Position numbers and translations under genes: made by a program. Source: Morinoia aosen (Eukaryota; Arthropoda; Malacostraca; Amphipoda; Talitridae). Taken from it: a stretch of DNA of 64,000 nt. The notes under the pieces were generated by a model, which was given only the letters and a program-made list of their open reading frames with translations, was not told where the DNA came from and did no database searches. The DNA lies in NCBI GenBank assembly GCA_030386875.1, contig CM059558.1, positions 8,813,501-8,877,500 on the forward strand, in the 5' to 3' direction. Below, one piece after another: positions 1 to 64,000 of the stretch (positions are counted from its first letter, which is position 1; every line of letters starts with the position of its first letter).

Positions 1-3000
1 GTATAACTTGAGACAGTTTAGTGCGCCTTTTTGAGCGACGTTCTAGGTGCCTGTACGACCAAGTAAATTAATATTTTTAAATATAATTAACCTAGCATGT
101 TACTTTTATCCCTTAAAGTGTCAGATTTTGAGACACAATTTGGCAGTAGGAGAGGAAAAGTTTAAAATGGCTTATAATAATTATTGATAGAAATAGTATT
201 ATTCTTTTAGCCTGGATTTTCATCTGGTAAATTGTTCGCCAGTGTTTAATTTTAATAGTAAATTAACTATGTTATTGAAGATAAATAATTTAGAAAAATA
301 TACTTCATAGGCTTGGCACATAATAGGTTTGATGGTTTGATGTAAAAATTTACGCTACTATGTTCCAATCGTATTTTTTACTTATGTATACTTCATTTGA
401 ATGTGATGAGCAGTAATTAATGGATTACGAACAATCTCTGAAAATGAGTTCAATAGATTTTAGCTTTAAAATACCGAACACTAAAATAAAATGTTCCCTA
501 CGAGCAAACAAAAAGGGGATTTATGCATAAAGTTCCAGTTATTTTAATAGATCTAAATTTTGACCGACTGTAATGTCCAGAGGGAAAAAGGACTTCGCCA
601 TAGTTAAAGCTGAAACAGAATGCAAATGTTCTCAATTTCACGCGAATATTTAGCTTTATATGATGAGTCGCGACTCGGAACGAAATCACAGCATCCTCGC
701 CCACATCTGGCAACCTGTGTCATGCAAAACAATGGCAACTGCCATTCTTCTGGCGACTGATCTTGATCATAAGCAGTTTCTTTCTGAGCCTTTTTGACAT
801 TATTTTCCCGAACATCCCGGATCAGGTTTATCTCTGAACTCTAAGCCAGTCAAGTCATGAGCCTCCTGCTGCAAGATAGGTTGTAACCTTTCTGAGGTTG
901 TGGTAAGGAGCATTGTCCTGTGAGAAAATGAATAGATAAAAGAAGCGCGATGCAAGTTCGGCATGACATGTTGCTCGAGAAGCTGTTTAAAAATTACATC
1001 ATTCCATTTCGAAAAAACTAAACGGGATATGCGTACTACAGAAAATATTCACTCGGAACTATCATCCAGCCACCACCAAATTATTTTTTGGTTATATTGA
1101 GAGCACAGCTGTCAATCAAAAACATATGGTCACTGTTGAACATTTTGAGCCATGCTTCATCGTTGAAGTGATTTTGAACTATTCTGCGTCAATAGAAACA
1201 ACATATTTCGTGCAAAATTTGAACAGCTCTATATACTTGGTTCAAGTCAGAGAATCTACCGCTGTACTGTATATATGTATACTGTATGTACTGTATATTC
1301 ATAATGCTTTTGAAAGGGCCGGCTAATTGTCAGAAACATGTTATGGATTTTTACATTTTCATCACAGATTGAAGCAGCAATCTTGGAGCGGCTTCCTGAA
1401 ACACTCCAGCCATCATTCGATCTTCCTGTCAGCGATGCTTTGGAAGGTCTCGCGGTTTTATACTTCGAGTAACATAGCCCACACCCCTTTTGTCAGTTCC
1501 AATACAACGCATCACATTTCTTGACATGCAAACAGAAGTTGTGGTATCAGAAACAAGTTTTTTCTTTATGCTGAAGCAAATTAAGTTCCTTTCTTATAGA
1601 ACAACATTTTATACTTTGATATTTTAAAATCGGTAATTAACAAGTTTTGTTCATTCTGTGCTACGCTTCAAAACCTTCCTGTGTTATATGAGCACATGCA
1701 AGCTGAAAAATTCTGTGCTAAATCGTAAAAAAGCATTCTCACGATGCCTCTGAATTGGAAATCAAAACGACATACCGTTTTTCGTAAATTCCCTTCCCAC
1801 AGTTCAAAAACAGGGCATGTATATTTGAAAAGTGCATATTATTCCATTTCAATTTTTACAACATATCCACGCATGGGAAGTTTTATAGTGATTAGAGTAC
1901 TATACTACTGTTTAGAGTGTGTTGTGGACTATTAAGTCCCAGCCATGCTGCTATCCCTGATATTTCGACCACTATCTTACGCTATAGCTTCTATCTCTAT
2001 TAATATGTTTCTTAACAAACTTACTACCGGAAATGCGAGTCGCGTGTGAACTTTTAGCTTTTCTTTCCTAGTTTAAGTTTTCCATTTTACTAATTCACAA
2101 TGAGCCTGCGTCCAAAGCACTTTGACGGTCTGAATGATTATATATTTAGCCTACTAAGTGCATGTGTGGTGAAGAGTATAGAGTGCCCGCAGCGCTGCTG
2201 AGGAGGCCGAATCATTTGAGGTACGGTTTTGGAACCTTCACTTCTTATCACAAGAATCCATCGCAATGCCGTCTTATACATCAGGAGATTCATCTCAATT
2301 CTTAGTAATTTGAACGAAAACATAAAAGTACAGCCCATGCGCGCAGAGTTAGGTTATCCACTGCACACAAGGCTTAATGAAAGTCCTTCTGAGAGTATAT
2401 GTTACTGAAAACAAAAAAAAATAACAATGAAACAAAACAATCTTGAGATTTGAGAAAATTATGTACTTCTTCGTGTGCATGGACGTAGTATTCATTTTCA
2501 TGAACACAAATTACCTTCTCTGACATCAATAGCTTACATCCGAGCACGACATGCGAGCTGATGTCTTCTGCTACATCGACAAGACGCGGCAACATTCTCT
2601 TTGTTGTGCTAGGGACGATTTTTTTGTGAGGGCTCGTTGTGTTTTCTTTGAACAATAATTACTGCAGGTTCTGCTTTGCCGTCAAATTTTTTAGCAATTA
2701 GAGTTTTCCAAAACTTGAGCAGCCTCCACACTCAATCCACGTTGGTCCATTGTTACAACAGAACTCCTACTTCTGAAGAAGTGTTTGTGCTAGAGCCTCT
2801 GGCACAGTTGCATGGACACCGTCGCATGAAAGGGAGCAATATGAACGTCCACCGAGCTTAATTACCTAAGGCAAATCTGCAGCGGTACTCAAGGTAGACG
2901 CACGCGAATGAAATAAAATCCCCTAACCTCCATGCCTTTAGGGGCACTCAGTGTTCGAGACTGAGAGGTTTCTTTTATTGGTTGAATGTCAAGCCAGTTC

Positions 3001-3578
3001 ATCCACGTAGAAGGCTACAGCACGAAACTACTTGCTTCCGTTGACAGGCTGAATATTAAGGAACAATCTGCAGTCAAAGATGAGTGAGAAAAATAAGTTT
3101 GAGGTCGCTAGTGAATTCAGTGGAAAAATTCTTCGGCTGTAACGACTAAACCGGAATCTTAGGTTACTTTCAAGTGCACAACTGCAATTACGGGTTCTGG
3201 GACACCTAATGTCAATTTATATTTGACCTGTATGTTAAATGAAGAGCTGCGACGAAAAATTTTCAAAGTTGGAGCGTCATAGTGTATTGAAGTCACAAAA
3301 ACATCGTGAGAATTTGCTCTCGGCAGAAACAAAGTAGTAACTCAGTTTAAAGTTTCATGAAAACATTAAATGTAAAAACTTATGATTCTTATCTGCCTTA
3401 CAACGCCGATCGCATCACCCAGCAGCCAGGCACGTGGACTTGGGAATTCTGACCCGTCAAATACTGCGAGCCACAATTGCCGCTGCAGCAGCGCACCAGG
3501 GCGTCTCGACGAGTGTGATGTTGGCTTATTTTACTCAAGAGTCTGTGTGCCAGCTGTAGGTGTTCGCGTGAATGTCTG
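1..3578. other. Unannotated AT-rich stretch
   Basis: I see no supported gene, tRNA or clear transposon here. Open frames are all short (under 95 codons), overlap on both strands and have no recognisable motif. The stretch at about 880-1200 has a vague transposase feel but no DDE-type motif that I can defend. A small hairpin (CCCCTAA...TTTAGGGG) lies near 2920-2945. Confidence 0.5.
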
Positions 3579-6420
3579 AGCAGGCAGAACATGAACACAA
3601 CCACGCAGAACATGAACACACAACCACGCAGAACATGAACACACAACCACGCAGAACATGAACACACAACCACGCAAAACATGAACACAACCACGCAGAA
3701 CATGAATTCACAACCAGACAGAACATGAACACACAACCAGACAGAACATGAACACACAACCAGACAGAACATGAACACACAACCAGACAGAACATGAACA
3801 CACAACCAGGCAGAACATGAACACAACCACGCAGAACATGAACACTACCACGCAGAACATGAACAAAACCACGCAGAACATGAACACACAACCAGGCAGA
3901 ACATGAACACAAATACGCAGAACATGAACACAACCACGCAGAACATGAACACAACCACGCAAAGCATGAACACAACCAGGCAGAACATGAACACAAACAT
4001 GCAGAACATGAACACAACCACGCAGAACATGAACACACAACCACGCAGAACATGAACACAACCAGGAAGAACATGAACACAACCAGGCAGAACATGAACA
4101 CACAACCAGGCAGAACATGAACACAACCAGGCAGAACATAAAGACAACCAGGCAGAACATGAACACACAACCACGCAGAACATGAACACACAACCACGCA
4201 GAACATGAACACAACCAGGCAGAACATGAACACAACCAGGCAGAACATGAACACAACCAGGCAGAACATGAACACAACCAAGCAGAACATGAACACAACC
4301 AGGCAGAACATGAACACACAACCAGGCAGAACATGAACACAACCAGGCAGAACATGAACACAACCAGGCAGAACATGAACACACAGCCAGGCAGAACATG
4401 AACACACAACCAGACAGAACATGAGCACAACCAGGCAGAACATGAACACAACCAGGCAGAACATGAACACACAGCCAGACAGAACATGAACACACAACCA
4501 GACAGAACATGAGCACAACCAGGCAGAACATGAACACAACCAGGCAGAACATGAACACAACCAGGCAGAACATGAACACAACCAGGCAGAACATGAACAC
4601 ACAGCCAGGCAGAACATGAACACACAACCAGGCAGAACATGAACACAACCAGGCAGAACATGAACACAACCAGGCAGAACATGAATTCACAACCAGACAG
4701 AACATGAACACACAACCAGACAGAACATGAACACACAACCAGACAGAACATGAACACACAACCAGACAGAACATGAGCACACAACCAGACAGAACATGAA
4801 CACACAACCAGACAGAACATGAGCACACAACCAGACAGAACATGAGCACACAACCAGACAGAACATGAGCACACAACCAGACAGAACATGAACACACAAC
4901 CAGACAGAACATGAACACACAACCAGACAGAACATGAACACACAACCAGACAGAACATGAGCACACAACCAGACAGAACATGAGCACACAACCAGACAGA
5001 ACATGAGCACACAACCAGACAGAACATGAGCACACAACCAGACAGAACATGAGCACACAACCAGACAGAACATGAACACACAACCAGACAGAACATGAAC
5101 ACACAACCAGACAGAACATGAACACACAACCAGACAGAACATGAGCACACAACCAGACAGAACATGAGCACACAACCAGACAGAACATGAGCACACAACC
5201 AGACAGAACATGAGCACACAACCAGACAGAACATGAGCACACAACCAGACAGAACATGAGCACACAACCAGACAGAACATGAGCACACAACCAGACAGAA
5301 CATGAACACACAACCAGACAGAACATGAGCACACAACCAGACAGAACATGAACACACAACCAGGCAGAACATGAACAGAACCAGGCAAAACATGAAAACA
5401 CAACCAGGCAGAACATGAACACACAACCAGACAGAACAAGAACACACAACCAGACAGAACATGAACACAACCAGGCAGAACATGAAAACACAACCAGACA
5501 GAACACGAACACACAACCAGGCAGAACATGAACAGAACCAGGCAAAACATGAAAACACAACCAGGCAGAACATGAACACACAACCAGACAGAACAAGAAC
5601 ACACAACCAGACAGAACATGAACACAACCAGGCAAAACATGAAAACACAACCAGGCAGAACATGAACACACAACCAGACAGAACAAGAACACACAACCAG
5701 ACAGAACATGAACACAACCAGGCAGAACATGAACACACAACCAGACAGAACAAGAACACACAACCAGACAGAACATGAACACAACCAGGCAGAACATGAA
5801 AACACAACCAGGCAGAACACGAACACACAACCAGGCAGAACATGAACAGAACCAGGCAAAACATGAAAACACAACCAGGCAGAACATGAACACACAACCA
5901 GACAGAACAAGAACACACAACCAGACAGAACATGAACACAACCAGGCAGAACATGAACACACAACCAGACAGAACACGAACACACAACCAGGCAGAACAT
6001 GAACAGAACCAGGCAAAACATGAAAACACAACCAGGCAGAACATGAACACACAACCAGACAGAACAAGAACACACAACCAGACAGAACATGAACACAACC
6101 AGGCAGAACATGAACACAACCAGACAGAACAAGAACACACAACCAGACAGAACATGAACACAACCAGGCAGAACATGAACACACAGCCAGACAGAACATG
6201 AACACACAACCAGACAGAACATGAACACACAACCAGACAGAACATGAACACACAACCAGGCAGAACATGAACACAACCAGGCAAAACATGAACACACAAC
6301 CAGGCAGTACATGAACACAACCAGACAGAACAAGAACACACAACCAGACAGAACATGAACACAACCAGGCAGAACATGAACACACAACCAGACAGAACAT
6401 GAACACACAACCACGCATAA
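3579..6420. repeat. Minisatellite, mixed 21/23-bp units (CAGAACATGAACAC type)
   Basis: About 2.8 kb of tandem units built on CAGAACATGAACACAACCAG (21 bp with the spacer) and a 23-bp form with one extra AC. Variants (CCAGG, CCAGA, CCACG; AACAC or AGCAC) come in runs, for example many AGCAC-type 23-mers at 4770-5340 and a recurring multi-unit block at 5340-6200. That is the mark of local unequal exchange. No unit contains a stop in several frames, so long Cys/Val/Phe-rich or His/Thr/Asn-rich open frames appear on both strands. I do not regard them as genes. Confidence 0.95.
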
Positions 6421-8228
6421 CATGATGTCACGAGCAGAACACGACACACACAGAACACGACACACACCCAGAAGAACACAAGACACTCACACAGAACACG
6501 ACACACACAAAACACAACACACACAGAACACGACACACACCCAGAAGAACACAAGACACACACACAGAACACGACACACACCCAGAAGAACGCAAGACAC
6601 ACACACAGAACACGACACACACACAGAACACGACACATACAAAACACACAACCAGAAGAACACAAGACACACACACAGAACACGACACACACACAGAACA
6701 CGACACACACACAGAACACGACACACACACAGAACACGACACATACAGAACACACAACCAGAAGAACACAAGACACACACACAGAACACGACACATACAG
6801 AACACACAACCAGAAGAACACAAGACACACACACAGAACACGACACACAACCAGAAGAACACAAGACACACACACAGAACACGACACACACAGAACACGA
6901 CACACACAGAACACGACATACACAAAACACGACATACACAGAACACGACACACACAGAACACGACACACGCAGAACACGACACACACACAGAACACGACA
7001 TACACAGAACACGACACACACAGAACACGACACACACAGAACATGACACACACAGAACACGACATACACAGAACACGACACACACAGAACACGACACACA
7101 CAGAACACGACACACACAGAACACGACATACACAGAACACGACATACACAGAACACGACACACACAGAACACGACACACACAGAACACGACATACACAGA
7201 ACACGACACACACAGAACACGACACACACAGAACATGATACACACAGAACACGACACACACAGAACACGACACACACAGAACACGACACACACAGAACAC
7301 GACACACACAGAACATGATACACACAGAACACGACACACACAGAACACGACACACACAGAACACGACACACACAGAACACGACACACACAGAACACGACA
7401 CACACAGAACACGACACACACAGAACACGACACACACAGAACACGACACACACACAGAACACGACACACACAGAACATGATACACACAGAACACGACACA
7501 CACAGAACATGATACACACAGAACACGACACACACAGAACACGACACACACAGAACACGACACACACAGAACACGACACACACAGAACACGACACACACA
7601 GAACACGACACACACAGAACACGACATACACAGAACACGACACACACAGAACACGACATACACAGAACACGACACACACAGAACACGACACACACAGAAC
7701 ACGACACACACAGAACACGACATACACAGAACACGACACACACAGAACACGACATACACAGAACACGACACACACAGAACACGACATACACAGAACACGA
7801 CACACACAGAACACGACATACACAGAACACGACACACACAGAACATGATACACACCCAGAATAACACAAGACACACACACAGAACACGACACACACAGAA
7901 CACGACGCACCCAGAAGAACACAAGACACACACACAGAACACGACACACCCAGAAGAACACAAGACACACACACAGAACACGACATACACAGAACACGAC
8001 ACCCACCCAGAAGAACACAAGACACACACACAGAACACGACACACCCAGAAGAACACAAGACACACACACAGAACACGACATACACAGAACACGACACCC
8101 ACCCAGAAGAACACAAGACACACACACAGAACACGACACACACACACAGAACACGACACATACAGAACACACAACCAGAAGAACTCAAGACACACACACA
8201 GAACACGACACACAGAAGAACACAAGAC
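6421..8228. repeat. Minisatellite, 16-bp units (CAGAACACGACACACA type)
   Basis: This array adjoins the previous one. The basic unit is ACACACAGAACACGAC (16 bp), with ACATAC and ATGATAC variants. At both ends it is interspersed with longer units carrying CCAGAAGAACACAAGACACA. The core CAGAACA(C/T)GA is shared with the neighbouring 21/23-bp array, so the two blocks probably diverged from one ancestral unit. Open frames here are repeat artefacts. Confidence 0.95.
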
Positions 8229-9851
8229 GCACACCCTGAAGTGGAGGCGCGGAAGCGTGCCGCAGCACAGCGCCGGTAATGAGCAGGGCGGCACCTGTCA
8301 TGCAGCGCGCGCTGCGCCTCAACTTATGGAATTATAGCCAGTCGTGGCTGTGGGGTGCAGGTAGCGCTCTGCTCTGTATGGGCTCCCCGCCTTGGGCTGT
8401 GGTGGTAGCTTCTTGTGCATTTCTTCCAGCTGTGCTCCTCATTCCAACCTGTAGGATTTTTGCAATGAAAAATGGGTGCCGCTACATGCGTGGTGTTTGG
8501 GTTGTGTAGAGTGAACAATCCATGTTTGAGAGGCTTGTGTTATTGTCAGGAAAAACAAAGTTCAGAAAAAATTGCCGAATGTTGAATCCGCTGCTGCAAG
8601 GGCGATGTCGTAGAATGAACTTGTGCGGAGCTAAGCGTTTTGATCGATAATATGACCAATTTAGTGCTGATAAGTGCTCATTTAAAATCAGTAATGTCGA
8701 TTCCAAGAAATAGAATCCCAAACCATAATTTGAATGATTCTTTCATTTCTGTGTAACTGCATCGAAAACCAGACGATGACTCAGCTGTTTCTTATTCAAA
8801 AGGCCAAGGTGGTCCCCAACACAATACTGTAATTACAATGTTCTTGTATGGAGACACTAAAAATCTGAACATTTCACTCGTAATTATTTCGCGTTGTTCC
8901 TTGTATTGTTCATAGAAATAATTACAGCCTCGAAGCCTATGACTCTAAAGCATAGTGAAGAAATTTCCATCCTCGAATTAAACGAATAGCGACGTGCTGC
9001 GTATATTCAATTGACACCATTAAAGTTGTACGCAAACTTCGCGCCACCAACGGCAAGTTCAGACGATATTATTATTATTAATTTTTGATTTATTTCTTAT
9101 GAGAATTTTTCATTACTCAGGATTAATTTACGAAGTACTTGCCCATCAATGGCAGTAAAATTTGACAGAAATAAGCGATAACGAAGTGAAGCCAACGCCG
9201 TTGAGATACGGCACAAGGCAAGATGATATGCTTCTCTCCAAGTCGAAATGATTTTAAATAATAATATAAATTCCGAAGCCGCATCGTGTAAACGTATCTT
9301 ACCTATACCTGTGGTAAGGAATGTTTCCAGACACAGATAATGTTTTTCACCCGCAAAGAACAAAACTAACAACGAAGTGTTCAGCGCTGAAGAGTACCTC
9401 GCTGCAATCAAGACTGTGTTGTGCAAGTGCTTGTGTAAAATAAACATAAAACGTATGTGTGGTAGAGCGTAGCGCTGGGTCGACAGTTGTGTTCTCTGAT
9501 CGCAGTAAGGATGTTATGATTCAATTATCGTTAAATTCGATTTCTGAATTATTTTGTGTAAAATTATTTTTGACAGGATTTCACAATGGAAGTTAACATT
9601 TTTTGAAATGGGCAGATTAGGGTGAAAATAATCAATGTGCAACAGGGAAAAAGGCCCTTCACCAAATGTGTGTGAAAAATTAACGATACCCTGCCGTTTA
9701 CGTCTCATTGGACTCTGAAGCAACTTGAAAATTTGAAGTCCGGTTTCCTCTTTTAATTTGTGGAATCTATTTTACGTTTTGTTTGAAAATCGCGATTTAT
9801 TTAATTGGGACCGACTTGGATGCATGGAAAAGTGTGAGCACCGCAGCTGAG
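8229..9851. other. Edge of array and presumed 5' flank of the LRR gene
   Basis: The first 100 bases (8235-8335) are strikingly GC- and CpG-rich compared with their surroundings. The remainder is ordinary AT-rich sequence with no supported feature. If the exon ending at 9902 is real, a promoter and 5' leader should lie in the last part of this stretch, but I cannot point to a convincing initiator or TATA element. Confidence 0.4.
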
Positions 9852-9902
9852 ATGCGGGCCGAAGACATGAAGACGTCGCCTAAAGGAATACTCAAAAATG
9901 CG
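9852..9902 (+). CDS. Possible first coding exon of the LRR-protein gene
   Basis: A short exon candidate, 17 codons from ATG at 9852 (a second in-frame ATG is at 9867). It reads MRAEDMKTSPKGILKNA and ends at GCG|GTGAGT, a consensus 5' splice site, in phase 0. The next good exon on this strand (16396) also starts in phase 0, so the two can join without a frame change. GILK fits the SILK-type docking motif ([GS]IL[KR]) for protein phosphatase 1, and KGILKN is seen near the N terminus of phosphatase inhibitor-2 proteins; both are family knowledge, and so short a motif can occur by chance. It could instead belong to another gene or be a chance open stretch with a donor. The joining intron would be 9903-16395 (6.5 kb). 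Confidence 0.45.
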
Positions 9903-10021
9903 GTGAGTCTCTCATCCCTGGCCACGTCGCTGGCCGCAGTGCTGGAGTGCGGCGCTTGCACCGCAGCGCTCCAGCACCACCATGGTCTACTGTGAGCACT
10001 ACGCACATTTGTGGCGTGGTG

Positions 10022-10318
10022 TACTGGGTATGTACCACGGTAGAATAAACAAGGTAGGGTCACACCAGTCTTTTTCGTCGTCCGCGTGGCAGTGCTGACG
10101 GCATGGCAACGAACCAATAGACGCGCTCACTCTAACCACACGGCTAGCCTCTAATCTGGCACCACTTTTGGCCAAACGGTATTTCGCAATGGTGACGTCA
10201 CAAAGTTTCCTTGAAATAAAGTCGTTCAATTGGCTAGCCGAACAAGAGGTGTATTTTCCCCCCCGTAGAAATGACTCTACCTTGTTTCCTCTGCGGTGGT
10301 ATGTACACGGGTCTATAA
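10022..10318. mobile_element. Possible MITE with imperfect inverted ends
   Basis: The left part (about 10030-10066, ending AACAAGGTAGGGTCA) and the reverse complement of the right part (about 10270-10315, AACAAGGTAGAGTCA) match over some 35 bases with a few indels. They enclose about 200 bp with no coding potential. I could not fix the exact ends or a target duplication. It lies in the presumed first intron of the LRR gene. Confidence 0.5.
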
Positions 10319-10837
10319 TACGGGTATATGTCAGACGATAACGTTTCTTGCGTCTTTTAATTCTTAACTTTAGCACGTTTCCTGCGAAGAGACCCACCGG
10401 TGGCCACTGGGAGGATTTTCATAATGCTGATGACCGCCCTGCAGTCACTAACTCAATTTTCATGAATACTTCGTGAAAGCAAAATGAAGGCACGATCCAG
10501 TTATTGTTTGCTATCTTCAAAGTTACTTGTTGCAATTAACTTTAAATATGAATTTAATATGCACTTCAGTTTAGCCCATCGCAGGAGACCTGTTAAGGCC
10601 CCATTTCCGTGATGTGTAAATCCGCCCCCAACGTTTGCGCCGTCAAGTGGACTTCGAATCTTATGCATAAATTTTGTCACGTCGTACTTATCATTTAGCT
10701 GAAATACTCCTCAGCACACAGGCTGGAATATCTGTTGAAACCAATCTTTATTTACTTTTCTAAATTTCTCTTAGGACCTGAGGCTGCATCTGAGTGCTAG
10801 TCCGAAATTTTACCACAGGCGCGTGCGCTTTTGAAAA

Positions 10838-11062
10838 TGTTGCGGATCTTTTCCAGATATGCTCCGCCACTACTGCAACACATAAGTTCACCCACTTGTA
10901 ACTTTCTAAATAATGCACCTATCGATTTCGAATTGTAATTGAAACGAAAGAAAAACATTCTTTCGTTAGAGAGTAATTTGAAGTCGATATTTCGAAAGTT
11001 ACACGTGGGTGAACTTAAGCGTTGCATTAGTGGCGGGGCTTATCTGGAGAAGATCCAACGTT
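10838..11062. mobile_element. Foldback MITE, about 225 bp, near full-length palindrome
   Basis: The left arm (10838 onward, GGATCTTTTCCAGATA...) and the reverse complement of the right arm (ending 11062, GGATCTTCTCCAGATA...) match over about 65 bases, including TTCACCCAC(T/G)TGTAACTTTC. Weaker pairing continues inward to a central ACGAAAGAA / TTCTTTCGT stem near 10953. The whole element can fold into one hairpin. No coding content. The family is unknown and the target duplication is not clear. Confidence 0.8.
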
Positions 11063-12269
11063 GCTATCACAAGCCATCTAGTTTCCCTGGGAATAATCAT
11101 CGCACAGCGTAATTAACGCAATCAGCAAGTACATACAACAATTAGCGCTGATACTATCCAAAAATATGTCATTTACTTGTAAAAAATAAGAACTCTTAAT
11201 ATGTCTATTTAATAAGCACCCTATTTATGTAGATAGTTGCGTATGGTTTTAGTTTTCCCTCGACGTAGCACAGGATTCTTCAAGGTTCCGTGATCCTAGG
11301 AAGGACGAAGTACAACGCGCATATAAGGTTGCATTCTCCCCTCACAGGCTAAATGTGGGCTCAGGAATTGAGGGATGTTATAAATTTAGGCGAAGTATCG
11401 GGGGAACTGAATCAATGTCTGTAAACAAGTACACATACGAGCTCGGCTATGAAATGTGATCTTCTATACCACATTCAGTCATTACGGACTTAAATTTGGC
11501 ATAGTTTTATAAATTTATCCTACATGATTGAATGTTTTCTTGGTGCTTGTGATAGGAGGAAGATGTGAGGTCCCGTGTTGAAGGTTTGCGTATGGCATCC
11601 TTCAGCTGAAATAGAATAGGTTTTTTGTTTCGTTTCAGACCATCTCTTTACGGTCCACTGCAGCCCTTTTTGTAGGCCCCGATTATTTTTCAGTCACCTT
11701 TATTTTATTTAGTGAAATTTTTTTTACTCTCACTGCCTCTGTGTTCAGGCAGCGTGTGGGACATCTCATGCATACATGTCCCATTCCTTCAATTTCTTCC
11801 TCCTTGACGGTGTCTTCCTCCTCCCTTTTGTGGAAACACCTTTGTTGTGGTTAGGGAGGCCTGAACTATAATTCAAAGTCTATAATCTAATCTCGTTGAT
11901 TCTCTTATTTCACGAAGAGAGACTTGGCACTAGAGGCTGCAGGAATTCCTACAATTCCAGAAGTATTCAAATTGTCTCTTGGTTGAACCTTTCCCCTCAA
12001 GAAAACTCATGTCCCACAGCAAGCACAAGACCAGCTGGCCACCGTGGTAGACAGGGCCAATGAGTGGCAGCATTATGAGAGTATATGTATCATATGATAA
12101 TTCTGCTGGTTCCTTCCTTAGCTAGTTACTTAGTTAGTCCGTCCATTACGCTTCCAGTAATTAGATACAAGCAAATTAAGGGAACCAAAGACCCCTGCGG
12201 TTATCTATGCTACAGCTTGAACGTAAAGTTTTACGCTTTAAGATTACATCCCTTGCGTTAGGGATGCTT

Positions 12270-12400
12270 TAGGCTATGTAATGATGTAATAAATTACGGT
12301 AGGATATGTAATGATAGTCTAGGACAGGTTAGGCTAGGTTTTGATGTAATAAATTAAGGTAGGCTATGTAACGATAGTCTTGGATAGGTTAGGCTAGGAC
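12270..12400. repeat. Two tandem 60-bp units beside the TTAGG-like array
   Basis: GATGTAATAAATTA recurs at 12283 and 12343, a 60-bp period, with the following AGGTAGG(C/A)TATGTAA also repeated. The units already contain AGGTTAGGCTAGG pentamers and grade into the array on their right. Confidence 0.7.
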
Positions 12401-12454
12401 AATAGAACATTAGCTCACATAGCTCAAGTTAAGATCGGTTAGCCTAAAATAGGT

Positions 12455-13115
12455 GAGCCTCGTAAGTTATGTTAGGTTAGCATAGGTTAGGTAAGATTGG
12501 TTACGTTATGTTAGGATACGTTATGTTGAGTTAGGATTTGTCACGTTGGGTTGGGATAGGTTGTGTTGGATTAGGATAGGTTAGGTTGGGTTATGACAGG
12601 TTATGTTGGGTTAGGATAAGTTGTGTTGAGTTAGGATTTGTCATGTTGGGTTGGGATAGGTTGTGTTGGATTAGGATAGGTTAGGTTGGGTTGGGTTATG
12701 ACAGGTTATGTTGGGTTAGGATAGGTTATGTTGGATTAGGATAGGCTAGGTTGGGTTATGACAGGTTATGTTGGGTTAGGATAGGTTATGTTGAGTTAGG
12801 ATTTGTCATGTTGGGTTGGGATAGGTTGTGTTGGATTAGGATATGTGAGGTCGGGGTAGGATAGGTTATGTTTGGTTAGGATAGGTTGTGTTGGATCAGG
12901 ATAGGTTAGGCTGGGTTAGGATAGGTTATGTTGGGTTAGGATAGGTTATGTTGGGTTAGGATAGGTTACGTTAGGTTAGGATAGGCTATGTTGGGTTAGG
13001 ATAGGATATTTGTTGGGTTAGGACAGACTATGTTGAGTTAGAATAAGTTATGCTGGGTTAAAAAAAGGTTATGTTGGGTTAGGATAGGTTATGTCGGGTT
13101 AGGATAGGTTATTTT
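12455..13115. repeat. Degenerate TTAGG-like tandem array (20-bp unit of four pentamers)
   Basis: The repeating theme is TTAGGATAGGTTATGTTGGG, 20 bp. It parses as four 5-mers, TTAGG-ATAGG-TTATG-TTGGG, each one or two changes from the canonical insect telomere repeat TTAGG. The phase of five is kept over long stretches. Variation between units is high, so it is old or has not been homogenised. It reads as interstitial telomere-like sequence in the first intron of the LRR gene; an unrelated origin from a G/T-rich minisatellite is also possible. Confidence 0.8.
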
Positions 13116-13196
13116 GGAATTATTTCTGACCATCTCTTTTTGGTTCACTGCTGCCCTTTAAAACTGGTCCTAAATAATGTGATCACTTCAGGTAAT

Positions 13197-13300
13197 TAAT
13201 ACCCCTGCCCATTATTTTTGCACCTCCACACGTTTTCTTACCCTTAGCCGTTATTTTCATTTGACTTCAACTACGTTTCCATCATCGTCACCAAGGTTTC
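13197..13300. repeat. Short, unexpanded relative of the 14.3-15.2 kb minisatellite
   Basis: This 100-bp stretch carries TACCCCTGCCCATTATTTTT and CACCTCCACACGTTTTC, then CATTTGACTTCAACTACG and CCATCATCGTCAC. Its left and right parts match both flanks of the big 21/42-bp array (14275 and 15215-15255), with only two or three diverged units between them. It shows what the locus looked like before amplification, or a dispersed sister copy. Confidence 0.75.
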
Positions 13301-14279
13301 CATTAATATTGACCGTGAAATTTTTACGGGCCTTGCTAGTCTGCATTAATCTGTAACGGCATAAAATATTTACTTCAACCGCATTTTCAAGTGAGAAAGC
13401 TGAACCGGTGAACACGTGAGAGCTATTTATTGATTAGTGGACACGGCCGGCCAAAAATGACGTGATTCGATATTTTCTTTGAATAAATCTCCCAGATGTT
13501 GATGACAAACAAATATATCCATCCTAATAGTACCCGCGATTAAAATATTCTTGTACTTGTGCACTGGTGAAACTCGTACCACAGATACGGTCATTAAGCA
13601 TCTAAATGTAAGAGCGTCACAGACACACGCACCAACCAAGCAAAGACTGTGTATCATTAAATAGTGGATTATCATAAAAAATTGTATTTGCATACGTATC
13701 ACTAATAAATAACATCAAAGATCAATGAAGTTGTGAGCGAGATTCAACTCGTGTCTAAATCGCGGTTGCTCCCGAAGCTGAAGGTTGTAGGAGCGTGTAA
13801 GCCTATTGGCAGCTAGGTTCTGTACAGTAGCGGAAAAACGGAATATCATTTTATTTTCTAGAATTGACTTCATGAAAACGTGTTTCTTATTCCACGAGGA
13901 ACAAAAGCACGAATATAAACTTCTGTTAACACACCCATGCGTAAACTAACACAGGTCACTGAGATATTTTCAAGATAGCCTCCAACTAAAATAATATGCA
14001 TGTCCTTCAGATGCTGTTCGGGTACCATTAGAGTAGATGTAATATCAGTGGATTATTATGAGTTCTATATTATGGAATAAAATTCTTAAGTGCATGAGTA
14101 GAAGTCAAATCCCATTCATATGTGATCATGTCAGATAATTTTTTGCCCATTCATGCTGCTCTGTGGCTGATGCACCTGTATGAGCAGCATGTAGTGAAAT
14201 ACTCGTCAAATAAACTCTCCCTCGGTATAAAACTCAAGTAATGGAAACTCAGCGATTCAAAATTCGATTTGTGATACCC

Positions 14280-15222
14280 CCTACCCATTATTTTCATACC
14301 TCTACACATTGTTTCCATACCCCTACCAATTGTTTTCCTACCACCACACAATGTTTCCATACTCCTACCCATTGTTTTCGTACCTCCACACATTGTTTTC
14401 ATACTCTTACCCATTGTTTTCCTACCACCACACATTGTTTCCATACTCCTACCCATTGTTTTCCTACCACCACACATTGTTTTCATACTCTTACCCATTG
14501 TTTTCCTACCACCACACATTGTTTCCATACTCCTACCCATTGTTTTCCTACCACCACACATTGTTTCCATACTCTTACCCATTGTTTTCCTACCACCACA
14601 CATTGTTTCCATACTCCTACCCATTGTTTTCCTACCACCACACATTGTTTCCATACTCCTACCCATTGTTTTCCTACCACCACACATTGTTTCCATACTC
14701 TTACCCATTGTTTTCCTACCACCACACATTGTTTCCATACTCTTACCCATTGTTTTCCTACCACCACACACTGTTTCCATACTCCTACCCATTGTTTTCC
14801 TACCACCACACATTGTTTTCATACTCTTACCCATTGTTTTCCTACCACCACACATTGTTTCCATACTCCTACCCATTGTTTTCCTACCACCACACATTGT
14901 TTCCATACTCCTACCCATTGTTTTCGTACCTCCACACATTGTTTCCATACTCCTACCCATTGTTTTCGTACCTCCACACATTGTTTCCATACTCTTACCC
15001 ATTGTTTTCGTCCCTCCACACATTGTTTCCATACTCCTACCCATTGTTTTCGTACCTCCACACATTGTTTCCATACTCCTACCCATTGTTTTCGTACCTC
15101 CACACATTGTTTCCATACTCCTACCCATTGTTTTCGTACCTCCACACATTGTTTCCATACTCCTACCCATTGTTTTCGTCCCTCCACACATGGTTTCCTT
15201 ACCCCTACCCATTGTTTTCATT
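14280..15222. repeat. Minisatellite, 42-bp unit made of two 21-mers
   Basis: About 940 bp of alternating 21-mers, CCTACCACCACACATTGTTTT and CATACTCCTACCCATTGTTTC, together 42 bp. The first 21-mer has a second form with CGTACCTCCACAC, confined mainly to 14920-15180, so two sub-blocks expanded separately. Both 21-mers share an ACCCATTGTTT/ACACATTGTTT core. The array is open on both strands (Met-Glu-Thr/Thr-Met-Gly on minus, His-Cys-Phe on plus) because 21 and 42 are multiples of three; I take these frames as non-coding. Confidence 0.95.
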
Positions 15223-15259
15223 TGATTTTAACTACGTTACCATCATCGTCACGTTTCAC

Positions 15260-16395
15260 AGCACTTGGTGATCATTTTTTAACTCTTCGTGTTGACTGTC
15301 AACAATAAACAAAAAAGGGAGGATTCGTTTGAACTTATGCAAATGAACTCATACTTAAATAATACCTGAGCTGTCTTTAACACGCGCAGCTTCTCACAGC
15401 ATTAAAAGGTAATAAAATGTACCAAGTTATACAGGCAAAATATAAGAGCTCGTTCCCAGCATGGAAGTGTGCCAGGTCGCATCATAGATGATTTAACTTT
15501 CTTAAGTCTACCAACTTTCTCCCGCGCATAACGCGACAAACCTGAATTAATTTCACCGGAAAGGTCTCATCACACGAGGCCTAACTAACCTCAATTGGGC
15601 TGCTTAATAATACCTCACTCACTAACCGCCAAAACTTTCAATCCAAGTCAGTTTCCCTACTTTTATCCTTCATGCAGAGATATCCATAAACAGGACACCT
15701 GTTCCGTCATAATTGAGCAATATCGTCTGTGATGCACGTAGTCTGCTTCCCCTATTACCTGTGAAGGCATACAGGTGATGCACGTGATTTGCTCCCCAAT
15801 ACGTGTGAAGATATAGAGGCCCCGTAACGAGGTCGCACCCGTGTCCCAATATCAGGAACAATAGTTATGCGCTCAACACTCTCTCTGCTCCACATGTTGA
15901 CCGGACGATAAATGCAATTTAGAGCCACGTCCCAAACGATGGCAGATCAGTTCAGCGCGTGGTGCGGTTGCTGCTGTAACTACCTGCATTTCCCTGTGGT
16001 ATCCAGTACCGTCGCGTTGTGACTGTGTCTCGTGAACAGAACTTTTAGCGAGGAGTGTACTGTAACTCGTGCGAGGTGATCCACTCATGGAAGTGCGAAC
16101 ACTTGAGTTTGGTTAAATGTTGAAGTGAAAAACTACAGAAATTAAGTTTTTAGCGTTGTGGTTTAGTGAATTTCGGAATAAGAGTTGAAATTTTCGAGCG
16201 AAATGACTATTTCATTATATTTCATAGTAACTTAGTCGTTCATGAATTATTACCGAAAAACTATCGAGTAGGTTTGCTTCCGCTAAGAAAAATAAGTTAC
16301 AAACGAAGCAGTAATGAACGAAGTAAAAGCTGCACGAAAATAACAACAACCTCTAAATAAAGAGTGAATTACATCATCGACATTTTACTTTCCAG
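15260..16395. other. End of presumed intron 1, with 3' splice site
   Basis: There is no recognisable gene or repeat. The last bases before 16396 read TTTTACTTTCCAG, a good pyrimidine tract and 3' splice site in front of the large exon. Upstream stops in that frame (for example TAA at 16354) show that the open frame cannot extend much further left, which supports an internal exon here. Confidence 0.6.
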
Positions 16396-18522
16396 GCTCT
16401 ACGAAGAAAAGCGCCCGAGAGCAACAACTCTCAGCCGTTTCCTGTCCGTCTGTTCAGAGACTCGAAAAGAATCCGGAAACTCGTGAACATATCAGATGAC
16501 TCGTCTCGAGTCTCCTCCAGTGAGTGCCCCAGTGAAGCTAACCCTTCAGTGCCCAGTCAAAGTGAGGAGTGTCATCACTATAGTTCGCCTGTCAAGGGGC
16601 ATCTTGATGAACACGACTCAGAACCAAGATATAACAGCGTAACGAAACGAGTGTTGCGACGCAGTTTTCGTAGAGAACCCGATGCCTCGGATGGGAAGGA
16701 TTACGGTGAACGCCTGTCGTGCAAACAGCCCCTGTACGTTGCCGCCGTGCAGCGGAGTTTGTCCAGCCTGCGCAGGTTGTGCGACCGTCCCGCGGTGACG
16801 GCGCACCGGGAGGAGAACAGCGACAGCGAGCTGTACGCCTCGGTCAAATCCAAAAGAAATCGGGTCAGACATCCCCTAAATACTCCTAAGCCGGTGGCCG
16901 GTGTTTCGAAACACGCATCAATGAAGGAAATACGACCCATGAAACCTGCCAACTACGACGAGTTTATTGAGGAGTTGAAGAAAGTCCAACGGGGGCTAGC
17001 GTTAGAGAAGAAGTCGCGAGGGTCACATGTTATTGACCTCGAGCAGGAATTTGATGAGCATGAAGAAAAAAATAAAATTATTTCTTACTTCGGAGGAAGT
17101 GAGAAATCTTTTACATCATTTTCTACAGCAACTACTCCTGAAAATAAAGACTCTCTAAAATCTCCGCCAGAAAAGCCCAAGAGGAAAATTCCACAGAATG
17201 CCAAAAGAACATCCTTCAAGGATGAGTTGCAAATGAGAGTATTAGGCCCCAGATGCGTAAGTTCGTTTGAGAATGTGACCGATGACCACGACAGAAGTGT
17301 ATGGGTCACAGTTGCTGATTCTGTGACCGAATTGAACGTTTTTGACTCTGCTACTGAAAATTTCTCTCACTCAGTGGACACGACTTCAGTCGACATTTTA
17401 ATTGAGCGATTCAAGAAAAGTTGTGATGAAGTCAACGCATCAGCTGTCGCCGACGAGGGCTCCCCAAATGCCTCCGACAAAACGCGTGATCTGCTCCGCA
17501 GAACGGAGACAGGCGATGGCGTGGAACAGTTCACATCTGGAACCCCTCATTCGAAGGTCCTAAAAGCAGAAGTAAGTGCAGCACGCGAAACCAAGAGTAG
17601 AAAGGCACTGGGCCAACGTTCCATAGGAGACGGAGGAAATTGTGCTCCGCAAGAAATAAACGATATCGAAACATCATCACCTGAACATAAATTTAACCAC
17701 TCGTGGAAAGGAAGTAAAATTTCGAAAGCAAGTATCGAATTCGTGGACAATTCAGCGGACGAATACAGCTCGACAACTAAAGCCGCGATTTATGACCCTT
17801 CTAGAAAAAATTACGTTTTGTCCGACAACTCCAAATGCTCAAATTGCAAGAATGTCGTTTCACCTCCAAACGAAGGCACCGACAAAAATGGAGCTACCTT
17901 AGACTATTTTGATGAAACGACCGAGATACATAGCGTTCTAGACGAGCTGGACTCCCGCCTTAAGCATGAAAGTGAAAGTTTAGGTATGAGTAGCGGAGAC
18001 GAGTCTCTTTACAGCAGCGTAGACACAAGCGCAAGTAATGGCCACTCGACCACGGCAAATGAAGTCAGCAAAGATTGTTCCCAAATCAACCAGGCATACG
18101 TGGAAAAAAAGGAAAATCATGACATTTTAAACCAAACGTTTAAATTAAACAAAATTAATGCTGCCATGTCAGAAAAATGCGTTGCAATCACCACGAGCAA
18201 AGAAGCAACATCGGCTACAGCGACGCAAAACAACAGGACCACGCGTCCACAGCGCGCCGGACCTCCAGAAAAAGCGGCGTTTTCTAACAGCGCAGGATAC
18301 GCGGTAACCAACCGATCCAAGTCGTCCCCTAGCCCCGAAAGGATCCTGATTCCTTTCCGCTCGAAGCCCTTGAGACGGAAGAGGAGCTTGTCGTGTCAGA
18401 AGGGCCGGAGGCGCGCAGATGTAGTCTCGTCGTCCAGCTCCGATGAAGAAACCTATGCCAAGCACAACAAACTCGGCCAGGTCAGATGTTTGGAAGATTT
18501 ACTGCGCTGCAAAAACCTCAAG
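16396..18522 (+). CDS. Large internal exon, disordered N-terminal part of an LRR protein
   Basis: 709 codons without a stop. They start after TTTTACTTTCCAG at 16395 in phase 0 and end at AAG|GTGAGT (18522) in phase 0. The frame begins ALRRKAPESNNSQPF; no in-frame ATG occurs before about residue 175, so a spliced-on start is expected. The protein is Ser/Glu/Lys-rich with no membrane segment and looks mostly disordered. Visible details: three short Tyr-x-Ser-Val motifs (RYNSV, LYASV, LYSSV), an acidic, possibly helical patch (FIEELKKVQRG), one CSNC pair near 17837, and a very basic patch before the end (LRRKRS...KGRRR). The exon closes with LEDLLRCKNLK, which completes a leucine-rich repeat when joined to the exon at 24931. 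Normal-looking codon use and the clean splice sites argue for a real host gene. I cannot name it; a signalling or scaffold LRR protein is a guess. Confidence 0.85.
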
Positions 18523-19870
18523 GTGAGTTGCCTCGTCATGTTGGTTGAATGAGTGCAGTGAAGACGATGTGCTGCTCAACTCTTAGGGAATTGTGGATCT
18601 GTTCGAATAGTGGTCATCTGTTTTGTGGTGTTTACTCATAGATGGAATTCCGGATATTCCTATCTTGCTAGTCACGCAATAGGAAGTGTGGTACAGAAGG
18701 GAGCTGAAAATGATAATGGGCTTTGAGATCTTAGTGCCGCACGACTTTACTTAAGTGACTTAATCTTTCCCCAGCGACAGAGGAAATGCCTTTTTGTGTC
18801 ATGCCATGCCTGACGTTACAAACGTTAAGCATGAATTGATAGGCAATCGCCATCAAGGCAATAGTAAATTGAACGGCCTAATTAAGAATTGGTTTTGAAA
18901 TATACCTTCATCTGATTCTCGTAAAGTGCATCTACGTATATATTTAAAAAATGTAGTTGCGCAGCACTTGTGGATCTCAAATTAAACTTTTATATGAGCT
19001 AAATAAAGTTCAAATAAAGGCACGTTTCAATGAATCCTGTTCATTCTGAAGCTGGAAGAACATTGAAATTAAATTTAATTAAATTCAAGTATAATGCAGA
19101 CCTTCATTCAAACCTCCTATGTTAAATAATTAAGGTTCATTCTATGAAATTTTCCAAATATTCGAAGTTTTTGTTTCATAAAAACTGGTGGCCTGAGACG
19201 CTCACAGAGAAACTGGAAGCGGACCTTTTATGCAGATAAAAATCTCCTTTGGGAAGACCAATTGAACTTCTGACAGCCCAAACAAACATTTTTTGCTCCC
19301 CAGCGCATAAACAAGCTAACCGTATAGATAACAGTGGGCGTATCGTGCGGTTGTTTAAAAAACACGAAACACTAACTTGCGGGCAGCCGTGTGCTCAATT
19401 TATTTACGACGCTTTAGGATGGTTTGATGCGTTTAAAATAATTTAAAAGCCATTACAGTTTTTCGAAAAGCCAAGTTTTTCGTTTTTCGAAAGGCTATTG
19501 TTTGTTCGTACGTTGCTTGCATCTTTACATGGGTCGCCCCACGTTGGCAGTACTTGGTAAGAAAATACTAATTATCTCGACCATAGGCTGTACTATAATG
19601 TTGACACTTTAAAAACTTACCTCTTAGTGATCAATTAAGTAGTTTTTCTTGTATTCACAAGAGCGTTGACGGTAAAAAAAGCTTGAAGCCTTGTTTTCGC
19701 CACATTTTAACTAGCAGCACGGTTGCTGGGGGGAAAATATTTCTCCCTAGCACTGCAAGCATCTTATAACTCTCGTGCCCAAAAGTACCGAGAACAAATG
19801 TCTAAAAATATAAACGTTTCCCGCATCGAGTCTGCTAGTCTCGCAGTTATTGATAGGAAGGGAATCTTAA

Positions 19871-20057
19871 GCGGCCCATAGACGATCAATTTAATTGTCA
19901 ATATCATTGACTCAATACTTTGATGAAATTTATTTTTGCCCACTAAGTCAATTAATTGACGGTCGTCAATCAAGCCCACAGACGATCAATTAAATTGTCA
20001 ATATTCATCATTGTCAATTATATTGACATTAAAATTGATCGTCTATGTATGGGCCGC
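19871..20057. mobile_element. MITE, 187 bp, ends GCGGCCCATA...TATGGGCCGC
   Basis: The left end GCGGCCCATAGACGATCAAT and the reverse complement of the right end (GCGGCCCATACATAGACGATCAAT) are inverted repeats of about 30 bp, one with a 4-bp insertion. The left flank is TTAA and the right flank TTTA, a possible slightly decayed TTAA target duplication. An internal motif, AATTGTCAATAT with its near relatives, recurs in both orientations. There is no coding content. Confidence 0.8.
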
Positions 20058-20139
20058 TTTACACACACGCTGTTGTTCAGCACACTCTGTGCGTGAGACC
20101 GTACGAATTTTGCAGTTCAGTTACCATACAAACCATTTA

Positions 20140-20462
20140 TACCTCAGTACGTGTGTTGTATTTATTTTTATTTATATCACAGCATTTAATTATCACACAT
20201 ACCATTTATGTCACAGTATGTTTTATTTATATTTATATCACAGTATTTAATTATCACACATACCATTTGTTTCACAGTATGTTCTATTTATATTTATATC
20301 AGAGTATTTAATTATCACACATACCATTTGTTTCACAGTATGTTCTATTTATATTTATATCAGAGTATTTAATTATCACACATACCATTTGTTTCACAGT
20401 ATGTTCTATTTATATTTATATCAGAGTATTTAATTATCACACATACCATTTACATCTCAGTA
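20140..20462. repeat. Minisatellite, 61-bp unit, about five copies
   Basis: The unit contains CATTTGTTTCACAGTATGTT and TTTATATCAGAGTATTTAAT. GTTCTATTTA recurs at 20281, 20342 and 20403, exactly 61 apart; the first copies are diverged. It starts about 80 bp after the end of the 187-bp MITE. Confidence 0.9.
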
Positions 20463-21255
20463 TGTTGTCATTTTGTTGTTTTATGCTACATAACTCGTTT
20501 TGACGCCGCAAATTATTTACATGGAATAAAAATTACGTTTCTCATCAGATTCGAAATTATTCCTTATTCACTGGGATACTCAATGAGTTTTCCGGCTGCT
20601 GTAGCTCCTGTAGAGGAAACACAAACACACTTCCAACTGCGCACAGGGAAGTTTCCATGGCTGTAGGGACCTCACTTTGTTACCGGCAAACCAATCAAAT
20701 CGGAGTCCTAATGAATCGAATTTAAATTCAAATTACTTTAACCTAATTTCTTATTAGTCCTAGTACAATTCATTTTAGGGGAACTCCTGTTATTTTTGTA
20801 GATTGATCCGCCACAGTGAAGAGAAATGAAACATGCAGTTTACAAGCCTACACAACACAAGGAATGAAGGCATGAACTGAGGCGCATTTCACTGCAGGCA
20901 ACTGTGGCGATGTTGTCTCATGAAGCCAAGACGGTTTTAAATAATTAGTTGATCATTCTTGTTATAAAATATCGGTAGCATTAAGAGATACTAATACTGA
21001 TACTAACATCGAAAGTCAAATGCATCTTTTACGAAACTAATATTCGTCACTCACCCCTTCCTTTTGGAAACATTTACTGAACATTATGCAGCACAGTTCT
21101 TGTTATTCCTGTTCATTAACATATTAATTTTAACAATACGGCAATTTTGATTCAATAATTTATTTGCAATAGAGCGATTGCAATGCTGCTGCTCTATCAA
21201 AACACGCCATTTTCTGCGGTAACTCAATATCACTTGTACCTTCAACTCCTGTACA

Positions 21256-23100
21256 GTGTACTCCAGGTGTGTACTCCAGGTGTGTACTCCAGGTGTGTAC
21301 TCCAGGTGTGTACTCCAGGTGTGTAACCCAGGTGTGTACTCCAGGTGTGTACTCCAGGTGTGTACTCCAGGTGTGTACTCCAGGTGTGTACTCCAGGTGT
21401 GTACTCCAGGTGTGTACTCCAGGTGTGTACTCCAGGTGTGTACTCCAGGTGTGTACTCCAGGTGTGTACTCCAGGTGTGTACTCCAGGTGTGTACTCCAG
21501 GCGTGTACTCAAGGTGTGTACTCCAGGAGTACACTCCAGGAGTGTACTCCAAGAGTGTACTTCAGGTGTGTACTCCAGGTGTACACTCCAGGTGTGTACT
21601 CCAGGTGTGTACTCCAGGTGTGTACTCCAGGTGTGTACTCCAGGTGTGTACTCCAGGTGTACACTCCAGGTGTGTACTCCAGGAGTGTACTCCAGGTGTA
21701 CACTCCAGATGTGTACTCCAGGTGTGTACTCCAGGAGTGTACTCCAGGTGTACACTCCAGGTGTGTACTCCCGGAGTGTACTCCAGGTGTACACTCCAGG
21801 TGTGTACTCCAGGTGTGTACTCCAGGAGTGTACTCCAGGAGTGTACTCCAGGTGTGTACTCCAGGTGTGTACGCCAGGTGTGTACTCCAGGCGTGTACTC
21901 CAGGCGTGTACTCCAGGAGTGTACTCCAGGTGTGTACTCCAGGAGTGTACTCCAGGTGTGTACTCCAGGAGTGTACTCCAGGTGTGTACTCCAGGTGTAC
22001 ACTCCAGGTGTGTACTCCAGGCGTGTACTCCAGGTGTGTACTCCAGGAGTGTACTCCAGGTGTACACTCCAGGTGTACACTCCAGGTGTGTACTCCAGGT
22101 GTGTACTCCAGGAGTGAACTCCAGGTGTACACTCCAGGTGTGTACTCCAGGAGTGTACTCCAGGTGTACACTCCAGGTGTGTACTCCAGGTGTGTACTCC
22201 AGGAGTGTACTCCAGGTGTACACTCCAGGTGTGTACTCCAGGGGTGTACTCCAGGTGTGTACTCCAGGTGTGTACTCCAGGAGTGTACTCCAGGTGTGTA
22301 CTCCAGGTGTACACTCCAGGTGTGTACTCCAGGTGTGAACTCCAGGTGTGTACTCCAGGAGTGTACTCCAGGAGTGTACTCCAGATGTGTACTCCAGGTG
22401 TGTACTCCAGGAGTGTACTCCAGGTGTACACTCCAGGTGTGTACTCCAGGAGTGTACTCCAGGTGTACACTCCAGGTGTGTACACCAGGTGTGTACTCCA
22501 GGAGTGTACTCCAGGTGTACACTCCAGGTGTGTACTCCAGGAGTGTAATCCAGGTTTGTACTCCAGGAGTGTACTCCAGGTGTGTACTCCAGGAGTGTAC
22601 TCCAGGTGTGTACTCCAGGAGTGTACTCCAGGAGTGTACTCCAAGAGTGTACTCCAGGTGTGTACTCCAGGAGTGTACTCCAGGTGTGTACTCCAGGTGT
22701 ACACTCCAGGTGTGTACTCCAGGTGTGTACTCCAGGTGTGTACTCCAGGAGTGTACTCCAGGTGTGTACTCCAGGTGTGTACTCCAGGTGTGTACTCCAG
22801 GTGTACACTCCAGGTGTGTACTCCAGGTGTACACTCCAGGTGTGTACTCCAGGAGTGTACTCCAGGAGTGTACTCCAGGTGTGTACTCCAGGAGTGTACC
22901 CCAGGAGTGTACTCCAGGAGTGTACTCCAGGTGTACACTCCAGGTGTGTACTCCAGGAGTGTACTCCAGGAGTGTACTCCAAGAGTGTACTCCAGGTGTG
23001 TACTCCAGGAGTGTACTCCAGGTGTGTACTCCAGGTGTACACTCCAGGAGTGTACTCCAGGTGTGTACTCCAGGTGTACACTCCAGGTGTGTACTCAAAT
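21256..23100. repeat. Minisatellite, 13-bp unit GTGTACTCCAGGT, about 142 copies
   Basis: The first register point is 21256 and the last 23089, a distance of 1833 = 141 x 13, so the array has no net indel. Variant units (GAGTGTACTCCAG; GTACACTCCAG with an inverted TGTACAC step) are dispersed from about 21530 to the end, while the left 250 bp is nearly pure. Every unit has CCAG|GTGTG, which resembles a weak 5' splice site on the same strand as the LRR gene. Open frames (Val-Cys-Thr-Pro-Gly or His-Leu-Glu-Tyr-Thr types) are repeat artefacts: 13 is not a multiple of three, so all frames stay open only because the unit lacks stops. Confidence 0.97.
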
Positions 23101-23667
23101 GTTGCGATAGTACTTTATAAAATTATCTGCCAATTCACAACAGAGAAGCAGAATTCAAGTTCGCACAATCAGTCCTCCTATCAATTCATCTTTCCATTCC
23201 TTCAATAATTGAACGTTCAAATTCGGCGCAAAAATGTACGCTGCAAATCAGGCCTCGCAGGAATTTTGTTCTAAATTTTCTTCTGTTAAACTCTCCGTAC
23301 TCAGCGCAAGAAAATAGGCAATCAAGCATTGAGTAATTTCAACTTCAAGTGAATTAAGGTCAAGTAAACATTAATCAAACTCAAAATATTAAATTCTACT
23401 TGAACTCGAACTTGATTAGTTTTTACTGGTATACCTGTGTTAATTTGAACTTGAGTTTAATAAATTGGAACATGAGTTCAATCATGGTAAAACTAGGGTA
23501 AATAAATTGGAGGTATAACTTCATTCGCTGGAATTGGATCATATTTAATATGATGCCAGTAAGTTAAAGTTCTCTATATTAACGACAACCTTTATAGAAG
23601 CTACAAATTAAGGTTTTACATGAAAACCCTTTAGAAAAATCTCATGCTTAAAGGACAAGTCTCTAAC

Positions 23668-24178
23668 GTCTTAACTAGTCATTAACGCACCTGCAGGGAG
23701 ACTAGTTAGTCCTAACTAGTCATTTCCGCACCTGTGGGGAGACTAGTTAGTCTTAACTAGTCATTACCGCCCCTGGGGGGAGACTAGTTAGTTCTAACTA
23801 ATCCTTACCTCACCTGTGGGGAGACTATTTAGTCTTAACTAGTCATTACCGCACCTGTGGGGAGACTAGTTAGTCTTAACTAGTCATTTCCGCACCTGTG
23901 GGGAGACTAGTTAGTCATAACTAGTCATTACCTCACCTGTGAGGAGACTAGTTAGTCTTAACTAGTCATTACCGCACCTGTGGGGAGACTAGTTAGTCTT
24001 AACTAGTCATTTCCGCACCTGTGGGGAGACTAGTTAGTCATAACTAGTCATTACCTCACCTGTGGGGAGACTAGTTAGTCTTAACTAGTCATTACCTCAC
24101 CTGTGGGGAGACTAGTTAGTCTTAACTAGTCATTACCTCACCTGTGGGGAGACTGGTTAGTCATAACTAGTCATTGTA
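23668..24178. repeat. Minisatellite, 41-bp unit with a built-in hairpin, 12 copies
   Basis: The unit GAGACTAGTTAGTCTTAACT + AGTCATTACCGCACCTGTGGG starts at 23698, 23739 and so on to 24149 (11 x 41). Each unit contains ACTAGTTAgtctTAACTAGT, eight perfectly paired bases with a four-base loop. Variation is mostly single bases outside the stem. Confidence 0.93.
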
Positions 24179-24350
24179 ACACAAACACAACACGACCCTC
24201 ACGGCAGCGAGGTAATTTTGAAGCTAAAGCTAGATATTTCTCCAGAATTACCGTCGCTGTTCACGAAAAATGGAACAAATGAGGTGACGCTGCTACTTTT
24301 TCTGAACGTGATGTATATTTATTGAATTGGACTTGTGTTAATGAGGCGCA

Positions 24351-24868
24351 GGGCACACAGCTGCAGCTGTATACAGCTGGTGACACAGGGCACACAGCTG
24401 CAGCTGTATACAGCTGGTGACGCAGGGCACACAGCTGCAGCTGTATACAGCTGGTGACGCAGGGCACACAGCTGCAGCTGTATACAGCTGGTGACACAGG
24501 GCACACAGCTGCAGCTGTATACAGCTGGTGACACAGGGCACACAGCTGCAGCTGTATACAGCTGGTGACACAGGGCACACAGCTGCAGCTGTATACAGCT
24601 GGTGACGCAGGGCACACAGCTGCAGCTGTATACAGCTGGTGACACAGGGCACACAGCTGCAGCTGTATACAGCTGGTGACGCAGGGCACACAGCTGCAGC
24701 TGTATACAGCTGGTGACGCAGGGCACACAGCTGCAGCTGTATACAGCTGGTGACACAGGGCACACAGCTGCAGCTGTATACAGCTGGTGACGCAGGGCAC
24801 ACAGCTGCAGCTGTATACAGCTGGTGGCGCAGGGCACACAGCTGCAGCTGTATACAGCTGGTGGCACA
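24351..24868. repeat. Minisatellite, 37-bp unit, 14 copies, next to the LRR exon
   Basis: The unit is GGGCACACAGCTGCAGCTGT + ATACAGCTGGTGACACA; copies begin at 24351, 24388 and so on to 24832 (13 x 37, no net indel). Each copy has several CAGCTG palindromes. The array stops about 60 bp before the exon at 24931 and so fills the region where the branch point and pyrimidine tract are expected. Confidence 0.95.
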
Positions 24869-24930
24869 CAGCACATCACCACACAGCACCACCACACACC
24901 ACACAGCACCACTACACAGCCGTGTTGCAG

Positions 24931-25061
24931 GTGGTCACGCTGCACCACAACGGGCTGCAGACGCTGCCGCGCTGCCTGCAGACGCTGCAGCAGCTGCACA
25001 CACTCCGCCTGGACCACAACAGACTGGCCAGCCTGCCGGCAGACCTGCGCGGCCTGCAGCG
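24931..25061 (+). CDS. LRR exon (partial leucine-rich repeats)
   Basis: 43 codons plus two bases between TGTTGCAG (24930) and CG|GTGAGT (25062). The start is phase 0, matching the end of the exon at 18522; the exit leaves two bases of a codon. The translation contains VVTLHHNGLQTLPRCL and LHTLRLDHNRLASLPADL. These are two leucine-rich repeats 23 residues apart, of the LxxLxLxxNxLxxLP type known from SHOC2, Scribble/LAP and related intracellular LRR proteins. Joined to the previous exon, CKNLK completes the first repeat (CKNLKVVTLHHNGLQTLP), which strongly supports the splice. The rest of the LRR domain should lie in further exons, but I find no next exon in this window. High GC at third positions differs from the AT-rich intron around it. 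Confidence 0.85.
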
Positions 25062-25753
25062 GTGAGTGATGCTCTTGCTCTGTTCTCTCGTGTGTTGTTT
25101 GCTCTGTTGTCTGCTTGTCTTCTTGCTTGATTGTTTTCTTGTCTTCTTGCTTGTTTTTTTGCTTGATTGATTGATTTTTTATTTGTTGGCTTGCTTGCTT
25201 TGGTGTGTCTGGTCTCAGTCGCGCCCTCTGAACTGGACTCCTGAATGAGTGGAGGTGGCCGCACATTTTGTTTTGAGATTACAGGGCATCAGTAACCGTG
25301 GAATTTGTTCTAAATCTTTTTAAAAGAGATAGGAAGTAATCGAAAGAGTAGAAACGAATTTTAGCTTACGAAGAATGGCAGTGTATATTTTGCAATTGTC
25401 CATTTAATAACTATATCGTCCAACGAGGAATAACATTATGACGAAAAGGCACACAAGCAGCCTCGAAGCATTGTTAACGCGTTCATTGTGTTTCTGCTGC
25501 TTTAAAAGGTTGGTTTAGTTAGGAGGTAAGTAGTCTCTTTTGAAAATCGACTTCACTGCTCGAATACATTTTTATTCTTTCTAAGATATGTGAGAAATAC
25601 ATTTGCACGATAATATTTTACCTCGTATGATAATAGTTATTTTTCATAAGGTCGGGAGTAGATGAAATGTTATTCATTTACCACACGGCCCAATACTCAC
25701 GGAATATGTTGAACCTATGAGTATGTCAACCGTACATTGATTCGAAAAAGTTT
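25062..25753. other. Downstream intron or intergenic sequence
   Basis: After the exon's GTGAGT comes a CTTG/TTGCTTG-rich low-complexity stretch (about 25075-25210), then plain AT-rich sequence. No further LRR exon was recognised. Confidence 0.5.
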
Positions 25754-25825
25754 CTCCCCGGCGGGGAATCGAACCCCGGTCTCCCGCGTGACAGGCGGGG
25801 ATACTCACCACTATACTACCGAGGA
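25754..25825 (-). tRNA. tRNA-Asp (GTC)
   Basis: The 72-nt minus-strand sequence starts TCCTCGGTAGTATAGTGG and ends CCGCCGGGGAG. The anticodon arm CCCGCCTGTCACGCGGG gives loop CTGTCAC with anticodon GTC. The acceptor stem pairs TCCTCGG with CCGGGGA apart from a wobble pair, and the T-loop is intact (GGTTCGATTCC, a good B box). A TTTTT terminator lies just downstream on the minus strand (25746-25750 on plus). It looks functional. Confidence 0.95.
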
Positions 25826-26895
25826 GTGCATGAGAATGAGACAAATTTTGAGGACACCAAACACTTTGAATGTAGATATGGGACAAAAATAAAGAACATT
25901 CTTTGAAAATTTCATTCAGGTTTGAAATAATTACGAATTTTTATAGTGTCGCTTCAGCCTGAATTTTAGTGCACCCTGAGGAGCCCATTTCGTCACAGTG
26001 GGCGACACAAGCCTGGTATGTGCATATTGCTCTCAAATTTGTGGAAGACGAAACACAAACCACTGGAGGGTCACATTCCTGCAGCAAGTGCTGGCGTTGC
26101 AGCGCTCACTGGCGGTGGGATGGAACCTTGGCACAAAGCGATCGCTGCGTCCACAGCAGACCTGCACTTCTGCCTCTGCGAACGTTCCAAATCCGCCGGT
26201 TCAATTTTCGACACAATTTTTCACACCGACGTGATGGCCACAACCAGCTCACAACCAGGGAGCATTTTGCATGAGAGGAGGCACGGTAGAGCATAGTACA
26301 GAGCAGCGTACCCCTACACCAAGCTGGTGTGGCTGCATTGCTCTAACATCTGCTCTGCTGCAGCGCACTCTGCTGTAGCAGATCTCTGCTCTGAGACGGA
26401 CTGCCTGAGTTGCCCCGAGCTCACTTCTCCTCTTTGCCTCATTTGCTACTGCACAAATACCCAAAATTGACTTCTGTAGTGAACTAAACTTGACCACCGC
26501 TGCACAGCCTGGCGCGGGTGTGGCGGGCACACTCTGTGCTGTGCTGTGACACCGCGCCCGCACTGCGTTGGTCATCACGTACTTTGGCTTCTGTCTTCTG
26601 TATACTTCACACGTAGTCAATGTCTTCAGGTCTTTCTAAAGGTGTTTCTCATGCTACGCAGAGTGTCAGTTGATATACCACACACGCTGTGACACTAGTG
26701 ATAGACCACGTCCTCTGTGAAATAGAGATGACAGCCTACGTAATTACGGAGCAATGACTGAAGAGTTTCCGAAATGTGATGCGTTCGAAAATGTATCCAG
26801 AACTGATGCACAGTTATGAATAATGAGACACGATGATGAAAACCACGTCAAAGAAACGAAGAATTAGAATGTGTTTAACTTCATAACGCAGCATC
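25826..26895. other. Intergenic, no gene recognised
   Basis: Several overlapping 60-120 codon frames occur at 25970-26620 on both strands, favoured by locally higher GC. The plus frame near 26000 has scattered Cys residues but no domain that I can name. No repeat is evident. Confidence 0.4.
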
Positions 26896-26966
26896 GCATC
26901 GGTGGTTCAGTGGTAGAATTCTCGCCTGCCACGCGGGAGGCCCGGGTTCAATTCCCGGCCGATGCA
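26896..26966 (+). tRNA. tRNA-Gly (GCC)
   Basis: The 71-nt sequence GCATCGGTGGTTCAGTGGTA...CCGATGCA folds as a standard cloverleaf: acceptor GCATCGG/CCGATGC, anticodon arm TCGCCTGCCACGCGGGA with anticodon GCC, and T-loop GGTTCAATTCC. A TTTT terminator follows at about 26971. The A and B boxes are intact. It looks functional. Confidence 0.96.
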
Positions 26967-27367
26967 ACCAGTTTTGTTCGCTGCGTTCAGAGGACTACTA
27001 TGTGTGGAAATGTGAAACATAAGTCTCGTATCGTACGCCAGGTATTTTTATTACGTTTTGACTCTCGAAACAAACGCAAATACAAGTGACCAGCTTTGGT
27101 GTGTGATTTGTATTTTTCAGGGTTACTGGGAATATAAGCAGAATATCCTTAAAAGGCAAGCAAAATAAAAATAACTTGCAGCGCAATACAAGTCTGAGAA
27201 TTTGTTACTATTAGTGCTACACAGCACAAATACAAGACGACACACAACACCAGAACAAATAGCGATTATTTCCGAGCGCCTCGGACAGACGAACGAACTT
27301 CCAGCGCGAGCTGGGGGCGCAGCGCAGCGTCTTCTGCGGGGGGGAGATTTGGCGTACACGCGACCCT
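26967..27367. other. Intergenic, GC-rich patch next to a G/T array
   Basis: There is no gene I can support. The segment 27275-27355 is GC-rich and stop-free in more than one frame, unlike the sequence before it, and it touches the G/T array. It could be exon-like, but no splice pair or homology supports that. Confidence 0.4.
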
Positions 27368-27850
27368 GTGTGTTGTGTTGTGTTGTGTTGTGTGTTGTTG
27401 TGTTGTGTTGTGCTGTGTTTTTGTGTGTTGTTGTGCTGTGTTGTGTTGTGCTGTGGTGTGTTGTGTTGTTGTGTTGCGATGTGTTGTGTGTTGTTGTGTT
27501 GTGTTGTATTGTTGTGTGTTGTTGTGCTGTGTTGTGTTGTGCTGTGGCGTGTTGTGTTGTTGTGCTGCGTTGTGTTGTGTTGTGTTGTGTTGTGTGTTGT
27601 TGTGTTGTGTTGTATTGTTGTGTGTTGTTGTGCTGTGTTGTGATGTGTTGTGTTGTGTTGTGCTGTGGTGTGTTGTGTTGTTGTGTTGCGTTGTGTTGTG
27701 TTGTGTTGTGGTGTGTTTTGTTGTGTTTTGGTGTGTTGTGTTGTGTTGTGTTGTGGTGTTGTGTGGTCTTGTGTGTGTTGTGGTGTTGGTGGGAGTGTGG
27801 TGGTGGGGGTTTGGTGTTGTGGTGCGTCGTGGTGTTGGTGGGGGTGTGGT
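27368..27850. repeat. G/T-only low-complexity array (TGTTG/TGTGT pentamer-like)
   Basis: About 480 bp consist almost wholly of G and T on the plus strand, built from TGTTGTGT, with occasional TGC and TGGTGTG. There is a rough larger period in which TGTGCTGTGGTGTG... recurs. Strand asymmetry is extreme. The Cys/Val frames on plus and Thr/His/Asn frames on minus are artefacts. Confidence 0.93.
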
Positions 27851-28600
27851 TTTGGTGCCGCAGTGCCACTGGAAGCCTGGAAGACAAGACGCGCTGCGGT
27901 GACGGTGGCGGTGTAGCCCCAGCTCTAACAAGAAGTTCTGTGATTTATGTTCTTCAAAGAAACGAAATCAACAAAGAAAATAACAAACACTTCGTTATAG
28001 GAATATTATCGTAACCCTGGTCTGAAAAATAATACAAAAACCGTCAAAGGTCGATCCAACAACACTCGTAGAGCCAATAATACACAACTGTGGCTGGCAT
28101 GCAATGTTCCACACTTCAGTCACACAAAGAACAGCTTAGTGAATAGTAAGAAGATCTGCCTGTGATAACTACATCCTTAGGTCAACTGAGAACTAGCTAA
28201 AATCCAAGATGTACCAACCAACTCGTCTAGAATCTAGATGACGCACCAGGTACGCATTAACTCAAAATTCAGTTAATGTACCAAAAGCGCTAAAGAAACA
28301 GTATCCAGATGGCATTTGTGACCTAGATTTCAGAACAATTGTTATCATTTATCGACAGTGCCAATAATTTGCCGTGTAAATACAACAACACAGCAACACC
28401 TACGTAAGTTTCCCACGCAGTAACCAATAATTGGTTTCACATAATTTTTTATTTTGATCGTTAGACCTAACAGTGTAATTATAATCAAATTACAAAACAA
28501 TTATAGGATTGACTCAATTCTTTTTAAATTACAACCGAATTTCAATAGTAAATAAATATTTCGTTGAAGTGATAAATTTCATTGAGAAAATCGTATCAAA
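27851..28600. other. Intergenic, GC patch then AT-rich
   Basis: 27850-27930 is a GC-rich patch (GCCGCAG|TGCC...GCG|GTGACG could be read as a small exon, weak). The rest is AT-rich with nothing recognised before the LINE remnant. Confidence 0.35.
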
Positions 28601-28609
28601 AATAAGAAA

Positions 28610-30400
28610 ATGGCAAACGACGGTGAGATTCCTTACATCCTTCCTAGAAACGAATGGAGACCAAGGCCAGTCAGTATTGTAGAGAGACGGATAATTTCAT
28701 GCCCTCTAAAAAATACTGAAGCAGTTAGACATTATGAAATTAACTTATTGCAGATGCCTTCAATGTATATAAGCCAGCTTCTGCGTTACAGCACCCCTGC
28801 TCTATTTAATAACAAATACATCTATAGCCACAAACAAATTTCCTGATCAAAGGACACTGTCCATTATTGAACCATTACACAAATCTGGTGACATGTATGC
28901 AGCATCAAGTTACAGACCAATCAGTCTCCTGCATCTTATGTCGAAATTATAAGAAATTAGAACAAAGCAGCTTCCGTCTCACGTGGATCAATCACCCCTA
29001 CTTCGTTGCAATCAGTGTGCTTACAGAAGGAACACCAGTACTCGAGATGCTTTACTCAACATCACAGGAAAATATGCAGTAATATAAATCAGAAAAGTAC
29101 CTATCCCTACTACTTGATCTTATTAAAGTGCTCGCAAGTGTTGAGTATAAAACACTCCTACAGAAAATATCGAACCTCAAAATTGACATACTGTAGTTTG
29201 CGCGATACAGAACCGCTCTCACGCAGTGTGCTTTACACTTTGACTGCGGCAGATAAAACTGAAGTTCAATATTCAACTTAAATATAAAGCCAATTGTAAT
29301 AAGCAATGTTGAAAATAGCAAGCATGAGCTGGATCGTGCCTTCATTTAGCTTTCATTAAGTATTTATTTAAATTGAGTTTGCGACTACTGGTCAGTCACC
29401 ATACAGCATTTTGAAAATCTTATACGTGTACCACCGGTGGACCACGTTGCTGTCAAAGTGTTGAAAAACAAAATGTTATTTTTCATATCAAATAACTTGG
29501 GCTTTCCCCTAGGTGCAATCCTTGGCCCGCTCCTATTTTCTATTTTCATTATTGATTTCCACACTATGCCAGCAAACACAAAAACCTCAATGTAAGCTGG
29601 TGCCCAAATTGCCAAGACAAGTTCGACAGCTGATTTAAAAGACTCACAAGTCGACGCTGGAAGAACCTGAAATCGTGGTCTGACCGAAATGGCCTAAAAC
29701 TCGACGCAAGTAAAATGCAATCTTATATTTTGGATCAAAAGATGCGATCGGAAAATCGCCTAAACTTTCGCTGACATTTGAAGACAAAATAATTGAGCCA
29801 ATCGACGCTTTAAAAAACTTTGGGGCTAGGTTTGACTTAGACATTACTTTCAAACCACACGTGGGAACATTATGCAGCAAAATTATCGGAACCCTTATAT
29901 TTTTTCACGGTATTAAGGACATACATGACGAAAATGCTTGGTTGTTCATGATTCAGTCCTTAGTATTTTCGCGTTTGGACTGCTACAGTCTAGTTTGTGG
30001 AGACACCGCAATATCTCCAAAAAGAGCTGAAAAAGTATAAAATTTTCAGCCAAAGTGGTGTGTAGAGGTAATTTCAAGGAACACGATCATACAATCCTCT
30101 ATTACAAAAACCCGGGTGGACTCCAACTTCCGGCAAATTTCACATTCAGAAAGCCGACACCCGTTCTTGTCTCTCTACCTCCCTCATAGTAATGCCAATA
30201 TCGCGTGTTGAAGTCGTTAGATTACCGGTAGCCATCACTTAGACCTGTTCATTCTTTGTCCAATTTGCCAGCTTCATTCAGTGGTCAATATGTAATTGTG
30301 ATCACTTGTCTCAAGGATGAGGTTCCAAAGATATAAATGTTTCTAAGTCAATTTTGTATGATGTCAAACACTAAGCAATTGAATCCTGCTGCTTTATGAA
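28610..30400 (+). mobile_element. Degraded non-LTR retrotransposon (LINE), reverse transcriptase region
   Basis: Conceptual translation in shifting frames gives landmarks of a LINE reverse transcriptase in the right order. NTEAVRHYEINLLQ is at about 28718-28757. IIEPLHKSGD...YRPISLL is at 28863-28930 and LLDLIKVLASVEYKTLL near 29115-29160. LGFPLGAILGPLLFSIFI is at about 29488-29545, followed by the remains of the catalytic YADD box. NGLKLD is near 29690, and the post-catalytic LITFKPHVGTLCSKIIGTL-like tail runs at 29835-29900. Numerous stops and frame changes show it is long dead. It resembles the Jockey/CR1-type insect LINEs; the clade is not settled. A 225-bp MITE (29236-29460) sits inside it, replacing nothing visible. 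No endonuclease region was seen, so it is 5'-truncated. Confidence 0.85.
29236..29460. mobile_element. MITE copy A, 225 bp, CACTTTGACTGCGGCA ends, inside the LINE
   Basis: The left end CACTTTGACTGCGGCA and the reverse complement of the right end (CACTTTGACAGCAA) are inverted. Flanks are TTTA and TTGA, decayed forms of the TTAA found around copy B (54259-54479). Copies A and B align along their whole length with about three quarters identity, including ACTGGATCGTGCC / GCTGGATCGTGCC and TCATTTAGCTTT. TTAA specificity suggests mobilisation by a piggyBac-type transposase. Confidence 0.85.
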
Positions 30401-30689
30401 CATTTATACAATTAATTAATTCAATCAATTCATTTATACAGTTAAACAAAGTGTAAAGATGTGGGAAAAATTGAACACCAAAATCAGATCATGTGTTTTT
30501 TTAATATAAATGATGCATGATACAAATAAATACATGTCAAAAATCTGTTACTGACCTTTAAATGTTGTAGGTATTCTTCAAGTAGCAGAGTCTACACTAC
30601 ATTGACCAGCTGAGGGTCTGCAGGCATTTATATAACTGAATTATTGTATCTGAATAAACATTAAATATGTTTGATTAAATAGTAGCGGA

Positions 30690-30900
30690 GATAGATAAAT
30701 AACAACACCATATCAAATACCATTTAGACTCGCTAATTCTGCCCAATTCTGGAATTATACTCTTATACACTCTAAAAAATACCAAAGCAGTTGGACACGA
30801 TGATACTAACCTATTGCAGTTTGGTGGTGTTTTAAGGGAATAATATCATGCCAAAATAACATACAGCATCGGAACTGCTGCAGATCAACATTTCAGGTGA
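30690..30900 (+). mobile_element. Second fragment of the same LINE family
   Basis: CTAAAAAATACCAAAGCAGT...GATACTAACCTATTGCAG (about 30771-30827) matches 28706-28757 of the larger LINE remnant, where it encodes NT(E/K)AVxHxExNLLQ. It is a short independent copy or a duplicated piece, also dead. Confidence 0.6.
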
Positions 30901-31514
30901 TAATGAGACAGTTAGGTTGCCGCTGGCAACTCAGCTGGGGACAATACTGACTAAAATATACAGAACTAAAGAATATTACATCACTGAATGTTAGGAACAT
31001 GCAGGAAAATGTGTTGGAAATTAATTATAATAATTTTATAATGAGAGTAAGTTCTACTGCACACCAAATTACACCAGTAAAGTTTTTTGTAATTTACTAG
31101 CTAAGTGAACGGAGTTACTGGCAGAAATGGCGTGATTTTACACTGCGTGTTGTTTTGGGTGGAATAATCTATTAATAACACTATCAGTTATTAAGCCAAA
31201 GGAATTCTAGTTATTACCTGTGGGTTGATTTATTCTAATAAAAACAACAAAATAACAATCGTAAAAATTGTCAAAACTATTTAATTATTGACAACCAATA
31301 ACTGTTTCGTTGTCACAACACATTCATATTTTGAAGAAAACAGTAACTCTGAATAAATAAGGTCAATAATAATTAATGAAATTCCTTATATAGCCCGACA
31401 CAATCGAAAACACTTTTTAGATTTGTAATGTAATTGAAAAAATTAGTTCATGCATCTAAAATATGACAACGAAAATTTTTACTTATAATACCTTAACTGT
31501 TTTGTGTCTTTCAA

Positions 31515-31740
31515 AGAAAGAATGGCCTCCTCCGCCACCAGATCTGAATCCCCTCGGTTACAGCGCCTGGTCCGTCATGGACAGGGGGATGCCAGCAACG
31601 CAGCACCAAAGTTAGGCAGGTCTGAGGAAGAAAAACCGCAAAAGGCGCGTCCCAAAGTCCACGGAAAAGTTATCTGTGGCTCTTGCAGATCGTGTGGTCG
31701 ATGCAAATGGGGAACATGGCGTGAGAAATATTAAACATAT
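31515..31740 (+). pseudogene. Mariner/Tc1-type transposase C-terminal remnant
   Basis: In the frame starting at 31523 the sequence reads WPPPPPDLNPLGYSAWSV, closely matching the block around the last catalytic residue of mariner/Tc1 transposases (WPPxSPDLNPLDYxxW). The same frame continues, past one stop, into KSTEKLSVALADRVVDANGE and HGVRN, which sits where those enzymes end (GGHxE-like). No inverted terminal repeat or N-terminal part was found. It is a dead DNA-transposon fragment. Confidence 0.75.
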
Positions 31741-33980
31741 TTTCGATCCGTTGGAATATCCTTTTTGTTCCATTTACCTATTTTTCCGCCATGTTTGAAT
31801 AAGTGCAATAACACCAATAATATTTAACACGATGTATGCACGCCACACACGCCATACATGCTCACTCTGCAGTGCCTCGCACTGCTCAGGCTACTCTACA
31901 GCGGTGGCTGTGTGTGTAACTGCTCGCTGACGCCCGAGCTGGGACGGCTCGCGTTGAAGACAACTCCGAGTACACTTAAACAATTTGTAAAAATTTACTT
32001 ATCACAAACAATTTGAAGAAAACGATTTACCACGAGCGATACAGCAGTAGATTGTTTCCTAAGTCCAGTACAACGGACACATTTGAGTACAGCTACTCGC
32101 AGCCCCGAATGAGTTCAGAGACTTCTGGGCATTCTCTCATTGAAGGCACCGAATGCTAGAACCACTAGGATTACTCCCAGTCTGACTAGTTATTAGTTAT
32201 TTTGTCATAGTGATATATGCTTGGCAGTAGCCACAGCCCCCGAGTTGCGAAACCAGCTGAGTTAATTTTTATGGCAGCACAGCACACGGTGCCGGGAGCG
32301 TCTCACTGAGTACACCATGTACGCGTGTCGCCTACACCTGCAAGGACCTGGCAAGGTGTCGTGTTACTGCACGACCTGCTGGTGCTGCTGTGTTGGCAGG
32401 GGACGGTCTGCTCATTTACTGCTGCGTTATTGTCTAACTTTTGCAGGAGAGCCACTTCGGTTAAGCGCATGGATTGAGAGAGCCGGAGCTACTGGAATTT
32501 AGCGTATATTATATAAATTACATATTAATTAATTTATTTATATATTTTTCGAGAGCCGCGCAATGAATACCACTGATTTGCTGCCTCGTCTATACTGCAC
32601 ATCGGGTGTGTTGGCGCAGTGTGCGCTGTTCTGTCTGTGCAGAGTGTGTGTGAACTGTCACATTGGTCTAGCCACTCACGTGTGTGATGTACAGTTGTGT
32701 GAGTTTGTGTGTTACGCCTAGTGCAGTTCGAGGAGGTTACACCCTCATGATCCTTTTTCTCCATTCTTCGCTGTGATGGGAGGGAGGGTGAAGGAGTGAA
32801 GAGGTGAGAAAGGGAGTGTAGGAGTGGGTGAAAGAGGAAGTGGGGCAGGGAGGGAGGGAGGGAAAGCCCAACCTAAGGAATGAATGCAGGAGTCTCCCCT
32901 CTGTCTTCCCGTTTTCTGCCACCACCAAAGAAGCAGCGCACACAACCTGCACGCGATGCGAACTGCATAACGCGCGCGTGTGACGCGGCCGTCGTGCGGT
33001 CGCGTCATTTCGCCTTGTGTTCACATTTGTGACTGAAGCATCAACACTGAATTTCCCTCCTTATAAATGAACTTAATAATTTCATGATGTAAATCCATAG
33101 CGGCCACAGGTGAGATTTGAAGCTTTGTTAACAAATTGTAAGAAATTCCTTCGGACTGAGACTCATTTGGGGCGCTTCCCTGTCCTGAATTGAAGGGAAA
33201 GGAAGTTTTTTTGGGGGCTTGAAAATTTATTTATTTACAGGCCAGATAAAGATTTGAAATTATTAATTAGTTTAAGCTTCCCTGACCACGGCTAAAGTGT
33301 TCTTAAGAGAGCATGGATGGGGGCACCATTTAGTAAGGAGTTTAGGGAACGGGGGAATCTGTCAAATATGCACAATAGAGGTGTGTTCTCACAAAATATA
33401 TCCTGTCTGCAAGGACACTAACATGAAAAATAAGTTTTTGCACCGAAATTTAACTTGAAGAAGAAAATAATGGGCACTGGAAAACAATAAAACAGTCAAC
33501 TGAAAACTATATTGTCCGGCAAAAGCCTTACCTGTTTCAACAAAAAAAAGACCAAGCTAACCCAGAGTTCGGGACCTCACATTGTCCCCCAGGGAGCACT
33601 AATTCTCATAGATACCACAATTGTACCGATGTGTTGGGGCCGCTGTGTACCGATAGTTGTACCGATCAGTTGGGGCCGATGTGAGGAACAAAAGTATATT
33701 TGCACATAGTTGAGGAGCAACACACACCATACTTGCGTCAGAGGTTAATCGCACGTGTCCGTGAATGTTGGAACTCAGTCATTTTATTTCAACAAACAAA
33801 ATGTGCGTAGTTAAAGAAAACAAACAACACACCGACTCGATGTGACCTTCAAATAGAGTTTGGTGCCAATCAATCAGAAAGGCATCGCCTCGTGCACACC
33901 ACACACGCATACACACATACACACACACACACATACAGCTGTGTGGAGAGGCTCGTGGTAACACAGCGCGCCGGAGCGGC
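31741..33980. other. Intergenic, no gene recognised
   Basis: Mostly unique sequence. The only notable item is a purine-rich tract at 32775-32868. The Cys-rich 61-codon frame at 32317 and the Ser/Pro frames at 32740-33020 have no recognisable domain. Confidence 0.4.
32843..32863 (+). other. Potential G-quadruplex in a polypurine tract
   Basis: GGGGCAGGGAGGGAGGGAGG(G) offers five G-runs of three or more with 1-2 base loops. It lies inside about 95 bases of nearly pure G/A on the plus strand. By sequence rule this could form a G-quadruplex or triplex DNA; no function is implied. Confidence 0.7.
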
Positions 33981-34016
33981 CTCCAGCGGAAAGGAAAGAA
34001 AAGAAAAGAAAAGAAA
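33905..34016. repeat. Short microsatellites: (CA)n and (AAAAG)n
   Basis: ACACACATACACACACACAC lies near 33910-33936, and a run of AAAGG/AAAAG pentamers at 33990-34015, just left of the satellite region. Confidence 0.85.
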
Positions 34017-34019
34017 AAC

Positions 34020-34334
34020 ATTCTATTTCCAATAAAGTATAAACATGAAATGTTGATACATTGATTTTTTAAACACCTTAACATTAACATCCTTAACTGA
34101 TAATAACACATTGGTATCGTAGTACCCGTGGAAAATGTTGAAACAAAAAATGATTGACAGAAAAGCACAACAAAATTAAGTTCCTTCCTAGCATAATCTG
34201 ATTTTGACAGTGGATTTAAATATAAGAAACTAAGAGAACACAATCCTCGCGACGCTCATTTGAAAAACACTCTCGTTAGTGCGCACATGTATTGAAATAA
34301 AAGCGAAAAACGCATTCAAATACCTTAGCATAGA
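34020..34334 (+). repeat. Diverged ancestral satellite module, left border
   Basis: 34088-34155 is a diverged 67-bp monomer (CATCCTTAACTGATAATAAC then TATCGTAGTACCCGTGGAAA and GTTGAAACAAA). It is followed by about 170 bp (34156-34334) that matches the sequence to the right of the array (48350-48505), for example GAAAAGCAC, TCTCGTTAGTGCG against TCTCGTTCGTGCG, and ATTGAAA. The bases before 34088 (TAAACACCTTAACATTAACA) also resemble the end of that spacer (CAAATACCTTAGCATAGAGA). So a larger unit, spacer plus one monomer, once existed in tandem. Confidence 0.8.
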
Positions 34335-37300
34335 GACCCTTAATTGCTATTCATACATGGCTATCGCAATACCCATGTTAAGTGTTGAAACAAATGATTT
34401 AGACCCTTAATTGCTATTCATACATGGCTATCGTAATACCCATGTTAAGTGTTGAAACAAATGATTTAGATCCTTAATTGCTATTCATTCATGGTTATCG
34501 TAATACCCATGTTAAGTGTTGTAACAAATGATTTAGATCCTTAATTGCTATTCATACATGGCTATCGTAATACCCATGTTAAGTGTTGAAACAAATGATT
34601 TAGATCCTTAATTGCTATTCATTCATGGTCATCGTAATACCCATGTTAAGTGTTGTAACAAATGATTTAGATCCTTAATTGCTATTCATTCATGCTTATC
34701 GTAATACCCATGTTAAGTGTTGTAACAAATGATTTAGATCCTTAATTGCTATTCATTCATGCTTATCGTAATACCCATGTTAAGTGTTGTAACAAATGAT
34801 TTAGATCCTTAATTGCTATTCATTCATGGTTATCGTAATACCCATGTTAAGTGTTGTAACAAATGATTTAGATCCTTAATTGCTATTCATTCATGCTTAT
34901 CGTAATACCCATGTTAAGTGTTGTAACAAATGATTTAGATCCTTAATTGCTATTCATTCATGCTTATCGTAATACCCATGTTAAGTGTTGTAACAAATGA
35001 TTTAGATCCTTAATTGCTATTCTTTCATGGTTATCGTAATACCCATGTTAAGTGTTGTAACAAATGATTTAGATCCTTAATTGCTATTCATTCATGCTTA
35101 TCGTAATACCCATGTTAAGTGTTGTAACAAATGATTTAGATCCTTAATTGCTATTCATTCATGGTTATCGTAATACCCATGTTAAGTGTTGAAATAAATG
35201 ATTTAGATCCTTAATTGCTATTCATTCATGCTTATCGTAATACCCATGTTAAGTGTTGTAACAAATGATTTAGATCCTTAATTGCTATTCATTCATGGTT
35301 ATCGTAATACCCATGTTAAGTGTTGTAACAAATGATTTAGATCCTTAATTGCTATTCATACATGGCTATCGTAATACCCATGTTAAGTGTTGAAACAAAT
35401 GATTTAGATCCTTAATTGCTATTCATTCATGGTTATCGTAATACCCATGTTAAGTGTTGTAACAAATGATTTAGATCCTTAATTGCTATTCATTCATGCT
35501 TATCGTAATACCCATGTTAAGTGTTGTAACAAATGATTTAGATCCTTAATTGCTATTCATTCATGCTTATCGTAATACCCATGTTAAGTGTTGAAACAAA
35601 TGATTTAGATCCTTAATTGCTATTCATTCATGGTTATCGTAATACCCATGTTAAGTGTTGTAACAAATGATTTAGATCCTTAATTGCTATTCATTCATGG
35701 TTATCGTAATACCCATGTTAAGTGTTGTAACAAATGATTTAGATCCTTAATTGATATTCATTCATGCTTATCGTAATACCCATGTTAAGTGTTGTAACAA
35801 ATGATTTAGATCCTTAATTGCTATTCATTCATGGTTATCGTAATACCCATGTTAAGTGTTGTAACAAATGATTTAGATCCTTAATTGCTATTCATTCATG
35901 CTTATCGTAATACCCATGTTAAGTGTTGTAACAAATGATTTAGATCCTTAATTGCTATTCATTCATGGTTATCGTAATACCCATGTTAAGTGTTGAAACA
36001 AATGATTTAGATCCTTAATTGCTATTCATTCATGCTTATCGTAATACCCATGTTAAGTGTTGTAACAAATGATTTAGATCCTTAATTGCTATTCATTCAT
36101 GGTTATCGTAATACCCATGTTAAGTGTTGTAACAAGTGATTTAGATCCTTAATTGCTATTCATTCATGCTTATCGTAATACCCATGTTAAGTGTTGTAAC
36201 AAATGATTTAGATCCTTAATTGCTATTCATTCATGGTTATCGTAATACCCATGTTAAGTGTTGTAACAAATGATTTAGATCCTTAATTGCTATTCATTCA
36301 TGCTTATCGTAATACCCATGTTAAGTGTTGAAACAAATGATTTAGACCCTTAATTGCTATTCATACATGGCTATCGTAATACCCATGTTAAGTGTTGAAA
36401 CAAATGATTTAGACCCTTAATTGCTATTCATACATGGCTATCGTAATACCCATATTAAGTGTTGAAACAAATGATTTAGATCCTTAATTGCTATTCATTC
36501 ATGGTTATCGTAATACCCATGTTAAGTGTTGTAACAAATGATTTAGATCCTTAATTGCTATTCATACATGGCTATCGTAATACCCATGTTAAGTGTTGAA
36601 ACAAATGATTTAGATCCTTAATTGCTATTCATTCATGGTTATCGTAATACCCATGTTAAGTGTTGTAACAAATGATTTAGATCCTTAATTGCTATTCATT
36701 CATGCTTATCGTAATACCCATGTTAAGTGTTGTAACAAATGATTTAGATCCTTAATTGCTATTCATTCATGCTTATCGTAATACCCATGTTAAGTGTTGA
36801 AACAAATGATTTAGATCCTTAATTGCTATTCATTCATGGTTATCGTAATACCCATGTTAAGTGTTGTAACAAATGATTTAGATCCTTAATTGCTATTCAT
36901 TCATGGTTATCGTAATACCCATGTTAAGTGTTGTAACAAATGATTTAGATCCTTAATTGCTATTCATTCATGCTTATCGTAATACCCATGTTAAGTGTTG
37001 TAACAAATGATTTAGATCCTTAATTGCTATTCATTCATGGTTATCGTAATACCCATGTTAAGTGTTGTAACAAATGATTTAGATCCTTAATTGCTATTCA
37101 TTCATGCTTATCGTAATACCCATGTTAAGTGTTGTAACAAATGATTTAGATCCTTAATTGCTATTCATTCATGGTTATCGTAATACCCATGTTAAGTGTT
37201 GAAACAAATGATTTAGATCCTTAATTGCTAGTCATTCATGCTTATCGTAATACCCATGTTAAGTGTTGTAACAGATGATTTAGATCCTTAATTGCTATTC

Positions 37301-40300
37301 ATTCATGGTTATCGTAATACCCATGTTAAGTGTTGTAACAAATGATTTAGATCCTTAATTGCTATTCATTCATGCTTATCGTAATACCCATGTTAAGTGT
37401 TGTAACAAATGATTTAGATCCTTAATTGCTATTCATTCATGCTTATCGTAATACCCATGTTAAGTGTTGAAACAAATGATTAAGATCCTTAATTGCTATT
37501 CATTCATGGTTATCGTAATACCCATGTTAAGTATTGTAACAAATGATTTAGATCCTTAATTGCTATTCATTCATGCTTATCGTAATACCCATGTTAAGTG
37601 TTGTAACAAATGATTTAGATCCTTAATTGCTATTCATTCATGCTTATCGTAATACCCATGTTAAGTGTTGTAACAAATGATTTAGATCCTTAATTGCTAT
37701 TCATCCATGCTTATCGTAATACCCATGTTAAGTGTTGAAACAAATGATTAAGATCCTTAATTGCTATTCATTCATGGTTATCGTAATACCCATGTTAAGT
37801 GTTGTAACAAATGATTTAGATCCTTAATTGCTATTCATTCATGCTTATCGTAATACCCATGTTAAGTGTTGTAACAAATGATTTAGATCCTTAATTGCTA
37901 TTCATTCATGCTTATCGTAATCCCCATGTTAAGTGTTGTAACAAATGATTTAGATCCTTAATTGCTATTCATTCATGCTTATCGTAATACCCATGTTAAG
38001 TGTTGTAACAAATGATTTAGATCCTTAATTGCTATTCATTCATGGTTATCGTAATACCCATGTTAAGTGTTGAAACAAATGATTTAGATCCTTAATTGCT
38101 ATTCATTCATGCTTATCGTAATACCCATGTTAAGTGTTGTAACAAATGATTTAGATCCTTAATTGCTATTCATTCATGGTTATCGTAATACCCATGTTAA
38201 GTGTTGTAACAAATGATTTAGATCCTTAATTGCTATTCATTCATGCTTATCGTAATACCCATGTTAAGTGTTGTAACAAATGATTTAGATCCTTAATTGC
38301 TATTCTTTCATGCTTATCGTAATACCCATGTTAAGTGTTGAAACAAATGATTAAGATCCTTAATTGCTATTCATTCATGGTTATCGTAATACCCATGTTA
38401 AGTGTTGTAACAAATGATTTAGATCCTTAATTGCTATTCATTCATGCTTATCGTAATACCCATGTTAAGTGATGTAACAAATGATTTAGATCCTTAATTG
38501 CTATTCATTCATGCTTATCGTAATACCCATGTTAAGTGTTGTAACAAATGATTTAGATCCTTAATTGCTATTCATCCATGCTTATCGTAATACCCATGTT
38601 AAGTGTTGAAACAAATGATTAAGATCCTTAATTGCTATTCATTCATGGTTATCGTAATACCCATGTTAAGTGTTGTAACAAATGATTTAGATCCTTAATT
38701 GCTATTCATTCATGCTTATCGTAATACCCATGTTAAGTGTTGTAACAAATGATTTAGATCCTTAATTGCTATTCATTCATGCTTATCGTAATACCCATGT
38801 TAAGTGTTGTAACAAATGATTTAGATCCTTAATTGCTATTCATTCATGCTTATCGTAATACCCATGTTAAGTGTTGAAACAAATGATTAAGATCCTTAAT
38901 TGCTATTCATTCATGGTTATTGTAATACCCATGTTAAGTGTTGTAACAAATGATTTAGATCCTTAATTGCTATTCATTCATGCTTATCGTAATACCCATG
39001 TTAAGTGTTGTAACAAATGATTTAGATCCTTAATTGCTATTCATTCATGGTTATCGTAATACCCATGTTAAGTGTTGTAAGTTAACAAATGATTTAGATC
39101 CTTAATTGCTATTCATTCATGCTTATCGTAATACCCATGTTAAGTGTTGTAACAAATGATTTAGATCCTTAATTGCTATTCATTCATGCTTATCGTAATA
39201 CCCATGTTAAGTGTTGTAACAAATGATTTAGATCCTTAATTGCTATTCATTCATGCTTATCGTAATACCCATGTTAAGTGTTGAAACAAATGATTAAGAT
39301 CCTTAATTGCTATTCATTCATGGTTATTGTAATACCCATGTTAAGTGTTGTAACAAATGATTTAGATCCTTAATTGCTATTCATTCATGGTTATCGTAAT
39401 ACCCATGTTAAGTGTTGAAACAAATGATTTAGATCCTTAATTGCTATTCATTCATGCTTATCGTAATACCCATGTTAAGTGTTGTAACAAATGATTTAGA
39501 TCCTTAATTGCTATTCATTCATGGTTATCGTAATACCCATGTTAAGTGTTGTAACAAATGATTTAGATCCTTAATTGCTATTCATTCATGCTTATCGTAA
39601 TACCCATGTTAAGTGTTGTAACAAATGATTTAGATCCTTAATTGCTATTCATTCATGCTTATCGTAATACCCATGTTAAGTGTTGAAACAAATGATTAAG
39701 ATCCTTAATTGCTATTCATTCATGGTTATCGTAATACCCATGTTAAGTGTTGTAACAAATGATTTAGATCCTTAATTGCTATTCATTCATGCTTATCGTA
39801 ATACCCATGTTAAGTGTTGTAACAAATGATTTAGATCCTTAATTGCTATTCATTCATGCTTATCGTAATACCCATGTTAAGTGTTGTAACAAATGATTTA
39901 GATTCTTAATTGCTATTCATCCATGCTTATCGTAATACCCATGTTAAGTGTTGAAACAAATGATTAAGATCCTTAATTGCTATTCATTCATGGTTATCGT
40001 AATACCCATGTTAAGTGTTGTAACAAATGATTTAGATCCTTAATTGCTATTCATTCATGCTTATCGTAATACCCATGTTAAGTGTTGTAACAAATGATTT
40101 AGATCCTTAATTGCTATTCATTCATGCTTATCGTAATACCCATGTTAAGTGTTGTAACAAATGATTTAGATCCTTAATTGCTATTCATTCATGCTTATCG
40201 TAATACCCATGTTAAGTGTTGAAACAAATGATTAAGATCCTTAATTGCTATTCATTCATGGTTATTGTAATACCCATGTTAAGTGTTGTAACAAATGATT

Positions 40301-43300
40301 TAGATCCTTAATTGCTATTCATTCATGCTTATCGTAATACCCATGTTAAGTGTTGTAACAAATGATTTAGATCCTTAATTGCTATTCATTCATGCTTATC
40401 GTAATACCCATGTTAAGTGTTGTAACAAATGATTTAGATCCTTAATTGCTATTCATTCATGCTTATCGTAATACCCATGTTAAGTGTTGAAACAAATGAT
40501 TAAGATCCTTAATTGCTATTCATTCATGGTTATCGTAATACCCATGTTAAGTGTTGTAACAAATGATTTAGATCCTTAATTGCTATTCATTCATGCTTAT
40601 CGTAATACCCATGTTAAGTGTTGTAACAAATGATTTAGATCCTTAATTGCTATTCATTCATGCTTATCGTAATACCCATGTTAAGTGTTGTAACAAATGA
40701 TTTAGATCCTTAATTGCTATTCATCCATGCTTATCGTAATACCCATGTTAAGTGTTGTAACAAATGATTTAGATCCTTAATTGCTATTCATTCATGCTTA
40801 TCGTAATACCCATGTTAAGTGTTGTAACAAATGATTTAGATCCTTAATTGCTATTCATTCATGCTTATCGTAATACCCATGTTAAGTGTTGTAACAAATG
40901 ATTTAGATCCTTAATTGCTATTCATCCATGCTTATCGTAATACCCATGTTAAGTGTTGAAACAAATGATTAAGATCCTTAATTGCTATTCATTCATGGTT
41001 ATCGTAATACCCATGTTAAGTGTTGTAACAAATGATTTAGATCCTTAATTGCTATTCATTCATGCTTATCGTAATACCCATGTTAAGTGTTGTAACAAAT
41101 GATTTAGATCCTTAATTGCTATTCATTCATGCTTATCGTAATACCCATGTTAAGTGTTGTAACAAATGATTTAGATCCTTAATTGCTATTCATTCATGCT
41201 TATCGTAATACCCATGTTAAGTGTTGAAACAAATGATTAAGATCCTTAATTGCTATTCATTCATGGTTATTGTAATACCCATGTTAAGTGTTGTAACAAA
41301 TGATTTAGATCCTTAATTGCTATTCATTCATGCTTATCGTAATACCCATGTTAAGTGTTGTAACAAATGATTTAGATCCTTAATTGCTATTCATTCATGC
41401 TTATCGTAATACCCATGTTAAGTGTTGTAACAAATCATTTAGATCCTTAATTGCTATTCATTCATGCTTATCGTAATACCCATGTTAAGTGTTGAAACAA
41501 ATGATTAAGATCCTTAATTGCTATTCATTCATGGTTATCGTAATACCCATGTTAAGTGTTGTAACAAATGATTTAGATCCTTAATTGCTATTCATTCATG
41601 CTTATCGTAATACCCATGTTAAGTGTTGTAACAAATGATTTAGATCCTTAATTGCTATTCATTCATGCTTATCGTAATACCCATGTTAAGTGTTGTAACA
41701 AATGATTTAGATCCTTAATTGCTATTCATCCATGCTTATCGTAATACCCATGTTAAGTGTTGAAACAAATGATTAAGATCCTTAATTGCTATTCATTCAT
41801 GGTTATCGTAATACCCATGTTAAGTGTTGTAACAAATGATTTAGATCCTTAATTGCTATTCATTCATGCTTATCGTAATACCCATGTTAAGTGTTGTAAC
41901 AAATGATTTAGATCCTTAATTGCTATTCATTCATGCTTATCGTAATACCCATGTTAAGTGTTGTAACAAATGATTTAGATCCTTAATTGCTATTCATTCA
42001 TGCTTATCGTAATACCCATGTTAAGTGTTGAAACAAATGATTAAGATCCTTAATTGCTATTCATTCATGGTTATTGTAATACCCATGTTAAGTGTTGTAA
42101 CAAATGATTTAGATCCTTAATTGCTATTCATTCATGCTTATCGTAATACCCATGTTAAGTGTTGTAACAAATGATTTAGATCCTTAATTGCTATTCATTC
42201 ATGGTTATCGTAATACCCATGTTAAGTGTTGTAAGTTAACAAATGATTTAGATCCTTAATTGCTATTCATTCATGCTTATCGTAATACCCATGTTAAGTG
42301 TTGTAACAAATGATTTAGATCCTTAATTGCTATTCATTCATGCTTATCGTAATACCCATGTTGAGTGTTGTAACAAATGATTTAGATCCTTAATTGCTAT
42401 TCATTCATGCTTATCGTAATACCCATGTTAAGTGTTGAAACAAATGATTAAGATCCTTAATTGCTATTCATTCATGGTTATTGTAATACCCATGTTAAGT
42501 GTTGTAACAAATGATTTAGATCCTTAATTGCTATTCATTCATGGTTATCGTAATACCCATGTTAAGTGTTGAAACAAATGATTTAGATCCTTAATTGCTA
42601 TTCATTCATGCTTATCGTAATACCCATGTTAAGTGTTGTAACAAATGATTTAGATCCTTAATTGCTATTCATTCATGGTTATCGTAATACCCATGTTAAG
42701 TGTTGTAACAAATGATTTAGATCCTTAATTGCTATTCATTCATGCTTATCGTAATACCCATGTTAAGTGTTGTAACAAATGATTTAGATCCTTAATTGCT
42801 ATTCATTCATGCTTATCGTAATACCCATGTTAAGTGTTGAAACAAATGATTAAGATCCTTAATTGCTATTCATTCATGGTTATCGTAATACCCATGTTAA
42901 GTGTTGTAACAAATGATTTAGATCCTTAATTGCTATTCATTCATGCTTATCGTAATACCCATGTTAAGTGTTGTAACAAATGATTTAGATCCTTAATTGC
43001 TATTCATTCAAGCTTATCGTAATACCCATGTTAAGTGTTGTAACAAATGATTTAGATCCTTAATTGCTATTCATCCATGCTTATCGTAATACCCATGTTA
43101 AGTGTTGAAACAAATGATTAAGATCCTTAATTGCTATTCATTCATGGTTATCGTAATACCCATGTTAAGTGTTGTAACAAATGATTTAGATCCTTAATTG
43201 CTATTCATTCATGCTTATCGTAATACCCATGTTAAGTGTTGTAACAAATGATTTAGATCCTTAATTGCTATTCATTCATGCTTATCGTAATACCCATGTT

Positions 43301-46300
43301 AAGTGTTGTAACAAATGATTTAGATCCTTAATTGCTATTCATTCATGCTTATCGTAATACCCATGTTAAGTGTTGAAACAAATGATTAAGATCCTTAATT
43401 GCTATTCATTCATGGTTATTGTAATACCCATGTTAAGTGTTGTAACAAATGATTTAGATCCTTAATTGCTATTCATTCATGCTTATCGTAATACCCATGT
43501 TAAGTGTTGTAACAAATGATTTAGATCCTTAATTGCTATTCATTCATGGTTATCGTAATACCCATGTTAAGTGTTGTAAGTTAACAAATGATTTAGATCC
43601 TTAATTGCTATTCATTCATGCTTATCGTAATACCCATGTTAAGTGTTGTAACAAATGATTTAGATCCTTAATTGCTATTCATTCATGCTTATCGTAATAC
43701 CCATGTTAAGTGTTGTAACAAATGATTTAGATCCTTAATTGCTATTCATTCATGCTTATCGTAATACCCATGTTAAGTGTTGAAACAAATGATTAAGATC
43801 CTTAATTGCTATTCATTCATGGTTATTGTAATACCCATGTTAAGTGTTGTAACAAATGATTTAGATCCTTAATTGCTATTCATTCATGCTTATCGTAATA
43901 CCCATGTTAAGTGTTGTAACAAATGATTTAGATCCTTAATTGCTATTCATTCATGGTTATCGTAATACCCATGTTAAGTGTTGTCTTGTAACAAATGATT
44001 TAGATCCTTAATTGCTATTCATTCATGCTTATCGTAATACCCATGTTAAGTGTTGTAACAAATGATTTAGATCCTTAATTGCTATTCATTCATGGTTATC
44101 GTAATACCCATGTTAAGTGTTGAAACAAATGATTTAGATCCTTAATTGCTATTCATTCATGCTTATCGTAATACCCATGTTAAGTGTTGTAACAAATGAT
44201 TTAGATCCTTAATTGCTATTCATTCATGGTTATCGTAATACCCATGTTAAGTGTTGTAACAAATGATTTAGATCCTTAATTGCTATTCATTCATGCTTAT
44301 CGTAATACCCATGTTAAGTGTTGTAACAAATGATTTAGATCCTTAATTGCTATTCATTCATGCTTATCGTAATACCCATGTTAAGTGTTGAAACAAATGA
44401 TTAAGATCCTTAATTGCTATTCATTCATGGTTATCGTAATACCCATGTTAAGTGTTGTAACAAATGATTTAGATCCTTAATTGCTATTCATTCATGCTTA
44501 TCGTAATACCCATGTTAAGTGTTGTAACAAATGATTTAGATCCTTAATTGCTATTCATTCATGCTTATCGTAATACCCATGTTAAGTGTTGTAACAAATG
44601 ATTTAGATCCTTAATTGCTATTCATCCATGCTCATCGTAATACCCATGTTAAGTGTTGAAACAAATGATTAAGATCCTTAATTGCTATTCATTCATGGTT
44701 ATCGTAATACCCATGTTAAGTGTTGTAACAAATGATTTAGATCCTTAATTGCTATTCATTCATGCTTATCGTAATACCCATGTTAAGTGTTGTAACAAAT
44801 GATTTAGATCCTTAATTGCTATTCATTCATGCTTATCGTAATACCCATGTTAAGTGTTGTAACAAATGATTTAGATCCTTAATTGCTATTCATCCATGCT
44901 TATCGTAATACCCATGTTAAGTGTTGAAACAAATGATTAAGATCCTTAATTGCTATTCATTCATGGTTATCGTAATACCCATGTTAAGTGTTGTAACAAA
45001 TGATTTAGATCCTTAATTGCTATTCATTCATGCTTATCGTAATACCCATGTTAAGTGTTGTAACAAATGATTTAGATCCTTAATTGCTATTCATTCATGC
45101 TTATCGTAATACCCATGTTAAGTGTTGAAACAAATGATTAAGATCCTTAATTGCTATTCATCCATGCTTATCGTAATACCCATGTTAAGTGTTGTAACAA
45201 ATGATTTAGATCCTTAATTGCTATTCATTCATGCTTATCGTAATACCCATGTTAAGTGTTGTAACAAATGATTTAGATCCTTAATTGCTATTCATTCATG
45301 GTTATCGTAATACCCATGTTAAGTGTTGTAACAAATGATTTAGATCCTTAATTGCTATTCATTCATGCTTATCGTAATACCCATGTTAAGTGTTGTAACA
45401 AATGATTTAGATCCTTAATTGCTATTCATTCATGGTTATCGTAATACCCATGTTAAGTGTTGAAACAAATGATTTAGATCCTTAATTGCTATTCATTCAT
45501 GCTTATCGTAATACCCATGTTAAGTGTTGTAACAAATGATTTAGATCCTTAATTGCTATTCATTCATGGTTATCGTAATTTTCATGTTAAGTGTTGAAAC
45601 AAATGATTTAGATCCTTAATTGCTATTCATTCATGCTTATCGTAATACCCATGTTAAGTGTTGTAACAAATGATTTAGATCCTTAATTGCTATTCATTCA
45701 TGGTTATCGTAATACCCATGTTAAGTGTTGTAACAAATGATTTAGATCCTTAATTGCTATTCATTCATGCTTATCGTAATACCCATGTTAAGTGTTGTAA
45801 CAAATGATTTAGATCCTTAATTGCTATTCATTCATGCTTATCGTAATACCCATGTTAAGTGTTGTAACAAATGATTTAGATCCTTAATTGCTATTCATTC
45901 ATGCTTATCGTAATACCCATGTTAAGTGTTGTAACAAATGATTTAGATCCTTAATTGCTATTCATCCATGCTTATCGTAATACCCATGTTAAGTGTTGAA
46001 ACAAATGATTAAGATCCTTAATTGCTAATCATTCATGGTTATCGTAATACCCATGTTAAGTGTTGTAACAAATGATTTAGATCCTTAATTGCTATTCATT
46101 CATGCTTATCGTAATACCCATGTTAAGTGTTGTAACAAATGATTTAGATCCTTAATTGCTATTCATTCATGCTTATCGTAATACCCATGTTAAGTGTTGT
46201 AACAAATGATTTAGATCCTTAATTGCTATTCATTCATGTTTATCGTAATACCCATGTTAAGTGTTGTAACAAATGATTTAGATCCTTAATTGCTATTCAT

Positions 46301-48357
46301 TCATGCTTATCGTAATACCCATGTTAAGTGTTGTAACAAATGATTTAGATCCTTAATTGCTATTCATTCATGCTTATCGTAATACCCATGTTAAGTGTTG
46401 AAACAAATGATTTAGATCCTTAATTGCTATTCATTCATGCTTATCGTAATACCCATGTTAAGTGTTGTAACAAATGATTTAGATCCTTAATTGCTATTCA
46501 TTCATGCTTATCGTAATACCCATGTTAAGTGTTGTAACAAATGATTTAGATCCTTAATTGCTATTCATTCATGGTTATCGTAATACCCATGTTAAGTGTT
46601 GTAACAAATGATTTAGATCCTTAATTGCTATTCATTCATGCTTATCGTAATACCCATGTTAAGTGTTGTAACAAATGATTTAGATCCTTAATTGCTATTC
46701 ATTCATGGTTATCGTAATACCCATGTTAAGTGTTGAAACAAATGATTTAGATCCTTAATTGCTATTCATTCATGCTTATCGTAATACCCATGTTAAGTGT
46801 TGTAACAAATGATTTAGATCCTTAATTGCTATTCATTCATGGTTATCGTAATACCCATGTTAAGTGTTGTAACAAATGATTTAGATCCTTAATTGCTATT
46901 CATTCATGCTTATCGTAATACCCATGTTAAGTGTTGTAACAAATGATTTAGATCCTTAATTGCTATTCATTCATGGTTATCGTAATACCCATGTTAAGTG
47001 TTGTAACAAATGATTTAGATCCTTAATTGCTATTCATTCATGCTTATCGTAATACCCATGTTAAGTGTTGTAACAAATGATTTAGATCCTTAATTGCTAT
47101 TCATTCATGCTTATCGTAATACCCATGTTAAGTGTTGAAACAAATGATTAAGATCCTTAATTGCTATTCATTCATGCTTATCGTAATACCCATGTTAAGT
47201 GTTGTAACAAATGATTTAGATCCTTAATTGCTATTCATTCATGCTTATCGTAATACCCATGTTAAGTGTTGTAACAAATGATTTAGATCCTTAATTGCTA
47301 TTCATTCATGCTTATCGTAATACCCATGTTAAGTGTTGTAACAAATGATTTAGATCCTTAATTGCTATTCATCCATGCTTATCGTAATACCCATGTTAAG
47401 TGTTGAAACAAATGATTAAGATCCTTAATTGCCATTCATTCATGGTTATCGTAATACCCATGTTAAGTGTTGAAACAAATGATTAAGATCCTTAATTGCC
47501 ATTCATTCATGGTTATCGTAATACCCATGTTAAGTGTTGTAACAAATGATTAAGATCCTTAATTGCCATTCATTCATGGTTATCGTAATACCCATGTTAA
47601 GTGTTGTAACAAATGATTAAGATCCTTAATTGCTATTCATTCATGGTTATCGTAATACCCATGTTAAGTGTTGTAACAAATGATTAAGATCCTTAATTGC
47701 TATTCATCCATGCTTATCGTAATACCCATGTTAAGTGTTGTAACAAATGATTAAGATCCTTAATTGCTATTCATTCATGGTTATCGTAATACCCATGTTA
47801 AGTGTTGTAACAAATGATTAAGATCCTTAATTGCTATTCATCCATGCTTATCGTAATACCCATGTTAAGTGTTGAAACAAATGATTAAGATCCTTAATTG
47901 CTATTCATTCATGGTTATCGTAATACCCATGTTAAGTGTTGTAACAAATGATTTAGATCCTTAATTGCTATTCATTCATGGTTATTGTAATACCCATGTT
48001 AAGTGTTGTAACAAATGATTTAGATCCCTAATTGCTATTCATTCATGGTTATTGTAATACCCATGTTAAGTGTTGTAACAAATGATTTAGATCCTTAATT
48101 GCTATTCATCCATGCTTATCGTAATACCCATGTTAAGTGTTGTAACAAATGATTTAGATCCTTAATTGCTATTCATTCATGGTTATTGTAATACCCATGT
48201 TAAGTGTTGTAACAAATGATTTAGATCCCTAATTGCTATTCATTCATGGTTATCGTAATACCCATGTTAAGTGTTGTAACAAATGATTTAGATCCTTAAT
48301 TGCTATTCATTCATGGTTATTGTAATACCCATGTCAAGTGTCGAAACAGGATTTGGA
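34335..48357 (+). repeat. Satellite array, 67-bp monomer, 209 copies
   Basis: The consensus monomer begins GATCCTTAATTGCTATTCAT and continues TCATGCTTATCGTAATACCC, ATGTTAAGTGTTGTAACAAA, TGATTTA (67 bp). The first register point is 34335 and the last 48291: 13,956 bp = 208 x 67 + 20. The extra 20 are four 5-bp insertions: a GTTAA at 39081, 42235 and 43580, and a CTTGT near 43985. Monomers differ mainly at a few positions (GCTTATCG/GGTTATCG/GGCTATCG; TTCATTC/TTCATAC/TTCATCC; GTAAC/GAAAC; GATTTAG/GATTAAG). It is AT-rich, with no open frames worth noting. Confidence 0.99.
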
Positions 48358-48520
48358 GAAAAGCACGAAAAAAATGCGTTCCTCTTCGTTCCGTTAGTCA
48401 TATTTTGGTAATGCATTTAAATACATGTTACTAAGAAAACATAATTCATGTGACGCATTGCTGAAAACCCTCTCGTTCGTGCGTACCCATTATTGAAAAT
48501 ATGAGCATAAGAACGTAGGA
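48358..48520 (+). repeat. Right spacer copy bordering the satellite
   Basis: GGAGAAAAGCACGAAAAAAA...TCTCGTTCGTGCGTACCCAT...ATTGAAAATATGAGC aligns with 34156-34305 left of the array. It is the second clear copy of the spacer that accompanies the diverged monomer there. Confidence 0.75.
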
Positions 48521-49582
48521 GCTAGTGATACGAGCGTGAGGGATTGATGTTAGAAGTAAAATGAGCAGATTTTATTTATTTTGCGTCTAGAACTATGAGG
48601 TCGACAGTCGGAATTTGGGACAATTTTTCACACGGACGCATCATACAGTGTGCCAAGTGGTGGGCTCGGAAAGAATTTAATATTAAGTGTAACAAAACAG
48701 AAAAATGTTATGATATTTCTTACTTACGCTAATAGTACTGGCGCAAAGAGTTCATCGGAGTCAAAGACATGAAAAGGATTGTTGCACAATGCTAGCCGTG
48801 ACATTTTCAACATAGGTGAAACCGTACAAAAAGTTAACTATCCAAAATAGTGTTGTCATAATGCATTCACGAGAGTAAGAGGGTAAGAAGAGTTTACCAC
48901 ACAAAGCTGACAACAGCAATTTGAGACCAGAACAAGAAGATTAAAAAATGATGTTCTTTAAAGTTATGACATTCGTCGAATCCGTGGCCCATTTAAAATG
49001 TTTTATTAAGAACGAAAAAATAGAAAAAAAGCTAAAATATCCTCACATTAACATCCACGCGGAGGGCGCGCTCCCTTCAGGCCGCAGCGCAGGGAGGGCA
49101 GTTGTGGCTAAATTCTCGTTTTCCCATCGGGAAGAAACACAGGGATCGCTCTGTAGAGTTTCCAATGCTGCACACAAAATGCGTTAGCACTTTTAACCGC
49201 AGGACAGCGCTTCCTGGAACGTTTTATATGTTTACAAATGCAGGACTGAACAACGGATCTGCATCCTTCGTTTTCTTTAAGGAAGGAATTGTGGCTGTAC
49301 CGTCGACGTGGCCAGTTCTTGCCTCCGTGCCCGCTGACTAACTTCACTCCGTGTGATCAGAGAGGACGTTTTCATGGCACGCTAATACCTCCTCGTCATA
49401 ATCTGTACGCGCCACTCAGCAGCACTGAACAAAGTATTTCCAAGCCTATTACGGAAATTCCGCTGCGCCGTTGGACAAGTGAACTCAGGACGCTGCTACC
49501 ACAACACTCCCATCACTTCCAGCAGGGATGAAAATATCGAGTTAATGTAATGAGGTTTTTGATTTTCTTCCTATTAACCATC

Positions 49583-49655
49583 GTTTCCGTAGTGTAGTGG
49601 TTATCACGTGCGCCTCACACGCGCAAGGTCCCCGGTTCGATCCCGGGCGGAAACA
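49583..49655 (+). tRNA. tRNA-Val (CAC)
   Basis: 73 nt: GTTTCCGTAGTGTAGTGG...CCGGGCGGAAACA. The acceptor GTTTCCG/CGGAAAC pairs fully. The anticodon arm TGCGCCTCACACGCGCA gives anticodon CAC. T-loop GGTTCGATCCC and A box are intact, and a TTTT terminator lies at 49660-49663. It is identical to the copies at 50979, 55405 and 55806. Confidence 0.97.
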
Positions 49656-50015
49656 TTTGTTTTACACGTCTATTGTCGTTTAAATACATATAAAAGAAGT
49701 AATGAGGCTGCCAATTCTCTTTTCTTCTAATTTTAAGGAAAAAACTTGGAGCACTCCGCCATCTACTCACCAGGTGTGTTGTGCAATACTCACGCCGCAC
49801 CCAACACTGACCCGTTCACTTCAGTGAGTTCAAGTGCTTCTTTAACGTCATCTCTTCAATAGTAATGAAAATCTAATTTTTTCAGTGCCCAATGTCTTTT
49901 CTTTCTCCTTTCAACCGAAGAACTTAAGGAGCGTCAAAATTAAGGTCTGTATGTCTGATCGAACCTTTTATTACTATGTGTGAATATTATATTTGTCCAT
50001 GGGCCTATTTAGAGC

Positions 50016-50088
50016 GTTTCCGTAGTGTAGTGGTTATCACGTCCGCTTTACACGCGGAAGGTCCCCGGTTCGAACCCGGGCGGAAACA
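50016..50088 (+). tRNA. tRNA-Val (TAC)
   Basis: 73 nt with the same acceptor and T-arm design as the CAC genes. The anticodon arm TCCGCTTTACACGCGGA gives anticodon TAC, and the T-loop is GGTTCGAACCC. A strong TTTTTT terminator starts four bases downstream. It lies 360 bp from the tRNA-Val(CAC) on the same strand. Confidence 0.97.
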
Positions 50089-50545
50089 AGATTTTTTGTC
50101 AGCATGCCGCATTTTACGCGATTGGACACGCCGTGGGACACCCTCAACTGCCATCCACATGTCCCCTTCAGCGGCTCGTTATTCGGGTCCAATAACAAAC
50201 TGAACTACTCTCGCATTCACATTCCGTCAGCTGGAACTCTGTAGTTGTAAAAGGGAAATTCTACACAAAACTGAATATATCAGCTCCATGAAGTGTACTC
50301 GAAATATACCAAACTTCAAACGAGATATAATAAACTGAAGAAAACTGCAATTGAAAGCTTACCTTTGTAGATGTAACAGTTTTGTAAACGCATCAACTAA
50401 AATCTCGGCGAGTGGAGTAGTTCATTTCTGGCAATATCAGGAGGGATATTTCCATGCCTCGAACATCGAGAGGGAGGACAGGATACCTCGGCGGGAGTTT
50501 GCGTGTTCAGTTACGTCCAAATGCACCAAACCGGCGAAAAAACTC

Positions 50546-50618
50546 TTTTTCCGCCCGGGTTCGAACCGGGGATCTTCCGCGTGCGAAGCGGACGTGATAA
50601 CCATTACACTACGGAAGC
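50546..50618 (-). pseudogene. tRNA-Val-like pseudogene with CGC (Ala) anticodon
   Basis: The mirror copy of the TAC gene at 50016. It reads GCTTCCGTAGTGTAATGG...GGGCGGAAAAA. The anticodon loop is TTCGCAC, anticodon CGC, formally alanine, while the rest is plainly tRNA-Val. The first two acceptor pairs are lost (G1-A72 and C2-A71), a G in the D-arm has become A, and the variable region reads AAGATCC instead of AAGGTCC. No alanine identity element (G3:U70) is present. A T-run downstream remains. Most likely a decaying duplicate, not a working tRNA-Ala. Confidence 0.85.
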
Positions 50619-50978
50619 GCCCTAATAGTGCTCATGGACAAATATAATATTCACACATAGTAATAAAAGGTTTGATCAGACATACAGAGCTTAATTTTGA
50701 TGCTCCTTAAGTTCTTCGGTTGAAAGGAGAAAGAAAAGACATTGGGCACTGAAAAAATTAGATTTTCATTACTATTGAAGAGATGACGTTAAAGAAGCAC
50801 TTGAACTCACTGAAATGAACGGGTCAGTGTTGGGTGCGGCGTGAGTATTGCACTAAACACCTGGTGAGTAGATGGCGGAGTGCTCCAATTTTTTTCCCTA
50901 AAATTAGAAGAAAAGAGAATTGGCAGGCGCATTACTTCTTATATATGTATATAAACGACAATAAACGTGTAAAAGGTA

Positions 50979-51051
50979 TGTTTCCGCCCGGGATCGAACC
51001 GGGGACCTTGCGCGTGTGAGGCGCACGTGATAACCACTACACTACGGAAAC
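50979..51051 (-). tRNA. tRNA-Val (CAC)
   Basis: Identical in sequence to the plus-strand gene at 49583 and placed symmetrically in the right arm. Acceptor, anticodon arm (CAC), A and B boxes are intact; TTTT follows on the minus strand (50971-50974 on plus). Confidence 0.97.
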
Positions 51052-51560
51052 GACAGTTAATGAAAGAAAACCAAAAACTTCATTACATCAACCAGAGATT
51101 TTCATCCCTGCCGGAAGTGTTGGGAGTGTTGTGGTAGCAGCGTCCTGAGTTTACTCGTCCAACAACGCAGCGGAATTTCCGAGATAGGCTTGGAAATACT
51201 TTGTCCAGTGCTGCTGAGTGGCGCGTACAGATTATGACGAGGAGGTATTAGCGTGCCATGAAAACGTCCTCTCTGATCACACGGAGTGAAGTTAGTCAGC
51301 GGGCACGGAGGCAAGAACTGGCCACGTCGACGGTACAGCCACAATTCCTTCCTCACAGAAAACGAAGGATGCAGATCCGTTGTTCACTCGTGGGTTTGTA
51401 AACATATAAACGTTCTAGGAAGCGCTGTCGTGCGGTTAAAAGTGCCTACGCATTTTGTGAGCAGCAATGGAAACTCTTCAGTTAGAGCCCTGTGTTTCTT
51501 CACGATGGTAAAACGAGAAGTTAGCCACATCTGCCCTCCCCGCGCAAATGGTGAGAGAGT

Positions 51561-54190
51561 AGCGATTCAAAGAAATTGGTTAATTGTGACATCATGAATA
51601 AAATTTTAATACAATTAACTGCACATAATTACTGATGTCAGTAGATTACTCGATTTGTACTCCAAACAAGCTGTTTTGAAGTTTAGCTACTACGCTGTCT
51701 TCGATGTTCTCTCACAAATCGCTAATGCTTCTGTGAATTGTGTTGTTTGAACGAGGAATTTTACTTGTTTCGTTTTCAGCATTGGCACCAAGCATAGTTT
51801 TAATTATTTTTGGCACGCTGGTAGCATTACTGTTTCAGCACTGACATGAGTGTTTGAACTAACGGCAATAATTTCTGGCCCCTCATAAGGGGCTACTTGA
51901 GTTTTTTTCTGATACAGCCATTGTTTTCTGAAACAGTTTACTTGCTTTGCACTTGATTGCAGCAACCTTTTAAAATACTTAATATTTTGATTGGGAAGAC
52001 TCGGGTGTTTTCAAATTACTTGATACTTTCATTGTGATGACTCGGGTGTACTGCAGTGTAGTGCCTATGCAACTTGGCACCACTGCACCACAGGGCAGCG
52101 TCGGGCCGCACACTGCTCACGCTGGGGAAGGAACCTGAGCCTCACAAGTACATTGAAATCCACATTTGATATAATAACCCCCTCACTTCTTTTAAACTCT
52201 AACCTGTTTAACTGAAGCTGATTCATTAGAAATGCATATTTGTTTAGTTCTCGAGGAGTCAACTTCGTCGCAATGAGTTTTCGCGTGAGGAACTCCGCCG
52301 AGGTTGAGGGCTGCATGCGGCTGAAGAAGGCCGTGATAACAAGAAAAATACGCGAACCACCGCACTTGCATACCGTATCACGACTGTGCCAAGAAACTAA
52401 AAATAATCTCAGCAACGCAGTATTAAACTTAATGAAATATATTTACGAAAACTATCGCTCAAATTCATAGCTATTCGAAGGTAATTATAAACAAAAAATG
52501 TGAACTATTTTCATTGAAAGACGAACTCGTGTGATACGTCCTGTGAGAGTTCCGCAAATTGATTGGCTGGTGGTGCTCCGAATTATTCGTCCACTTTCAG
52601 TAAGGTTCGCTCAACCATCAGTACAATTAATGGACTCAGGTCACTATTTGAAACGACATAGTAATGAACGTTAGTGAGACAATAGAAATTTACAGTTCAT
52701 CTGCTGCTGATATTGAAGCATTGTTCATTGTTTGAAGACATTCTGCAGGAATTTGAGATTCATTGTGTGCAACATGCGACTTGAGGTACATGCTAATTCT
52801 TCAGCTAAAACGCTAAATGGATTATTCACTGCTAGCATATTAATTATATTAACAATGTTTAAGCGCTGGGGTGTGCAGTGCGATTGTGCACACCCGAGCA
52901 GCCGCCACGGCACACCAGCGTGCCGCGGCGCAGTGGTTGGGACTCGCTGTTTACATGATTATGACACCCAGGGCTATGTGACAAAAAATTTATACAGATA
53001 GGATCATGTACATAGAATCATGTAGGAGCGTAATCAAATAAAAATGGAAAAACACTTATATAAGCAATCGAACTGTTTTTAGTGGAATACAGTCGGAGCC
53101 GCGGCAAAAAAAGGTTGTTTGAGCAGCTGTTCGCGAGGGTGGGACCAGCAGTTCTGCGAGGGCCAGCTCGCTTGTTTGTGTCTCGACCAGCCTAGGCCAT
53201 TGACATGCCCGTACATTGGAAAAAATAAGAGGGAAGGAAGGGAAATAGGCTCTCCAGCTATATATGGGCGGCAAAAATGTCACGAAATGGGAGGAGTCTA
53301 CACTAAAGAAATGTGTACGCATTGGCCCTTCCGTGATGGAAGTAGGAGTCTTGGCAGGAGGGGGAATTTATCGTGCAGAAACTTTCAGAGTTGGAAATTT
53401 AGCGAAGTGCTCAACCTCCTTGGATGTGGGTTGCAAGTAAACGTGAGCACAATTGGAAAATATACTCGTGCGGTAGTGTATGAAAAATTTAATAACGATA
53501 AATCTGCGTCGTGAGCAGATGCGTCCTGAGTAAAACCACGTTCTTTGTACATTTAGAAATGCTGTCGTGGAAATAAGAATGTCAATTATGAAACTCTATC
53601 CATTAAAAACTGCATAGCTACGGATAAATAGGTTGACCATCAATGAAATAAGTGAATGCATATTGATTGCAGATTGACAGGAAAGTCTAGGAAAAACTAA
53701 AAGTTTACAGTTGCTCTATCCGGAGACGTCACGGCTTGCTCTAATGCCACAACTTGTCACCTAAATTAATGTCAGAAAATTTACAACACTGACACGGGTC
53801 GAGTAAGTGGATGAAATGATCTTAATAAACAACGGTCCAACAATAATTATAAATTGCATAAAGCTCGTTTTTTAATGAAAATTTACAGTTGAAGAAAAAT
53901 AAATTAAAAATGAAAATAAGATTCAAATAAATCTGTAATAATAAAAATAAAATGATAGTAGTACGGCCATAGTAAGTCGAACGGTCGTGCCCCGATGTAT
54001 CGCCTTTGCTTGCCTTCACTTCAACTACGGTCATTATAAAAGAAACATCATACGGAGAAATTTGTTTTCTACAGTTCAAATTCGAGAACTGATGTCGCAA
54101 TAAAAATGAACAAAATGAACATCCAAGCGTGAACAATCAATCTATACATAGCTTGAATATAGGAGCACCTTGAACTGCGGTTAGAGGAAC
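51561..54190. other. Intergenic, no gene recognised
   Basis: Ordinary AT-rich sequence with several frames of 60-130 codons on both strands (for example 52065-52415 minus, 53119-53514 plus). None has a domain that I recognise and none has splice-site support. A small GC-rich hairpin, GGGTGTGCA...TGCACACCC, lies at about 52868-52893. Confidence 0.4.
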
Positions 54191-54204
54191 GGACGCCAAC
54201 ATTT

Positions 54205-54760
54205 GCACGAAACATTATTGCCGTGCAAGATAACGCCCCTCGCATGCAGCTCATTTAACACTGACTGCGGCAACCAAATATAAAGTTCAACACCAAACTC
54301 AAATTTGAAGTTAATTGTTGTGGACTATTTTGAAAATACCAAACAAGAACTGGATCGTGCCGTCATTTAGCTTTGATCAAGTATGGATTGAAATTGAGTT
54401 TACGACTGCACTGGTCAGTCAGCTGTATCGTGAAAATTACCTCCGTGCACCACTGGTGGCGCACGTCGCAGTCAAAGTGTTAAATGCCGAGTATCCTCAA
54501 AATCGAAATCTGAAGGCTTAGAAAGATGAAGTGGCCTGCGTGTTCCCCTGATTTACACTCGATGGAAAACCTGTGAAGCATTCTGTAACAACTTAATGCA
54601 AAGGAACGAACACTCGAAGAGTGTTGAATGACTGAACGCACGGTCCAACGCGGTGCGGGGAGCCCTTCTGGTCGCTACTGTGGGTGTACTGCAGACGGGG
54701 GCCTGAAGTGAGCACATTTCCACAGGCCTGCGACTTATTCAAGGCATTTCTGAGGAAGAA
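54205..54760 (+). pseudogene. Tc1-type transposase remnant split by a MITE
   Basis: Before the insertion, NIIAVQDNAPRMQLI (54211-54255) matches the block with the second catalytic Asp (QDNAPxH). After it, the same frame continues through stops to KMKWPACSPDLHSMENL (54523-54573), the block holding the third catalytic residue (WPAxSPDLNPIENLW). The weak tail MTERTVQRG and on (about 54629) lies where Tc1 proteins end. Skipping the MITE and one TTAA leaves these two blocks in one continuous frame, 20 codons apart, as expected for the family. It is a dead plain DNA transposon; no terminal repeats were found. Confidence 0.8.
54259..54479. mobile_element. MITE copy B, 221 bp, perfect TTAA duplication
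   Basis: Begins CACTGACTGCGGCAAC and ends GTCGCAGTCAAAGTG (inverted), flanked on both sides by TTAA (54255-54258 and 54480-54483). It is the same family as 29236-29460. It interrupts the Tc1 transposase remnant, and the uninterrupted frame with one TTAA gives the empty site. TTAA duplication is typical of piggyBac-mobilised elements. Confidence 0.9.
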
Positions 54761-55404
54761 CTGCTCATATGAGGCTAATGTCCTGCTGATGTTCATTCAA
54801 ATGACAATCGTCGCACATTCATTAATTTCCTTGATTTATTCGACGTTCATGTCCTTTGTTCAGTACAGGAAACATGGATTAAACAAATTTCTTCTCCGGA
54901 TCAAAGAGTTCTAATGATCCTCGACAATAAGTTGAACCACTATGAACTTTAGCTACTCAGAAAGAATGTTATTCTCATTACGCACTTCGCATACGGACTA
55001 ATTTTTCACGCAGCGTGCGGATATGAGGGCGCAGGCACCTCTGGACATGACGTAGTTCACCGCTCAGCTCCCAACTCACTTCAAGGGATGTTACCTCGAT
55101 GATAACTCGACGGCAAGTTTGCCATAGGATATTGGACGTGCAAATAAGTAAATGTGGAACACGTGGGTTGATGGGTAAATCGCAGTTCAAACAAAGACAT
55201 ATAAAGTCATTAGAACTGCCAAGTAAGCAACAAACCATGTATCATCACTTAGGAGGTGCGTAAATATGTACAACATTGCCTGCAGTTTATTTCTAATCGG
55301 TTTAAAACTTTAACAATATGATATGAATGTAACTTTAAAATATCTCGTTATTTACCAGGTATGAAACATTCTATCTGATTTCGCCTTCGTTATTTGAACG
55401 GAGC
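54761..55404. other. Intergenic, no gene recognised
   Basis: Unique AT-rich sequence between the transposase remnant and the next tRNA. No motif or repeat seen. Confidence 0.4.
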
Positions 55405-55477
55405 GTTTCCGTAGTGTAGTGGTTATCACGTGCGCCTCACACGCGCAAGGTCCCCGGTTCGATCCCGGGCGGAAACA
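55405..55477 (+). tRNA. tRNA-Val (CAC)
   Basis: Same 73-nt sequence as at 49583, with intact stems, boxes and anticodon CAC. TTTT follows at 55482. It faces a minus-strand twin 328 bp away; the eleven bases after each 3' end (ATAGGTTTTG) also match, so the pair arose by inverted duplication. Confidence 0.97.
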
Positions 55478-55805
55478 TAGGTTTTGATGACAGTAACGTA
55501 ACATCATCGCAGTGATAGAATTTTGTGCTTAGCGGATACTCGTACTTCAAAACAACAGGGGAAATCGCAAATTTTTGAGGGTGAAGCTGAAGCGAGCTAA
55601 AAAATCCGCAATCATGATGGCACCTGAGGCATTACCTCAGCTGAAGTGAGAGGAAGATTGGATGGTGCGACAGAGGTAACTCAACGACGGCTGCCAGGCT
55701 GTGGAGAGAAGGCTGTTCTCAGCAAGACTTTGTGTTAGTGTTCAAATTTGTTCTCAGACATGTAGGGCGAGAAATTGAAATTTCTGTTTAGTTGACCAAA
55801 ACCTA

Positions 55806-55878
55806 TGTTTCCGCCCGGGATCGAACCGGGGACCTTGCGCGTGTGAGGCGCACGTGATAACCACTACACTACGGAAAC
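55806..55878 (-). tRNA. tRNA-Val (CAC)
   Basis: Minus-strand twin of 55405, intact in all arms, with a TTTT terminator in ATAGGTTTTGG on the minus strand. Confidence 0.97.
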
Positions 55879-56405
55879 AACAGCTTATTTATAAGTGAGA
55901 GCATAGAATTCACTAAAATAATTTGGACGCCTATGAAAATTTGGATGAAGTTATTTTCACACTACAGAGCAAACCTTTCTGAATGCTGAAAAGGTAGCGT
56001 CTGAATATAAAAAATACGTCACGACATTCATTCTTATATCATGAAGCTACTCACAAACGTTATATGCAATGAGTCACCAGAAGTATATCCCTTAGTCTTT
56101 AATTTATGAAGCAAGAAATAAATTAAATCGGCCACTACTTCAATCACGGCTTTGCTTCGAGGAGTGCAGCTCCCGCCCGCCAACCGTTCTCGGAGGCTGT
56201 TCTCGGTCGCACGGCACTGGCTCCTGTTGCCGATGTGATCAAAAGATAGAAGTGGGGTAAAATTATGTGATACAAATGCATAAGGCGTACTAGTCTAACG
56301 TAGCGCCCAAAATATGCTCACTGCAACATCAGGCTCTTATTGCTGCTAGACGTGGACAATGAGCAGTTTCATGCATCAACGATTAATAAAAAATTCCGCC
56401 ATGCT

Positions 56406-56478
56406 TGTTTCCGCCCGGGTTCGAACCGGGGACCTTCCGCGTGTAAAGCGGACGTGATAACCACTACACTACGGAAAC
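56406..56478 (-). tRNA. tRNA-Val (TAC)
   Basis: 73 nt, the same as the TAC gene at 50016: anticodon arm TCCGCTTTACACGCGGA, T-loop GGTTCGAACCC, full acceptor pairing. The first T-run on the minus strand is TTTTTT about a dozen bases beyond the 3' end, slightly further than in the other copies. Confidence 0.96.
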
Positions 56479-56539
56479 GCTTGTATTTAATAATGTGGCA
56501 AAAAAAAATATTTTTTTTTATACCAGAACTTGAATTTTC

Positions 56540-57520
56540 TTAAAAATTTAGAGCTTGGAGGGTCAACTCATCGACTTTAAATTTTTATCCGATTGGTCTG
56601 ATATTTTGCCACAATGTGTATTTGTAGAAAAAAAACACATTTTACTCAGAACTTTTTTCAATGTAGGCCTTAGTTTTTGAAAAAAATTGAAAACATCACT
56701 TTTGAGTTCATTTTTTTGTTTATTATTCAGAAGGATAGTCTGTGAGTTTTCATGCAAGGAAAAAACAAAGACAGTTTTGAAATCCTTGTCACATTTCAAA
56801 TAAACTAAAGCTGTTGAATTTTCAATTTTTGCTAACGTTTTCTTTGTATATGCGATATTGGATCACTAACTAATAAAGTGAAATAAAATTTTTAGCTTTA
56901 AAGTGTGAAAAAAATGTAAAATTTGGAAATCGAAGAGCTTTAGTTTGTTAGAAATGCTCCAAGGATCCTAAAACTGTCTTTGTTTTTTCTAGCATAAAAA
57001 TTGACTAACTTCTATTCTTTTGAATGTTGAAAATGAGGGGTTTTCAGTATAAGCCAAAAACAAAATGTTTTGTTGAAGTATAATAAAATGCAGAATAAGT
57101 GTATATGAATGTTGGTTTGATGTTTTTTCGATTATCTTCATGAATAATTTCTTATTTATACACTGAATTGTAAACTACAAAAAAATAAAAATAAATTATA
57201 CAAATTTCATTTATTGATGAATTGTGAATTTGTTATTTGTGCTATGATTCTTCTGAAATTTGAGCATAATGTATAATTTTTAAAAAGAAACACATTTTGT
57301 TGGTTTCATTTTTTCGATTTAGGCCTTAGTTTTTGGGAAAAATTGGAAATTTTAGTTTTTCAGTTCATTTTTTGTGTCTTTCAAAAGAATAGAAGTCGAA
57401 GAGTTTTTATGCTACAACAAAACCAAAGACAGCTTTGGAATTCTTGAAACGTTGCTAACAAACTAAAACCACAAGATTTTTCACTCTCCTTTTTGTTTTC
57501 TTTTTGTATGGGGTCAAAAA
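56540..57520. repeat. AT-rich repeat block with direct and inverted copies
   Basis: 56600-56830 and 57255-57515 are diverged direct repeats (TAGGCCTTAGTTTTTG, then AAAGACAG(T/C)TTTG(A/G)AAT, then AACTAAA). A reversed copy of the second half lies at about 56905-57030 (AGTTTGTTAG...CTGTCTTTG...ATAAAAA...TTCTATTCTTTTGAA), pairing with 57370-57490. It looks like a decayed foldback or nested non-autonomous transposon. No coding content. The following 57530-57690 (CCCCTTACACCCCCCTGGGA, GGCCGAAAGGGGCATCGGAT) may belong to the same element. Confidence 0.65.
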
Positions 57521-57699
57521 TTCATGATTTTTGATCCCCTTACACCCCCCTGGGAGTAAACGTGTGGTATGCCCGTAACCCCATAAAATTTTAGGGCACG
57601 TTCATCGATCACATAAGGATTCTTTTTCAACAAAAAAAAAATTTGGCCCATCGGCCGAAAGGGGCATCGGATGACCCCCTTAAATTCATTCGCATTATC

Positions 57700-58560
57700 A
57701 TAAACTCAGTTTGATAAATCACCGTGCAGAAAAGGCAATACAAATTGCAAGCATCCTGCAGTATAAAGAAATTGGACGAAAAATATCAAACGATGTTTAG
57801 TTAGGTAGGGCAGACTGCGTCTGATGCTGGTGAATCGTGAATCCCAATATTGTGCGCCATGCCTGTTCAAATCTTACTTAATAAAATCTTTAGTGTTTAA
57901 ATTTATTTATTTGTTATTATTGTACTTATATATTTGTATGGTGTCTGCTAAAGGATGGTGTCCACTCATAAGGATGCTTAATGACCGGATCTGTGATACG
58001 AGTTTCATCAGAGCACAAGTACAAGAATATCAGAAGTAAAGTAACTTTGATTAAAGTTGCACATATTCGCCGTGAAGTGACAGCTCAGACCGAACTGGCA
58101 CTCGAGTAACAGCACACAAACCAAGTGTCCAAGTCTGGCTCGAGAATGTGTCTAACTGGAGTGCCGTGTGTTATAGTTCTCGTTAAATAGTTAACTATTA
58201 ATAGTTAACCGGTCAACTGTCTTTGAGGTGTTGTAAGGAACCCACACGGGCAAATGCAGTCCCCTCTTGCAGCGCTGCCATACTCCGATGTGCGATGCAC
58301 GTTGGCGGTTGTGTGGAGCTCGGCGCGGGTAAACCACCCGTAGGAGCGTGCTCCAAAACAAAACCTCAACGAACTCTCTCAACTGAATAAGAAATAAAGT
58401 ACGACTTGGAAATTAAAAGTGCAATTTGTTTAATGTTTCTTCTGGCCTTGAAATTATAGAGGTGCTTTTAAAATTGCGTAAATTATTTTTCTGGGCTTAT
58501 AGACTATTCCCCCCAAATTCGGGGTGAAATTTATTTCATTTATCTAAATTTTCTAAAAAC
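57700..58560. other. Intergenic, with a 20-bp perfect palindrome
   Basis: No gene recognised. At 58190-58209, GTTAACTATTAATAGTTAAC is a perfect palindrome. 58250-58340 is a GC-richer patch of unknown nature. Confidence 0.5.
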
Positions 58561-58564
58561 TTTC

Positions 58565-61105
58565 CTAGATAAATTTCAGATGTGAATTTGAATCATTAGA
58601 GATTGTACCCGCTGAATAAAAATTTACTACTTTCCAAGAGACGCATGCAGGAGGCACAGAAATGTCTCGGTACTTTCTGAGCGGATGTTCCCCTGTAGGC
58701 CTCTCCTGCTGTTGTTTGCCAAGGTTACTCGCAATATAGGCTCGATTTAGTACGTGTTCAGGTAGAATGTCGCTGCGTAGTTTTCGTTTTGTGTGGAAGC
58801 TTCTTTCGATCATTTGGCTCGACCTGCAGCAAATATTGACCTGCAGCAAAATACTCTATCAATTTGACGCCTCTTTCAGCAATGTGTTGATCACTTTCAT
58901 GTGGTTGACCACATTCTTTGCAATCCAAAAAACTTTTTCCAAAGGCCGATCTTCCACTGGTTTGCTCAAAAATCGCTAAGATAATCCGCACTTTTTAAGG
59001 AAGACATGGTGTTAGCAGTAACAAAATCTTCAATCTGCTTCTGGTCTATGTTTCTTAAATCTGTTTGAGGTTTCTTTGGCACATCTGAATCTGCTGGTAG
59101 AGCCTCCTCCATTGTTTTTAGTATCATGACTGACTTCATCATCAAAGAAAGCTAGAGCAATCAATTCTTCTTTGAGATATCGTAAGTGATTCTTGAATTT
59201 TTGTACAATAGTTTTTGTTAGTTGTTCTTTTCTAATTTTGTAAAATAAGTAAAGAGCTTCGTGGTTCTTTGGGTGCACGAAAGGGTAGTTCGAAAACGCG
59301 TTGGCTTGTCTAAACGGTTCTATGCCAATGTTATACAAGTATTTAAAATCGGGCACTGACAACACAATTTAATTATTAACTTAAATTGAGCAAATTAGGC
59401 GTTTTAATTAACTTAGAATTCAAACTATTTACATTAAAACCTGTCACACACACATTGAATCACTCTAGGAATGGTCACTCGCTGTAAACTCAACCGGCAT
59501 GAGAGAAGTTCAGAACCTCACGGAATCATCAGCTCGTTACGAGTACAATGACATCACATGAAGAAACTAATGCAAGAATCCACGTACAAAAATGTACTCA
59601 TTGCACACGCATGAGCTGCGCTACATAAAGTTTATTGAGCAGAGACCATTACGAGGAGCAGCGCAGGCAGCGCTGATATTTGAGAGCCGATATTTGATGT
59701 CAATTGGAACAGCAGAACAGCAAGTGTTCGTCAGGCTCTTTTTTGTTGATGTTTTTAATTGTTTTTTGAACTTGGAGATTTTCATTGCACATAAAAGGTC
59801 CGCCATCCACCTATCCAACTATGACATGCGCCAGGTTTTTTGTATTTTATTCCAGCTGTTGGAGTCCCCCTGACAAGATTATTGTGAGTTCCATTAACTC
59901 CTTATTAACGTTGCGAGGCTGTTGTTCGTTCATTAGCCTTGCTGCACTCGCAATTATTTGATTTATTTCCTTCTTTTCCTGTTTAGAGTCATTTTGTTTA
60001 CAATTTTAATCAAAATTATACAATTTTAAAATTTTAATCAAATCTATCAAATACAGTCAAATCTAGCCTATTCCAGTTTGTTTGGAATCGTTTGAAGAAC
60101 TGCACATCTGGACCTGGGGACGGCTGTACTGTAGGAGACACCGCAGCTGCTGAGAGGCCTTCAGCCATTTATTTGGTGGCCGCATGGACACCGTTGTAAA
60201 TCTTCCTCCATTTTCTGCGCAATTAGACCATAGGTTCCATTTTTGCGACCTGTGTATGATGGCGTCATATCAGAGCACATTCCTTTTACATGATCTGTTG
60301 AATTTCAATTAGATGTTGCTAAATACATAGCTTCTGTAGTGTCTTTACCTGTTCCTTTGTCTACTTTTGGCGCTCCAAGCAGTTGCTTATCTTCTTCCCA
60401 AGGATTAGAACTGGCAAACGGTCAACTGCTTCGTTTCCAGTAATGTCTTCTGGATATGTGTCATCCTAGATCAAAGATCAAGGGTTGGTCAGTTTCAAAT
60501 TTTTTAGAGATTTTCTCTAATATTTTCCCGATATTTCTGTCTTGCTCTTCTCATTTTTGAGTAGCTTATGCTGTAAACCTCGGGATCTTGCCTGCGTTTG
60601 CTTTCGCATGCATAAGGATTAGGACAGCAGATCAGTCGCTTATTTTCGTCCCATCTAATGACGAGACTAGAGTGTCACTCAGAACTTTCTTCTTGTTGCT
60701 TGGTGGCCGTTGCTTTGATGTTGAGGGTGCGCCAGATCTGGCTCTTCACATCAGCTGCTGCACCAGTCGGTGAGCTGCTATACAGCTGCTGCTGCTGCAG
60801 CGACTTGTTAGCAGGCCTGCTTTATGAAACGAACTTGGTTGACTAACTTGTCAATGTAAAGCTTGTTGCTTTTTGCATCCTCTTCTTCGAGCTTAGCATT
60901 TTCCTTGTCTGCTCCCGTCAATGTTTCCCTTACGACCCTCTTTTTGTAGACGGAAAAACTCTCATTTTCTTCAATAGGTATTTTGTTTGCATTACATGAG
61001 CAAACATAGAAAAACAAATAAATTAGGAGACATTCTGTGATAGTATGATAGAGAGACAAAGGCCAAGCTTTGGTAGAAATTGTCACGAGAAAAGGTCCCG
61101 TCACC
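58565..61105 (-). pseudogene. Degraded copy of a multi-copy insect transposase-like protein gene
   Basis: Pieces on the minus strand fall in the expected order. First (about 60800-61100) comes ENESFSVYKKRVVRETLTGA and a linker. Next (60060-60560) is a stretch with remains of GVPK(V/L)xxGTG, CSDMTPSYTGRKNGT and DVQFFKRFQTNWNRLD. Then follows the best kept block (59030-59365), with LYNIGIEPFRQANAF and EELIALAFFDDEVS. Last (58760-58990) is AERGVKLIEYF and YLLQVE. From memory these blocks belong to an uncharacterised protein family present in many copies in aphids, cockroaches and other invertebrates, with a hallmark D-T-T-x-S-N-T-G box and C-terminal AERG-K-LI; its numbers suggest a DNA transposon. 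This copy has many stops and frame changes. No terminal repeats were identified. Confidence 0.6.
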
Positions 61106-62490
61106 TTGTTAACATTTTATTAACAAGAAGATCAGGTTCTCGGAATTGAGGGAATGGCAAACCTCCATGACATTACACAATACACAAAAATGTGAGGATG
61201 TATGAAGAACACAGTTACTAAGAACAAAAAAAAAACAATGATTGTATACTTAAATTAGAGCTGTACTCACCGATGATGGTTGACTCGACTTACACAGCGC
61301 ATTTTCTGAGCGCCCTCCGTGGTGTTACGATTGATCGCTTCTAACATTGTGGGGCATGATACACAGGGTAAAATATGCTAACATTTATGATTTCCAGCTA
61401 TACATCATACAAACATCAATGAGCGTACACACAATGAATGGTATTAGGAATGATGCAAATTAAGTAATGGAATCAAAACAGCATACGTCAAATGACTTAC
61501 ATCACATAACTATACTGTATGTTTCGGCTGGCCAGCCTTTCCCCGCATGTTGCTTACACACCCAAACATAACACAAATAAGGCCTACAATATCTTAGCGC
61601 TTCCAGCAGCACAGTGGGCAATGGTCACTTCAACCACAAACATTCGTCCGCGACTCGCTTCAGTTCAAAGGCCTGTCTTATTCACTGTTCAGAAAATGTC
61701 TAGTGATGACGTTATATTGCTCATTCCGCTTCAGTATATTCACACGTCGATTTCCTTTCATTCGAGCTGATCAATCCTCAGATATATGACTCCGTCCAGC
61801 CTGTTAAAGACAAAAATTTAACTTGTTACTTTTAATCGCGTCATTAACGTCCCCTCAAATATCTCAAATTTTTACTTCACTGAATGACATTGAAATTTCA
61901 CAATATTTATCTCAAAACATCATTTCCAAAGGAAACTATATTTCTCTTACCCTCCCCTCTAGTGTGGCATCTCCGTTCCATCAAATGATTCATACAATTT
62001 GGTCGATTTGGTCATCTCCCCTTAGTGAACGTGGTAAAGGGAACACGTAAAATTTCCTCTCTGCAAGTGAAACGAGAAAATGTATGAATTTCTGGATTTA
62101 CATTATAGCGTAAACTTTAGTATAATTTTCGATATAGCCACTTTTTCATTATTTCTTTAAGCACGTTGGTTACTGCGAACACACTCGCGTTTTATTTCTT
62201 ATACTTCGCGCCACGGCGTTGACTGTCGAACTGCCTCTTGTACATCACGATGCCTAGCGTATATTTTGAGGGTTGTCCGCTCTCTCATATTCGACCTATA
62301 GGATTCTTCGGATCTCGAAAGCGACCGCCTACCTCTTTCTAATTGGTAGTCCCGTAGCTCGCCTTTATTTCTTTCTTTGCTTCATTGTTTCTCACGCTCA
62401 AGCTCCTTCCAAACCGTTGGTTTGCCGCCTCTCTAGGCTTAAGTGTCTCGATTTATGTGCGTCGACAAGGCGACTTTGTTTGCGAATGAG
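61106..62490. other. Intergenic, no gene recognised
   Basis: Short overlapping frames only (under 130 codons), with no splice or domain support. Nothing repetitive noted until the large hairpin begins at 62491. Confidence 0.4.
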
Positions 62491-63365
62491 TAGGCATTTT
62501 CCCGAACGTCTAAAGTTTCCAAGGGCTCGCCCGAATGAAAAAATTGCTAACCACAAAATAGACCTCTCCAGAAACAACACAGCTTATGGTCCAAATGTAT
62601 ACAAAGCCTTTCTCACTACACCTATATTTGTTGGCTTTGCATTAGGGCGATTTTCCTAGCAAAGGGATCGCGTCGTTCTCGGGACAAGTCGGTCTATAAA
62701 TCTGTCAAGCTCACACAAGCTTCTAGGGACAAGTCGGTCTATAAATCTGTCAAGCTCACACAAGCTGACACACACACAAACATACAGCCCCGTACTGCTG
62801 GAACTTACTAAGATGTTTCACCGGACCAATTTTTGAGTGAGCACAAAATTTATTACACACAATTAAAAGATTTATTACACATGATTACAATTTTTCCCAA
62901 AATCCTCATTTTCAATTCGAAAAAATTGATTATTCTGTCGAGAATATGTTAAGAATAATCAATTTTTTCGAATTGAAAATGAGGATTTAGGGAAAAATTT
63001 TAATCGTGTGTAATAAATCTTTTAAAGGTGTGTAATAAATTTTGTGCTCACTTAAAAATTGGTCCGGTGAAACATCTTAGTAAGTTCCAGCAGTACGGGG
63101 CTGTATGTTTGTGTGTGTGTCAGCTTGTGTGAGCTTGACAGATTTATAGACCGACTTGTCCCTTGGAAACCCGAGAACGACGCGATCCCTTTGCTAGGAA
63201 AATCGCCCTAATGCAAAGCCAATGAATATAGGTGTAGTGAGAAAGGCTTTGTATACATTTGGACCATAAGCTGTGTTGTTTCTGGAGAGGTCTATTTTGT
63301 GCTGTTAGCAAATTTTTTCATTCGGGCGAGCCCTTGGAAACTTTAGACGTTCGGAAAAATGCCTA
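62491..63365. repeat. Long near-perfect inverted repeat (hairpin), arms about 430 bp
   Basis: The left arm 62491-62936 (starting TAGGCATTTTCCCGAACGTC) and right arm 62952-63365 are reverse complements with few differences, separated by a 15-base loop (62937-62951). The arms differ in length because the left one has a 45-bp tandem duplication (GGGACAAGTCGGTCTATAAA... twice at about 62678-62765) and lacks a 10-bp TTTCCAAGGG present in the right. The short loop and high identity mean it is recent or under gene conversion. No coding content is evident. Confidence 0.95.
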
Positions 63366-63720
63366 ATGGCGACAATGGACAAATATAATATTTACGTGAA
63401 TCAAAGGAAAAGTTCCACCAGATTAACTACGTTAAATTTTGATGCATCCAGAATTCTTCGGTTAAACGGGGAGAGAGAGAGGACGATAGAGAGAGGATAA
63501 TGGAAATCATAAAATTGATGTTCACTGCTGGTGAAAAGCCAGCCCTCGGGGACAGTTTAACTCACTGATCAGCGCTCGTTTGTGCCCTATTCTTTAGCCT
63601 GGCGTGTAAGTGACATAGCGGTTCAAGTTTTCTGTCTTATAGATTAGAGTGAAAGAGAATGGCTCAGCGCACACCACTTCTCATGTTCGTATATAAACGA
63701 TATTGGACTTGTAAAATGAC
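63366..63720. repeat. Third, diverged copy of the tRNA-Val flank
   Basis: GGACAAATATAATATT, TTAATTTTGATGC-like and TTCTTCGGTT(G/A)AA recur here in the same order as in 50634-50978 (right arm of the tRNA palindrome), leading in both cases into a minus-strand tRNA-Val(CAC). Divergence is much higher than between the palindrome arms. Confidence 0.8.
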
Positions 63721-63793
63721 TGTTTCCGCCCGGGATCTAACCGGGGACCTTGCGCGTGTGAGGCGCACGTGATAACCACTACACTACGGAAAC
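63721..63793 (-). pseudogene. tRNA-Val (CAC) with damaged T-loop
   Basis: Identical to the other CAC genes except that the T-loop reads GGTTAGATCCC instead of GGTTCGATCCC. This changes C56, an almost invariant base that pairs with G19 and is central to the B-box promoter. The acceptor and anticodon arms are intact and a TTTT terminator remains (GTCATTTTAC on minus). Probably poorly transcribed or non-functional; a sequencing error at one base would also explain it. Confidence 0.75.
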
Positions 63794-64000
63794 GATATTT
63801 TCCGAAATAAGTGGGAACATAGAATTTATAACAATATTTTTTAACAGTACCACCAAAAAATTAGTATGAAGTTGCCATGCTTCAAGGTAAAACTTTCGCA
63901 GCGTCGAAAAAATAGTGAAAATGTGCTGGAAAAGGAAAATACATCGCAACACTTTACCCATATCATACAGCTGTGGACGGCGCATAAACGACACTCAAAT
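63794..64000. other. Window end, nothing recognised
   Basis: AT-rich unique sequence after the last tRNA copy. Confidence 0.4.

Follow-up and report, generated by a model that had tools for sequence, protein, structure and literature searches.

The 67-bp satellite array in the 64,000-nucleotide stretch of Morinoia aosen DNA analyzed here (the window) lies in the 3′ untranslated region of an old, 5′-truncated LINE, a non-LTR retrotransposon that occupies approximately positions 33990–49056 on the minus strand. Very probably, an internal monomer run of this old truncated copy swelled to the present array, and homologous runs grew separately elsewhere in the genome.

Tandem Repeats Finder places the array at positions 34334–48348 and gives 208.9 copies of a 67-bp period, the array length being that of the assembly. 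Cut in register, it consists of 209 units (204 of 67 bp, four of 72 bp, and an incomplete final unit). These units belong to 39 types, and their mean pairwise difference is 3.0%. It is embedded in a series of minus-strand features. The leftmost is the 3′ tail of the LINE (33989–34019), which is (CTTTT)n-like on the minus strand and appears as AAAAG repeats on the plus strand. It is followed by the 3′-terminal sequence (34020–34082), including a trace of spacer, and by the diverged single monomer of unit 1 (approximately 34083–34147), which is located 247 bp left of the first monomer of the array. Spacer 1 (approximately 34148–34333) is the remainder of unit 1. The array, assigned on the minus strand to the monomer run of unit 2 from repeat detection, monomer counts, and array comparison, is directly followed by spacer 2 (48349 to approximately 48520), the remainder of unit 2. 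Both spacers were delimited from their alignment, the other copies, and a unit profile. Further LINE 3′ untranslated region (48521–49056) continues up to a sharp truncation.

Local alignment of spacers 1 and 2 gave a score of 82, compared with a best score of 35 in 500 shuffles, indicating that the two spacers are homologous. In a self-comparison of the window, positions 34068–34147 match 34315–34394 with 75% identity over 80 bp. This match includes the spacer trace, i.e., approximately 15 bp ahead of the diverged monomer that correspond to the stretch ahead of the first monomer of the array, and the same pairing of trace and monomer is seen at 72–78% when the window is compared with other copies. 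The order deduced in the original prediction, in which a spacer trace, a monomer, a spacer, 209 monomers, and the same spacer again follow one another, is therefore correct.

The identity of the carrier was established from its relatives. The left 315 bp is repeated in the genome: of 4466 candidates from a loose first search, 40 were scored, and these include, besides the window itself, 39 places with 91–94% identity, in addition to weaker internal matches. In 20 loci (L009–L028), the matches begin within window positions 33989–34012, at an A-rich, mostly AAAG-like tail, and extend rightwards to differing lengths; the copies thus have a constant 3′ end and variable 5′ ends. The sequence past the tail differs among these loci, except for the pairs L010/L016, L013/L018, L011/L014, and L026/L027, which look like duplicated segments. 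Judged by their layouts, L048 and L051 look like another such pair. The sequence left of the diverged monomer is therefore the 3′ end of a dispersed LINE and not a cut-off array.

Broken reverse transcriptase (RT) frames are present on the minus strand of L009, approximately 1.4 to 3.3 kb from its left end, and loci whose flanks differ, such as L009 and L016, can be aligned through both the repeat region and the RT. In 13 loci (L009, L010, L015, L016, L020, L021, L023, L042, L049, L054, L056, L057, and L058), the RT frames are 55–88% identical to the ORF of a sister LINE family, and all of them are encoded on the opposite strand relative to the written orientation of the monomer run. This count leaves out L026, L027, L047, L048, and L051, whose RT pieces are weaker or derive from other elements (28–72%). 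Since RT frames adjoin the repeat region on the minus strand, the element is a minus-strand LINE, its left end is the 3′ end, and the array is situated in the 3′ untranslated region. The longest open RT piece, that of L024 (Pfam RVT_1, E 1.4e-38), is a sister-family fragment 98.9% identical to L040 and probably represents a separate insertion of this young family. The 988-aa ORF of the sister family carries RVT_1 and Exo_endo_phos; the latter match (1.4e-5, 25.4 bits versus a cutoff of 24.5) is weak and refers to the sister family, the array's own family being decayed. Elsewhere in the window, a Pfam scan of the ORF at 16483–18549 returned nothing at E 0.01.

The window copy itself contains no RT, being truncated before it, and its LINE identity rests on these relatives. 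Matches to the window copy end at position 49056 in six loci (L010, L012, L016, L017, L025, and L028), and LINE sequence continues beyond the equivalent point in L016 and L017, the two loci inspected. The window copy is thus truncated at this position. Candidate target-site duplications were compared for three copies, and none of them was convincing. The longest shared words were 6 nt for the window copy (equalled in 217 of 300 shuffles), 5 nt for L013 (293 of 300), and 8 nt, partly tail-like, for L011 (15 of 300).

The dispersed copies share a recurring order: an A-rich (AAAG)n-like tail, the 3′ end, a diverged monomer, spacer 1 (approximately 180 bp), a run of N monomers, and spacer 2. A monomer and a spacer together form a unit of approximately 250 bp (shift, 247 bp), which occurs at least twice in the LINE 3′ untranslated region. 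Monomers were counted using a 67-bp profile with a threshold of 8 bits in 37 loci, L009–L028 (20) and L042–L058 (17), which are the top-scoring matches to the LINE unit and form a non-random set that includes duplicated pairs. The values of N were 1 (four loci), 2 (14), 3 (15), and 4 (one), i.e., short runs in 34 of the 37 LINE-selected copies, and the remaining three have longer runs of 8, 9, and 18. A single diverged left monomer is present in 34 of these loci; the same profile did not detect it in L043 and L046 and gave two weak matches inside 90 bp in L058. An extra single monomer is found shortly before the diverged one in L012. In 15 of the 37 loci, a faint additional monomer (10–23 bits, scored without a shuffle control) is located mostly about 1.1 kb further on (range, 0.6–2.6 kb).

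A profile of the entire ~250-bp unit detected units 1 and 2 in all eight loci searched from the LINE family of the array. Further toward the 5′ side, a spacer-only remnant occurs in six of the eight (absent in L009 and L021) and another nearly full unit in five (L016, L017, L019, L021, and L025), indicating that the ~250-bp unit was duplicated several times. A self-comparison of L017 revealed a duplication of approximately 1.06 kb (376–693 versus 1439–1754, 73%), and the decayed unit copies of this locus extend to approximately 1.4–1.7 kb from the 3′ end.

Only one unit was detected at E < 0.5 in the young sister LINE (36.8 bits in L040 and 30.5 bits in L041), and the best of 60 dinucleotide shuffles of L040 reached 5.5 bits. 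This unit lies approximately 62 bp from a 3′ end that resembles that of the array family, corresponding to positions 34020–34082 of the window. The single unit of the sister LINE points to a simpler and probably older state that was later duplicated in the array-bearing family, although loss of a unit in the sister family could also account for the difference. The unamplified unit is thus found in the genome, both in the short-run copies and in the sister LINE. This agrees with the original prediction, in which an older unit of about 240 bp, perhaps repeated internally in a transposon, gave rise to the amplified monomer; the unit indeed belongs to the 3′ untranslated region of a LINE. The larger ancestral tandem unit also proposed there holds in that several unit copies exist, but these are a few decayed copies in the LINE tail and constitute no satellite of their own. 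The spacer is a common repeat, yet not an unrelated one: it is common because it is part of the same LINE, which supports the prediction.

Two features bear on the history of the window array. The flanks of the window copy are on average 91.1% identical to those of other copies (39 loci on the left and 21 on the right, using matches that cover at least 80% of the flank), whereas monomers inside the array differ by 2.6–3.0%. The array thus seems to postdate the LINE insertion, although the comparison is not strict, as differences among copies may predate the insertion. In addition, units of the same type recur along the array at lags of 4, 20, and 47, to an extent that no order shuffle out of 1000 reached for any of the three lags. 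After correction for 60 lags, the values for lags 20 (0.319) and 47 (0.335) exceed the best shuffle (0.314, n = 1000), and that for lag 4 (0.309) is below it. The longest repeated block comprises 12 units, compared with at most 10 in 200 shuffles. The lag and block patterns show, in part, multi-monomer duplication within the array. Unequal crossing-over may be the route; slippage or growth via circles could produce comparable patterns.

Amplification was not restricted to the window: the same module has expanded at several other loci. A three-monomer search, in which 39 of 713 candidates were scored, revealed further long arrays among the matches listed on C24, C25, C20, C4, C16, and C18; pieces from C24, C20, C16, and C25 were taken for comparison. 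At the array-selected loci, N is 19, 28, 46, and, for L062, at least 18. Five of the eight arrays compared have LINE flanks on both sides (window, L021, L047, L052, and L059). L060 and L061 have a LINE flank on the 3′ side only, and spacer 2 was not found past their arrays within the stretches compared. L062 is seen to be flanked on its 5′ side only, its other end lying beyond the stretch compared. Another tandem repeat, (TTAGG)n, is abundant in the genome, with 6,646 and 8,599 overlapping seven-unit matches and none for the reversed control, an abundance suggestive of an arthropod.

The presence of long arrays at several loci could also reflect one amplification followed by spread of the product with the LINE, either by retrotransposition or through re-inserted extrachromosomal circles, and the block duplications described above would fit rolling-circle growth as well. 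However, the arrays have different consensus sequences. With monomers below 45 bits excluded, monomers differ by 1.3–3.7% within and 4.5–12.8% between the eight arrays, and those of the short copies differ by 9.7% from one another. The nearest neighbor of a monomer comes from its own array in 207 of 210 cases (window array thinned to 70 monomers; ties scored as the same array, without a shuffle control), and a tree of 132 monomers requires 16 label changes, compared with a minimum of 71 in 300 shuffles. Five of the eight arrays form clean clades in this tree. The other three (window, L021, and L047) do not, which leaves some room for a shared origin, and more than one founder monomer may have contributed to them. 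The periods differ as well: of the seven other arrays, five have a period of 67 bp, whereas L021 (in 14 of 16 spacings) and L062 have one of 68 bp. No two of the eight arrays have the same set of consensus variants, with L047 having no variants relative to the short-copy consensus, and LINE sequence is retained on at least one side of every array. From the private variants and the periods, spread of a single amplified array by transposition is judged unlikely, and we consider this explanation improbable. Instead, the long arrays elsewhere look like separate in situ expansions.

Still less probable is that the array is an independent satellite into or beside which the LINE inserted, the likeness between monomer and LINE being secondary. 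In favor of such a satellite, arrays of the same monomer occur at many places. Nevertheless, in LINE copies with only one to four monomers, the run occupies the corresponding position, bordered by the same pair of spacers, and in the sister LINE the monomer is contained in the single unit of that element. This possibility was rejected, as the unamplified LINE copies share the junctions.

Helitron/Helentron elements of the DINE and pearl types carry a microsatellite. A non-autonomous element of this kind, with a central tandem repeat and a microsatellite, is a very remote candidate for the carrier: internal tandem repeats are present in such elements, which also give rise to satellites (PMC7492417, PMC9659126), but this reading was set aside because RT-bearing relatives of the same element were found, with RT frames in the same element and strand at several loci, a constant 3′ tail, and ragged 5′ ends.

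For expansion of a LINE-internal run, the following course is proposed. The LINE 3′ untranslated region ends with a unit of approximately 250 bp, consisting of a 67-bp monomer and a spacer of approximately 180 bp. In the LINE family of the array, this unit was duplicated before the copies dispersed, because the copies share the layout. Unit 2 contains a run of similar monomers, most commonly two or three, which offers a substrate for unequal crossing-over or slippage. In the window copy, a run of a few monomers expanded to 209, in all likelihood once the LINE had inserted. This growth proceeded partly through duplication of multi-monomer blocks, a pattern that is shown, by an enzymatic route that is inferred. 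Runs at other insertions expanded separately, each acquiring private substitutions. This explanation requires no host function.

A more far-reaching and rather doubtful proposal is that the LINE tail is a recurrent satellite seed: because many copies bring along a preformed run, one family would sow separate, locus-specific satellites across the genome more often than expected by chance for a run of this size, with the founder usually being the second, AGATCC-type monomer of a run of two or three. In 14 two-monomer copies, AGATCC is typical of the second monomer and AGACCC of the first. An AGATCC start is found in the majority sequence of seven of the eight arrays, and L047 has both AGATCC and AGACCC.

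The origins of satellites are usually hidden, as their founding context is lost. Here, one genome contains an unusually clear full series, comprising a single unit, a duplicated unit, a short run, and several separate long arrays, in which several expansions can be compared side by side. Such a series makes the rate and the founder of satellite birth countable. In our literature search, no paper was recognized as being about this LINE, and we do not claim that the case is unpublished.

Satellites derived from the internal repeats of retrotransposons are already known, and the present case is a clean new example of that kind. In Lathyrus sativus, LTR retrotransposons are described as containing short tandem arrays whose occasional expansion gives rise to satellites (PMC7004042), and PisTR-A is reported to derive from the Ogre 3′ UTR (PMC9659126). 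As in those accounts, a short non-coding tandem array in a dispersed retrotransposon expands at some loci; unlike there, the carrier is a LINE instead of an LTR element, and the unamplified single unit can be traced in a sister family. The Drosophila 18HT satellite, attributed to the HeT-A 3′ non-coding region (PMC9659126), likewise arose from non-LTR retrotransposon 3′ sequence, but it is given as a satellite of the Y centromere region, whereas several separate arrays occur here at dispersed LINE insertions. The HinfI (SCR1) satellite is related to CR1 in chicken, and the common cetacean satellite to the L1 3′ end (PMC9659126). Their monomers show homology to the 3′ region of a LINE and, in the case of HinfI, also to part of the coding region; here, by contrast, the monomer is a small repeat within the element, and the array still lies in the recognizable LINE context of its founder. 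Finally, Drosophila DINEs and oyster Helentrons contain central tandem repeats (PMC9659126, PMC7492417), and in both these elements and the present LINE, longer arrays originate from repeats inside a dispersed element, although the former are DNA transposons and the latter is reverse-transcribed.

The young sister LINE, a family related to the LINE of the window, looks recently active. Among 45,682 loose first-look candidates in the genome, 96 places were scored for its reverse transcriptase (RT) stretch, and all 96 showed 98–100% identity (one of them being G000:C12:42677228–42678535); the 988-residue open frame is present in many of these places. In the 3′ untranslated region of one copy, L040, there also seems, by eye, to be a pair of similar stretches of its own, as if repeat growth were habitual in the tail of this element.

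The window contains additional tandem arrays at 3581–8223, 14280–15219, 21256–23096, 23668–24175, and 24349–24875, with units of 23, 16, 42, 13, 41, and 37 bp among them. Degenerate RT fragments of a different LINE lie on the plus strand at 29449–30239, and comparison with the 988-residue frame of the young sister LINE, made via the locus L039, gave identities of 28–55%. Finally, a large near-palindrome (49087–51545) starts 30 bp to the right of the point at which the LINE of the window is truncated. Its arms (49087–50097 and 50537–51545) are 88–94% complementary, and it may be a foldback element.
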